A DNA stretch of 64,000 nucleotides, taken from the NCBI GenBank assembly GCA_027946365.1, contig JAPEUQ010000009.1:1178001-1242000 (forward strand), given 5' to 3'. Below the pieces are notes generated by a model. It saw only the letters and a program-made list of their open reading frames with translations. It ran no database searches and had not been told where the DNA came from. Below are positions 1-64,000 of the stretch, one piece after another. This stretch comes from Kalmusia sp. IMI 367209. Lineage: Eukaryota > Ascomycota > Dothideomycetes > Pleosporales > Didymosphaeriaceae. The position numbers were made by a program, and so were the translations under genes. Position 1 is the first letter of the stretch. Each line of letters opens with the position of its first letter.

Positions 1-3000
1 AGCAGTGCCTCGAGCAGATTTGAGACCGTAGTCATCTGGGATGTGACTGTTCAGCCATACGCTTCTTCCGCAGAAGCGCCATTAACTCAAGAGACTGCAT
101 GACCAGTGCTTTCCCTTCATTCTGATGTGCTTTTAGGAGTGTTTGATAGACCTGGCTAGCAATTTTCATTGGCGTGTCATACACGGCAATGAAGAATGAT
201 ATGACCACGTAAGCGGCATATTTATTGATAATATCTTCCAACCTGATGTACGCCCACGCGAAGCGGATGATATCTTTGCGAGTTTCTTGTATCGTGCTTG
301 AGTAATGTTTCAACAACAATGTGGTCAGTTGAAGCAGTTCCATGCGCGAGTGGTCGACACCAAGTTGGGCAGTCTCTTCCGAGGTGTCAATCAAAGCCTG
401 TGGCTTCCACAACCGGTTGTGTATTGTGTCCGTCATACTGCGGTCCACCAATTTCGTGCCCTTGGCTTCCCCGAACAGCGTGTCCCAATTGCGCTTGGCA
501 TCCATAGCGAAAATTGGGTTGACTATATATCGGAATATGAACGTTTTGGTCTTCTGTGAAGAAGTCCGTCCAGTGTAAAGATCGATGCACTTGTGGACCA
601 AGGTTCTCCAGTATTCGACCGACTCATTTGATACCATCTCTTCATAGATGAAATCAAACAGACGCGGATGTGCCTTTAATTCGTCGGAGGTGACCGCATC
701 GATGAGGTCAAAAAAGAAGTCGAGGTTATCGGGGTCGTATCGTAAGTAGGTCGTGAACACAGTGATGATCTGTTCGCCAGCTTGTTCCGTCGCCAAACGC
801 AGCTCGGGTTCGATGGTGTTTTGTCGCAGCTTCTTTTCCAATGAACGTGCAGCCTCAAAAAGGGCTTTTCTAAGGTCATCGTGGCCCACAAGCCACTCGC
901 ACGTCTCCTTGAACTTGCTTAGCGCGTAGGCGACGTGTATAGCATTAAGCTGCGCTTGACACCTCTCCTTTTCTGAACCATCCAAGTTGAATGAGGATAT
1001 AAATTTCGGTGTATCCTTCATTAGTTCTTCTCGTAGCGCACCACTCTCAGGATTCCCGAGTAATTGGGCGAAGAACCTGCCTTGTGTCTCATCTTTGAGA
1101 TTGGGCGAGAAGTGGTCCCAAGCTTCCTTCGGATACATGCAAAGATACTTGATGAGTGGCTCCCGAAAGGGGCTGTAATGCGTTCGACGAAGGCCTGTTT
1201 CGAGTTCAATGACCTTCTCAATAGTCTGCTTGAGGAAGGCAATAGCAGCTGGCGGCAGGAGGTGGAAAATGTTGAAGACAGCTGTGACAATCTTCATCTT
1301 GGGATTCTGCTCGATCATCGAGAACGATATTTTCTGCAAGCTGACTGGATCTGCGATATTCTTGAGGTGATCAAGAAGCCGACTTCCGATCTCGACTTTG
1401 AAGTAATTCGTAAGAAGCTTCAATAGACGGGCCAGGCCATCCAGATTTTCCACAGAAAGCTTTCGCGGGTCCTGAAGATTAATTAAGATCGGTCGAAGGC
1501 CACTCTGAAGTACATCCTTCGGAAGCTTGTTCGTTGCAGAGATGACGCCAGAGAGGCCGGCATTCGCCGCTTCGATGACCTCCTCGGACTTTGAGTAGAG
1601 GCATTTGAAGAAAACTGCAATGATTCGAAGGAACGTTTGATTCGGAGGCGTAGAGCTGAATTCAGGGAAACCTTGCGCAGTTGAGAGCAGGCGGATGCAT
1701 GCAACTCGTAGATTTACAATATGTTCTGCATTTCGTTGTTCGAAAGGCTTGGTGGCAAGCCCTTCGTCCTCTGCGTCTGCCAATGCCAGTGACTCCATAA
1801 GAAGCCGGGTGAGCTGGTCATTGAATTCGAGTATGTTGTTCTTGAGCTTCAAGCAGAAAGTGATCGCGTCAATGTATGCTATTTGAATGCTGAATGGTAA
1901 AGCACGGAGGGGTTTCGTCCAGATTGGTATTACGAGTCTGTCCTTGACTGGCATAATGAGCTCATGCACTGCAAGACCGGTGACTTCAGAAAGGACATGA
2001 AAAGCTTTCTGTGTAGCCTCTCGCACATTTTTGTTCATGTGTGAAAGATCGCCAACCAATTGTCCGCAGAGTCTAAGTAAAATGCTGTCGCGTTTCTCAA
2101 ACTCCTCTTTAGTGACCGGCTTGTAACATCGCCGGAGTAGATCTTCCAGAAGGCCTTGGGCTTGGATGCGCGTCTTTGAATCCAGGTCAATTGGCATATC
2201 TTTCATGACGAAGTTCAATGCCCGGATGAGTTCAGGATGCCGGCTATTCATCCACGCGTCGCCTAGTCCAAGCTTCTTGATGATGATGTTGATTCCCCGA
2301 GTACCTCCGGACTTCGTGAACCAATCATCCGCATGGCAATTGTGGCAGAATGTTTTCGAGAGCTCCTCGAAGAACGGGAACCTATCCAATTTTTCCTGAC
2401 TTCCAAAGATCGTCTTGGCGGCATCGCGCATAGTGAGAATGGCCTGCTCAGCGGCATCGCGGACGGACTGATGTTCGGATGCAAGCGAGTCCCCGAGAGC
2501 CTCTGAAAAGACATCGGTTTCTATTGCAACAGGACCTTCTCCCGATTGGACCTCGAACGGCTTCTTCGTATGCTTGTAGTGCGCGAAATGGGTGCCTAAC
2601 TCCAGGAGGGTAAAATGTTTCGCAAGATTGGTCACCAAGGCGTCTGCATCTGCTTTGAGTTCGGTTATCGACACAGCAAAGATGCAGGCCTTTAGAAGCT
2701 TCTTCAGTGTCTCCTGCTCGACCCCTTTTTTGACGGTGGACTTGTCTCGCTCAGACAAGGTCAATAAATCCACGCCGACATCCGTCTTCCTATTATACAA
2801 ATCATTTGCTTGAAGACGGATAAGCTGCGCAAAGTCGTCGGGTAGACTGTCGAACCCCACGAGGAGCTTAGTGTGAGCTGTGATAAGTCTGAAAGCTTGT
2901 TGTTTGTGGAAGGCATCCGATTTTTTTGATGCAGGGAGCTTTGGAATTTCATGCAATTTTGCAATAGCAGTTTCAATGCCTATCACGGATGGAAAGGGGC

Positions 3001-5945
3001 GGTCCTTGGTCGATCCAATGAGTCGAATATCGACGGACGATGCATCATCAGAGTAAGGCTTGTAATTCAACTGAGGTGGGCCAGTTATGAATTTGCGATT
3101 GCGGCCTCCCAGTTTGCCAAGGATCCTCATTGTCGTGTGCGCATGGAAATGGCTATATGGTTGAGGTTTCAAATGTTCCCAGAGGGCTGCCATAAGATCA
3201 TCTATAACCGGTGCCATGATTGGGTCGAGATAATCTGCGGTAAGATTATCGACACATAGTTCCAGGGTCCGAAGACCTTGCCCAACGAGGTCTGAACCGG
3301 CCCGTAGTGCAACCACCAAAGGCCTCATTAGATAGCTCAAATGCGGCAAGAGATTACTTAGTCTTGCTGGCACCGTGAGAGAGAGTTCAACAAAGAGGTC
3401 TCTATCAGTTGATTTCCGTGCTGTGAGTAATAGATTGTTCAAAACATCCAGGAGCATCTCAAGAAGAGGAAGAATTTCCTTGTAAAGATGCTCGAACCGG
3501 CCACCGCCGATACTCCTAAATAAGGACCTCAGCAGGTAGAAGTAGTTCATTGGCTCTTCTGCGGTGGTTGAGAGCTGGATGGACTTCGTGATGATCTTGC
3601 TGACGTGGGGCAGCAACACCTGTTCGTTCTGCGTAGAAAAAAGCGTTACCGCCATGAATGAGAGTTTGAAAAGTCGTAACAAAATAGAGGATTTGGCCAC
3701 ATCGGAGGTCCCGACTTCCTCAATCCGGTCCATCAGGAATTGTAAAAGCATGCCCGCAAAGCTTGGCGATGTTGCTTCTGAGGCAAGTAAAAATTGCGGT
3801 ACGTGGAGGAGCGCAGGGTGATCGAACATCATGTCGTACAAGTGAGGGATTTCGGAGGAGAAGATTTCGTGGAATGTAGCCGGGTCGATGTGATGAAACA
3901 CAGTTGCAAAAGTTTCCAACAGTTCCTTCTCTTCTTTACCACTCGACATCATGTATTGATTTGCCATTAGATCTCCTGGAGAGAGACCTTTCGTCTCTAC
4001 CGGTTTGTCGGTACCATAGTAGCGGAAGACCTTGGCGCCCTCGCGGAAGAGTTTGATCAGGACCTCCACTTCTTCAGCATTATATCCGTAAGATACCTCG
4101 TGCCAGTTCGCCGATGCATTAGCAGCATCGATCTCGTCCTTGATCTTTTGGGGGTTGCAGGCACGTAACTGATAGAAAAGATTCTTAAGTCCATGCAGAA
4201 GATTCTTGAACAAGAACTTGTTATCAGCGATTGGATCCGAGCTTCGCTCACGGGGATTTGACGTTTTGATTGGTGTTGCGTTGAAGATATCGATCTCGTC
4301 CCAATCTGGAGGCTGATCCCGCAATGCTAAATGGTTCTCTTCTACCGCATCGATAGACGGTGTGCTGTACGCTTTTGACACCTTGTTCGCATTGTGATAT
4401 TGCCGGTTCATGGCGGCGAACTTATCTCCTATTGCGTTCAGTATCATGATCAAAAAATATCGTGCATCTTCCTTCGGCTCTAGCTTAGCGATGCATTCGG
4501 CCATGTTCAACAGCAGCTTCGCACTCATCGTCTGGAAACTCGTCCCAGGGAATGTGTCGTGGAGATTCTTGGTGTACACTTCAACCGTGCGCCGTATTTG
4601 CTCCTTGTTAAGGGAGTCGCGTAGATGGTGGATCAAATCAGCGAGCATGCTATACGCCAACGGTCGCATAGTCTCATAGACGGTGAGACCATCACCAAAT
4701 TAACGTCCGTTCGTCCAAGAGTTCATCTATCTTCTTCAGAAAAATCTTCCTAAAATTGAAGTTGATGATATGTCTGATAGCCACCAGGAGCTCCTTCCTG
4801 GCGCCAGATTTCTCTCGAGGACAATCTTTCAATAACCGTACGACGATGTCGGGAAGGGTGGGCAAGAAATCATTCAGCTGCTGTGCGTATACCCGCAGCA
4901 GATATGCCAAAAAGCTCATCGTCTTCACTTGAGCTGTGATGAAGTCGCCAAAGGCCGCTCTGTTGCGAATTTCTTTGCTCACGCCCGTGAAGATCTTGCC
5001 TTGAGCCTCTGCTTCCTGGTGGGCCTTTTCCTGCGGCTTCGCCTGGAGCATGAGCACGTTCTTGATGAGAGGAACGAATAGCTTGACGTTTCTGTTCACA
5101 ACGCTGCGGTATGCTTGAAAGAGCGAGACGACTATGATAGGGCACTCTGCAAGCACCTTGAAAGACTGCATGCCCTTCAGCAGCATGCGTGTCTGTTCAG
5201 TGTTGATATCGCCGGCAGGGCCCGAGGTGAGAGATGTCGCGGGCGAGCCCGGTCGCGGAGACTGCGAGTATTGATGGTTGCTCGGCGTGGACGGTACACC
5301 CTGTCCTGACGGCGCCGGCGTCGTGTTGTCGAAGGTATCCTGTACAGCCTGCTCCATGGTCTCAAACATTTCTTGGATGAGATCCAAGAACGGCTGAACT
5401 CTGTCCTGAAGCGCCTTGGTCTGGTGCCGCTGGAAGTCCATGATGGTCTTCATACACAGCACCGCGTTGTCCTCGTTCTCGACCTTGACTAAACTCATCA
5501 GCTTGTCTACGATTTTCGCCGCATGCGGTTCTACGGCGTCCGTCGGGCTCATGGGGAGCCTGTGCAGAATCTCAAGCACGCAGTTCCGAAGCCGCTATGC
5601 GCATGGTTAGACAAGCTCAATCCTGCTACAACCGTTCCCGCACTCACCTGGTCCGGAGACGTGGATATGAATACTGGCGTGCCATCGAGAATCTTAAGGA
5701 ATGGCGGAACAAGGTGATTCAAGAATGCGCCATACTGAGGCCCCTGGCAGTAGCTCTCGATGTTGTCTCGTACGTCGATAGCCTGAGCTAATTTAACTCT
5801 CAGATCTGGTGGTGTGTTAGCTATTCCCTAGTTGTGTACGCAAACGTTCGCTTCTGGCGCGAACAAGTCGGCCACAGAGCGGCGTACCTGGACTCGGGTC
5901 GTCAAGCTTCGCGGCCATAGCCTCGAAGTTATGATGCGCCGCCAT
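1..5945 (-). CDS. TRA1: TRA1/TRRAP homologue, N-terminal half, runs off the left edge; one apparent frameshift
   Basis: Tra1 is the huge pseudokinase scaffold of SAGA and NuA4 that binds transcription activators. Exons seen: 5945-5888 (ATG, ending codon-split), 5805-5648, then 5594 leftward. The joined N-terminus and the alpha-helical HEAT-type sequence match fungal Tra1; roughly 1,850 of about 3,800 residues are in view, so the FAT and kinase-like parts lie outside. At 4697-4699 a TTT (coding strand) has one base too many: the frame runs into TGA at 4694-4692, while the expected Tra1 reading (I-G-D-G-L-T) resumes in the next frame from 4696. The second frame closes at 32 with a weak match to the family just before, so an unmarked intron or another indel may sit there. 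Since the gene is essential in yeasts, sequencing error in a homopolymer is the simplest reading. Identity is firm; the exact left-end structure is not. Confidence 0.9.
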
Positions 5946-6872
5946 GTTGATATGTTGTGCAGCTGGGCGCTGCTGCCGTAGCCGCTCCCCGGCTTCTCTC
6001 TCGCCGTGCGCTCGCTCGCAAAATTCGTCGCTCGTCGGTAGCGGTCGAGGGAAAGTGCATTGGTTGTGAAGCTTCTTCGGCTGAAGTATGGAGGTGGTGC
6101 GCCTGTTGCGCTATGAGGTAGAATTATCTTGTAAAAAGGAAGGCGAAGGCTACGTGGCCCGGAAGTGCATTACAATCATTACCTAGGAAAGAGCGCGTGG
6201 AGCGGTTGAGTGTGGTGGGCGCGTCCACCAGATACGTGATGCCGGGTCGCGAAGCTACACTCACGAACTGAACTTTGAGAAGGGCAGCCCGCGTAGACCC
6301 CGACGGCTGACACGCCGTGTAACCGAAAATTATTCGCGTATCGGTTGGCTATAGGCATCGACTAGCTGTAATAAAACGCGCTCGCTCGCTTCGCGCGGTC
6401 CAATCAAACAGCCGATGTCGAACCTCAAACCTCCCACCAAACAACCAACGAGAAGAGCAACGATTGTACAAATTCTGGAAAATTGGCTCCACTCAAATTT
6501 AGTTCATATGGCAGCCTATCAAGTTACTTTCCCTCTAGTGTTACCAGTAGTCGAACACAATGTCCATTACTCCAACTGCTCCATTGACTCGAGATACAAG
6601 CCAACGTGGAGGAGCTAAGGAGAACATGAATACAGGATTGAAAATGAAACCATGTTCAAATCTCAACCGTGAATATTTCTAATGATAAATTTGAATGACT
6701 ACTACTACTACTACTTACTTTTCTGTTTCTGTTAGCACGATATATGCGGAAAGCTATAGCACTTCACCATTAGTAATGTGTTCTCAGCTTCCTATGCGAG
6801 ATGAATGATAAGGTTTTGATGTTTTTAAATATAGTCATTTGCTAGCCGTATGCAAATAACCAAGGCTTGATA
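5946..6872. other. Intergenic, TRA1 promoter side and SFC1 3' side
   Basis: No convincing gene. It holds the TRA1 upstream region and the downstream region of SFC1, plus a short ACT microsatellite. A 67-codon plus-strand frame at 6415-6618 has no family resemblance or splice context. Confidence 0.6.
6698..6715. repeat. ACT trinucleotide microsatellite, six units
   Basis: Six perfect ACT units in a row in non-coding DNA, followed by TTACTT. Confidence 0.9.
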
Positions 6873-9014
6873 TTACGCATTGTACAGCCCACCAAAGGCA
6901 TGCATGCCATCATCTATCTCCCATTCGCCATCAGCATCCTCCTCCATCTCTTCTTCTTGGCCATCATCATCTAGTCCCTCATCTCCATTCTCATCATCCT
7001 CCTCCCTCTCCCCTTCAAGATCTTCCTCGCTATCGTCTTCGTCTTCGTCCTCGTCTTTATCGTTTACATCACCAATACCCTCCGTTATATCATCATCATC
7101 ATCATCATCATCGTTGCCTTCGTTGAGTATATCCTCAGCCGTCTCAGGGATTTCAGTCATATCCTCTGGCACATCAATCTCTTCTTCGTCTTCGGCTTCC
7201 TCAGCATCGGGCTCTGCACGCATTTGTGTCGACTGCGCCTCCATCTTCTCAAAGGCATACCGTGGGTTTCTAGCAGCATCACGAACACTCTTCATGACAG
7301 CGTGTTCTGTCCTTCTCTCTTTGATTGCTTCCTTGTCATGGAATTCTCTCGTGTACTGCCAGAAAAAGGTCTTATCATCCCAATGCTCAGGCCAGGATAT
7401 GACCCGCTCATAGATGGAATTATCCGGAATTTCGCCACCAAGGATAGTATTCATCTTATGTTTCAAGATGACTGTTGCTTTCGCCCAAGTACCGATATGA
7501 AACCAGCCTTGTAGTGTTGGTGCACATGTCGTCCGGATATCTTTGGTCTGTAAGATGCGTTGGATCAAAGGATCTGTAGCGTCGCAAAATTGGAAGAGGT
7601 TTCCAGTCTGCGAGACATGTTTACCGTCAAATATATGCTGATTTCGCAGCTCTTGAGGGCTTAGCTGCGACAGGTTACGCACGTGTTGGTCGAATTTGCT
7701 GAAGTGCCTTGCAGTGCCTGTCTTCTTATAGGACAAGAATGACACAGTTTGGTAGAACCGGTACTTGGGGTCCTTGCGGGGGTCGACCCCCCAAGCAATG
7801 AGGGCTTCACGCCAGGGCCCGGTCTCGAAAAAGTAGCCGCAATAGACAGCGGCTTGCCGCAGCCTGTCACGTTTGTCCCAGCCCAGTGTGTTGTAAAGTA
7901 AGTGTCGAGTGATGATGGGCCGTTTTGCCAGCTGGTCTCTGATGTTGCGAATCAGCGTTTGTACATAAGGTGTGAGGTCAGACTCCGGGGGCAGATTCGG
8001 CTTCGGTCCTGTGGGCACTTCTTCTGCGTTGGGTTTGATGATACTGTAGCCAGCCCATGCTAGGCTCCGCTGTAGATTAACTTCGCCACCACGGTCATCA
8101 GTGTACTTGACGAAAGCATTCTGCTGGAAACGGTAATTGTATGCAACTGGCATCTGCAAGAACTCTGCAGAAGGACCGACATCGTTGGTTAAGTCGGCTC
8201 CCGCGGCTGTGTTCAGGTCGAGGGCTTTCAACTTGGTGACTACAAAATGGTCAACACGTGACGTATCAAAGCAACGCATGCAGTCTGTGAACGGCACGTA
8301 CAGCTTAGTGGCAGTACGTTGTCTCTAATTTTGAGCATGGTACTGTTCGTTGAAGCCGCGTATTGAATGTCCGGTAGATCTGGCATGTCAGTGAGTTGAC
8401 GAGGAAGGTGAGAGAGGTCCTCACTCCGAAAGCGATGTGTCTCGTCAATGATACCAGCTACCGAGACGGTATATTTGGCGGCGGTGTCCTGCAAGGTGCG
8501 AAACACGGTCGCCGCATCTACGCGTGGATTCTGTCTTTCTACACGCTTGGACTGGTTGGTAGCTTCCGCATCGCTGTCAGCCACGAATGGTCCCGACGAG
8601 CCACGCTTCCGCTTGCGCCCTGTCCGTTTGGGTACCGTCACCTTCAAGAGCAGATTGTTGGTAGCCACGGGGGTAGAAAGCAAGCGCTTGGCGAAAGGGT
8701 CGTCTGGCCGAAGAGAGACTGATATGACCTTGGGGAACTCATCCAGGCCCTCTGCATTGGGCTGGGGCTCTAGCTTGGACCTCAAGCCCTAGGTGCGGTG
8801 TCAGCTGCATGCTCGTGGTGCCGTCTACAAGTAGGCCTCTGACCTTGCTTAGCTTGACTGGCCCACCTAGCGAGATGATGCCCTTGTCGATGTTCTTGAT
8901 GAGGCATGGGTGCTCGACCACGGAGATGGCGCGCGACGGGATCTGCAGCCACGGCGCTGTCTGCTGGGCCGCATTCTCGTGGCTCGCCGTCGTGGTGTTG
9001 CTGTCCATGTCCAT
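6873..9014 (-). CDS. SFC1: TFIIIC subunit tau95-like (Sfc1/Tfc1)
   Basis: Subunit of TFIIIC, the factor that binds the internal A box of tRNA genes and recruits TFIIIB for RNA polymerase III. Three exons: 9014-8844, 8788-8302, 8239-6873; 674 residues. Intron 1 (55 nt) has a GCTGAC branch site and CCTAG acceptor; intron 2 (62 nt) has a perfect GTACGT donor. Both were needed because adjoining frames differ. The N-terminal dimerisation part carries VTVPKRTGRKRKRGS, a hallmark of the family, and the middle has the winged-helix/Tau95 block (RPIITRHLLYNTLGW, YYRFYQTVSFLSYKK-like). The C-terminus is a long Asp/Glu tract, encoded partly by a (TCATCA)n-like run near 7085-7115, as usual for this subunit. 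Start chosen at the first of two close ATGs. Gene is divergent from the PP2A gene. Confidence 0.92.
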
Positions 9015-9737
9015 GACTACGGCGAGGGCGATTGATTGCAGCTTCCGCCGACGTGCAGGGATGTGCTTCTCTGGCTCCTTAGCGGAATTGCGGCAACCAC
9101 GCCTCGCCGCACAGCACAGGCGGAGGATAAGCAGCTCTGTCCAGCGCTCTGCTGGCTAGTCGTCGCTTGTCTCTAGCTCTCGCTCCGTTCCGGCGCCTGG
9201 CAGTGATGCTCATGCACGCCGGCCTGCCACCTCGTCGTCCATCTTTTTGGCGACAGCGGCGGGGTTTCGCGCTTGGGCCCCCCTCTCAACCAAACTAAGC
9301 ATAGTGGCATAGCCTGCTTCACAGTGTGCAACTCCCAACTCCCTCTCGAACCACCTCCATTTCTCCTCTTCCTCTGCCGCGAGATCCTACATTGACGCCA
9401 GAAGGTCATCTTCATCTGCGAGCCGGTTGTGGTTGCCAAGGCCCCCGCCCTCACACGGCCCCTCTGACCCTCGCCCACACGCTCTGTTGTCGGCCGTGCT
9501 CTCCCTAAGCTTCTGCACCCGCGACGACCTGCAGCCCACTTGCCCTGTCCGTCTATGTCTGTCTGAGTTGCTGGACACTATAAGCATTGAGCCATCCAAG
9601 TGCGCGTTTGTGTCACTTCCATTGGCGCTGTCGGCTGCCACCCCCGGGCCCTCGAAACAGCCCTAACCCGACCGCTTCCTCGAACGTCCCCGTACCGCCT
9701 CCGCATCGCGTGATACTGCTACACGCGTCCTGCGAAG
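9015..9737. other. Divergent promoter region between SFC1 and the PP2A B56 gene
   Basis: 723 bp with no supported gene. It is GC-rich and pyrimidine-rich on the plus strand towards 9737, consistent with a long 5' leader of the PP2A gene. Overlapping short frames on both strands show no family resemblance. Confidence 0.6.
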
Positions 9738-12389
9738 ATGAAAGGCTTCAGACAGAGGGTGGTAAGCCTTACCCTGTGCACGACGTCTCTGCACTGCGGC
9801 GCTTGCTTCGGAAGCCAGCCCCCAATTATCGGCACAGAACGCTAACATGCCCAGCACGAACAGCTCGCGAGAGCCAAAACTGATAAGTCGTCCAAGAAGA
9901 AAGACTCGACCTCCGGCACCTCATCTCCATCGCACGGCGCCTCGAATTCGCCTTCTGGATCTGCGCACGCTACGCCCTCGTCGTCCCAAACCCAACTGAC
10001 GGACGGACGTAACAAGCCGCTGCCTTCTGGCGAGGGCGTAACAGGAAACACGGGCTCGTTACAGCCAGGGCAGCCGGGCGTACCTAACTCGCTCGGCGCG
10101 GGCTCGCAATCCAGTGGACAGCAGGGCGTAGGCAGCTTCGGTGGTGCAGGCAGCGCCGGTGCCTCAGGTCCCGGTACACCCCACAGAGCGGGACAACCGT
10201 TGGCCCCCAGTGTCATCATCAGTCCTAGCGCTCCTGTAAGTGCGATCAGTTGCTGCAGCGGCGATGAAGATTAGCTAACGATGGCAAATGCAGCACATTC
10301 CTCCTCCAGGCGCAGCAGAGACTATGCCTGGCGACCTCCTACCCCCCAAAGCAGGACAGAAGTCGCTGATTTTCGATCGCCTGCAAACCACACCCAAAGA
10401 CAATGTTGAAGGTATTCGAACGCCAAAGCGCCAGCACTCGTCAAGGTTCGACATTTCGGACCAGCGACAGAGAGAGCTGGAGAAGCTGCCAGGGTTCCAT
10501 GAGGTACCCCCTAACAAGCGCGAGGAGCTGTTCATGCAAAAGCTTGACCAGTGCAATATCATATTCGACTTCAACGATGCGAGTGGGGATATGAAGTCGA
10601 AGGAAATCAAGCGTTTGGCGTTGCATGAACTTCTAGATTATGTCGCCAATAACCGCCAGGTCATTACAGAGCGAATGTACCCCCGTGTCGTTGAGATGTT
10701 TGCGAAGAATCTGTTCCGACCCATTCCGCCGCCGATGAACCCTCAAGGCGAAGCATTCGACCCTGAAGAGGATGAGCCAGTATTAGAAGTTGCCTGGCCA
10801 CATATCCAGGTGGTGTATGAGTTCTTCCTCCGCTTTATAGAGAGTCAAGATTTCAACACCAATATCGCCAAAGCCTTCATTGACCATAGTTTTGTGTTGA
10901 ACGTTAGTATTCTTCCCAGCTCCGGTCATGTCAATTCTAACTTTTGTAGCTCCTTGAACTGTTTGACTCAGAAGATCCGCGGGAACGAGACTTCTTGAAA
11001 ACTACCTTGCACAGGATATATGGTAAATTCTTGAATCTTCGTTCATACATTCGTCGCTCCATCAACAATGTCTTCTTCCAGTTCAGCTATGAGACGGAGC
11101 GCTTCAATGGCATAGCGGAGCTACTCGAAATACTTGGATCTATCATCAATGGATTCGCTTTACCGTTGAAAGAAGAGCACAAGTTGTTCCTCACCCGCGT
11201 GCTACTACCGATGCACAAAGTCAAAAGTCTCAGCATGTACCATCCGCAGTTGGCGTACTGCATAGTACAATTTCTGGAAAAGGACGCAGCACTGACTGAA
11301 GAGGTATGCCTAAGAACTGTTTTGGTCTACATATAGTTGCTAACGTTATAGGTCGTACTGGGCCTGCTACGATACTGGCCGAAGGTCAACAGCACGAAGG
11401 AGGTTATGTTCCTGAATGAGGTGGAAGATATTTTTGAGGTCATGGATCCTGCCGAATTTGCAAAAGTTCAAGAGCCGCTTTTTAATCAGCTGGCCAAGTC
11501 AGTCGCAAGCCCTCACTTCCAAGTCGCGGAACGAGCGCTCTACTTCTGGAACAATGAGTACTTCTGCAACTTGGTGAGTGATAATGTGGAGGTCATTCTA
11601 CCGATCATGTTTGCGCCACTGTACGAAAACTCTAAAGGACATTGGAACCGGTATGTTGTTCACCGTTTAGCAGTTGAGATTGAGCTTACGCAAACCAGGA
11701 CAATTCACGGCATGGTATACAATGCGATGAAACTGTTCATGGAAGTGAATCCGCAGCTATTCGACGACTGTTCGCATGATTACGCTGAGTCTCAGAACAA
11801 CGCCAGCGAACGTGAACGAAGTCGACAGAGTAGATGGGAAAAGCTCGAGAAGCTTGCGGAAGCTCGCAAGAATGGCAATCTGGTAGCGGAGACTCCAGCT
11901 TCAACATCGAAAGTAGGCTCTCCGATGCGGTTAGATGACTCGGATCCGCTTAGCCAAGGGCGGATGGAGGCGCTTCGACTTCAGGATGACAGCATAGCTT
12001 CCAAAGACCGGCGGCCAAAGGAGTTTGAACGGCAGGGCAGCCAGACTTCGGTACGTTGATTCTTAAGTCCTAGAACTCGCAACATGAGCATTTTCTACGG
12101 CCGAATCATTGTACTTTTAATTTTATTCCTAGACTCCTAGGGTTTTTCTATTGTCAAGATTTGCTTTTGGGTTCCGGGTTAATCTGACTTCTGTGCTTGC
12201 TCTCTGCAGCGGAGACACCTCTCTTCACGAGAGGACCACACACATCCGCACACGCGGCGGTCGTCCAGCGGTCGTCCTCGCAGCAACAGTCGTCCTCATT
12301 CGTCGGGTAGTACCGGCGCCTCTCGCACTGCGACTGCCAACGGATCTGTTCGGATCGTCACGAGTGGGACGGCGACTAGAGCCGCCTAG
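9738..12389 (+). CDS. RTS1: PP2A regulatory subunit B', B56 family (Rts1-like)
   Basis: B56 subunit that selects substrates for protein phosphatase 2A, acting in stress response, septation and chromosome segregation. Seven exons: 9738-9761, 9855-10235, 10294-10902, 10950-11303, 11352-11650, 11699-12050, 12210-12389; 732 residues. The first exon is only eight codons (MKGFRQRV) and is joined across a 93-nt intron with a GCTAAC branch site. Residues about 9-150 are a low-complexity Ser/Gly/Pro tail, then the all-helical B56 HEAT-like domain follows (for example [54 protein letters not shown]). The C-terminal tail is basic and Ser-rich; the last intron (159 nt) ends at CTCTGCAG and its exon reads cleanly to TAG. 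All exon phases agree. Confidence 0.94.
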
Positions 12390-13408
12390 CATTTTGTCCT
12401 GCTTTTCTTCGCGATATACACTTCTTTCTTCATGGCGCGTTGCCCTTTTCCTCTTCTATCTACCATGTTCGGAAACGGCTGCAGTTGCGATATGGGTGCG
12501 TTTTGTGATGGCATACCCGCTATATGGGTGCTTCGGTCTGGCCTGCCAAAAGCAAGATGGAATCTCATTCCTCAGGGTGTAACGGCGTCGAGATTTTTCT
12601 TTTCTTTTCATAGGATACGGTGTGGTTGTTGGTTGGCGAGAAAGATGAATGGCCGGGCTTGCCCTTTTTCTTCATACACTCTGATAGACATGGAACGTAA
12701 AGATTCACTCGAGCAGATGCTGACAGGTCGGCTCTCGGTTATGCTGGTTTTCCTCGGTGTGAAAGTAGTGCATTTGGCTTGTGATGCCACAATCAGAGGA
12801 CAAAAGCTTGGGGGTCCAGCAGCGAGATGATGATCCTTGCTGATTGGCTTGGGTGTAACTGGGGAAGATATCCCAGACGCCTGACGTGCCTTACAAATCC
12901 CAAGTCCCACTACATTCACATGCGCGCAGTTCGCAAGACTACACAATCACTCCTCACTGACAATTGACCCACACAGCAAACCGCAATGGCACCTGGGGCC
13001 GCATGTGAGGTACCACAACAGCGCGAAAGGAGGCCGCTTGGCGTTGGAGACCCGATTCGGCCAATCAACGGCATGCCTCGGATCTTACATAACGCTGTAG
13101 GGCAAATTGCTTTACGCCAGTAGCGTTGCGTGCGGAAGGCGCGGGCGGCGACGAGCTCTCATTTCCGACCCCTTTCTTTACTCTCAAGATATTTTCGAGA
13201 TCCTGTCGTGCGTGTCTATAAGCTCGAAGTCAACCCCCCGTGTTTGACCTCCCAGGGCTCGCCTTCTTCTCCTCACCCTTTCTTGTCACTCCTTGGGCCG
13301 CTGTTGCCGTCTTTTCTTTCCCGCATTCCTCTTATTTCTCCTGCTGTGTTTGCGCAGCTTCATTACAACCTCAACGCCGCGACCTAGACGTATACACGAC
13401 TGCGCACC
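12390..13408. other. Intergenic; elongase promoter and leader
   Basis: About 1 kb with no supported gene. The last 200 bp before 13409 are pyrimidine-rich on the plus strand and a TATAAG stretch lies near 13214, consistent with the elongase promoter and 5' leader. Confidence 0.55.
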
Positions 13409-14606
13409 ATGTCTAAGCCTGACTGGATCCAAGTCGGCGTCCCGACGCTCGACCGCCCATTCGGCCTACAGCTATGGCCCATCTTCGAGAAGGCTTTCGA
13501 GTCCGCCTTGGGATACAAACCGCAGGACTTCCGCTTCACACCCGGCGAGACGCCCATCTCCACCCTCAAGTCATGCACGGCAATTCTCGTCTCATACTAC
13601 ATTATAATATTCGGAGGAAGAGAGTTGATGCGCAATCGTGAAGCTATGAAACTCAGCTTCCTTTTCAAGGTGCACAACTTCTACCTCACAGCCATCAGCG
13701 CCATTCTGCTTGGGCTGTTCCTTGAGCAAATTATTCCCACGGTTGTTCGACATGGCATCTTTTTTGCTGTGTGCGACCACGAGGGCGGTTGGACGGACAA
13801 GATGGTCATTCTATACTACGTGGGTGCTCCTGGCTAGAAATTGAGTTGTTGAGACAAAGCTAACGAGTACAGCTCAACTACCTCACCAAATTCCTCGAGC
13901 TGATTGACACGTGCTTTTTGTTCTTGAAGAAGAAGCCGCTGAGTATGAATTTCAAACCCATTTCTACGATAATTACTGATTTAGCTAGCCTTCCTCCACA
14001 CCTATCACCATGGCGCAACCGCTCTGTTGTGCTATACTCAGCTCATCGGCAACACATCCGTCTCGTGGGTTGTCATCACCCTGAATCTCATGGTCCACGT
14101 CGTCATGTACTGGTACTACTTCCAGAGCGCTCGAGGCATCAAGATCTGGTGGAAGAAGTACATCACCATCATGCAGATTATTCAATTCGTTCTGGATCTC
14201 GGTCAGTTAATTCGGTCTACAATTTAGTCCAAGTTGCGCTAACTTTGAACCTACAGGCTTCGTTTACTTTGCCTCTTGGACCTACTTCACCAGCACCTAC
14301 TGGCCCCACCTTCCCAACATGGGCAAATGCGCTGGTGAAGAGTTCGCTGCTATTGCCGGCATCTGTATCATCACGTCGTACCTCTTCCTCTTCATCTTGT
14401 TCTACCTTGCAACCTACAAGAAGCCGGTGCCCAAGGGCCGTCGCCGTGCTACTAGTGCTCTGGTCGAGATGAAGGATGAGAAGGTCCCGACGGTTGGTGA
14501 AGCGCGACGCAGGCTCTCCCAGGGTGCCCATGCGTTTGCTAACGGACACACCACAGGCGCCTCAACCACCCCCAACGGCCGAGCAACTCGTTCGCGCAAG
14601 GCCTAA
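13409..14606 (+). CDS. ELO-family very-long-chain fatty-acid elongase (3-ketoacyl-CoA synthase)
   Basis: Integral ER membrane condensing enzyme that adds malonyl-CoA units to fatty acyl-CoA for sphingolipids and very-long-chain fatty acids. Four exons: 13409-13819, 13873-13942, 13989-14201, 14257-14606; 347 residues. The family's histidine box is HTYHH (His164, His167, His168), followed by the [13 protein letters not shown] helix and a MQIIQF motif; about seven hydrophobic segments are visible. The 46-nt intron 2 and 55-nt intron 3 have good donors and phases agree. The C-terminus is basic (KPVPKGRRR and a final RSRKA), in keeping with cytosolic ER-retention signals of the family. Ortholog choice among ELO2/ELO3-type paralogues is not possible from this sequence alone. 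Confidence 0.93.
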
Positions 14607-15400
14607 ATCGGACGTGGTGATCACCATTGAGGAAGTGGTGAGAGGTGGCAGGAAGAGGGTCGGATTCAGCTCTGGTGATGCAAGCTCGGAGCTTGAGTGA
14701 GCTTCCGCTTGATCATGAATCCACTCTTCCACATAACGTCCCTACCGTAGACTCTTTCAGAGTGCTACACAGCACGTGCCCCACAAGGGCTCTTTTCAGC
14801 TCATCCGCTTGATTGAGCTTGCCAATGGGAGCAACATCATACGAATGATGCTTTGGCTCCCGTACCTTTCATCATGCCGAGACCCTGGAGGGCACACTCA
14901 TTATTTCCTTGTAATTATTATGCGTCTTGGAGTTTGTCGTTTTGGCTCTCCTCACGAAAACATGCCTTCTGGGCAAATGTACCAGGCGGCTAGCGCAGCA
15001 ATGTAAGATGATGGTGATAGATGCGACGGGTGTTAGCAATCTCGGATGGTAGTTTCGTATCAAGAATTGTAGAAATGAAAACATAATGCATAATCACTGC
15101 GGTCGATCGCCCACTGTGTCTGTCAGTCCACTCTCAGGTGCTGAGTGCCTAGCCATAACTCTCTTTGAGAGGAATGCATTGGGATCAGGCGATTTCAAGC
15201 GCAGGAGCTCGGACCCACTTATCACGTGCGCGCTGTCCCGAGCCATCGTTCCACCAGGCCTGTCTCAGCAAAACTGCTCTTTCGACCTGAGCTAGACAAC
15301 TCCGCCGACACCACCACAACCCGCCACCCCGCCCCATTTGAGCGCCCGTCCGACCCCGATCCCGCTTCTACAGCTTCCTTGCAGGCCATTGAAACCAACA
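14607..15400. other. Intergenic between elongase and COX6
   Basis: About 0.8 kb; nothing beyond the elongase 3' region and COX6 upstream region is seen. Short open frames here lack family resemblance. Confidence 0.55.
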
Positions 15401-16220
15401 ATGTCCTTCGTGCGCGCCGCATCGAGGGTCTCCCGTGTGGGCGTGCGAGTCCCGGCCTACCGCGCCAGCCCCGTTGCCTGGACCGCGCAGCGTGCGTTTT
15501 CGCAGTCGGCCGTACGATGCAGCGACCAGCATGCCGAGGAGACATTCGAGGAGTTCACTGCCAGGTATGACGCATCCTATGGGGATTGACGCAGCTGGGT
15601 AGGGGATGGAGGTACCCGAGGCAGAGAGGGAAGCCATTGAGCTTCATTGAGCTTGCATGGAGCTGCATCGCTGACTTGAATCGTTCCATCGCAGATATGA
15701 GAAGGAATTTGACAGGGTGAACGATGTTTTCGAGCTTCAGGTACGTTCACTGCGCCATGCAACGAGGCATGGCTCGGCACCGCGCATCCGAGCTCCGGAT
15801 GGGCTCTATTGCAATCAATGGCGACCACAGAGCTGACAGTCACTTAGCGAAACCTGAACAACTGCTTCGCCTACGATCTCGTCCCCTCCCCCACGGTCAT
15901 CACCGCCGCTCTCCGCGCTGCTCGCCGCGTAAACGACTTCCCCTCGGCCGTCCGGGTTTTCGAGGGTACGTCCATATTACCGCACATTTTCTTGCTTCAA
16001 CTAGCTGTAACATACACTGAGATTGCCTTTGCGTGGCTGTGGCATGTTTAGCATCGTGTCGAAGGCCTGCTTGGTACACACTTACTGACATGTGTGTCTA
16101 GGCATCAAGTTCAAGGTCGAGAACAAGGGCCAGTACGAAGAATACCTCCAGGAGCTCGAGCCGATACGTGAGGAACTTGGCATTCCGTTGAAGGAGGCCA
16201 TGTATCCCGACGAGAAGTAG
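15401..16220 (+). CDS. COX6: Cytochrome c oxidase subunit VI (COX5A family)
   Basis: Nuclear-encoded matrix-side subunit of mitochondrial complex IV. Four exons: 15401-15564, 15695-15740, 15848-15965, 16102-16220; 148 residues. Residues 1 to about 40 are Arg/Ser/Ala-rich with almost no acidic residues, a clear mitochondrial presequence. The mature part carries the COX5A signature stretch (FEEFTARYEKEFD, NNCFAYDLVPSPTVI, ALRAARRVNDFPSAVRVFEG) and ends YPDEK. The three introns (130, 107 and 136 nt) are longer than the window's norm; exon 2 is only 46 nt. All phases fit. Confidence 0.95.
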
Positions 16221-16830
16221 ATTGCTCGCATGTTTCCATCCCTCCCAAGGATAACATATGCACAACCACGACTACAAACGTCACTTTTTCGCTTTTTTCT
16301 AGTCTAGAAGGATGGAACATGGGAGGGATGGGACGCTGTACTACTAGTGTGAGTTTTGCTGCGGTCTAGTCAGAGATAACATTGAAGGATACGAGTAGAG
16401 GATGTAGACGTGAGCGGTACGCCGCTGTAGTAGTTGTACAGAGTTCGTTTTTGTCTCCATCATGTTTGAATTAGTGAACCCATTACTGCCTGCTCTTTGT
16501 GATGTAGTTTTCAGATGTCAAGCTGACATGCTATCCCTATTCCCATTATATCTAATTACCCCTACGCAAAGTTGATGATTAACTATGCTTAGCCCGCTGA
16601 TTTGCATAGTAAAACGTTCATTCAGCTCTGAATCGCGCAGAGACACGGAGTGAATTAAGAACTAATCATGCGGTTCCTCTTGGTTGGGTAGTACTGGGTA
16701 TCCTGGAATAAGTCATACGAGGGCAAGATGCAGGGCCGGTAGCCCCGCCAAATTTTTCGAACATCTGTGAACCCCCGCCATTGCCCGCCGGTCGTACTCT
16801 TCGTTGCCACCACGCACCAGGACCCTCACT
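16221..16830. other. Intergenic between COX6 and ADE6
   Basis: About 0.6 kb with COX6 3' sequence and the ADE6 promoter; no gene seen. Confidence 0.6.
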
Positions 16831-19800
16831 ATGGCGACGGAGGAGAGTCCCTACCTCGTTCTGCCCGGCTCATCAGCCTTTTCTGACTTTCGGCTGAAGC
16901 GCCTCGCGCAGGCTATCGGCGCAAAGGAAGTGCGCGCGCTTTGGGTGCACTATGTCAACCCGCTGAAAGAGCTGGACGAAAAGGAATTGAAGACATTGGA
17001 GCAGATTCTACACTACGGGGAGTATCCTGACTCCCAAGACCGTCTGTCTCAAACCCTACTCGATGCCATACACCGCAATGGCGAGCCCCGCGACAGCGAT
17101 ACCGTTCTCTTCTACGTATGCCCCCGCCCGGGTACCATCTCGCCATGGAGCTCTCTCGCTACCATGATTGCGCGAACATGCACGCTCGAGAATGCCGTGA
17201 AGCGCATCGAGCGCGGCATGGTGCTCGCTGCTACCTTCGAGAAGCCGCTCGAGGCGGATGAGATTCCTACCGCAGACTCCCTCCACGACCGCATGACACA
17301 GACTATAAGCCGTAGCACGCCGAACCTCGATCTGATTTTCGGCGAACACGAGCCTACACAGGCGACGACTATCAGCTTTGAGGAGTACATCAGCCCTCAA
17401 GCGGCGCTCGAACATGCGAACGAAGACCTAGGACTGGCCATGGATAAGTCGGAGATCGAATACTTGGTTGAGGCATACTCACAGGAACTGAAGAGGGGCC
17501 CGGTCGATGTCGAACTGTTCATGTTTGCGCAGGTCAACTCGGAGCATTGCAGGCATAAGCAGTTCAACGCGGACTTTACTATCGACGGCATGCGCAAAGG
17601 ATACTCGCTGTTTGGCATGATTAGGAACACGCACCAGAAGCATCCTGAGTCTGTCGTTAGCGCGTACAGCGATAACGCGGCTGTTCTCCAAGGAGAAGAG
17701 GCGAGCTTCTGGTCACCGAGCACCTTGACGGGCGAGTGGCATGGGACAAAAGAGACGGTGCATATACTCTGCAAGGTGGAGACACATAACCATCCGACTG
17801 CAGTGTCGCCTTTCCCAGGTGCGGCAACCGGGTCTGGTGGTGAGATCCGAGACGAGGGCGCTGTTGGGCGGGGGTCCCGACCGAAGGCTGGTCTGGCTGG
17901 CTTCACTGTATCCGACCTTCTCATTCCTGGGTTCGAACAGCCGTGGGAGCTGAACAATGTCGGCAAGCCGTCTCATATCGCGAGCAGCCTGGACATCATG
18001 CTCGAAGCGCCCCTTGGCAGTGCTGCATTCAACAACGAATTCGGTCGTCCTTGCACCATCGGTTACTTCAGGACGCTTCTTGTTCGCGTTTTCACAAATG
18101 AGAAGGAGACAGAGGTTCGAGGATACCACAAACCTATCATGCTAGCTGGAGGTGTTGGAACGGTCCGGCCACAACATGCACTTAAAGACCCTGATGTTGT
18201 GCCACCTGGGTCCCACCTTCTGGTTATTGGTGGCCCTGCCATGCTTATCGGCCTTGGTGGCGGTGCTGCATCGAGTGTACAGTCCGGCGAAGGCAAGGTG
18301 GAACTTGACTTTGCTAGTGTTCAACGAGGCAACCCTGAAGTCCAGCGAAGAGCTCAGGAAGTCATCGATACATGTCGATCTATGGGTGACAAAAACCCGA
18401 TTCTTTTCATCCATGATGTCGGTGCAGGTGGTTTATCCAATGCTCTACCAGAACTTGTACATGATTCTGGGCTTGGTGCAATCTTTGAGCTGAGGGAGGT
18501 GGACAGCGCCGACCGGGGCATGAGCCCGCTGCAAATTTGGTGCAACGAGGCGCAGGAGCGATACGTGTTGGCTGTCGGACCAGACGACCTAGAGCTCTTC
18601 AAGAGAATCTGTAAACGAGAACGTTGTGGATATTCAGTTGTAGGCACTGCAACGCAAGAACAACGCCTAGTTTTGAAAGACCGGGATTCGCAAGGCACAC
18701 CGACTCCAATCGACCTACCAATGCCCATTCTGTTCGGCAAGCCACCAAAGATGTCACGAATCGTTGAATCCCGGAAGCTCAGGTTGCCTGCGTTCGACAG
18801 CAGTTTATCCATGTACCTGCCGGAAACACCCAAGGACGGCTTGCTACATGAAGCCGTGAATAGAGTGCTCGCTCTACCTGCTGTTGGTTCCAAGTCTTTC
18901 CTCATCACCATCGGCGACCGTACTGTTGGGGGATTGACGGTCCGTGATCAAATGGTAGGAAAGTGGCAGGTCCCAGTCGCCGATGTCTCCGTGACGGCCA
19001 CCTCTCTCATGTCTGGTGTTAGAACTGGTGAAGCAATGGCCATGGGCGAGAAGCCTACGCTTGCGCTTATCTCTCCTGCAGCATCGGCTAGGATGGCTGT
19101 TGTCGAATCCCTCATGAACTTGGCCGCGGCTAGCACATTCGACAGACTCTCACGAGTAAGGTTGTCTGCCAACTGGATGTCCGCGAGCAGTCACCCTGGC
19201 GAAGGAGCAGCTCTATACGAGGCCGTTGAGGCTATTGGCATGGACTTATGTCCACGACTGGGTGTATCGATTCCCGTTGGAAAGGACTCCATGAGCATGA
19301 AGATGAAATGGAAAGATCAAGAGACGAAGGAAGCCAAGGAAGTCACTGCTCCCATGTCTTTGGTCATCACTGCATTCGCGCCCGTTGATCGCATTGACCG
19401 GACATGGACACCTGCCTTGGAGCGTCTAGAGGATGTTGGCGAGACCATACTCATGTTTGTGGATCTAGCGATTGGCAAAAAGAACATGGGTGGCTCCGCA
19501 CTAGCGCAGACGTTTGGTCAAGTTGGTGACGAAGCGCCTGATGTCTGGGACGCCGATGTCATCAAGGACTACTACGATGCTGTAGAACAACTACATGAGT
19601 CGGGCATTGTGCTGGCTTACCACGATAGGTCAGACGGTGGTTTATTTACCACCCTCGTCGAGATGATGTTCGCCGGACGCTGTGGTCTGGAGATTATGCT
19701 GGACGGCATTGCACATTCAGGAGAAACGAAGGATGCCATCGAGGCCCTCTTCAACGAAGAGCTTGGTGCCGTATTCCAGATCAGGAAAAAGGACGAGGTG

Positions 19801-20934
19801 AACTTCAACCGCTGTTTCGCAACATGCGGCCCACCACCAGGCATGATCAAGAAGATCGGCCGCGTTCCCGAAGCCTCTAAACAAGAGATCTCCTTTGCCT
19901 TCGGCTCGAAGATCATCTACCGCAACACTCGCAAGAACCTTCAGCAACGCTGGGCCGCAACTTCACACCAGCTTCAGCGTATGCGTGACAATCCGGTCTG
20001 CGCCGATCAAGAATTTGCTTCCCTTCAAGACGATAAGGACCCTGGGCTCTCTTATAACCTCACGTTCAACCCCAAGGATACCATACTCCCCCTCAAAGCT
20101 ACTATATCTTCGGCCTTCATATCTAAACCTCGCGTTGCTATCCTAAGAGAAGAGGGCGTCAATGGCCAAGCCGAAATGGCCTACGCCTTCCACACCGCCG
20201 GCTTCGCCGCCATCGACGTCCACATGACCGACATCATCTCTGGACGCGTCTCTCTCGCAGGCTTCGTTGGACTCGCCGCTTGCGGTGGCTTCTCCTACGG
20301 CGACGTGCTCGGCGCTGGCCAAGGCTGGGCGAAATCCGTCCTTCTGCACCCCTCCACCCGTGAAGAATTCAAAGCCTTCTTCGCAAGGAGTGACACATTC
20401 ACCCTCGGCGTGTGCAACGGATGCCAGTTTCTGAGCAAACTGAAGGAAATCATTCCCGGCGCGGAGCTCTGGCCCAGCTTCGAGCGCAACGAGAGCGAGC
20501 AGTACGAAGCGCGCGTCGCCATGGTGGAAATCCTCGACTCGCCCTCTCCCTCCACGCCCCACAGCGTTTTCCTGCACGGCATGCACGGCTCCAAACTGCC
20601 CATCGTGACCGCCCACGGCGAAGGCCGCGCACACTTCCCTCCCGCGCCCACCTCGACGTCCTCCCCGTCCACGCTGTACAACGAGGGCCTGGTCGCCATG
20701 CGCTACGTCGATAACTACGGCAAGGTCACCGAGGCCTATCCGCAGAATCCGAATGGGAGTCCCCAGGGTATCACGGGTGTGAGGAGTAGAGATGGGCGTG
20801 TGCTGGCGCTGATGCCGCATCCCGAGCGGACCATTCTGAAGGATGTGGCGAGCTGGACACCGAGGGGTAACGAGTGGGGAGAGGTTGGGCCGTGGGGACG
20901 AATGTTCAGGAGTGCGAGGCGGTGGGTGGGGTAG
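16831..20934 (+). CDS. ADE6: Phosphoribosylformylglycinamidine synthase (FGAM synthase)
   Basis: Step four of de novo purine synthesis: FGAR + Gln + ATP to FGAM, in the cytosol. One uninterrupted exon, 1,367 residues, the usual length for the fused eukaryotic PurS-PurL-PurQ enzyme. Order: N-terminal PurS-like part, linker, two AIRS-related ATP-binding halves (motifs such as QVNSEHCRHKQFN, VETHNHPTAVSPFPGA, the Gly-rich GGPAMLIGLGGGAASS), then the C-terminal class I glutamine amidotransferase with the nucleophile in GVCNGCQ and the MPHPERT His/Glu motif. The ATG at 16831 is taken as start; the frame is open a few codons upstream but only to a TTG. Confidence 0.98.
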   Translation: MATEESPYLVLPGSSAFSDFRLKRLAQAIGAKEVRALWVHYVNPLKELDEKELKTLEQILHYGEYPDSQDRLSQTLLDAIHRNGEPRDSDTVLFYVCPRPGTISPWSSLATMIARTCTLENAVKRIERGMVLAATFEKPLEADEIPTADSLHDRMTQTISRSTPNLDLIFGEHEPTQATTISFEEYISPQAALEHANEDLGLAMDKSEIEYLVEAYSQELKRGPVDVELFMFAQVNSEHCRHKQFNADFTIDGMRKGYSLFGMIRNTHQKHPESVVSAYSDNAAVLQGEEASFWSPSTLTGEWHGTKETVHILCKVETHNHPTAVSPFPGAATGSGGEIRDEGAVGRGSRPKAGLAGFTVSDLLIPGFEQPWELNNVGKPSHIASSLDIMLEAPLGSAAFNNEFGRPCTIGYFRTLLVRVFTNEKETEVRGYHKPIMLAGGVGTVRPQHALKDPDVVPPGSHLLVIGGPAMLIGLGGGAASSVQSGEGKVELDFASVQRGNPEVQRRAQEVIDTCRSMGDKNPILFIHDVGAGGLSNALPELVHDSGLGAIFELREVDSADRGMSPLQIWCNEAQERYVLAVGPDDLELFKRICKRERCGYSVVGTATQEQRLVLKDRDSQGTPTPIDLPMPILFGKPPKMSRIVESRKLRLPAFDSSLSMYLPETPKDGLLHEAVNRVLALPAVGSKSFLITIGDRTVGGLTVRDQMVGKWQVPVADVSVTATSLMSGVRTGEAMAMGEKPTLALISPAASARMAVVESLMNLAAASTFDRLSRVRLSANWMSASSHPGEGAALYEAVEAIGMDLCPRLGVSIPVGKDSMSMKMKWKDQETKEAKEVTAPMSLVITAFAPVDRIDRTWTPALERLEDVGETILMFVDLAIGKKNMGGSALAQTFGQVGDEAPDVWDADVIKDYYDAVEQLHESGIVLAYHDRSDGGLFTTLVEMMFAGRCGLEIMLDGIAHSGETKDAIEALFNEELGAVFQIRKKDEVNFNRCFATCGPPPGMIKKIGRVPEASKQEISFAFGSKIIYRNTRKNLQQRWAATSHQLQRMRDNPVCADQEFASLQDDKDPGLSYNLTFNPKDTILPLKATISSAFISKPRVAILREEGVNGQAEMAYAFHTAGFAAIDVHMTDIISGRVSLAGFVGLAACGGFSYGDVLGAGQGWAKSVLLHPSTREEFKAFFARSDTFTLGVCNGCQFLSKLKEIIPGAELWPSFERNESEQYEARVAMVEILDSPSPSTPHSVFLHGMHGSKLPIVTAHGEGRAHFPPAPTSTSSPSTLYNEGLVAMRYVDNYGKVTEAYPQNPNGSPQGITGVRSRDGRVLALMPHPERTILKDVASWTPRGNEWGEVGPWGRMFRSARRWVG

Positions 20935-21351
20935 ATGGAACGGGGCCATTCTTTTGGGTACCTAAAGGGTGATGGAAAAAATAGATGGTTCGTACCTCTG
21001 CATTTGGGTCTGGGACGGTAGTAGGCGTTTGGGTTTAGATATAGGTATGCATTTCTCGGATAAGAGAATATTATATGTGCAAAATCAAGCTATCCCATTG
21101 CGCATGTGCGCCCGAAATTACATAGAGCAAATACCAATTTTGCGTGCGAGTAGGCGTTGCTCGAAAGAAGCATATTCGCCAGAGCAGCGTTGCGCCGTAA
21201 CGCCGTTGCCCATGCGGTACTTTCCTGGCCAGCGATAGCCCGTCCGCTGTATTAACACAATTCGTCGCAATCATGTATCCCGAAGTTATGAGCGCCAGCA
21301 TATACACCTGTTGTACAAAGCGTAAATCAAAGGTCGGCCAGCGACGTAATC
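20935..21351. other. Convergent 3' region of ADE6 and mannosyltransferase
   Basis: About 0.4 kb between two convergent stop codons; no gene seen. Confidence 0.7.
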
Positions 21352-22754
21352 TTAGTCCATGCCCGCGTATTTGAACCATACGGGCCGGCAGTCCTGACTG
21401 TTGAGCCAATCTTCGCCGTCGGTGAAGAGACCTGTTTCGCAGCCCTTGCATTTGCCATTGTTGGGGCAGTTGAAGAAGGGAATATGCTGGTAGCCGATGT
21501 CGCGGAACCTGTTCGATGCATGTTAGCCGCGTGTCGAATTGAATGCAGTGGCGAAGCAAGTCACGTACCAGTGCACCTTCTCCTTCTCCTCGAACAGGCC
21601 GACCGCCACGCTGTGCACAGGTGCGTCGCCCCATCGTTCGTAAAAGAAGCCGCCTGCCTTGTCGAGATGCTCGAAGTACTGCGTGTACGCCTTGCTCCTC
21701 CACAGGCTCAAGTCTGCAATCTCGAAATTCGACCAGAAATGACACGTCGAATATCCATTCGCAATCCTGTTATGATCCTGGATTTTCTCGTCTTCCAGGA
21801 ACCCCCGCGCATTCCCTTTAGCCTCATATTCCGGGTGATCCGCCAAGAACTTCAGCGTCTCGGGCCACAGCGTCGCCACGCTATCGGGGCTGTCGAGCAG
21901 CGTCAGCGTGAAGCCGTACGTCTTGTTATGGTCCTGCATGTAGCGGAAGACGTCGTAGTCGACGTCGCAGAAGAAGTGCACTTTGGGCTCGACGCGCCAG
22001 TAGTACTGGACGTCGGCGAGAGCGGGGTGCTGGTAGAAGACGCCACTATTCCAGCGGCACATCTGGTGGTATGAGTCCATCTTCGAATATTGGACGCCCT
22101 TGGAGTCGAGAAGGTTCTTGGATTCTTCGTAGAGGTCTTTGTTTATCCAGGAGGGGATGTCCCAGTGCTCGGCGGGGATCGTGTCTGCATGCGATAACGT
22201 GTAAGCTTATGTATACATCTCAGAGAGCTCGAGGTGGTACGCACGATAGTGTGTCTTCGCCTTTGTAGCCGCGCTGGTCTTCTCTTTGAACTCGTCTGTG
22301 AACTCGACGTTATTGAAAAAGGTCCACGGGTAGTTGAACTTGTGGTTCCATGTGCGCTCTAGGTCGTTCATGCTCTGCAGCATGTCGTCGAGCTCCTCAT
22401 TGCGTACTAAACTCAGGATCGTGGCGTTTATGCGCGCGCTGTTCGCATTGTCCGCATTGTAGTTGTTGCCATCCACGCGCCGCAGTGGCTCGGGAGGCTC
22501 TCCAGATTCTACACCAGCCTTGTCAGCCTTGTCGTATTTCTCAAGAACATTCCGCAAGAGGCAGGTAACACACCATCAAGCTGCGGATCATGATCCCACC
22601 CTTGAGGGCGGTTTCCAGGCTTAATCTGTGTTTTCGGTATCGTGTCTGGCAGTTTTATCGCGGCGGGCTCGCTTCGGTAGAGCTGGACGAAGAGGAAAAT
22701 GAATACGGCTCCGGTGGCGACGGCCAGGAAGCGCATGGCCTTGGGTATGGCCAT
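21352..22754 (-). CDS. GT15 alpha-1,2-mannosyltransferase (KRE2/MNT1 family)
   Basis: Golgi enzyme adding alpha-1,2-mannose from GDP-mannose to O- and N-glycans of cell-wall proteins. Four exons: 22754-22574, 22508-22245, 22184-21569, 21508-21352; 405 residues. It is a type II membrane protein: short cytosolic start, hydrophobic segment about residues 8-22, stem, then the catalytic domain with the family block YHQMCRWNSGVFY and the EPKVHFFCDVDYDVF stretch around the metal- and nucleotide-binding site; the C-terminus has the conserved Cys-rich end (NCPNNGKCKGC, DCRPVWF). All four phases fit. Its start is 271 bp from the divergent GCP5-like gene. Confidence 0.94.
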
Positions 22755-23025
22755 TTTGCACGAGGGGGTACGAGGGACGATTGAGGGTTGAGAAACATCG
22801 TACAAGGACTGAGGTTTAGTCCACCCGCCGCCGTTTGCACGTACGCTCGCACGACCACTTTCCTCGTTAGCTAGCTTAGCTGCCGACATCCGCTTGCACA
22901 CAGACCACTCCACCTGCAACGTAATCGCGCCCAGGCGGGTATCGGCTACGCGTAATGCTTGTGCATCAGCCTTTGACTTGATGCGACGTGCAACGCGTCC
23001 ATGGAGTGATAAGCAAACATCCGAT

Positions 23026-25707
23026 ATGACGCAAAATGCAAAAGTGGCGGGTCTCACCGACGGGCTGATCCACTCCATCCTCAACTTCGACCCGAAGACC
23101 AACAGGCAGGCATACAGACATGCCAAAGAGGTCGCGTCTAAAGGCCTGCGCGCCCATCAGTATGCTCGCACCAACCAATTCGACGTGCAAGCTAGTTTTG
23201 CGGGTCTGGACGAGAAGTTTCGCGTGCTGAATCGCGATGATTTGGCCGATGCGCTCGACGAGCGCGTTAACGAGATCAACAAACGTGTTGGAAAATGGAT
23301 CCCAGAGTGCCTTTCGCTATTGCTTCAACTTTCGGATCGGCCGACTGAGAATTCGAGACTGGAGGCATTAGAGTTGCTGAGAGCGCCTACGCCGCCGCCA
23401 GAGTTAACCTGGAAGGAGATCCTGGACGACGATCCGTACAGCGACGAGGACCTCTGGAAGGATATCGACTATGCCGCAGGGTCGTCAGATGATGAAGTAT
23501 TGCAGCCGAAGAAAGAGAAAGCAAAAGTCTCTCTGTCCACAAGCGCGGAAGAAGACGACACATATGATCCTGAAGGATGCGTCGTCGCCGTGGATGCGAA
23601 CGCCATTGAGGAAATCCGAGAAGCCCAATTTTGGAGACACGATGGAAACGAGGAGGACGAGAAAATCCAAATTACAGAGCTGCAAGCTGTCAGAGAAACG
23701 TTGTTTATGTTGGCCGGGTTACACACGTCGCTATATCGTGCTGACGGGCGTATGGGACCAGAGTTCGAGCTCAGCCACTCAATGACGAACACAACAAAAC
23801 ACCTTCTTTCCGAGATGCGAAATATCGCTCGCAAATCTAACCGGCTTCGGCAGTGGGTGAAACGACCTTCTTCGTTACCACTAGTTCAAACTTTCGAAGC
23901 AGCTGTCTCAAGAAGGCTACTAGAATACGATCAGTCGCTAGCGCTAATTCAGCGGCAGTATCTGGTGCCTGAATGCCCTACGGCCGTGAGCTTATTGGAT
24001 TTACATAACAATGTTAGACGCATGTCTCGACCTATATTACGCCTTGCCGAAATAGTCGCGGAAATTGAGCCACAGCTACTCGTTAATCCGTTTGTCCATC
24101 TGGAAACACTATTTGACCAGATTAGTCTTGCCCAAATGACACTCGAGCAAGACATCTTCGATGCCTTATCTCACATCTTCTTCGAGTGTTTGCAGACTTA
24201 CCTGAAGCCTATGCGTAGATGGATGGAGTCAGGTGAGCTCGGCTTAAACGATGAGACGTTCTTCGTCTTCGAGAACGACTCTAGTAGTGAAGCGTCGTCG
24301 CTATGGCATGACCGTTTCGTCCTCCGCCGTGGGCAAGAGAACGCGTTGCGGTCACCGGCCTTCCTAGAACCCGCTGCGCAGAAGATCTTCAATACTGGGA
24401 AGAGCGTCGTGTTTCTGAAGGAACTGGGCATCCGTGGCTTTAATCCATCAGCGCCTGATTCAGAACCGCGTTTAGATCATGAGACAGTATGCGGCACTAC
24501 CATTGACATGCCATTATCACCCTTTTCGGAATTATTCCAGGCTGCTTTTCAGACATGGATAGGGAGCAAATATTCACTCGCTTCGAATGTACTCCGAGAA
24601 TATCTGTTCAATGACTGTGGACTTGTCCATATTTTGAACAATTTTCGTATCATATATCTGAGCGCAAACGGCTTTATTTTCCAGGACTTTGCTGACGCTA
24701 TTTTTGAGCGCATGGACACCGGTCAAAAAGGCTGGAATGACCGCTTCCTTCTGACCGAACTTGCTCGTGGGATATTTAGCACCGCTTTGGAGCGTTCAGA
24801 GGCTGACAGAGTGGTGGTGCGATCCTTGCGCTCGGAAAAACATGGGCGTTCTGTCAAAGGGCTCGCCAATGTGTCTCTCGACTACGCCGTAAGTCGCGTT
24901 CATACCGCTTCCCTGGAATATGACCGTACTGATTTCAACTAGCTGCCATGGCCGGTCATGAATATCATCCAACGTTCCTCCATTTCCATATACCAACAAC
25001 TTTTCACGTTCCTCCTTCAAACATACCGTGCCAAGTATCTTCTTCAGCGGATCTCTCCATCGTTCATCCGCCAGATTAAGGACGGCCGCCTATGTCAACT
25101 GAGCTACAAGCTCCGCCAGCGTCTCATCTGGTTTGCAGACGTTCTCCGGTCTTACCTTACCGAGACGGTGATCGACTCGAGCTTCGAGGATATGAAGACG
25201 GCTATAGTCAAGGCCGAGGATATCGACGAGATGTCGAATATTCACGTCAAGTACGTAGCCAGACTGCAGGACCAGGCCCTGTTGTCAGAGAACTTGAAAC
25301 CTATCTATAAAGCAATCATTTCGCTTCTGGACCTCGCGGTGCTCTTCTCGCAGCACCACGCCGACAACACGAATACCTCTGACTCAGCAGTACAGTCGAA
25401 GTCAAAGCCTCGAATTAAGCCTTCGGCAAAGAGTTTACGCCGTAAGAGCTTCATCCCGGCTGTTGTAGAGCATGAATCCTCGGACTCTGATAATAGTGAT
25501 GTCAGTGGTGACGAGGGTCAAGAGGGCGCGAAGGCACCTGAGAACGCGGGTCTGAAAGAGGGCTTGGATGTGGTTGATAGAGAGTTTGGACGGCTGCTTC
25601 CGTTTGTGACAGCAGGGTTAAGGAGTGTTGGACGTGTTGGGGCGGAGCCTGTGTGGGAGATGCTAGCGGAAATGTTGGAATGGGAGGGGAAGAAGGAACG
25701 GAGATGA
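23026..25707 (+). CDS. Gamma-tubulin complex component, GCP5-like (Spc97/Spc98 family)
   Basis: Member of the ring complex that nucleates microtubules at spindle pole bodies. Two exons, 23026-24888 and 24943-25707, joined over a 54-nt intron (donor GTAAGT, acceptor AACTAG); 875 residues. The N-terminal third has an acidic insert with an LTWKEILDDDPYSDEDLWK motif that I associate with fungal GCP5 rather than GCP2/3, and the C-terminal half carries the GCP fold (YLLFNDCGLVHILNN-like, LPWPVMNIIQRSSISIYQ, FLLQTYRAKYLL). The frame is open upstream to 22894 without a better ATG except one at 22981; 23026 is preferred because the downstream sequence resembles family starts. GCP5 versus GCP6 assignment is the main doubt. 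Confidence 0.85.
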
Positions 25708-26352
25708 GAGAATATCAATATTATTATGGCAATCCTACTGAGTTATGTGTACTCGTGCGAGATGTTGGTCTGGTGTTGCTTCCTATGGCTGAGCACCTCG
25801 CTTAAAGCTGCACCGCCCCGCAATGACACACTCATTGGCTCCGCCGATATCGCTAAGTGCACCTCACCTCCTGCACCCTCCCTCAGGAAGTACGCAGGAC
25901 GCGAGGCTGATATCCGAGGAAAGAGTTATACCTGTTCTGAATATTAGCAACGTAGTTAGCTGCGATTCATACTCTCGTCCCGTACTTTCAAGGCCCGCTT
26001 ACCGGACCTTCAGCTACGCAAATCAAAATATTTTTAAGCAAAAGGTATATAGATGCCGCCGACGATACATACACCCCTTCTCATCGCATTGCACATTATA
26101 ATGCAAAGCAGATGAACACTTCCGATAACGTTGCTGATCCAGATCCTGACAGACCATCCAGAAAACTTTGAGTACCAAAATCTAGCCACCCATACGCGAA
26201 ACCTGCATCCATTAAACCCATAATCGTGCAAGGCATTAAACCCGAAACCTCATACAGCCTGAACTATCCAATCAAGAAACCCAAAACCTACTCCCAGTCA
26301 TAAATATTCAATACTCCGAAACCCGAGAATCTATAACATTCGACTTGTGAAT
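25708..26352. other. Intergenic after GCP5-like gene
   Basis: About 0.65 kb, fairly AT-rich, no gene seen. Confidence 0.55.
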
Positions 26353-26583
26353 ATGCGCCATCCCGCCGCGCCGACCGTGATCGCGGTCCTCCTTGGCATC
26401 CTGGCTTTTTTCATCCTGTGGGGGAAGATCAGGGGAGATGGGCACCATGAGGGGAATCCGCATCCTGATGACATTCCTCCAAAATATGAGGAGGTCCGAG
26501 AAGAACATGTGGAAGATGGCGATGGGGATGGCGATGGCGTCGGAGGCGTAGTCGAAGTGGAGAGGCAGGAGAACGAAACGTAA
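26353..26583 (+). CDS. Small single-pass membrane protein with a PPxY motif (hypothetical)
   Basis: A 76-residue frame starting at ATG 26353. It shows one strong hydrophobic segment at about residues 8-22 (VIAVLLGILAFFILW), a basic-flanked boundary, then a soluble tail with PPKY near residue 45 and an acidic, Gly/Asp-rich end (three GD repeats). The family is not recognised. PPxY motifs bind WW domains of Nedd4/Rsp5 ubiquitin ligases, and several small fungal membrane adaptors have this layout, so an adaptor role is an inference. The long antisense frame over the same bases is taken as a shadow. Whether it is expressed is unknown. Confidence 0.4.
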   Translation: MRHPAAPTVIAVLLGILAFFILWGKIRGDGHHEGNPHPDDIPPKYEEVREEHVEDGDGDGDGVGGVVEVERQENET

Positions 26584-26807
26584 AGAGTCGACCCACGAAG
26601 GAATTGAGACGGGGGAGGAAGTGAGGGGTAGAAGAACACTTCTGCCTTGGGATACAACCTCAGACCATTCTCTGCAAGCCATCCTAATTTCCCCTCCTCG
26701 AACATCGCTGGCGTCCCCCGCCACGCAATCCCCTCCTTGTGCTCCTGGTACGCCTCCTTGGTGGTCGATGGCTCCCTGCTCGAAGGCCTAGATTGCGCGT
26801 AGAAGGC

Positions 26808-27599
26808 CTAAAGAAGGCACTGCCCCTTGGCGTTGCGCTTCTCGTCGTCACGCTTCTCGTCGTCACGCTTCTCGTCGTCACGCTTCTCGTCGTCACGCTT
26901 CTCGTCGTCACGCTTCTCGTCGTCACGCTTCTCGTCGTCACGCTTCTCATAGTCACGTTTCTCATCGTCGGTCTCTTCGTCGATGCTTCCGGGTCGGTCC
27001 GCGCTTCCTCTAGAGGCTCCGCCGGAGCGGATGGCTCCTGAGAGACGGGTGGATGTGGGAGTGTCGGCGGCAGCGGCAGCAGCGCGAGAAAGGATGGGGA
27101 CTGCGCCTCGAATTAGCCCTCTTGTATAATGGGCGGGAAGATCAGCATACTGGCCTAGTTCCAGAGAGAATCTGGGCCAATTTAGATGCCTGGACGAGCT
27201 GCTGATCGGATCCGAGCGGGGTGAGTTCTGGAAAGAGGCATAGGTTGAGGCCTGGGCACAGCTTTCCTTCGAAACCCAGGCCCTGCGGCGTGCTCAGCAA
27301 TGACAAATCGACCTCAGAAGATGCTCTCCGAGGCTAGCAGACGACCTCGCTGTAGTTGAGAGGTGCAGAAGACAGGCCATTCGTAATGTCAGCAGGAAGA
27401 CAGCCACGTCGCATATAGCGATACCAGATAAGACAAGATATCTACCTAATTGTATGGAGGGCGATTGCGGGATACTCGACGTTGAAGTTATGTCGGCGAG
27501 GAAAAGGCTAAGGCGGGTTGATGCCATGCTGTGCTTAGGGTTGATCTTGCGGAGGGGTTCGGGCTGTTGTCGTAAGAGATCAAGGTCTGAAGGCGTCAT
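26808..27599 (-). pseudogene. Hypothetical frame with pentapeptide repeat, broken by one in-frame TGA
   Basis: Reading minus from ATG 27599, one frame stays open for 264 codons except for a single TGA at 27296-27294, and ends with TAG at 26810-26808. Upstream of the stop is a Pro/Ser-rich start; downstream it reads like ordinary protein (for example NWPRFSLELGQYADLP, an Ala run, a Ser/Gly/Arg segment) and finishes in nine DDEKR-type units. Codons 3' of the stop contain no ATG until the end, so re-initiation is unlikely. A 30-nt segment GTCGAT...CCGCAG (27304-27275) has GT and AG ends and would remove the stop in frame, but is very short for an intron. I do not recognise the protein. It may be a decaying gene, or a gene with an unusual tiny intron. 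Confidence 0.35.
26836..26970. repeat. 15-bp tandem repeat, seven perfect and two degenerate units
   Basis: Unit CGCTTCTCGTCGTCA repeats exactly from 26836 to 26940, followed by two units with two to three changes each (26941-26955, 26956-26970). On the minus strand the unit encodes D-D-E-K-R in the frame that is open on both sides. Because 15 is divisible by three, copy-number change keeps the frame. All three frames on the plus strand are also open, but read as hydrophobic or Arg/His runs. Confidence 0.95.
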
Positions 27600-27970
27600 T
27601 GGGGAAGGAACGCTCACGCGATTGTAATGATCACTGCCACTTCACTGTCACCGGACACCATAACTAGATCAACCCGATTAATATAAATACGCAGGCGGGG
27701 GCCGCCTTCTCCACACCCACCACCCGACTTCGCAGACCACAAACTCAACTGTTGATGGTCACGTTCATCCTCACCGGGGCACCCAGTCAACTCTAAAGCT
27801 CATCACAGAGGGAACACTCTCACCATTTCTACACTACACCTCGTGCCACCTTAACTCCGATTGCTCAGAGAATCACAAATCGATTGCACTCGAACAGAAT
27901 ACACAACACAGTAAGATTCAACACTATACGGCTGTGGGAAGTACACCACTAATAACTTAGTAGAGACAAC
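27600..27970. other. Upstream region of F-box-like gene
   Basis: 371 bp with a TATAAATA box at 27682-27689, suited to the plus-strand gene starting at 27971. No gene seen. Confidence 0.5.
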
Positions 27971-28546
27971 ATGTTCGATCCTACGCCTGCGACCCCGGCT
28001 CTAGAGTTCTCAGATGCCTCAGACCCACCGAACGCCCCGAATCGCTTCCTACTACTCCCAGCCGAACTGCGTGTCCGTGTGTACAACTTCCTGGCCTCTC
28101 CGCGCGCTCCAAGCAAAGACTACGCCGGCTTCTACTTCACCTGCAAACAGATTCGCCAAGAGCTCGAGGAGGAGTACGTGAAGGGTTTCGCAAAGTCGTT
28201 CAATGCCATCAACGCATCCTGGCCGACGCCTGGCAGCCTGCAGATCGAGAGCGGAATGCCTCAGACCATTGCCGATACCCAGAATCTGATCATCAACACG
28301 CCCCTGGAATCAATGATTACCAAGGGCTCCGCTTCCTTCCAGATCACCAGCGCTCTGAGGCCCCTCCTATGCCTTCACGTCCAGCACATGAGCCTGCGTT
28401 TTAAGCGTACATCCAACGTCAGTCTCTTGTTGCTGGTGGCAATGTGGTGCAGTGGTATCGGACGCAACCCTGCGGTTCATCCCTGGATCTGTGTGGGCTC
28501 GTTCAGGGTTGTGATGCTCCAATTTGAGGACGACACATCGGTGTAG
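27971..28546 (+). CDS. F-box-like hypothetical protein
   Basis: Single-exon 191-residue protein. Residues 24-45 (RFLLLPAELRVRVYNFL) match the LLxLPxELRxxIY pattern that opens many short fungal F-box-like proteins of unknown role; such proteins can recruit substrates to SCF ubiquitin ligases, but many of these lineage-expanded ones are uncharacterised. A typical middle follows: YAGFYFTCKQIRQELEEEY. The C-terminal 80 residues carry a hydrophobic stretch (SLLLLVAMW) and no domain I know. The start has a TATAAATA box 289 bp upstream. A longer spliced C-terminus cannot be excluded. Confidence 0.65.
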   Translation: MFDPTPATPALEFSDASDPPNAPNRFLLLPAELRVRVYNFLASPRAPSKDYAGFYFTCKQIRQELEEEYVKGFAKSFNAINASWPTPGSLQIESGMPQTIADTQNLIINTPLESMITKGSASFQITSALRPLLCLHVQHMSLRFKRTSNVSLLLLVAMWCSGIGRNPAVHPWICVGSFRVVMLQFEDDTSV

Positions 28547-29143
28547 GAGCCGTGGCTTGTGAGGTCCTGTCCTTGGAACCTGGCCGGAAATACACATGCA
28601 GTCATGATTATATGGTGCGAGATTCATGAGAAGGAAAGGAGCGAGCATGACATAGGGTCGTAATTGTGTCATCAGATATACTGTATTGGAACGGTCTGAA
28701 GGGTCAGCGGCCTAGATAATGTCAATAGGACTAACTACCAAACACCATATCTGTCACATGATGTGACTTGGCACACATATATAGACCCTAGCTAGTCCTC
28801 ATACAATACAAGCAATACACATCATCCTTCAGATCCATTGACAATATCCATTCTGCATAAGTGCTCTAAATAGACTGCTGACTATCACTTTAGTTTTATC
28901 TAAGAGTTTAAGGTGTATCTGAGACAAGACTATCGAGTTCCATTTAATCGATGCCACGCAATCGTGCATACATGTAAGGCTGTAATATCACCAGATAGTT
29001 TTGTCTCTCACATAGGCCAATCAGGCTCAGTTCTGCTGCATTACATAATAAAACGGGCTTAGCGCGGCGCAGTCATATCACTCTCTAGGCTGCATTCCAG
29101 CGGCTTGTCACTTACAACATTTGAAAAACATATTGATATCGCG
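28547..29143. other. Intergenic
   Basis: About 0.6 kb of AT-rich DNA; nothing recognised except the upstream region of the exonuclease gene. Confidence 0.55.
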
Positions 29144-30556
29144 ATGGAACAAATCGCGCTATCGGATGCCTATTGCTTGCAGTTAATGCTTCTTACTGAG
29201 CCTGCGGACGCTTTGAAGAAACATGGGTTCATCGTTCAGCCTCTTACAGACGAGGAGCTTCTCTTGAAGAGGAGGTGTACTGCATGCGGGAAAGGTAATT
29301 GTTTTGAATTGAATAAGATATCTAAAGCTGACGCCTTGCAGCTATGTCGCAGGTTAAGGGTGATAAGAGCTGGAAGTTACCAACAGATGCAGCTGGCAGG
29401 ACCATCATGAAGAACACTCCGAATCGCCCGAACGCGACGCAATCTCCTGATCAGACTGTTAGTGCCTTGAAGAAAGGTCCTGCTCCAGTACCTCAGTTCA
29501 GGTGTAGATTCCACATGGGTGAGGTGGTGGGAAAGGTAAGTGGAGGAGTTAGTTCCGATATGGTTATTTGCAGCCCATAAAAAAAGATTAGAGACTTTAT
29601 CGCGTAGTCTAGCATAACTTTGTACATGAAACGCTGACTTGGTAAAGTACTGGACCTGCTGCAAACAACACGTTTCAGCCGATCCTTGCGGTGGGGCTCT
29701 CACCCACAACCTCCGCGAAGAGCATCCCGCTGATCTCGCCAAACGATACCAGTTTCATTCGACGCCTACCCAGCCCTCTCACCCCCACGAAATCCGTGTT
29801 GCAGTCGCTCTCGACTGCGAAATGGGTACCGCGGTTTCGGGTGACACTGAGCTCATCCGTGTCACCCTGATAGACTACTTCTCAGGTGATATTCTTGTAA
29901 ATCATCTCGTAGAGCCCACCGTGCCGATGAAGCACCTCAACACGAGATTTTCTGGCGTGACTTTCAAGCAGATTCGTGAAGCAAAGAGGCGAGGAGTCTG
30001 TTTGAAGGGCGCGCACGCAGCGAGGCGGGCAATGTGGACATACGTTGGGCCGAAGACGGTGGTAGTTGGGCATGGGCTTCAGAATGATTTGCGGGCTTTG
30101 AAGTGGATTCATGGGGTCACGGTTGATTCGTTTGTGATTGAGTGGAATATCAAGAAAGCTAGGGATGATGCCGAGAGACAGGCTAAGGAGGAGGCGGAGA
30201 AGTTGGCGAAGGAGAAGGCTGAAGCGGAAGGAGTGGTATTGGTCGAAGGGGTAGCGAAGAATGACGAAGCTGATTCGGTGCCTGCCGCTGTAGATGGGAA
30301 AGAAGGTGCGGTTCCGGGGCAGAAGAAGAAGAGGACAAGAACCTCGAGGGGTGACTTATCGCTTAAGACATTAGCGGAAAAGCGTCTGAAACGAAAGATC
30401 CAGTTGGGTGAGGGGACGACAGGACATGACAGCTTGGAGGACGCGATCACGGCTAGAGATGTGGTCCATTGGCATGTCACCAATCCTAGTGCTAAGGATG
30501 ATTTGACCAGAGAGGATGGGCTGTTGTCAGAATTGGAGAGACTCGTCGTGGATTGA
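29144..30556 (+). CDS. DEDDh 3'-5' RNA exonuclease (REXO/Rex family)
   Basis: Exonuclease likely to trim small RNAs or rRNA 3' ends. Exons 29144-29294, 29342-29535, 29648-30556; 417 residues. The N-terminal part has RRCTACGK (CxxC) and, across exons 2-3, a second Cys/His set (FRCRFHMG with WTCC), the small zinc-like module found before the exonuclease in this group. The catalytic motifs are visible: ALDCEMG (Asp171, Glu173), VVGHGLQNDL (Asp), and HDSLEDAITARD (His and Asp). Between motifs II and III is a charged Lys/Glu-rich insert of about 80 residues, longer than in the classic fold. Introns of 47 and 112 nt are in phase. Start is uncertain: TTGCAG just before 29186 could be an acceptor for an upstream exon. 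Confidence 0.85.
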
Positions 30557-30804
30557 GTAAACATTGGATATACGATATGTACGAAGATAGCTTCGAATTT
30601 GCAGCGTTCTTGTAGCGCCGGACTGGCGCCGTCTGGATGGAATAGGTACAGGTCTTGCCCAACGTCTCAACATTTACGGCTCATTTCCGATCCGAATCAA
30701 TTCATTTCTCTTATTTGAAGCGCATCATCATGCATAACATACCCCATCTCATACCTCCCTTCCTTACCTATCTCCTACGCATATCTTTCAAATTTCTCAG
30801 CTCT

Positions 30805-31786
30805 CTATTGACCCTTTCCCTTCTTCGCCTTCAATTTCTTCAGCTCTACCTCAATCTCAGCCTCGACCTCCTTCTTCAGCCCTTTATAAAATCCCAACTT
30901 GAACAAAATCTCATACCACACGAACAAAGGCGCTAAGAAGAGCGCTTGCACCAAGTTATCGAGAAGCGCGGGTTTGCGCCCTTCATACTTGCCGTGGCCG
31001 ATGAATTGCAGGATCCAGCTTACTACGTGCACAGCGACGGCGATGGTGTTTACCTAGTGGAATTAGACTTATTAGATAGAAAAAGAGGATCAGAAGCGCC
31101 TCTGAAAAGAAAAGAAAAGATAAGATAGGATTAGAGACTGGTAACGAGAGTGTAAAGAAACCGACCTTTGTCCGATCATAGGTCGACGTAAGACGGTTGG
31201 CCAGAGAAGCGGCGCCGAGGACCAGTGGAGCGAGGCCCACGCCGGCGAGGTTGGGAGATAGAACGAGATAGAGTGAAGAGTAGGTTAGGGAGGCGAGGGT
31301 CCCGAGATTCAAGGGAAGGTTGAGACGCGATAGTAGTAGTGGTGTGCGGAAGGAGGGCGTGTTAGTTCCCTGGTATTAGTGTGTTAGCCACATATGAACT
31401 TTGCGTTGCACACTAGTATACGGTTATGGGGCAGATAATTAAACACAGTTCCTGTACGTTTCGTGTAGTTGGGAATAAGTCCATTGGCATCTGGCCTTGA
31501 GAGGTTTGTCCTAGGTCTAGGAATTGCGCAAGACATGGCTAGAGATGGGAGACAATGGCTTACAAAGAGGAAACCTGTGGCTAGAAGAACCGGCACACAA
31601 GTCATGTGGATTTTAATATTGGTCTGAAGAAGTGTCAGGCTGTGGTTGGGTGTTGGAGTAGGAGATTGCTGACGGGATCATTATGGTATGCGCCATACTA
31701 GATGCAATAATTAACAAAAACGCAGGCTTCTTTCTTTACATGCTTTCACGTACGAAGACGAGCTGCTGCTTCAAGTCAAATCCCAT
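30805..31786 (-). CDS. MPO1: Mpo1-like 2-hydroxy fatty acid dioxygenase (DUF962)
   Basis: ER membrane Fe(II) dioxygenase that shortens 2-hydroxy fatty acids from phytosphingosine breakdown. Five exons: 31786-31754, 31697-31674, 31623-31564, 31369-31166, 31053-30805; 189 residues. Splicing is essential: exon 1 is 11 codons (MGFDLKQQLVF) and exon 2 only eight (YGAYHNDP), yet joined they reproduce the family start, followed by the TNIKIHMTCVP block of exon 3 with the conserved His. Exon 5 contains the second His region (VHVVSWILQFIGHG and the EGRKPALLDN motif). About four to five hydrophobic segments and a Lys-rich C-terminus fit an ER protein. All phases agree; introns 57 to 194 nt. Confidence 0.93.
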
Positions 31787-32786
31787 TGTAACAGACTGTT
31801 CGATCTGACACCCTCGGAATGGCACGGAACACTTGATAATGCGCGGGTGTAAGAAGTTCAAGCTTGTCCGATCAAAAAAAAAATAAGAAATGGCAAAAGC
31901 CCACCGGCAAGAGGAAATCGGATCACTGTGGGTTACACTGCGAAAGGAGAGCAAAGTAGATCTCTCGGTCATGCGACAAGACGTGATGTTGGGTGCGTAA
32001 GCTGTACCGAGGCTAAACGAGTGGGTCGTTCCTGCTTGACATGTGCGCGTCTGCACGCTAGCTAGCTCCTGCTAAACTTGGGACGGGACTGTGGGCGAGG
32101 CGTCACTACCGTTTTTGTGGAGACTGTTGGGTACCTTAATCTGACGACTTGTCCTCGTACACTTCACGTCCATGTACTACATTCTGTGGCAAAACACGAC
32201 CCAGGAGATTGGTGAAGGATTCGAAAGTCGACAGGCTTGCCACGATTGACCGAGGCTATTTGTGGATTATTCCGCTTTAGAAGAGTTGGGAAGGTGGCCG
32301 AGGGGCGTTGTGCGGACAAGCGAGGTACATGGCGGGAGTACCCCAGGAGCGGCAAATCTTGCGACGGCTACCCTGGACCAAGCCCAATGTCTTCACAAGA
32401 AACTTTCCTAGTGAGGTTTATAGTCCCGCAACTATCCTTCAGTGCTATACCGCCCTGCCTTCGGGCACCGAATTGCTCCTCCTTGTCCTGCTGAATCTTC
32501 AGTCTTGGCAGCGTTTAGTTGCATCACGGAATCAGTAGCGCGAAGTTTGTAAGAATGATGCTATTCATTCAAGACCAACGTATTATCTAGTGAGCGACTA
32601 TCCGCCGTCTACTTGTGCGTCAGAGCGAGCTGAATTTCCGAACAAAAGCTAAAAGGCTAAGATACACCTTAAGCGAAAACTGATCGCAAGTGCAAGGTCC
32701 TTGGCATGTTACACAACCGTAGACTAACACAGATTGCAAACATGCCACAGCATGAACATGCTTCCCTTGGTCGGATCACCCAAGTC
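31787..32786. other. Intergenic between MPO1 and the sugar transporter
   Basis: About 1 kb with MPO1 upstream DNA and transporter 3' DNA. Frames of 60-100 codons overlap on both strands with no family resemblance. Confidence 0.55.
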
Positions 32787-34978
32787 CTACACCTTGACGC
32801 CAGTGATGTCCGGGCTCGCCTTGTGGTCGTGGATCTCGTCGAACTTGTATAGGACTGGCTTTGCGAGCCCCTTCTTACGGAGAATATACGTCTTGAACCA
32901 CCAGGGTAGGTTCTTGGTAAGCTGGTAGTTCATGTGCGTACGTGTCGGTACGGCGAAGACGTAGTCGAGCTCTTCGAGCGTGCGCTGCTTCGTCTCGGGC
33001 AACCACAAGAAGCTGGAGAAGTTAGCGGCTAGACGCTCACATGGGAGCCTAGATGGACTTACATCATAATGAGGGCCACGACGTTAAGACCGGCGTAGAA
33101 TCCAAAGACACCTTGTGGCCTCATAACTCGCAACATAGTCGGGAGGGTGAGAGAAAGGACGGATGCCCAGAAGTTGTTGGTGGCAACAGCCCATGACATT
33201 CCCATTTCACGATGCGACAGAGGGAAAACCTCGGCCGAATAGGTGAATGGTACTGGTCCTTCTCCTGGCGAGTAAAATGCGCCGAACAGGTACACGAACA
33301 AGGCGATCAGACCCATGTGTGCAGCACTGTCCTTGGGGATGTAGTAGCACATTCCTGCAACCAACAATGTCCAGAACATGTTCGGGAATGTGAACAGCAA
33401 TAGGCCGCGGCGCCCAAATGTATCGATGGTCCACACAGCCGGCCAAGCGAAAACAAAATTGACCAAACCGAAACCGAACGAGGCAATGAGTGCCGTCTTA
33501 TCAGTAGCACCACCCTCCTTGAAGATAGTGCTAGAATAGAAGGCAATAATATTGACTGCCTCTGTTAGGAAAGTGCTCTGAGTAACGACAGGATCCACTT
33601 ACTGCCGCACATTTGTTGTCCGATCATGACGATGCCAGAAGCCTGGGTGGCACGACGGACACGAGGGATAGTAAAGAGCTCAATGAAACGCGTGAAGAAG
33701 TTGCCGTTTGGTGACAAGCCTTTCTCCCGGATCAGAACCTCCTCTTGGGCAAGAAGTGCATGGGTGTAGTAGAGGTCGCGCGCAGCCTGAAGAGGGGTAT
33801 TACGAAGTCGAAGGAAAGACCTATAGGCCTTGGCATAGCGGCGCTTCTTCATCAACCAACGGGGCGACTCTGGAACAAACCAGATACCGAGGACGAGCGG
33901 GACGGCGGGAATGAACGCAGAGCCCAATTGCAATCGCCAAGCGATCCTACCAACATTCTATCATCGAGTCAGATACGTACTAGCAGTAGATGGGTGCATT
34001 CAACTTACCATGACAACGAGGTTAGCCACTGTACCCAGGAAGATACCGAACGCTGTCCAGATTTGCCATGACATGACAAGACCGCCACGAACATTAGCAG
34101 GGACGTTCTCGGCTGAGAATACAGGCACGGTCACCTCTTTTAAGCCCATGCCGATACCCAGGAGGACACGACAGGCTGCGAGCTGTCCCCAATGTTGGGT
34201 GAGACCAGAGCCAATGGGTGCAAGGACCGAGAAGATGGCAGCGATGAAGATTGTGCCTCGGCGGCCAATCAAATCATTGATCGGGTCAGAAATCCAAGCG
34301 GTGAAGAGCGCAATGGCAATGTAGGGGCAAGAGTTGACGAAACCCACGATCCAGCTGTTCTTCCGGCACAGGGTCGTGTTGGCGGCGCTTGCATCACAGA
34401 AACTGGCCGGGCCATCCGGGATACCGAATTGCTCAGCGAAGGTCAAGTTGGCACCATTTGAACCTGTCTGATCCCAACCCTGAATAGCTGCGGCAATTGA
34501 GTTGAGGATGATGGTGATGTACAGGATCCTTGGCAGCTTCCAGCGGTGCGTCAATTCTTCACGGAGAGCGGTACGATCGTTCTCGTCAAGCTCTTCGATC
34601 TCGTCGATCAAAGCGGGCGCCTGGGCCGCAAGCGCACCCTTGATCAAAAGCGGAGTGATGTCCTCGAGCTGGTGCTCGCGAGCGAAACCCTCAACATCTG
34701 CAATCAATTGATGCTTGGATAGAGCGACAAGCGGGTTGCGAATCCTGTTGATATTAATGACACGTCGCCAATGGCATACACATATGCGACTTACTCTCCC
34801 TCTGTATTGGCAGTCAGCTCTGCGATGCTCTGGCGACGCTTCTCGTCAGTATCGAGCAAGGAGCTACGGCGCTCGACAGGCCTGTTAAACTGCGATTAGC
34901 TTACACAAACTGTTGTAAGTCCTGTCAGGCACAAGTATTAGAAACTTACTCGGCGCCAGAAATCTTCTCGTCCGCCAT
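32787..34978 (-). CDS. MFS sugar/polyol transporter (SP family, inositol-transporter-like)
   Basis: Proton-coupled uptake of a sugar or polyol across the plasma membrane. Six exons: 34978-34950, 34881-34795, 34744-34009, 33957-33603, 33555-33063, 33012-32787; 641 residues. It has a cytosolic N-tail of roughly 115 residues and twelve expected helices. Signatures: DLIGRRG after helix 2, PESPRWL after helix 6, FGRRGLLL, and [11 protein letters not shown] after helix 12. The [17 protein letters not shown] stretch recalls fungal transporters annotated as myo-inositol-like. Exon 4-5 acceptor was set at 33556 to give [12 protein letters not shown], matching the family, over a nearby alternative AG. 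All phases agree. Substrate is not determined. Confidence 0.92.
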
Positions 34979-36765
34979 TGTTGCTAGAACGCGATTGAAG
35001 TACTGGCCGATGATCGGTTAAGTGGGGAAGCTCCAGGAATGGGCAGCTTGGTTTTTATAGCTTCGGAGTCCCAGGCAGCTGGTCGGGCGTGAAAGGTAAC
35101 GCATGGGTTCGCGTTGCAGCTATTAGGTCACACAAGGCGGGGGATGGCTCTGGGCATTAGGTGGAAGGCTTCGTTTCTCGGTTGGTCCAATTTACGAAAT
35201 CACGCGACTCCCCAGTAACGGCAGCATTGACCCTTGAGCAATCGGGGCCAGCGCTGCAAGAGCTTCAGAATCTACGGTCGGCGTTCGTAAGTGGCTCAGC
35301 GAGTGGCTGTCGTTTTTGCTTCCTATTCGCCGAACAGCTTAGAGACCGCAGCCCATAGCTGCGCGTGCGCAGGTAGCTTTCACTCCATAACAGCTTGCCC
35401 CGCGCTCGGACCTCACACCATGCCCGTTGCTCATAGCATGACCCTTTCAGAGAGGATCAGCAGGCTCATTTCACAGAGACAAGGAACCGTCAGCGATTAC
35501 CTAGTCACTAGACAGCCGCAGAGCCTGTAGCAACAGTATCACAACATATGTGCCCTTGCACTCAGCCGCAGGAACAAACTGCTTGTGCGACTCAAGGGCG
35601 GAATCATATCGCGAACTCCTCTCAACACTCGAGGAAACGCTACCATGTACATTTCACTTTTTCGAGTGCTGGCATACCATATAGCGCAACAAAGAAACGA
35701 ATGACTAGGGTTTCGGTTTTTTTCACGGGGATCAAGACACCATCCCCGCACTGCGGGACCCCAGATGTGACGATCCTTTAGCGTTCCACCTACCAGAACC
35801 GGCTAAAGCTGGGAGAAAGGCAAGATCTCAGCTCTGCACAAATGCTGCACGGTGCTGCACAAGCTATCGACTGCGATCGAAACCTCAAGACTCGACGAAA
35901 TGTTAGAATGAATCTACCATTTGCTTGTGCCGCATCAGCCTCTCTTGCATCGTGAAGAGCCTGGGGCGAGTTGGTGGGCGAGGCTGTTGTTGGCACAAGG
36001 TTTCGCATATTGAGGCCTCGCTTTGCAGCCACAGCAATACGAACGGTTGTGCCGCCTCGCCCCCGTTTTCACCGGCCTTCGGTACGGTGTGGCCAGGGTC
36101 ATTGACGCGTACCGATGGCTATTCGCGCGACGAGTGCGCATGCGTACATCCATTATGCAATCGTTGCCTACGCGACACCCTTTCACCGACTAAAGTCCGT
36201 CCAAGACGTTACGACAAGCATATATTCAAGCCTCCAGCTCCTTCGAAGCCTTGGACCACAGCGCAACGGCGTCTTGGCGCCTTTTCTATGCTTATCTTGC
36301 CTAGCTGACTTCCTGTGTGTCTTGGTATCTGCTAATTCAATCATCAATGGGAATGACGCTCGCAAGTTCCTGCCAACCCTGGCATGTGGTCTTGCGCACA
36401 GGGCGCTGGTGTCATCCTGTGGCTACACAGATTTTGCGGCAGCCACAGTTGTGATCTTCGATGATTTGAGACAGCGAGGCTGCTGTAGGGGGTGAGCTGA
36501 GGCTCTCCCGACCGTGGTGCTTCGCCTAGGCCGATTCGTTCCAGCACCCAAACTGCTCTTACACTTGATTGCGGGCGTTTGCTTAGCAACGGGTTTCAGC
36601 ACGGACATGAAAATATTTCTATCCACGTGAAGCATCACTTCTAAGCAACGAGTTAAATTTCTTATAATATAGCCCTGTAGACAATTGCTAATCGACGCTT
36701 CTTAGAATGTCCAAATGTAGTCTGCCAAAGCCCTAGCCTCTAAATCTGCTCGCCCCGCAGCAGCT
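34979..36765. other. Gene-poor stretch
   Basis: About 1.8 kb. It starts with the transporter's promoter. Numerous frames of 60-130 codons lie on both strands, but none shows a family match, sustained codon texture or sensible splice partners. Confidence 0.5.
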
Positions 36766-37273
36766 CTAGAGATCGAAGACATTGCCAGTTATTGCCCAAT
36801 CCAGGGCACCGAAGATGATTATGCCCCCGTACTGTCACAAGTCAGCCAACGCCCTTCAAAGTCTCACAGTGCTCACATACCGGAAGAAGCCCAAACCATA
36901 CCATCGCCAGGAGGACCGGATCCGGAGTCAATGCGGAAGTGAGATAGACTGCCACAGCATAAATCGTTGGCATAATGGCATACACAAGACATTGTCGTGT
37001 CGCTGAGTCGTCCTCGTTGAGAAACCTCGTGCCTAACATCTCCGCTCCCTTCGCAACAACGACCACGTTCAACTGCGTGCCATCAGTCTCATCGGTCTTC
37101 CATCAAGGAAAAGTGGGTAGACTCACTGGAACGAAAATCAACCAGCACACAACGGCGAAGAACATTGCATCCGTGGCGAGCGTATAGTACGCCAGCGTGC
37201 ACAGCGCGAAGTACCCAACCAACCCGCACACAAACGCCGTTGCTCTGGCGTCGGGTGCGAATGATTTAGTCAT
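36766..37273 (-). CDS. Small multi-pass membrane protein, three exons (hypothetical)
   Basis: Found by splicing: exons 37273-37127, 37072-36881, 36831-36766 give 134 residues ending at TAG. Intron 1 (54 nt) has donor GTGAGT, branch GACTGAT and acceptor CGCAG; intron 2 (49 nt) has donor GTATGT, branch GCTGAC and acceptor GACAG; both are phase 0. The product has four hydrophobic segments, about residues 13-30, 35-55, 80-97 and 103-125, joined by short loops with one charged loop (RFLNEDDSATRQ). It ends GNVFDL. No family recognised; layout resembles small four-helix membrane proteins. The good splice signals and uniform hydrophobic pattern across three exons argue it is real. Confidence 0.6.
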
Positions 37274-39165
37274 GCTCTCGGTATGCCAAGGCTGCTGGGG
37301 GCTTTGGTCGCTGTGTGGTACCCGTTTGTAAGCCTGGTGCTGTTGTGCGGTATCCTGTACTTGACCGGTCCCCTGTACACTGTTGTGGCGGTATGTGTTG
37401 CTCGATGCGACGGAGTCCCAGGCTTGCATCTTAGAAGTGCGATTCTAATCTTCTATATAAATACGAGCTTAAGGTGCACCACGAAACGTACATGCCAGAG
37501 TAAGGGTTATATATCGCGTCCGCGATATGTCCAAGAATCTCACAGCCTCCCTTCCACCCTCGTGTTCAGTATCGCATTGTCTTGGTTTGGGGCGGTGTCT
37601 GCACGAATGTAGATAAATCTCTCTAAATAGAATAGTGTACGCTGCAGACATTTGCGCGCGTTTTCATTGGGTCGTCGAGGGCGCGTTTCAGGGTGGAGGG
37701 CTGCGGATTGGGGGCGCGCGCGGTTGCGTGCCTCAGGCTTGTTTCATGGCTGCAATTGTGATATTGCGCGACTAAGTCGGACAAAAGAAGAACAGAAACT
37801 TGTACATAGTCGTAAATCTGTGTTTTTCCTATAAATAAAAGTAGCATATTGTATCGTTGGGATACACTCATAGGAAAATCTCGGGCTCACTGGCAGTCAA
37901 GAATGTTGTAGGTAGGAGAAAGAGCTCCTAGGTCAACTAGGCTTTATAGCTGAGATCTAGTCAAGCTTAGTCATCGACTGTTGGCAACTCATTTCTATGA
38001 GGACTCTCTATGGGTAGGCAAAGTGCAAAGAATTGATGCATGGAATGAATTGAATCTATCTAGGAAGCAAGAAGATAAGTAAAGAAACTTGAAGAGTCTA
38101 CACAGGCACAGTTTCCTAGTATATATACAGTGAGCCATCTACTGTTGCACAATATGTTTTCTGGAACGGTGGTATCATTGATGCTATTACATTTGCGTAA
38201 TGTCTGAGGCACTTACGACTCATTCAGTCGTGTAAATCGCGGGATGGGCGGCACAACACGATTTATTGGTTGTAGACGTCACGACGCATCAAGATCGTAT
38301 CGAGCATACAGAGAAGAGCATCTAGATATCATGATTTGCTCATGATGGTCTCTATCGACGAGTACGTAGAAATTGCGACCAAGTGACATTACCATTCTTA
38401 TTTTCATCTCTGCGATAGATTGCCATTGCACTAACCCTTCCTAGTTCAATTATTACCCTTGCTTTACATCCTTTGGTACCTTAGTCATGACTTGAACGCA
38501 GTGGTCTTTGATTGCAGACGACGGCAAAAGTTCATAGTTCAGGCGAGTTGATATAGGAACAGTCGAACAATACTGTGCATACATGTGTTGCATATAGTTT
38601 TAAGAGAGATGGTGAAGTCAAATTCTCAATTTTGCCTGAAGTTATAGTCATAGGATGAAGAATGCGTGGACTATATTTATGCTTATTCAGTCTCTTATCT
38701 GAGTGCTGTGGCCTTCAAGCCTGGATACTGTGCAGTACTATTATTCAAATCCTCTCGTCTCAGTCTTTCTCATTCAATTGCATCCTGAAAACTACGCTGA
38801 ATCCAAGATGAGTTTGACTTTAGATGTCGCTTCACCATACACCAGTAAAAGAATCGGAGCCGGGCCATTCCGACTCCGCCGTGAGCCTCCGCTTCATAGA
38901 CTCGCCCCGTCATGATACAGCAAATAGGCACCGTTTGTAACGCTTAGTGTAGGAATATGGGAACGCTACTTACCATATTTGGTGTAATCTATGTAAGACG
39001 GTAAGCGCTAGGTTGCGCGATTGCGCACCTACGTGCTACTTCGGCGATTCCAACAATAATATAAAATAAACACGTTAGTAGTTCTTTCGCATTGCCAACA
39101 GCTCTGTAATACTCAACACTCGAGAATATTGTGACGAAGCCAACACTCCGATCACCACCGACACC
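37274..39165. other. AT-rich gene-poor stretch
   Basis: About 1.9 kb. From roughly 37.8 kb to 39.1 kb it is clearly AT-richer than its neighbours, with few long frames. No gene, transposon ends or long repeats were seen by eye. It separates the housekeeping side from the metabolic cluster. Confidence 0.5.
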
Positions 39166-40303
39166 ATGAGCGAACTCAAAGAACTAGACTCAATCGAGAT
39201 CCAAGTCCTTGTCGATAATGAGCTCGATCCCATCTCCAAATCTCCCCATGCAGCCGTCAAGGATGCAACATCTTTCCAGCTTTCCGATCTCGCACCAGGG
39301 TCGCGCGGTGTAGCTGCTAAAGAATTGCGCATGGATAACCTATGCTGTGGCGCACACGGCCTATCTCTTATGATTGTACACATGTTCTCCCCCAACCCTG
39401 TATATATTGAGTCTTCTAACGTGTTGTATAGACTGCGACAGTAGGCTCAAGCAAACACACTCTCCTCTTCGATGCTGGCCCCGAAGAAGACGTCTTCGAA
39501 AAAAACGTCACCCGTTCCCGCACAGATCTCAGCGCCGTCGAACACATCCACCTGTCGCACTGGCATCGAGATCACTCTGGCGGCCTGCCCCGCGCTATAC
39601 GCATGATTCATAGCGCCCGACTCTCTAATAGTCCCCTCGGCAAAGTAGCTGTAGATGTGCACCCGAACCGCCCTGCCTTCCGCGGCATCAACATCGGACC
39701 ATTCATTGTCTCGCTGGAGAGCGATCCGACTTTTGAAGAGCTGGCGGGCGCGGGCGCAGTGGTGAAGAAGGAGAAAGACCCGCATACGGTGCTGGATGGT
39801 ATGTTCTTGGTGTCGGGAGAGGTACCAAGGGAAACAGACTATGAAGTTGGGTTCAAGGGTGGGGTGAGGATTGATGAAGGGAAGGGAGAGTGGGTGCCTG
39901 ATGAGTTGATTATGGATGAGCGATCTGTGGTGTGTAATCTGAAAGGTAAGTTCTCTCCATCTGCCATATATCACTGAGAACTAGCTTACTAACGAGATGC
40001 AAAGGCAAGGGATTAGTCGTCTTCGCGGGATGCAGTCATCCTGGCATCGTAAATATTTGTAGGAATGCGATTGAGTTGGGCGGAGGGGCACCGTTGTATG
40101 CTGTCATTGGTGGCTTTCATCTTGCTGACGGTGACCCGACGAAGCTGCAAAAGTCTGTCGATGATCTAAAAGCGTTGGAGCCGCAGATCTTGATGCCCGG
40201 ACACTGTACAGGATGGAGATTCAAGTTCAAGATTGAGCAGGAGATGACGGGGTCGCTCGTCCCTTGCTTTAGTGGGACCAAGTATACCCTCGAAGCGGTC
40301 TGA
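39166..40303 (+). CDS. Metallo-beta-lactamase-fold hydrolase
   Basis: Zinc (or other di-metal) hydrolase. Exons 39166-39375, 39432-39945, 40005-40303; 340 residues. The metal motif is HLSHWHRDHSGG (the HxHxDH box with the usual loop), with LLFDAGPE before it, GCSHPGI in the third exon as the next His, and GGFHL plus a C-terminal MPGHCTGW His. This arrangement is that of the archaeal/bacterial dihydropterin-phosphate-synthase-like MBL proteins, whose fungal substrates are unknown. Intron 2 has a perfect TACTAAC branch site. It is convergent with the oxygenase (220 bp between stops), so membership of the metabolic cluster is likely by position only; I saw no CGGWCCG box before it. Confidence 0.88.
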
Positions 40304-40523
40304 TGTATGCTATCAAGAAAAAGATTTTTGAGGATGCATTACGCGCTGAGTAACCCTAGGATACACAATAGAAGAATGAAAAGGGTTCAAACTTTTGTTT
40401 AATGAGTATATTTTTGAATGATTCATGCAAGTGCTATGCTATTTTAGGAAAACGCCGAGGTAAGGTACCTCCAACACCACGCACCCAAGAAACTGCGCAG
40501 TTTTGATCGCCCTCGGACAATAA

Positions 40524-41594
40524 TCATGCTGCCGCCGCAACAGGTTCCAGCTTCTCCGGCTCCGGGTAGTGGACCGCATTCCTCATAGCTTGATACTCCA
40601 GCGCAGTCAAGTCCTCGTACATGGGCTTATCCTCTGCGCTAATGAATTCTTTGAGCGGGCCGACGTTGACGTGTCGGTCAGCCTTGTTGAAGTACACCAA
40701 GCTCCACCTCTCCGGCACCATGTCGCCCGTCATGTCTCGAGGCTTCGTCACGCGGTGAAGACCAGCCCGCACCCCGCCATTGGTCCAGCGCTGGAAAGTC
40801 TCAGACACGATGACCACGACTTCATCGTCACCGTTGTAAGGCATCGGGATGAACGAGCCTGGGTTCTCGCGGTCCTCGTACTCCAAGCCGCCAGTGCGGT
40901 CGGGGAACACGAGTGAGATGATGCCGAAGTCGTTGTGCGGCCAGATGCGGCTCACCTGTCCGGTCTCAAGCGTCTGGCGTTCGACCGGAGGGAAGTGGTT
41001 GATGCGGATGGTGCTGGCCTCATTCGTGCACTTGGAGGAGAAGAGCTTGGGGTTAAGGCCCATGCCTTCGGCAAGCACCTCCAAGAGGTCAACACACAAG
41101 TCGCCACAATCGAAGAAGAATTTATCCATGGTCTTCTGGTAGCCGGGTAGGGCCTCCTGTGTCGGCCACTGGTTGGGGAATTTCTGATCATCCGGATGTC
41201 CGCAATCGAATGATTCCTAGTTGGTTCAGTGTCCTATCTTTAAGCCTATGTGTAAGTGCCATACCTTGTTGTCACTGAACTTGGGTGATTCTACATCGCC
41301 AGTGTTGCTCTCCAACCACCACGTCTTCTCCTCTCCTGGAGGGCTCCAGCCACGCTGCTGGCCCCTCTTGGGATCATTGATGATGTCCTTCTTGTCGGCA
41401 AAGGGGAGCTTGAAGAAGCTCTTGATCTTGCTGAAGGTATCCTCCACAACAGGCAAAGGAACGCTGTGGTTAACGAGCTTGCAGAAGCCAAACTCTGTCA
41501 TAGCCTCAAGGAACTTTCCGCTGAACTCCGCACGCTGCTGAGCAGTGCCATTGGTCAGGCAGGAAGCGTCAAGAACAGGGATGTCTTTGGCCAT
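40524..41594 (-). CDS. 2-oxoglutarate/Fe(II) dioxygenase, isopenicillin-N-synthase-like
   Basis: Oxygenase that couples 2-oxoglutarate decarboxylation to hydroxylation, desaturation or ring formation on a small molecule. Exons 41594-41265 and 41216-40524 with a 48-nt intron; 340 residues. The N-terminal DIOX_N-type part begins IPVLDASCL and has the GFCKLVNHSVP motif. The iron triad is His204-x-Asp206 (in WPHNDFG) and His264 (GLHRVTKP); 2-oxoglutarate would bind Arg280 and Ser282 (ERWSLVYF). All key residues are present. It shares a 406-bp promoter with the isopropylmalate synthase, with three CGGWCCG boxes, so it is probably co-regulated. In echinocandin producers a similar oxygenase sits with an isopropylmalate-synthase-like gene. 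Substrate unknown. Confidence 0.93.
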
Positions 41595-42000
41595 TTTTGA
41601 AGGTGGGTGTAGGAGAATTGAAGTTCGTTGGAGAAGAAGGCGTCGAAGAACTGATGATCAAGTCGATGCGATAAGCTGTCTGTGATGCCGTTATCAACAG
41701 CGCGAAGCTGCTCAATTTGAATTCGCGAAGTTCCATGCCTGAATAGTGTGGAGTTGCAGTGTGGTAACGGTCCGTCGGTACATCGCAACGATCATTGCCG
41801 ATTGCGGCCCGGACCGAAGCCGAGTCAGCACCAAAGGCGGTCCGATCGTACCTTGCACCGAATATGTCTCGGCTTGTGGCTCGGTGCGTCGCAATGGAAG
41901 TGATCTGCGCACCACTCCACCATGAACTGATGTGAATATGTAAAGCCCTGCTCGTGCGATTTTCGGGGCCAAAGCACGGATAACGCGCACCAACTTCACC
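41595..42000. promoter_or_regulatory. Divergent promoter with three CGGWCCG boxes
   Basis: 406 bp between two start codons. CGGTCCG at 41768-41774, CGGACCG at 41810-41816, CGGTCCG at 41838-41844. Each is a CGG/CCG inverted repeat with one spacer base, the kind of half-site pair that Zn2Cys6 proteins bind. The same heptamer occurs before the isomerase and between the aminotransferase and transporter. Binding by the local regulator is inferred. Confidence 0.55.
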
Positions 42001-43905
42001 ATGCCTATGTGAGCAGTCTTGTGGGTTTTACCAAAGACAGCCTGCTAATAATAGACCCAGGTTACACACATCATCAGAGAAGTACGAGTCCTTCTCTCCG
42101 CCAACACTCTCCGACCGAACATGGCCGTCAAAGAAGATCACAGAAGCTCCGCGCTGGTTAGCAACCGATCTTCGGGATGGCAACCAAAGTCTTGCTCATC
42201 CCATGACGGTTGACCAGAAATGGACCTATTTCGAACTGCTCGTCAAGATAGGGTTCAAGGAAATCGACGTCAGCTTTCCCGGAGCTTCAGATACTGAATT
42301 CAACTTCACCCGCCGATTAGTCGAAACCCCGGGTGCTGTACCAGATGATGTATGGCTACAAGTACTATCACCTTGCCGAAGAGAGTTCATTAAGCGCACT
42401 GTTGAGAGCGTGACCGGAGCAAAGCAGGCTACCATTAGCCTTTACATCGCATCTAGCGATTCCTTCCTAGACACCATCTTCGGTCTGACACAAGAAGACA
42501 TTCTCAATATGGCTGTTGATTGTGTGACCTACACGCGACAAATCACGAAGGAGGATCCAGAACGACAAGATACCACGTGGAATTTAATGTTCAGCCCCGA
42601 AGCCTTTTCCGACACGGATCCATCATATGCCATCAAGCTCTGCGACGCGGTTCGTGAAGCCTGGGATCCAAAGCCAGCCGTACCTATGATCTTGAATCTT
42701 CCCGCCACGGTGGAAATGTGCACACCCAACACGTTCGCTGATCAAGTCGAAATCTTCTGTCGGGCATTTCCACAAGATTCCGTCATTGTATCTCTACATC
42801 CTCACAATGACCGTGGATGCGCCGTTGCTGCTGCCGAACTAGGTCAGCTTGCCGGAGCAAGGAGAGTTGAGGGTTGTCTCTTCGGCAACGGCGAACGGAC
42901 AGGGAATGTAGATCTCGTTACGCTGGCCTTGAATCTCTACACACAAGGTGTCGACCCACATCTTGACTTCTCCGACTTGCCAGGTATTCGTAAGACAGTC
43001 GAGGAGTTGACACGCATCCCCGTACATACACGAGCTCCCTACGCTGGCGATTCGGTGTTCCTCGCCTATAGCGGCTCACATCAAGACGCCATCAACAAGG
43101 GTTTCAAGCAGTGGGAGCAGCCAGCCTCAAAGGACAAGAAGAACATTTGGAAAGTGCCGTATCTGCCTCTCGACCCCAAGGATATTGGCGCCACGTACGA
43201 AAGCGTCATTCGCGTCAATTCACAGAGTGGTAAGGGCGGTGTAGCATGGACCCTAGAGCGGACCGCAAATCTCGAGTTACCACGCAGCCTGCAGCAAGAC
43301 TTTTCCATGGTAGTCAAAGCCGTCTCGGACAAGGTCCAAAGGGTGCTGTCACCGGAAGAACTTCAAGAGTTGTTCCTGAGGAATTACAGGGTTCTCGAAC
43401 GAGATGGCAAGGTGCTTGAACACAGCGCGACTGAAATTGGGGGTGGCCGCTTTGAGGTCCGCGCTACAATTCTCATCAACGGACTCGCGCGCGAAGTCCG
43501 TGGCAAAGGCCCCTCGGTTTCTGCTGCGCTATCTGCCGCTCTCGCTGTTGGTACCGGTCTACAGATCTCATTCGATGTCTATCAGCGGAAGTGGATGGAG
43601 AATGGCCAAGAGCAAGATATGGTTCTTGCCATGTGCGATTTGAAGCGTGGAAAATATACGTCATGGGGTGTCAAGGTGGGATCAAGTCTTGATGTGGAGT
43701 TGATGGCTTGCCTGTCGGCTGTGTTGGTGAGTACTATACGGACTCCTTAAAAGATAACATGCTGACTATCTGCTAGGGCTTGGAGAACCTACTTCAAAGT
43801 CTAAGGTTATTACCGTTATTCCATGGGGCAAAGAGCGAGAATGCAGACACCAATGGTTTCTTCCGGAAAGCTGTGTCTGTGGGTCCATGTTATACTTTCG
43901 GATAA
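42001..43905 (+). CDS. 2-isopropylmalate-synthase-like enzyme (LEU4 paralogue)
   Basis: Condenses acetyl-CoA with a 2-oxoacid; for leucine the acceptor is 2-oxoisovalerate. Exons 42001-42008, 42061-43726, 43777-43905; 600 residues. The first exon is eight bases (ATGCCTAT); splicing over a 52-nt intron with a GCTAATA branch restores the fungal Leu4 start and the TDLRDGNQS motif (Arg41, Asp42). Metal residues lie in SLHPHNDRG (His249, His251). GCLFGNGERTGNVDL follows. The C-terminal LeuA regulatory domain (about residue 420 on) is present but diverged: the usual GNGPISSL-type stretch reads GKGPSVSAAL, and the end is short. That suggests altered feedback control or a different substrate; inference. 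It lies next to the isomerase and aminotransferase, unlike the dispersed leucine genes usual in fungi. Confidence 0.93.
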
Positions 43906-44624
43906 GCATTATAAAGCATTCGCAATGATGAAATTTTGGCCATTTACATATCCACATGAATTCCCGTGTTCTTCAGCCTGTTGTTGCTAGGATTCAAATC
44001 CTCGCTTTCACGTCCACTCCATCGCCTTTCATGCCGCATTGTAATAACCTGACTTGCTTCCTTCTTGTGCAACACCACACTTATACGCAATCCATATCGA
44101 ACATCGAGAATTGGCCAAAATTTTCCGCAAGTGATGGACCATCAGGATTGCTAGGGAATGCATTAATCGATGTTCTCTTATATATTTTATCCCACAGGAA
44201 CGTATTTCGTACGCATCATAACTACAACTCCAGCGTAGAATCTTCTCAAAACAAGATTTCTGCTACAGAGATCGATAAATTGGATTACTCGCTATCATCA
44301 CTTTGCGGTATATTGATTGACGGGACGATTTCTCCGATCATGCATCGGAGAATCCTGAGATCTTCAATCGCGCAGGCTGGGTGCGATAGACTTACCAAAA
44401 ACATCTCTACGCCCCACAATCTGCGGAAAACAATTCCTTAGTTGCTCTAGGAGAAGCCAGCCGATCACGGTTTCGGCTCGGAGCGCTGATCAGCGGGCGC
44501 TTCCATTCCACGTCGGACCGACCTCAAGTTCGCAACCGCACATCGCACCGAGCACACAGCCAGCGACAGAGTATGAAGAGATTACAGACCTCCTTTGTAG
44601 GCGACCACGCCGGACGTGGAGATT
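43906..44624. other. Intergenic, isomerase promoter
   Basis: About 0.7 kb. An ATG-initiated frame of 161 codons (43956-44441) has no protein-like texture and is not called. The end of the stretch is the isomerase promoter. Confidence 0.55.
44514..44520. promoter_or_regulatory. CGGACCG box before the isomerase gene
   Basis: Single CGGACCG, within the longer palindrome TCGGACCGA, about 105 bp before the ATG at 44625. Same heptamer as in the other cluster promoters. Confidence 0.5.
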
Positions 44625-47267
44625 ATGCCCTACAGTATGGATCCCGTTACCGAACCCCGTACGCTCTACGAGAAGATCTTTGATGCCCATGTGGTCGCTG
44701 AGCGAGACGATGGCACAGTACTGTTGTACATCGACCGTCACCTTATTCATGAAGTCACCTCACCCCAGGCATTCGAAGGGCTTGACAACCACGGACGTGC
44801 TGTGCGCCGTCCTCAACTGACGCTCGCTACATCTGATCACAATGTGCCCACGTCACAACGCCCCCGTGGAGTGAAGGCGTCTACCTACCTCACTCGCGAT
44901 GACTCGCGTATTCAGGTCCAAAAGCTGGAGCGGAACGTCAAACGCCACCAGATTCCCTACTTTGGACTTCGTTCGAAGAGACAAGGTATTGTCCACGTCA
45001 TTGGACCCGAACTGGGCTTCACTCTCCCCGGGACTACTATCGTGTGTGGCGACAGTCACACGAGTACACATGGTGCTTTCGGTGCGCTTGCACATGGCAT
45101 CGGCACGAGTGAGGTGGAGCATGTGTTGACCACGCAGACGCTTGTGGCGACTAAGAGCCGCAACATGAACGTAGTAGTTCATGGCCACCTTGCTCCTGGA
45201 GTAACTTCCAAAGATCTGATGCTCTACATCATTGGCACAATTGGTAAGCCCCGTACATTACTTGCTTCTTTAGAGTCAGATATTGATACAGTCCAGGCAC
45301 GGCAGGTGGAACTGGCTCTGTAATTGAGTTCAGCGGACCTGTCATCGAGGGTCTCTCCATGGAGAGTCGCATGTCTCTTTGCAATATGTCTATTGAAGCT
45401 GGCGCAAGAGCCGGACTCATTGCTCCAGACGAAATAACCCTGGCATACATCAAGGGCCGAGAAATGGCACCAAGCCAGACCTGGGCCGCAGCCGAGGCGT
45501 ACTGGAGGACGCTGTACACCGATGTTGGCGCCGTCTTCGACAAGGTGGTGCATATTAACGCTGACCAAGTAGCACACACAGTCACCTGGGGCACCTCGCC
45601 CGAACAGGTCGTGCCAATCACTGGAACCATCCCTGGTCCTAGCGATTTTACAGATCCAGTGAAAAAAGAAAGCTGTCGCCAGGCTTTGGCTTACATGGGA
45701 CTCACCCCTGGAGCAAAAGTCGAAGACGTGCAAGTTGACAAGGTGTTCATTGGATCATGCACAAATGCTCGAATCGAAGACTTCCGCGCAGCTGCTCAGG
45801 TTCTGAAGGGGCATACAGTCGCACCGAATGTCAGACTTGCCCTGGCAGTGCCTGGATCAGGAATTGTTAAGCGCGCCGCCGAGGAGGAAGGGATCGATAT
45901 CATCTTTAAACGTGCTGGATTCCAGTGGAGAGAGGCCGGATGTAGTATGTGCGTTGGTTTGAACGAAGATGCTCTCGCGCCGACCGAGCGTTGCGCTAGT
46001 ACATCTAACCGCAACTTCGAGTCACGTCAGGGGACAGGTACGTGGTGTCAAGTGAATATTTCTTTGGCAAAAATTTCCTTTCCAATTAGCTGAGTCATGT
46101 GATACATATCCCAACTTTCTTTTGACTTATGCTGACTTTGTCCCCGCTGGTTTAGCTGGCAGAACGCATTTGGTTTCGCCAGTAGTTGCTGCTGCCACTG
46201 CGATCAAAGGCACGCTATCTGCACCACCACAGGATCCAAGCTCCTTGGCAGATGTCTCCCGCTTTCAGCGTGTTGATGTAGATTCCACGTACTCGAGTGA
46301 CAGCGAAACATTGTCAGACGAAGACAGCGCCTCGACCACCTCCCTAATATCCTCGTCCTCGGAGTACTCCGGACCAGCAAGCACGGTCAAGCGAGTATGG
46401 ACAGTCGTCAAGAAGCACGTAAGAGAGCACCACGACAGCGTAAACCAAGCTTACGGAGTCTACTACGGGCAGAACGTAGGGAGACAAAGCTCCGCCCAAC
46501 CCAGCCCAGGCCACACAGACCACGCCGTGAAGCAATCCACGCCGCAACCCAAAGCAAAGCCTCTATTCGAAGACAACATCAAGGGCACGGTAGCCATCAT
46601 CGACCGCGCAAACATCGACACCGACGCCATCTTCCCCAAGCAATTCTGCACCACGACGCAGCGCACCGGCCTCGGCCACGCCTTGTTCCACAACCTGCGG
46701 TACAACGCGGACGGCACGCCGAAAGACGACTTCGTCCTCAACCGGCCTACCGCGCGCAATGCGTCGATCCTGCTAGCCACAGGCCCGAATTTCGGATGCG
46801 GCAGCTCCCGCGAACACGCCGTGTGGGCCCTGCAAGACTTCGGTTTCCGCTGCGTTGTGGCGCCGAGCTTCGCGGACATCTTCTACAACAACGCGTTCAA
46901 GAACGGGCTGCTGCTTGCCAAGGTGGACGCTGAAGTGCTGGCACGCATTGTTGGGGAAGTGGATGCGGGGAGGGAGGTTGCGATTAGCCTTAACGATGAA
47001 GCTGTACGAGGGCATCAGGGTGCTGAGCTTGGAAGCTTTATGATCCCCGAGCGTCGCAAGATGGAGTTGCTTAGTGGTGTTGGGGAAATCGAGGCTAGCT
47101 TGGTATTTGAGCCGCAGATTAGACTTTTCGAAGAGCTGAGGGGACGAGTTTCGCCGTGGTATGAGGAAGGTGTTCAGCGGAGGGTTGCCGCACGTCGTCA
47201 TCCTGTCGCGGAAAAACAGAGTGATCCATTTGCAGATGGTGCGGGGACGGAAGCTCTTAGTTGGTAA
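44625..47267 (+). CDS. 3-isopropylmalate dehydratase-like isomerase (LEU1 paralogue)
   Basis: Aconitase-family enzyme moving the hydroxyl of 2-alkylmalate to the 3 position. Exons 44625-45243, 45297-46037, 46156-47267; 823 residues, single chain with large and small domains fused as in fungal Leu1. 4Fe-4S ligands are all present: Cys361 (GSCTN), Cys422 and Cys425 (GCSMC). Other hallmarks: [27 protein letters not shown] and [13 protein letters not shown] of the swivel domain. The linker between domains (about residues 475-588) is long and Ser/Asp-rich. The frame is open upstream to a GTG at 44616; the ATG at 44625 is taken, and one at 44637 is possible. Sequence is visibly diverged from housekeeping Leu1, so a specialised copy is likely. 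Confidence 0.93.
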
Positions 47268-47443
47268 TTTCTCAATGAGATTATGCTTCGCTAGTATCAT
47301 TCTTGCCGCCGCTGATATGATGCCCAAATGCGATTTACGGATCCCCAGCAAGTCCAAGGAAATAACTAGGATGGAAAGAATAGCCGAATTGAACCATCTT
47401 GTGAATTTCTGAAAAGGAAAAAAAAACGTATTCCCTCTTCTTT

Positions 47444-50136
47444 CTACGTTGGCATCATAATGTCATCTAGACTAGAGATATCGAAAATGCTCTCCGAAAT
47501 GTCCTGCGGAAAATCGAAACACCCCAGCTCGCCCGTCGCAGAATCGCATATGCCCTTGTGTTCTATCTGCATGCTCATCGAGTCGCCTTCCACCGACCCT
47601 CTCATCGATCGCGGTGGCGTCTGATACTGACCAAGCGTCTTGGGATGCGCGTCTAGCAGCAGCTCGCTCATCTCGGCGAACAGATCGGGATCGGACTCCG
47701 CTTTTACTCGCAGTTTGCCGAAGAAGCCAGATGCGATGCCGAGATAGGATAGGCAGTCTTCTCCCTCTTCGCCTTTCCTCATTAGGATGTATAGTACTAT
47801 CGCGGACAATGCCGGAAGCATAACGACAGGCCTGTTGTATGGTCAGTTGAGATACTGATCTTTGGTAGTTCAATATATGTGTATCTTTCGAAACAGCAAA
47901 TTGGGATTCTGGCCCAACGATTGTAACTTACCAATCAGTACCCGAGTCTGTACGACAAGAATGCGCGGCTCCAAGGACTCTTTTCGCGATGCTCACACAC
48001 TGGTCTTTGCTGGAGGTATAAACGGACGACAATTCTTGGCTACAATTGTTCGTTGCGAGAATCCATCTGTGAATAGCGAGAGACGCCTCCGCATACCTGA
48101 GGGAGATGTCGGAACGTATTATTGCATCTCCAGCATGCTCGTGGCATTCGGGTCCGTCAAGGTCGCGATCTGGGCGGTATGCGGCTGGTATTGATAGTCG
48201 CCATGCCTCTAGCATTCCCGATAATCGGTCGATGGCTGCTGACACTTCCGGCGCCGTCATACGTAGGGACGTGTGGCTGTATAAGGTCTTGACGATGACC
48301 GAACACAAGCGGGCGTACCGGTAGTTGACGATTTCCCATCCTGAATAATCGGTTATACCTTGCGTGAAAAGACCTGATCTCTTTTTGGATGGAGCGTGGT
48401 AAACCAATAAGTCGTCATCGACCACCTACCACGTATCAGAAAATTATATCATTTAAACACCTCAACTAGCTGTTCTGTACTCACCGAATGGCTTCCGAAT
48501 CTCAGAGCATGTGGCTTCTCGATCGAATACAGCAGCCAGAACATGCGTTCAAGGTCCTCTAGATTTGCGCCTGTGTTCTGTATCGTGGCTGTGGGCGGCG
48601 TGGTGAGACTGAGATCTGAGATCATACTTATTGCTTGCGACAACAAAGCCCTCGTTAGTACGGCATCATGACGGCGATGCACGAAGAGAATCTATGTTGA
48701 ATGAGCTTAGTCCTTTTGCTCAAGCTGGGAACCACATACCATGGACACTAGAGCCTGTGCAAAGCCGTTAGCAGATGCGAATTGTGATTACGAAATGGAG
48801 CGCTTACTTGAAGTTTCAATACAGAAGGCGGCCCGTTGGTAAGCTCATTTCGGTTTTCTAACGCGCATTGGAAGTATTGCGAAGGGCGGGTGTTGGACAC
48901 CGGGGATCGTTTTTCCGTATTCATCCTATGCTTGCGGAGAGCGTTCCGACAACCAATCGCAAGGACTGAGTTTAGCAGCACGAAGGCGCTCTGGTCCATA
49001 TGGCTCAGTGATCGCATGGCTTCCATCAAGATCTCGACGATCAGTTGTTTGCTAACGAAAGCCGGGTATCTGCGAGCATTAGTTAGGTCGGTGGAGAAGC
49101 TGCATCGTGCGCCTTACCCATAGTGTTCCTGGAAAAATACTACAGGTGAATGTTAGCAACCCGGGCGTACGGTACACCCCTAGAAGATGGCTTACAGTCG
49201 ATAAACTCCAGGGTCTCTGGCTGGGCGTAAGATGGTAGAGCGCCATGTGTGCGTCTCGCTTGCGGATCATCCACCCTGGTGGAACCACGCACTTTGCTCC
49301 ATATGCGGCGTTGAAGATCTTCGTCGCGATCCGAGACAGATAAGTCGCCCGACGACCGGCCGATAAAGCGGACGGGAGCGAACGACGAGAAGTCCTCTCA
49401 CAAAAATCAGCATGTCGACAGGAAGCGCAGACCTTGACTTACTGTACAGTTCTTCGGGCCAGATCCGACTTTGTTGCGGATCGTCTCCTAGATCTATGCT
49501 GTGGTCCAAGGGGTGATCATCGTCGCATGATGCAGTACCGCTCGCCCAGGGAGAGACGCCGTCGCTGACATCAGGCGTGAGAACCTGTCGGCTGGGACCT
49601 TCGATGGCAGGAGTTGAAAAGGTAAGGCCCGTGCTACTGTTGTTATCTCTGTTATCAAAGGATCAAATGTGGGAGAGGAACGACTTGCACTGCAGTGTCC
49701 AGGAAGTAAGATCCCAGATCCGCCCCATGGGGACCCTGACTAGGACTGATGGTGTAACCGGTGAGGTTGTGCCGCATGCCGCTATTCATGTCATTCTGTA
49801 GCCCTTGGGTCTCCTCGACGTCTATTTCCAGGGTGTTCCGCCGCGGCTTATCATTTCGACTAATTGAGTTATTGCTATAACCGCATTTCAAGTTTAGCTT
49901 CTGTACGTTCGGTCGTTAGCCAACCCAAAGAGTGCGCAGGCTCGCCACAACAAAGACTCACCAGGCATTGCGAACATGTCGCAGCGCCATCGCCTGCAAG
50001 TTTCAGCATCAACGTCGTTCATCATGCCCTCGACGAACAAGGAGATGAAGATTGGCTCACATCGAACTTTTCGTTGGCGACAATTCACACAGGCGCCCTT
50101 GCGACGTGTGATTTTACGGTAGCCGCTCGTTTCCAT
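47444..50136 (-). CDS. Zn2Cys6 transcription factor with fungal-specific middle domain (cluster regulator)
   Basis: Eleven exons by my model: 50136-50061, 49993-49962, 49900-49691, 49584-49443, 49396-49196, 49139-49118, 49069-48808, 48754-48740, 48691-48485, 48425-47932, 47831-47444; 682 residues with all phases agreeing. The zinc cluster is split over three exons and is complete: Cys16, 19, 26, 32, 35, 42. The middle region has the fungal regulator pattern (FAPVRFIGRSSGDL, YFQCALENR, MFWLLYSIEKPHALRFGSHS, then DLDGPECHEHAG). Exon 8 is 15 nt. The exon 3-4 junction (donor 49690, acceptor 49585) is the least certain; other splice choices exist. A TGGACCG near-match to the cluster box lies about 145 bp upstream. 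Role as regulator of the surrounding genes is inferred from position. Confidence 0.85.
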
Positions 50137-50760
50137 GGTATAAAGGCGTTTTTGCGAATGCGAAAGATGTCAACGATCTAGCCTTTGGAGCATCCTACGA
50201 TTCCTTTGTGGAGTAATCAGCTACCGCGGTGGCGAAGCGAGCACGACCATCTGCACGCTCAGACACAAGCTGAGCTTGGACCGAGCGTAAGAGATGACAT
50301 CAAGCAGTCGCACGACTGGACCATGAGCTTCTGGGTGAGACGCGTAAGATGTAACCAGGAAAACGGCATTTGTATTCCAGCCTGCTGGCCAACCAGAACG
50401 CCGCCCCTACTCTACCTATGGGCCGCTATGCCGCCTTGGGAAGGCAGCAATAAGACGTTCAAAACTCCGGAGATGCATACACTTCTCTTTTCGAACCACT
50501 CGCAGGCCCCCATCATCAGCATGCATCGGAAACAAGCATATCGCTCCTTCGTGGAGAAAGACCCACCGGTGCGGGGAGTTTTTTCCAATGTTTTTTCAAT
50601 CAACGTGGCACTGTCTAGACTCTGCATGTAGCTAAGCCTCGCACACAAGAAATATCATCTAGCTCGTCATGTAGGTGGGTCGCATGCGGCTAAAACGCTT
50701 TTTTTTCCTTCGGGGACCGAGTACAGTAAGCAAGGTCGATTCATACTGTTTCGGCGATTA
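50137..50760. other. Intergenic, regulator promoter and aminotransferase 3' side
   Basis: About 0.6 kb. Open frame at 50185-50631 begins only at TTG and has no resemblance to known proteins. TGGACCG at 50278-50284 is one base off the cluster box. Confidence 0.5.
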
Positions 50761-52200
50761 CTAAATAATCTGTCCTACTGGAACACTCCACGGGTGCTCT
50801 TCCAACGCGTATTGGCGAGCCTCAATCCACTCCTTCATCAGAGCCGTTATCGTTCCCGCGTTCTGATGACGGGACAGCCCGCACTGCACTAGCCGGTCCT
50901 CCCATTTGATCGCCCGGATAGGGCTGACGACAGCAGCTGTCCCTGTTCCGAAGACCTCCACTAACCTCCCCGCGTCCGCCGCCGTCGCCAATTCTGACAT
51001 GCAGATTGGGCGTTCCTTAACAATCCATCCCGCAGGCACGAGCCTCTCCCTTGCCAGGCTTAATACGCAATCTCGAGTCACGCCAGGAAGGATCATGCCA
51101 TCCAACGGCGGTGTCACCAGCTCGAAACCCTCCTCCTCTTCATCCGTTTCGGTTCGCAAAACTATAAATAAGTTCATCGTCCCAGCCTCTGTGATGTAGT
51201 CGTCGTCACCGAACAGCCAGAGAAGCTGCTGGAAGCCTCGCGCTTTCGCTGCTTTCTCCGGAGCGATACCTGGAAACAGCGGAGCACACACGTTAGCAAG
51301 ACGTCACGGACCGCATATACGAAACGGATAGTGCAGTAGAGTATAGACTGGGCTCGCACGATAGGGGGGACACGGCGACACGTACAGGGCGCATAATTGC
51401 CTCCTATCTTTTGGTTCCCTGCTCCCCCAGGCCACGCTCTAGTCGCCACGGAGCTGCTCGTCGCCTCCAAGTTGATAGCTTTGAATCCGGCGGAAAAATA
51501 AGGACCGACAGGGCAGGCGATGCAGTACAGCAGCGCCGCAGTGGGGGCAGCTACCCCTAGGTTGGCGTTCGTAGCGATTATGACGGGGCGCAGGTAGAGC
51601 GAGTAGCCCGGTTTTCTGCAAATCACACACACAATGGTCAGGCGTGTTTGCCGATTTCGGCGCGGGCTGCTTACCCATATATGAAGCGCTCCTCTAGCTT
51701 GACGAAGCGCGCGATGAGCTTGAGCAGCTCTTTGGGGTCGAACGTGGGTAGCGCGATCCTGGCGGCTGACTTATTGAGGCGGTCAAGGTTGATCTCAGGT
51801 CTGAAAAGTCCGACGTTGCCCCTGGCATCCCTGTACGCCTTCATGCCCTCGAAGCACTCGAATCCATAGTGCAGCACCGCGGCAGCTGGGTCGAGAGCCA
51901 GTTTCTCGTATGGCGCGATTTGGGGCGACTGCCAGCCATTGTCCGCCGTCCACCGGACTTGGAGTATGTGGTCTGCGAATCATGAGCCTTGTCCGACGCA
52001 CTCGTTCACACACATCCTTCACGACGAAAGCAATACTTGCCCGTGGTGTGACTGCCGAAGGTCAGGTCCTCAGCCGGGGGAACCTTTGATGGATGTAACG
52101 TCTTGGTGATGCGCAGTTTCGATGCGTCGAGTTGTGCGGGGACGGATGGAGCGCTTTCACGCTCGAACGAGCGCTGCGGGGAGACGAGTCCTGGCGCCAT
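50761..52200 (-). CDS. Branched-chain amino acid aminotransferase-like enzyme (BAT family)
   Basis: PLP enzyme exchanging amino groups between glutamate and branched or related 2-oxoacids; here probably the last step of the chain-elongation route. Exons 52200-52041, 51972-51675, 51615-51386, 51269-50761; 398 residues. Intron 1 has a GC donor (GCAAGT), the only choice giving the family stretch [12 protein letters not shown]. Other blocks: [34 protein letters not shown], and the PLP lysine (about Lys222) in [10 protein letters not shown], then [17 protein letters not shown]. The N-terminus is not strongly mitochondrial (contains several acidic residues), so a cytosolic form is likely. It is divergent from the transporter, sharing three CGGACCG boxes. 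Confidence 0.94.
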
Positions 52201-52805
52201 GGCTTACCCACTTTCGCCATGAGCTCTGGCGTCTGGTCATTATAGTCGACATGATTTCGCGATGCTAGAGAGGAGTCGTGCGAACGGAAAGGAAACCTGC
52301 GAGCAATCGTCGCTTCGGACCGCAGTACGTTCCCGGTAGGGCCTTTAGTGTGCGTGCGGACCGACGGACCGCCCGCTGCTAAGGCAGCTAAAGGCAGGTC
52401 CCCAGCTGAATAATGGGTGAGCCTCTCGGGCAGACAGCTGAAGGATCATTTCAGTTGCACAAGGAGGAAGCGTGGTGTTTGATCATCGCAGCTGAACGGA
52501 TCGATATACCAATCAAGGTAATAAACGTGTTGATCTTGCTGGCGTCAAAGAACCGCACACTTTTCCGACGGCCACCATTGAGACATCCTTCCCCGCGACC
52601 CACAAATGTCATCGTACTCTTTGTCCTCGACCGTGTAGGACTAGCGTGGGGGCGAACACCCCCGTTCAAAAGCGATGCTCTTCACCGCCCGAGTGGGCGT
52701 ACGCGACGATTGTACTTTTCAAACATTGGTCTCGTGCTTGAGATCTTCCTGGTGCATCCTGCATCTGCATCTTGCGTCTGCACTCTGCACATCCGGCACA
52801 TAGTC
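52201..52805. promoter_or_regulatory. Divergent promoter with three CGGACCG boxes
   Basis: 605 bp between the aminotransferase and transporter starts. CGGACCG at 52316-52322, 52357-52363 and 52365-52371; the last two are separated by a single A, forming a near tandem pair. All lie within 115-170 bp of the aminotransferase ATG. Same motif as before the oxygenase, synthase and isomerase. Confidence 0.6.
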
Positions 52806-54230
52806 ATGGCAGACACTTCGCAGGCTTCTTCCGAGTTCGAGCTCGAGGATCGTGGCGTGCATTCTCCGCAGGAACTCCCGCCTGTGGATGGCGGGAAGGA
52901 TGCATGGCTTTTCCTGACGGCTTCTTTTGTGGTGGAGGCGCTCGTCTGGGGTGAGCCGCACTGTGACATCTCCATGCATGGCGCATGCATGCGGGTTCGG
53001 TAGCGAAAGAACGCCCACTAACACGCTTTAGGCTTTCCATTCTCATTCGGCGTTTTCCAGGACTACTATTCGACTCACGAGCCCTTTGCGGGGTCCGGGA
53101 ATGTGGCCGTCATAGGCACTTGCGCCATGGTGAGTTTCTGTGGCCATTTTGGGCTGACTTGCGCTCACGAAATCCAGGGAATCATGTACCTGGATCTGGT
53201 CTTGGTGTTTTCGCTGCTCAAGATGTGGCCGGCCTACCAGCGCTGGGCGACAGCAGGCGGTCTATTCGTCATGTGTCTGGCTTTGGCGCTCAGCTCGCTC
53301 TCGAACAATACAACAGAGCTCATCGTCTCGCAAGGCGTCATCTACGCTATTGGTGGCAGTTTCACCTACTCGCCATGCATTCTGTACATGGACGAGTGGT
53401 TCCACAAGCGAAAGGGCCTTGCATACGGCATCATGTGGGCGGGGACTGGCCTCGCGGGCGTCATCCTCCCCCTCGTCATGGAGTGGATGCTGCGCGAGTA
53501 CGGCTTCCGCACGACACTGCGCGTGTGGGCCATCTGCCTCTTCGTGCTCACCGCACCTCTGCTGTATTTCGTCAAGCCCCGCATCCCCATCGCACCGAAG
53601 CAGCAAGCTCGCAAGCTTGATTTCACCTTCCTGAAAACGTCCACATTCGGCATCCATCAGGCCTGCAACATCGTCGAGGCCCTTGGTTTTTTCCTTCCTT
53701 CAATCTATCTTCCTACTTATGCACGCAGCATCGGCGCATCGGGCACGCTCAGCGCGCTCACCGTCATTCTCTTCAACGTCGCCTCGGTCTTTGGCTGCGT
53801 AGCCATGGGCTCCATCGTCGATCGTTGGCACGTCACGACCTGCATCCTCATCTCCACAGTCGGCACCACACTCAGCGTCTTCATTGTGTGGGGCTTCTCC
53901 ATTTCGCTCGCGCCCCTCTACGTCTTCTGTCTCATCTACGGCTTCTTCGCTGGAAGCTTCACAAGCGCGTGGCCGGGCATCATGCGCGATGTCACGAAGA
54001 AGAGGGACACAGCAGACCCAAGCATTGTGTTTGCGTGTCTGGCTGCGGGACGCGGAATCGGCAATGTAGCCTCGGGCCCGTTGAGCGAGGTGCTGATCAG
54101 GGGTCTCCCGTGGAAGGGCGATGCGGGGTTTGCATATGGAAGTGGGTACGGTACGCTGATTGTGTTCACGGGTGTCACGGCTCTGCTCGGCGGGTCGAGT
54201 ATCGTAGGCAAGCGCATTGGATGGGTATAG
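52806..54230 (+). CDS. MFS monocarboxylate-permease-like transporter
   Basis: MCT/Mch-type major facilitator, probably moving a carboxylate (2-oxoacid, alkylmalate or product) across a membrane. Exons 52806-52950, 53032-53129, 53178-54230; 431 residues. Typical fungal MCT features: a polar acidic N-tail of about 35 residues, FGVFQDYYSTHEPFAGSG after helix 1, the LLPxxx-like YDEWFHKRKGLAYGIMWAGTG region read here as MDEWFHKRKGLAYGIM, and a central loop ending KPRIP. About twelve hydrophobic segments. Both introns (81 and 48 nt) are in phase. It shares the promoter of the aminotransferase, which supports a role in the cluster. Direction and substrate are not determined. Confidence 0.92.
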
Positions 54231-55562
54231 GTGGGTACTGCATATAGAACTGGACTTGGGACATCTCTCAGTTTGTCATATGACTTAGAGAAGAAACTAG
54301 ATAGCTCACGCTGTTACATAGATTAGACAAGACTCCTATTCTGACACTACCAACTCAGCATGCGTGATTGCAAGATAACCACGGTCTATTCTACAAATGC
54401 CATATTGACCTCAAAAAGGAGCTGTATATTTAGGACTCCAAAATCATAACTGCCACAGGCACGATTGACATGACCGTGTTTTTGACTTCACGGCGTCAGC
54501 GGTTACACTGACCATTTACGAATGCCATACAAACCCTATCCGTCACTACCAAATTTCGTCTCTTATTCCCTCCCCGCATCAACCACAGATTCCTACGATT
54601 TCTCCTATTCACTCAAAGTGTAGGATCGGTACGACAAGCCACGTTCGAACTGTCACACCCAGGAATGTACACCAACCGAATTGGGCTGGGACCATGCAAC
54701 GCGACCTATCCTTTGTCACGCACACTTACTCTTCTCAACCTACCCTTACACAAACTGCACGGCTGCTTGATAATACGATTCATACTCCAAGGTCCACCCT
54801 TGGAAAACCGCGTCTCACCTCAACCATCGCATTTCCCCAAAACCGCACTCGATCTCCCCGCCGTCCGAGGTTCGGCGAGAGACACACAAGACGGCCCCGA
54901 TTTCTTCGTCGGCGAGCGGCTGCTTGAGATCGTCGGGCGAAGGAATTAGGGCCCCCCATCGGAGCGCCTTTGCGAGCGGCAATGCGTATGCAAATCTTGC
55001 TGATCTGTAGTGTCCCCCTCGCTAATCGAACTCGGTGTAAGGAGTAAACGTCCGGTACTAGAGCATCAGCCGCACATACGAGAGCGGTAGATAACCGATG
55101 GAGAATTTCCACGGCTGGCGGAGGATCTAGCTGCGGACCGAGAGCACGTGAGGTTTTGCGTTGAGAGCGTTGAATGCTCGCTGGTGATTATACCGACGGC
55201 TGAAACCGAGAGACGTGACTTCGAAGCTGAAAGGGGTTACACAGACTATCTTGTCGAATGTGTATATCTTTTTGAGCAAATTTGCATTGAATCGTTTAAG
55301 CTGATGTGAGATAATGGGCATGTCCAAATGCTCTGGAGTTCACATCTTGAGCTGGCTAGCAAAAGTTGTAAAAGGCAACTGGCGAGACGTTACACGTGAC
55401 GTCATGACTCAACCCACTAGCCGCAACGCCAAAACCTCACTCTCCATCGACTGCTATCAGCTACTCTAACGCTTGATTAAGCCTAGAGAATTCTTTGCTA
55501 CCTACCATAAGTTCACCTGCTACATCGTCGCCGTTCGAGCCACCCTCGGCGCAGAGCTGGCC
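54231..55562. other. Intergenic
   Basis: About 1.3 kb past the metabolic cluster. Overlapping short frames at 54665-55112 on both strands have no recognisable content. Nothing else seen. Confidence 0.5.
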
Positions 55563-55852
55563 ATGGTGGACTCCCTCATCCGGCGCGCGCCCAAGAACGC
55601 TTTTCTATTTGTCGGCCTCAATCTCACTGTTCTTTTTGCTTGGGGCGGGTGTATAGGTGCTTGGACGAGGGCGAAGCATTACAAGACTGTAGAGGGAAGA
55701 TATAGGGTACACTGGGAGCGGTGGTGAGTTATTTTCGATGCCGGTTTGGAGAAGCGGACTGAGGTGCGGAGTCATGTATTTGAAACTGCATACTGATGAG
55801 AGATAGGATGAGGGATGATGATATGCACGATGCGCTCGTGAAAAAGAAGTAG
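55563..55852 (+). CDS. 68-residue single-pass membrane protein, two exons (hypothetical)
   Basis: Exon 1 55563-55723 and exon 2 55807-55852 (83-nt intron, donor GTGAGT, acceptor GATAG, branch ACTGATG). The product has a basic start (SLIRRAPKN), one hydrophobic helix about residues 13-33 and a charged tail ending MRDDDMHDALVKKK. The frame is open upstream to 55473 but without an ATG. Not recognised. Size, single helix and conserved-looking ends fit a small mitochondrial or ER membrane subunit, but that is a guess. Homologues in related fungi would settle it. Confidence 0.45.
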
Positions 55853-56612
55853 AGCGAGCCGACTGGTACGACAGGGCTTTATCAGTGGCGGTGAATTGAC
55901 GCGAGGGTATGAAAGGACTTGGACAGATGATGGGTTTCTCGTTGGTGATAAGAGCCCAATCGATGATAAGAAGTCTTATGTTGGCAGGCAAGAAGATGTC
56001 CAATTGGATCCGGGCTGACAGCTGCGCCACGAGTTGTATTACCAGCGGTTTCACAGTCCAGCGAATGGAGACCCGACATGAGGTTGCCGCATGCGTGAGT
56101 TTCTTCGGCAAATCATGGAAATCAAGGAATATATCCTCAGGCTGAAAATGATGTCGGAGGGGGCGCAGACCTTGATGTATTAACTTCATTAGCATATCTC
56201 TAGCGAATACGAGGAGGCAGTGAATTTGATCGTTCGGTCCCGCGGCCTTCCGATGTCTACCTAATCTTTCCTTTCAATTGACGATTTCATCTTTAATCGC
56301 TCTCGATCTTTTTGTGGGGTCCCGTTGGGTTTTTCCAGCTGGGCTTTATGCCCAAATATTGCTTGGGCCATGATACCGATATGCATATCGGATTCGCGAC
56401 CTTCGTTATCAACGGAACATCAACTGACAATACGATTGTCGAATGCGAATCTTTTCCAGCATCAAGCTATACAAATCCAGTGGCAATCTACCCGTCGGAT
56501 CACTCAAATCGTATGGAGTGCTTTGTGGATAACATGCTTCATTATTCAAGCAAGCGCAAAGAAATTGCAGTCCACTCGCCATTATCATTCTACGGCAGAT
56601 TTGACTTGCTGT
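55853..56612. other. Intergenic with long antisense frame
   Basis: Mostly unassigned. A 196-codon minus-strand frame (56195-55605) begins at an ATG but overlaps the spliced gene above and lacks any family resemblance; it is not called. Confidence 0.45.
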
Positions 56613-57631
56613 ATGCAGATTAATTTAAACTCACCGCCGCAGAGAAAGGGTACCCGCCAATGTAAGTCTCCAGCGACAGATGTCGTTGACCTACAGCAGT
56701 CGGACTCACCGCCTTCAGCTATCGGAATCGCTAAATTTCGAGGCACGACCCATAACGCTGGACTGACTACCTGGATATGGTTGCTATCGATTGTTCATTG
56801 TGGCGCCGCAAGTCCATTCCCAGGCAATTACTCACTTGTGAGCCAGCCTCAAGTCGCAATTATATATGCTGCTGAGCCGGAGGTGCCCAGACACACCGTT
56901 GGAGCCGGATTCTTGATATTCGCTATAGGAACGACGGCGTGTATAATGGCAGCGATTGGCGCGAGACATTGGCCTCAAGCACGGAGACTGGCTGGTCATG
57001 TCATGAGCCTATCGGCCGTACTTTTCTTTCTCTTGAAGAATGACGAAGCTGTCAGGCCAGAAATTGTTTGGATGTGGGTTCCCTCTGTCATTACATCGTA
57101 TTTCAGCCCAGTATTGACCGTGACAGGGTGCTTGGTATGTGGATAACCGCCACCATGACATATCTGTATTCACCGGAAACTGGCCTTGTTGGAGGAAGAT
57201 TTCAACTGTGAGTCTCCACGATCATCGGCTATTTCATACAGCTAATGGGCTAGGTGGATGGTGGCATCGAGCTTCTGGACTTGCTTCTGGGCATGCGTTA
57301 TTGCATCGGTGGAGAACTCGTCGCTCACAGGTGGTATTGTATCTGTTTGTCCGTTGATTTTCAGCGGCTGTGCATACTCTTGCAAAGTGATCCTGCAGTG
57401 GGTTTTCCGCTTACAGGTGGGTTTGCGAATAGACGAAGCTTGAAACACTTTTTCAATATAACAAAATACTGTGATCGTCAAGGGGCTCTTTCCTTCTTCA
57501 AGAATGTGCATCATGGTGTGACTATCCCACGGGCAGCAGTTTCCTTCCCAATTAATTGTCCAGTCGTCATCAAGCCGACACATAGCCAGGGAAGGAGCTG
57601 CGCTCCTGGCTCCAGGCCACTCGCCTCATAA
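56613..57631 (+). CDS. Putative multi-pass membrane protein, model incomplete
   Basis: From ATG 56613 a frame runs to 57146 with four hydrophobic segments (for example TTWIWLLSIVHC, GAGFLIFAIGTTACIMAAI, VMSLSAVLFFLL). A donor GTATGT at 57135 after GGGTGCTTG would end the exon. With acceptor CTAG at 57253, phase 0 leads into a frame ending 57631; another reading of the same stretch (57258-57443, hydrophobic, VASSFWTCFWAC) looks more membrane-like but needs a different phase. Both cannot be right. Not recognised. It may be a real lineage-specific gene or a degenerate one; coordinates are a guess at the extent. Confidence 0.3.
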
Positions 57632-57683
57632 CGTTAGCCACCCTTCACTCACTTCATCACGTTTCACTCATTCACGCCTTAGC

Positions 57684-58521
57684 ATGGACGCGAATCACGA
57701 TATCACCGAAGCCGGCGACTCCAGGAGCGACGCGTAAGCTAACCGTAAATGACACGCAGCGTGCACACTAATCGCGCACTGAACAGAGACGTCTTGGTTC
57801 AACTTGTGAGCAAGAGGATCGCACGCCTTGAGAGTGAGCATCGAGAACTGACCAGTAGGTGGTGCCTGTTGTATCGGCTGCGCTCGTTTCTCGTAAGCTA
57901 AGCTGCCTGTCTCCTAGATCAATTGCAGCTCCGCAATAAGGTGCTTGACGAGACGGAGAGCACATACCCTGACCTGATGCTGGCCTATCATTGCGAGCTA
58001 TCGGAGGACCATTTTAACGATTCGGGCGAACTGCGCGAGTTGGCTGAAGAGTTGGGAGGCATTGGCCCACTTAGGAGGCTCAAGAACGCACTTGATAAAC
58101 TTGGCGGGTTTGATGCGTTTTGGGGTGAACTCCTGTGGATGAAAGCGTTTTTCGAGGATCAAGGGTGACTGATGATTCAGTGGGAAAGCTTCACACACTG
58201 GCTGCAATGGAGGATGTTGTCAATAAGGCGGATGCCATCGATGCGTTGGAGCAAGATCTCCTCCCTTTGAAGACAGTTGTAGACGAAGCCGGTGTCGAGC
58301 CGCTCCAGGAGACGATCGCGCTCGTTAAAGCAGTCAGAAGAGTTCTGGGAGGCACTCAGGAGGAAACGCTTTCGCAACTTGCTACTTTGTCAACACTCAT
58401 TAAGGACGCAGGCAGTGTTCGGAAGCTAGAAGAGCAACTACGGTTTCCAGTTTCCGATGCGATCATGAAGTCATTGAGAAAAGTGACTAGGTTTTTGATG
58501 GAGAGGAAAACCGAGAAGTAA
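57684..58521 (+). CDS. Hypothetical helical protein, four exons
   Basis: Exons 57684-57733, 57787-57854, 57918-58124, 58181-58521; 221 residues. Introns of 53, 63 and 56 nt have GT/AG ends in phase. Leu/Glu/Lys-rich heptad-like stretches (VLVQLVSKRIARLESEH, then about residues 85-200) predict coiled coil or helical bundle. The third intron (donor GTGAAC, acceptor TTCAG) is inferred because the continuous frame meets TGA at 58166; a one-base indel in GGG at about 58162-58164 would be an alternative. No family recognised. Confidence 0.5.
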
Positions 58522-59030
58522 AATGTGACGGCAGGATTTAGCACGAGAGTAACTGGTCCTGGAAGTGTGATGCTGACTATGAAGGGTGCAACACACTTGT
58601 GCGATCATCATGACCTATACTTCATTATCGCCGTTTGTGGCGGCACGATACTGGTTGCTGTAGGTGGAATGTCTACATCTCATGGTTTATATAGTCAACC
58701 TCGATACCAAATCAGCCTTTTCAGATTAACTTGCCCCCAACGAAGAGAGGTTTAGCGGGTGATTCTCTTCCCCGTGCTGGCATAAATAAAGCTCTAATCT
58801 TTGTAGCCTGAAGCAAATGTAAAGTCCGGACATAGGTATACGTTCTAATACAATGTATTGCATTCGGACTGTTACCAAGAAGGATGTCTCGGTTACGTAT
58901 TTCATTCAAGGTGTGTTTGCTCGTTGCATTATCACGCATATCAATCAATTACAGCTACTAAAGTCGTCATACATTACCATCATTGCCCGCTAGATAATCG
59001 ATCTTCAGCCTCCTTTTCCCAGTTATGCGC
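58522..59030. other. Intergenic, convergent 3' regions
   Basis: About 0.5 kb; nothing seen. Confidence 0.6.
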
Positions 59031-59600
59031 TTATTTCTGAGCAACATCGGAAATAGAAAAATTCTCACTGGACCACGACTCCCTCCACCCGCGATACTCA
59101 TCAACATCAATCATCATCTTCACCCTACCGAAGCCCTCCCCTTCCAACCGTCTTCTAATGTCCGCCAAGCCCAAGCTCGCGTGCGATAACTGATAAGGCG
59201 CAAGCGCTTCGAGGTTCCCAATCTCTTTTGACCTGTGAATCGTATCCTCGATAAGTTGTAGGTCAAACACACAAGCGTTACCGAAAGACGGAGTGGCGTT
59301 GACGAGCGTCTTCAGTTCGTCGAAGGAGTCTTCTGAGTCTTCGCAGAATTGCTGCAGCATCTTTAGGTGCTTGATGATGTCGAGCCGGATGGAGAAGTCG
59401 TCGATGAATTCTTTGCGGCTTGCAGGCAGGCTGGGGGGAGGTTGCGTGGTTGGTGGATCGTTGTTTGTATTTGCGATGGCGTTGGCAATCTCATTCGTTG
59501 TCGTCATTCCGCTCACCCTTTTTTGCTTGAATTGTCTAAGCCCGATGAGTTCATTTGAGATGTTGATACTTTGCGGGAGCTGCACTTGTAGCGGTTGCAT
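59031..59600 (-). CDS. Hypothetical protein, 189 residues, single exon
   Basis: ATG at 59600, stop at 59031. Pro/Gln-rich N-terminus with a TTQPPPSLP run about residues 50-58, then a helical part with many acidic residues (QFCEDSEDSFDELK). No domain recognised. The smooth composition and use of one long frame without a competitor on the other strand make it plausible. Could be an unspliced piece of a larger gene. Confidence 0.45.
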   Translation of the reverse strand: MQPLQVQLPQSINISNELIGLRQFKQKRVSGMTTTNEIANAIANTNNDPPTTQPPPSLPASRKEFIDDFSIRLDIIKHLKMLQQFCEDSEDSFDELKTLVNATPSFGNACVFDLQLIEDTIHRSKEIGNLEALAPYQLSHASLGLADIRRRLEGEGFGRVKMMIDVDEYRGWRESWSSENFSISDVAQK

Positions 59601-60614
59601 GATAGCTGGGTGTAAGGGGGCTGCTGTGATTTCCTGACAGCTGAGGCTTACATAATTTTATATCATATTACAAGTTTCTGGGAAGGCACGAGGAAGGTGT
59701 GGACAAACGATAATGCTACCTAAAAACGACGGATCTGGCGGACATGTGGGTACTACAAACGATTTAGAGTCGGCTGTTCTAAAGGGTTTTCTATTCGCAC
59801 GCATACGCATCATTCTTAAAAAGGAATAGTTGAGACTCGTAATTTGGAATGTAGCTTGGGAGAATAATCGGACGAGATGCATAATCATAGACAGTTCGGC
59901 ATAGCCTGACAAAAAAATCTGTACAAAGTACGTGAAATCTTGGAACCGAATCATCGCGAACAATACCGCAGAGCTAGTAGATGAATAGTGATGACCAAAG
60001 GAGGCTGGAACGATGCCGCATGTAAAATCGGACCGAGGAATGCACGGACCAGCCTCTCAAGAACAAATACGGGGTTCTCGGCCTATCGCTCCAACGATCT
60101 TTCCTGGACATTGCCCCGATGCCCGAGCAAGCGAACATGAATCCTCACGCGACTCATTATCTAATGACACATTCGACATTCCTGTCGTAAGCTTTTCGCC
60201 AACGTAGAAGGGAACCCATGCCTGATTATGGCCCGAACAATGATAGTACGAGGTCGTCGTTCGCAAGCAGAGAATCATAAATGAATGCTAAAGATGCAAT
60301 AGCGTGTTTTTTTTTGTGCCTTACGGTACCAGGAAGTTACCCCGGATTTTGAAAGGCGACGTGCAGGGGCATGACCACAGCCAAGGGTTCTCCTCCGCTA
60401 TGGCCTTCTTCACTAACTGTTTATTGTCGGGTTTCTAACCCGTATAGATGGCGCTTAGGTAGTATTCTAGAATAGAGAGATTTATCCGCAAATCATGACG
60501 GCCGGAAGAAATCACGAGCCGAGAGAACCGGGAGCATTATTGACAGGAACCAGGAACAGCATATGTATATTAATGGGGCCTCCACTACCTCGCTGAAAAT
60601 ACACGGTGCCAAAA
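59601..60614. other. Intergenic, promoter of the secreted BNR_4 protein
   Basis: About 1 kb. A TATATTAA stretch near 60566 lies about 45-50 bp before the ATG at 60615. Frames of 60-100 codons on either strand are not convincing. Confidence 0.5.
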
Positions 60615-61928
60615 ATGGGTTTCCTATCGCGCGCAGCTGCCGTTGCAGCCACGCTGTTTTCCCTAACAAACGCTATCTCCATCACCTCGACGAAGTCCTA
60701 TAATATCAGCAATGATGTGGAAGGATCAGTCCACATGAATGCTCTCGCCTTCCAGCAAAGTCCTCTCACGACTTTCGGCGACTACCAATACGTAGCATTC
60801 TACAAGACAGCCACGGGATATGGGAAACACTATGTTAATCTGGGTAGGCGTCGCATTGCGCCCTCACTCGGCGACTGGCAGTCATTTGCCTTCACGGACT
60901 ATGTGCAACAGACGCTTGACGAGCACAACACGATCAGCATGGGTATCAGTGGAGACGGGAAGATTCACTTGAGCTTTGATCATCACGACGTGCCGCTCAA
61001 CTACCGCGTGTCAACATCTGGCATTGCTAAAACGATCCCATCCGACTGGAGTATGAGCACATTCGGCGGATCAGTTCAGCATAGCCTGCCCGGTTCTACC
61101 GGACCTTGGACGCCGCTCACCTACCCGCGATTTGAACGTCTTTCGGGTGGCGATCTGCTCATGGAATTCCGCATAGGGCAAAGCGGCGCTGGCGACTCCT
61201 ATATTCACCGTTACTCCAGCTCGTCTGGCTCCTGGAGCGCAGTGGGAAAATACCTTCAAGGCCAGGACAACAATGCATACATCAACGGCTTCACCAGCGC
61301 GAGTGGGAAGCTATATGTCAGCTGGACGGTCCGCGAGACACCTGACGCGAGCACAAATCACGACTTTTACTTCGCGCTTTCAGAAGATGATGGCAAGACC
61401 TGGAAAGCTACGAGCGGAAGCACAGTCACGAAACCCATCACCCCCTCAACTGCAGGCATCAAAGTTTTCACCATCGCGCAGAACAAACAAATCATGAACC
61501 AGGAAGCGCAAACAGCCGACGAAAAGGGCCGCTTCCATGCCCTCATGCGCGACAACACGTCCGGAACAGCACGCTTCTACCATTACCTACGAACGTCCAC
61601 CGGAACCTTCACCAAGACTGCGATCAACGCCGCTGGTCTTTCCAACCCTCCCTACCTCGCCTACAGAGGAAAGCTCGCAGCCAAAGGAGACAGCCTCATC
61701 GCGATTCTCCCTGACGCGCCGAAGAATACGACTACGTTGTACGGTGCAACCGCTGGCGGCAACTACCAGGATTGGAAGCTCCTGGCTACTATTCCGAACA
61801 CGGCAGGCGAACCAGGTGTGGACGAGGAACGGCTGGCGCAGAGCAGCGTGTTGAGTGTGTTTATCAGGCAAGGAGGGCCGTTTGGCGATCGAAAGATACA
61901 GGTTTGGGACTATGATGTGTCGTGGTAG
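60615..61928 (+). CDS. Secreted BNR_4-fold protein, possible rhamnose-glucuronate lyase (PL42-like)
   Basis: 437 residues in one exon. Signal peptide about residues 1-20 (MGFLSRAAAVAATLFSLTNA, likely cleaved after Ala). The rest reads as a seven-bladed beta-propeller with repeated Asp-box-like motifs (for example SEDDGKTW) and conserved FDHHDVPLNYR and YPRFERL blocks. In Pfam terms this is BNR_4; the fungal members include L-rhamnose-alpha-1,4-D-glucuronate lyase of Fusarium (family PL42), which attacks gum arabic side chains. That activity is a family-based inference; His residues in FDHHD would be candidates for catalysis. The ATG at 60615 is used; the frame opens at a GTG nine bases upstream. 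Confidence 0.8.
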   Translation: MGFLSRAAAVAATLFSLTNAISITSTKSYNISNDVEGSVHMNALAFQQSPLTTFGDYQYVAFYKTATGYGKHYVNLGRRRIAPSLGDWQSFAFTDYVQQTLDEHNTISMGISGDGKIHLSFDHHDVPLNYRVSTSGIAKTIPSDWSMSTFGGSVQHSLPGSTGPWTPLTYPRFERLSGGDLLMEFRIGQSGAGDSYIHRYSSSSGSWSAVGKYLQGQDNNAYINGFTSASGKLYVSWTVRETPDASTNHDFYFALSEDDGKTWKATSGSTVTKPITPSTAGIKVFTIAQNKQIMNQEAQTADEKGRFHALMRDNTSGTARFYHYLRTSTGTFTKTAINAAGLSNPPYLAYRGKLAAKGDSLIAILPDAPKNTTTLYGATAGGNYQDWKLLATIPNTAGEPGVDEERLAQSSVLSVFIRQGGPFGDRKIQVWDYDVSW

Positions 61929-62453
61929 TCAGATGTAGCAACTAGTTCCCAACAAATTGATTTGCTTTTGCTCGAGTTTGAATACTTCTGGCATCACTCC
62001 AGTGGAGCTTGAGCCATTTTCTGATATGCTTCTTTGTAAGGCATCTTGGTTGAGCTCGAGCTGTTTTGCAACTCTTCTTACTGGGTTACAAGTAGGGAGC
62101 TCATCTACAAGTCCATGAAGGAAACCTGCGTCGCGTCGTGAAGAAATTCATTCAACGGAGTGTCCAGAAGTGGGACACGTGATTAGCTCCAGCACAGGGT
62201 TTCTACCAGGTACACGCTCGCTATCTAGTTTTATTACAGAACACTCGAGAATGAGAGAGGAACTACTTGCTCATCGTCAGGGAGAAGGCCAAGAGGGTAC
62301 TTTGGAGCTGCCTCTGAAAAGGCGCTGTAGCTTCTACAGTGGCTCTCGTGATTGAAGAATTGAATAGAATTCAAATTACTAACGACTCAAAGCTTCCGTC
62401 ACGCTTTCGCTCGACAGGAAGGAGAGATCGTCGGCTCAATTCCTTGTTGCTGT
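61929..62453. other. Intergenic, convergent
   Basis: About 0.5 kb between two convergent stop codons; nothing seen. Confidence 0.6.
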
Positions 62454-64000
62454 TTAGACGAGCCCAAAAGTCTGCAGCGCAACTCCGCGAGCCTCGAGCG
62501 CCTCCGGAAACAAGCGCGGATCGTAGTTCACCAAGTCACCGGTTTCGAGATTCCTGAACCTTTCGAAAATGGTCGGGTCATCAGCAAGTCTTTCGTACGT
62601 CGCGCGCTCCCAGTTCCGTGGCAAGAGTTCCAGCCGTGGGTCATCTAAAGTCTCCTCGCGGTTCTTGAGGTGGACGAAACGTTGCGTTGGGCTTCCCAAG
62701 GCATCTCCTTTGATTATTGTCTTCCAGTGGTCTGGCAGTGGCCCAAGGATGCCAACAGCATCACTGAGGCCATGTACGTAGCATTCTCCCACGACATGGA
62801 ATTGGCCAGATGAGGTCCGACGTAAGACCATGGGTGCATACGTCCCCAACAGAAGGCAGATTGAGTCCCCTTTTCAAAAGTCAGCTTTAGATCACGTAGT
62901 AGACCGATGGCATGACTTTTGACCTACCAATTTGAGCACCAGCCGGAGCCGTGCCAATATGCCCAGTCTCAGTAGTGAAAAACCGGCGACCACGAATCTT
63001 CTGAATTGTGTTTGTGGTCTCCCTTGCAGAGTATAGTGGGTCATCCTGAGAGGTGGCAATCAGGCACAGGATATCACGGAGCATATTGACCCATTCTGAA
63101 ACGCCCAAGAAATGCCCATATGGATGCCGTTCTCTCGTCCGGTTCATACAAAGTGTCAGGGCAAACGCAGCTTCCATAGTCTCGCCTGTGACATAAGTGT
63201 GTTTATTTGGCAAATACTGGAACCAATCTCGAACCGCTAGCAACGTTTCCTCCTCAACCTTGGAAGCTACCCCGCTGACAGTCTTAATCGTAGTATACTG
63301 TTTTCCAACGACCTCGAGTACGTTTGGTTCTGCGTATGTAAACCATGCCCGTGAGATTCCAGAAGAAAGTTGCTCGCTCAGAAGTGGAGCTGCAAATTCT
63401 GTCTTAGACCAGTCGGGCACCCATGACGGTCCCCCGATCTGGCGGTTGGCTAAGTCGCAATGTTTCAGCAGCTCCAACCGTTTTGTTGTATTCAGATGTG
63501 TTAGGAAAGCCTCCTTATACACGTCCTCCACGGGACGTAGATAGTCAACTACGATGCTGGTGCTGAAGTAGGTTGGTGTGATGCCCAGCAGTCCGTAGAT
63601 CTTATCCCTTGGATTAGCACAGCCCTTGCTTCGACTGATGTTTAGGATATTGTTCATAGTGTTTGCTGCAATATTGAATCTAAGAAAAATGATATGCCGG
63701 CATCGCTCACGAAACCGCATCGAAGGTAGCCTGTCTTTATTATGTAAACAGAGCACTGCTAGCCAGAAATCATTCCACGGTATCGCATCGCCGCCACACT
63801 GAAGAAGCGTGTGCGAGCTGCCTAGATTGATCTCTTGCCAACACCAGAGCCTGTAAAACCACGCGCGTTCCACGACATCCATTAAAGATTGCCAAGTCCG
63901 CTGATCGAAGGACGGTGCGTGGTCGTTCCTCCACAGGCGAGGCTCCATGGCGTCGGGTGCGGCAATGACTCGGCCGCTCTTCGTTGCTTCGAGTTGCCGC
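62454..64000 (-). CDS. HET-domain protein, 5' end beyond the right edge
   Basis: Exons 64000(partial)-62928 and 62869-62454, 58-nt intron, about 496 residues in view. The frame is open to the edge, so ATG 63948 is internal. Visible HET signature: FYRLWCWQE, the R-x-W-C-x-Q-E block, then NPRDKIYGLLG and the VDY-V-D-V-Y region, followed by PSWVPDWS. The C-terminal region has the usual GDSICLLLGTYAPMVLRR and YVHGLSD closing motifs of large heterokaryon-incompatibility proteins. The first half of the HET domain lies outside the window. Such proteins trigger cell death after fusion of unlike strains, though most copies have no known role. Confidence 0.88.

Follow-up and report, generated by a model that had tools for sequence, protein, structure and literature searches.

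A putative co-regulated 2-oxoacid chain-elongation gene cluster built from diverged leucine-biosynthesis enzymes in Kalmusia sp. IMI 367209

Results

The window analysed here, a stretch of 64,000 nucleotides of contig JAPEUQ010000009.1, carries seven adjacent genes at 39166-54230, each located by spliced models and domain matches where a preliminary description of the locus had placed it. Six of the seven have full-length spliced models. An MBL-fold hydrolase-like gene (39166-40303, plus strand; exons 39166-39375, 39432-39945 and 40005-40303; 340 aa; Lactamase_B 25.8 bits against a cut-off of 22.7) is followed by a 2OG-Fe(II) oxygenase gene (41594-40524, minus strand; exons 41594-41265 and 41216-40524; 340 aa; 2OG-FeII_Oxy 47.6 bits). 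Next come genes for a diverged alpha-isopropylmalate synthase (IPMS; 42001-43905, plus strand; exons 42001-42008, 42061-43726 and 43777-43905; 600 aa; HMGL-like 234.8 bits, IPMS_D2 also matched) and a diverged single-chain isopropylmalate isomerase (44637-47267, plus strand; exons 44637-45243, 45297-46037 and 46156-47267; 819 aa; Aconitase 209.1 and 309.7 bits, Aconitase_C 113.5 bits). A Zn2Cys6 transcription factor (50136-47444, minus strand) was modelled on its first three exons only, which when spliced score 41.7 bits for Zn_clus. The set is completed by a branched-chain aminotransferase (BAT; 52200-50761, minus strand; four exons, first intron GC-AG; 398 aa; Aminotran_4 67.3 bits) and an MFS transporter (52806-54230, plus strand; exons 52806-52950, 53032-53129 and 53178-54230; 431 aa; MFS_1 75.6 bits in one search and 91.5 in another). 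The aminotransferase exceeds the branched-chain cut-offs of ilvE_II (267.3 vs 250.05) and PRK13357 (322.6 vs 307).

The palindrome CGGWCCG occurs 116-244 bp upstream of the oxygenase, synthase, isomerase and BAT genes. Three copies (41768, 41810 and 41838) occupy 41768-41844 in the divergent oxygenase/IPMS promoter, one CGGACCG (44514-44520) lies 123 bp upstream of the isomerase start codon, and three CGGACCG copies (52316, 52357 and 52365) occupy 52316-52371 in the divergent BAT/transporter promoter. Oxygenase and synthase thus share one motif-bearing promoter, and BAT and transporter another. Seven of the 15 copies in the window fall within the 1740 bases of these three promoters (Poisson 4.6e-9, or ~3.7e-5 when corrected for 8139 7-mers), figures that should be read with the caution due to a motif spotted by eye before the statistics were applied. 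Shuffling the window reached 15 copies in 1 of 100 trials, and 50314 bases of other genes examined contained six. Genome-wide, 4 of the 26 CGGWCCG pairs reported fall in the cluster, and such pairs are rarer than those of a reversed control pattern (13 vs 44 and 13 vs 28). Leu3-type sites, CCGN4CGG, are present in two of the three cluster promoters. We infer that the cluster's own Zn2Cys6 factor binds CGGWCCG.

To see whether CGGWCCG is a general leucine element, we looked for it at other genes. The C8 LEU4 and C27 BAT stretches, covered for 0.7-0.8 kb upstream, have no copy. One copy lies 615 bp upstream of the modelled start of LEU1, one at position 2346 of the LEU2 locus (L031), inside the last coding piece, and one in each of four further genes examined. 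The motif is also absent from 38166-39165, the kilobase upstream of the MBL gene, whose promoter is common to no other cluster gene. We therefore rejected this gene as a core member and consider its membership doubtful. Of the seven genes that the preliminary description grouped into one pathway, the other six (oxygenase, synthase, isomerase, factor, BAT and transporter) look like the pathway gene set, at about 40.5-54.2 kb.

Outside the cluster, 10 places have two CGGWCCG copies separated by 1-30 bp and 11 have copies separated by 31-61 bp; we inspected all 10 of the former. Two of these precede amino-acid genes: one pair lies upstream of the sole close threonine dehydratase gene, 125 and 146 bp from its presumed start, and an amino-acid permease gene has sites 243 and 1057-1081 bp upstream of its own presumed start. 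Domain searches of chosen ORFs found no amino-acid gene at the other eight. These gave a 2-hydroxyacid dehydrogenase, a methyltransferase and a short-chain dehydrogenase (L072), a transketolase and a zinc dehydrogenase (L077), MT-A70 (L074), a pectate-lyase-like domain (L076), AMPK1_CBM (L078) and DUF2418 (L080), with no domain found in the ORFs chosen at L075 and L079.

The idea that these are the only leucine genes in the genome was rejected. Beyond the cluster there are another LEU4 (C8), another LEU1 (C3), three more genes with an Aminotran_4 domain and a weaker match to that family (C25). Because such genes exist outside, and because the cluster copies are 52-58% identical to their nearest genomic relatives, the cluster copies are both extra and diverged. 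The second copies of LEU4, LEU1 and BAT for which the preliminary description had proposed a search are thus present, and its picture of diverged extra copies next to genes for oxygenase, regulator and transporter was borne out by genome profile searches and domain matches. A second LEU2 copy, sought in the same proposal, was not found. No Iso_dh or LEU2-type match lies within the window, and only one of the eight Iso_dh genes in the genome is best described as leuB (C8:123815-124850; NCBIfam, one exon piece scored). By best NCBIfam model the others are NAD isocitrate dehydrogenase (two), NADP isocitrate dehydrogenase (one), tartrate dehydrogenase (three) and an isopropylmalate/homoisocitrate type (LEU3_arch; C30:494388), which we take as LYS12. 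With the oxidative-decarboxylation enzyme missing from the cluster and a single leuB-type gene in the genome, the earlier statement that the set equals the enzymology of homologation goes too far. Its statement that the window holds no NRPS agrees with our searches: none of the at least 52 genomic Condensation matches listed falls there, and comparison by hand placed none of the CGGWCCG pairs closer than 100 kb to any of those listed.

The cluster synthase scores 667.4 bits for TIGR00970 (leuA_yeast), under the equivalog cut-off of 697.4, which C8 LEU4 passes (842.9); it does pass the subfamily model NF002991 (668.3 vs 455). LeuA_dimer, the leucine-sensing regulatory domain, scores 76.9 bits in C8 LEU4, and for the cluster synthase no Pfam match to it was listed at a maximum E of 5. 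The TIGR00970 alignment nevertheless extends to model position 559 of 564, and therefore a diverged regulatory domain is still present and may work. In an alignment with 79 bacterial synthases (80 loci less L126), 156 columns are at least 95% invariant; C8 but not the cluster copy conforms at 16 of them, and the cluster copy but not C8 at two. In a tree of 40 of these bacterial synthases and just two fungal ones, the cluster copy sits on a long branch, 2.8-fold longer than the branch leading to C8 LEU4.

Two of the changed positions may bear on function. Serine replaces the glycine found in 79/79 bacterial synthases at the position of yeast Gly516, where the change G516S lowers inhibition by leucine: a yeast strain carrying it in heteroallelic form, T25, gave extracts that retained ~80% activity in 10 mM leucine (PMC6558412). 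The alignment of the last 90 residues is unsure, and since two alignments place the equivalents of yeast Ser542 and Ala551 differently, the feedback argument draws on Gly516 only; by it the cluster synthase would be insensitive to leucine. Serine also replaces the histidine of 79/79 bacterial synthases at the Mt-His167 position, which by spacing appears to match Leu186 of AtMAM1, a predicted substrate contact (PMC6603273). The pocket positions Leu143, Ser216, Asn250 and Pro252 are kept and NF002991 is passed, so the enzyme may still use the leucine-pathway substrate.

The isomerase is over the leuC (734.6 vs 560.25) and leuD (178.7 vs 116.25) cut-offs. Its identity to C3 LEU1, 55.6%, is rough because two or more stretches of the C3 LEU1 model are incorrect. 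The loop PKQFLKTI reads PKQFCTTT in the cluster copy (FLKTI to FCTTT), and this changed loop would correspond to the five-residue region that sets substrate choice in Arabidopsis (PMC7308503). Between them, synthase and isomerase are altered at feedback positions and at positions likely to recognise the substrate.

The best PDB match of the oxygenase is UcsF (9ktp, 222.7 bits), which we take to be an amino-acid oxygenase, followed by thymine dioxygenase (138.4). The H-x-D motif, distal H and R-x-S are conserved in the alignment with UcsF. None of the 49 PDB matches is named as EcdK or GloC, and the nearest paralogue in the genome, matched exon by exon, is 33% identical over 209 residues.

Discussion

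Clusters of this type are already known from hty and AM-toxin AMT5-AMT8; the CGGWCCG motif is newly found here. As in those systems, paralogues of IPMS, isomerase and aminotransferase lie together in Kalmusia; unlike them, the cluster has no dedicated LEU2. The hty set serves a non-protein amino acid, homotyrosine, of echinocandin B, and is located separately from ecd, the NRPS cluster (42.5 kb; PMC8948627). It differs in its aromatic substrate and in including an IPM dehydrogenase (PMC7778625), which the preliminary description omitted from its hty list, and no NRPS link was found for the Kalmusia cluster. The parallel drawn there with hty stands by enzyme kind only, because HtyE is a proline hydroxylase (PMC7778625) and the oxygenase is nearest UcsF in the PDB. 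BAT and IPMS genes are likewise grouped with aconitase-type genes in the Alternaria alternata AM-toxin cluster and in an AM-toxin-like cluster known from Zymoseptoria tritici (PMC8102738, PMC5561558), but each of these two also includes an IPM dehydrogenase and an NRPS. In another Dothideomycete, Mycosphaerella fijiensis, the scaffold-7 cluster has IPMS and IPM dehydratase genes, but with its own NRPS, IPM dehydrogenase and P450s, and no 2OG oxygenase is named in the relevant part of that report (PMC5006380). In the S-TeA route of A. alternata, threonine deaminase with IPMS, isomerase and IPM dehydrogenase extends 2-oxobutyrate; the relevant passages describe no dedicated gene cluster, and the word 'dioxygenase' is absent from the text (PMC12140367).

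Two likenesses come from further afield. Mycoplanecin biosynthesis in Actinoplanes combines the IPMS-like MypK, the LeuD-transaminase MypL and the Fe/2OG oxygenase MypE, which acts on homoisoleucine, and borrows LeuB and LeuC from primary metabolism (PMC10817943). That system is bacterial, has an NRPS, borrows LeuC too and uses a dehydrogenase, MypF, for alkylproline. In Brassicaceae, methylthioalkylmalate synthases represent a leucine synthase recruited for chain extension; they have escaped regulation by leucine and their pocket is changed (PMC8468904, PMC6603273). Their C-terminal domain is lost, whereas the Kalmusia synthase retains a diverged C-terminal stretch.

We hypothesize that the cluster encodes a co-regulated specialised pathway of deregulated 2-oxoacid chain elongation and oxidation that borrows the housekeeping LEU2, a reading to which we give an even chance. 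A branched-chain 2-oxoacid, from BAT and/or central metabolism, would receive acetyl-CoA from a synthase freed from leucine inhibition; the altered isomerase would shift the hydroxyl, and the single housekeeping LEU2 enzyme would carry out the oxidative decarboxylation. BAT would then give a homo-amino acid, most likely of the homoleucine/homoisoleucine class, whose side chain would be oxidised by the oxygenase, and the product may leave the cell through the MFS protein. A more specific version is offered tentatively, as a minority possibility. In it the fungal pathway would stand alone, with no NRPS of its own; fed by a naturally leucine-insensitive synthase, and with the cell's threonine dehydratase recruited to the CGGWCCG regulon, it would make and export an oxidised homo-branched-chain amino acid in free form, or the alkylproline to which this cyclises. 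Such a pathway would be a probably convergent fungal counterpart of MypK/L/E.

The altered feedback features and the mostly leucine-synthase type of pocket would suit a deregulated supply of leucine without chain extension, for which the housekeeping LEU2 would also fit. The oxygenase would then act on leucine (or isoleucine), e.g. towards methylproline, in the manner of EcdK, which carries out successive oxidations of leucine that lead, by cyclisation, to a pyrroline (PMC7778625). For extra leucine, however, the His167 and isomerase-loop changes would be unnecessary, and the connection with threonine dehydratase suggests the isoleucine branch; we regard this explanation as unlikely, though worth keeping in view. 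Aromatic homologation, in which the synthase would turn phenylpyruvate into a homo-aromatic amino acid as in hty and AMT, gains from the like enzyme kinds of echinocandin and AM-toxin producers (PMC8102738, PMC7778625), but appears improbable given the retained Asn250, Pro252 and Ser216, an aminotransferase that passes branched-chain models, threonine dehydratase as the co-motif gene and a cluster without a dehydrogenase.

That missing dehydrogenase, together with the one leuB-type gene in the genome, would instead favor a route ending at a 2- or 3-alkylmalate, perhaps modified by the oxygenase and exported by the transporter, with BAT merely supplying the 2-oxoacid. We hold this to be just as improbable, since the best PDB match of the oxygenase is an amino-acid oxygenase, a LEU2 gene is available, and primary LeuB can serve such a pathway, as in mycoplanecin (PMC10817943). 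There is little probability in a second, conditionally expressed leucine pathway for ordinary growth with oxygenase and transporter as chance neighbours: the synthase does pass NF002991, the isomerase passes leuC and leuD, and the motif also marks threonine dehydratase and the amino-acid permease, but motif-bearing promoters are common to oxygenase and synthase and to transporter and BAT, and the synthase branch far exceeds that of C8 LEU4 in length.

If the chain-elongation pathway is confirmed, it would give fungi a clear example of how leucine enzymes are repurposed to extend chains, through the same two steps as in plants, namely loss of leucine control and a change of substrate recognition. 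The deregulated synthase and altered isomerase would be usable as parts for homo-amino acid production, and the shared motif would tie a specialised cluster to a gene of primary metabolism by regulation that can be tested.

Results

All seven genes that the preliminary description had joined into a leucine-type elongation cluster are present in the window (C30:1178001-1242000, in a genome of 42.8 Mb and 30 contigs), on the strands MBL hydrolase +, oxygenase -, synthase +, isomerase +, Zn2Cys6 factor -, BAT-like aminotransferase - and transporter +. Six give full-length spliced protein models, and the three exons modelled for the factor gene are sufficient for a Zn_clus match. Divergent promoters separate oxygenase from synthase (41595-42000) and BAT from transporter (52201-52805). 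The cluster is real. Upstream of it lies a sugar transporter-type MFS gene (33059-34845, minus strand), and a BNR_4 repeat protein (60597-61925, 232 bits) is also encoded outside it.

Were these the only LEU4, LEU1 and BAT copies in the genome, the specialised pathway of the preliminary description would fail, but further copies were found on contigs C8, C3, C27, C29 and C23. The cluster synthase is 58% identical to the C8 LEU4 over the main segment and 52% over the whole, and the isomerase 55.6% identical to the C3 LEU1, for which the gene model is rough. Aminotran_4 genes elsewhere share 57.8% (C27), 43.3% (C29) and 29.7% (C23) identity with the cluster BAT, with a weaker match on C25. The search points to just one LEU2-type gene: one of the eight Iso_dh genes found in the genome scores best as leuB (C8:123815-124850), and none of the eight lies in the window. 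Separately, one of three ILVD_EDD (dihydroxy-acid dehydratase-type) genes found in the genome, at C25:3780855-3781746, is located about 10 kb past an NRPS array (C25:3746912-3770979); with a biosynthetic cluster for neighbour, this extra copy may be of the resistance type, or may be there by chance.

Judged from its sequence, the cluster synthase is an ordinary Leu4 no more. Against the leuA_yeast model (cut-off 697.4) the C8 copy scores 842.9 and the cluster synthase 667.4, the latter passing the broader model NF002991. The LeuA_dimer allosteric domain scores 76.9 bits in the C8 copy, whereas Pfam lists none in the cluster synthase, even at a maximum E of 5; since the leuA_yeast alignment crosses this stretch, it remains, though changed. 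Among 156 columns with at least 95% identity in 79 bacterial relatives (one of 80 was dropped), the cluster synthase departs at 16 where C8 agrees, and C8 at two where the cluster synthase agrees. The position of M. tuberculosis His167 (numbered from the 1sr9 alignment), which we take to be sited in the synthase pocket, holds Ser in the cluster synthase and His in C8 and 79/79 bacteria. By spacing, it appears to match AtMAM1 Leu186, a predicted hydrophobic substrate contact (PMC6603273). The position of yeast Gly516 is likewise Ser, against Gly in C8 and all 79 bacteria; yeast T25, heteroallelic for G516S, is described as retaining ∼80% of its synthase activity when 10 mM leucine is present, an effect that G516S also produced on overexpression (PMC6558412). 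In the tree the C8 LEU4 is sister to the cluster synthase (SH-aLRT 99), with end branches of 0.75 and 2.11, respectively; the topology fits duplication within fungi followed by rapid change, subject to a long-branch warning and to there being two fungal rows only.

The isomerase passes both the leuC and leuD models, and the housekeeping loop PKQFLKTI reads PKQFCTTT in the cluster copy (two bacterial small subunits of solved structure have PKQFLKLI and PKQFLLAV here). In the Arabidopsis small subunit, a five-residue region of a flexible loop is reported to bear on chain-length preference (PMC7308503). We infer that the two loops are the same. For the oxygenase the top PDB match is UcsF (222.7 bits; next, thymine dioxygenase, 138.4), with H-x-D, distal His and R-x-S all retained in the alignment of the two; UcsF is, we assume, the isoleucine oxygenase of UCS1025A biosynthesis. 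The cluster oxygenase's nearest paralogue in the genome shows 33% identity over 209 residues at 106 bits, a score obtained exon by exon and so not strictly comparable.

The palindrome CGGWCCG was spotted while reading promoters and tested afterwards. It occurs 15 times in the window against 7.6 expected, a count reached in 1 of 100 shuffles, and three cluster promoters hold seven of the copies (3, 1 and 3) against 0.22 expected (Poisson 4.6e-9; ∼4e-5 once corrected for the window's 8139 7-mers). It is the best 7-mer common to all three, and its parent form, CGG-N-CCG, ranks top of 45 CGG/CCG spacings. For four genes (oxygenase, synthase, isomerase, BAT) copies stand 116-244 bp from the start codon, and for the transporter the distance is 441-490 bp. 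The 1 kb upstream of the MBL gene has none, nor has the interval from BAT to factor, and 50314 bases of other genes of the genome hold 6. Leu3-type CCGN4CGG sites (17 in the window, 13.3 expected) occur in two cluster promoters, synthase/oxygenase (41798-41807) and isomerase (44461-44470). Three more precede the C3 LEU1 gene.

Genome-wide, 26 CGGWCCG pairs with a gap of 1-61 bp were reported, four of them in the cluster, against 72 for the reversed control pattern, so that such pairs are not generally frequent. Ten of the pairs outside the cluster have their copies 1-30 bp apart, and all ten places were examined. One pair (C14:162798-162825) lies 125-146 bp ahead of a threonine dehydratase gene (PALP + Thr_dehydrat_C) that is the only close one (next match, 31% identity); at C16:367377-367407 three copies in 31 bp lie ∼1.07 kb ahead of an amino-acid permease, with a fourth at -243. 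The ORFs searched at the remaining eight included no amino-acid genes, and two among ten could in part be luck.

Discussion

Zn2Cys6 factors bind CGG/CCG pairs, and from the kind of factor we would guess that the cluster's own binds CGGWCCG. Leucine-type enzymes are clustered in other fungi, namely in hty, AM-toxin AMT5-8, a Zymoseptoria cluster and a Mycosphaerella cluster. Each contains a dehydrogenase, which the present cluster lacks, and an NRPS lies beside the last three and 42.5 kb from hty, whereas none of the Condensation matches listed for the genome falls in the window. The oxygenase and the common promoter motif further set the present cluster apart. No fungal description of this gene combination was found in the literature, a weak negative given that most subscription papers lay outside the search.

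The simplest pathway using all these observations is 2-oxoacid elongation. According to this scheme a 2-oxoacid would be elongated by a synthase free of regulation together with a retuned isomerase, decarboxylation would fall to the housekeeping LEU2, and transamination, side-chain oxidation and export would complete the route. The mycoplanecin cluster is described as encoding MypK, which resembles IPMS, MypL, in which LeuD is fused to a transaminase, and MypE, an oxygenase that hydroxylates homoisoleucine and leucine, but no dedicated leuB or leuC (PMC10817943). When the homo-amino acids of mycoplanecin were produced in vitro, primary metabolism supplied the LeuB and LeuC (PMC10817943), and the lack of a dehydrogenase is therefore not fatal to the scheme. 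Because the threonine dehydratase gene shares the CGGWCCG pair, a chain derived from isoleucine or 2-oxobutyrate would be favored; Alternaria is reported to extend 2-oxobutyrate with such enzymes in its S-TeA route (PMC12140367).

In conclusion, the cluster very probably represents a dedicated pathway, for which chain extension is likely but unproven, and an NRPS elsewhere in the genome, where at least 52 Condensation matches are listed, may use its product.
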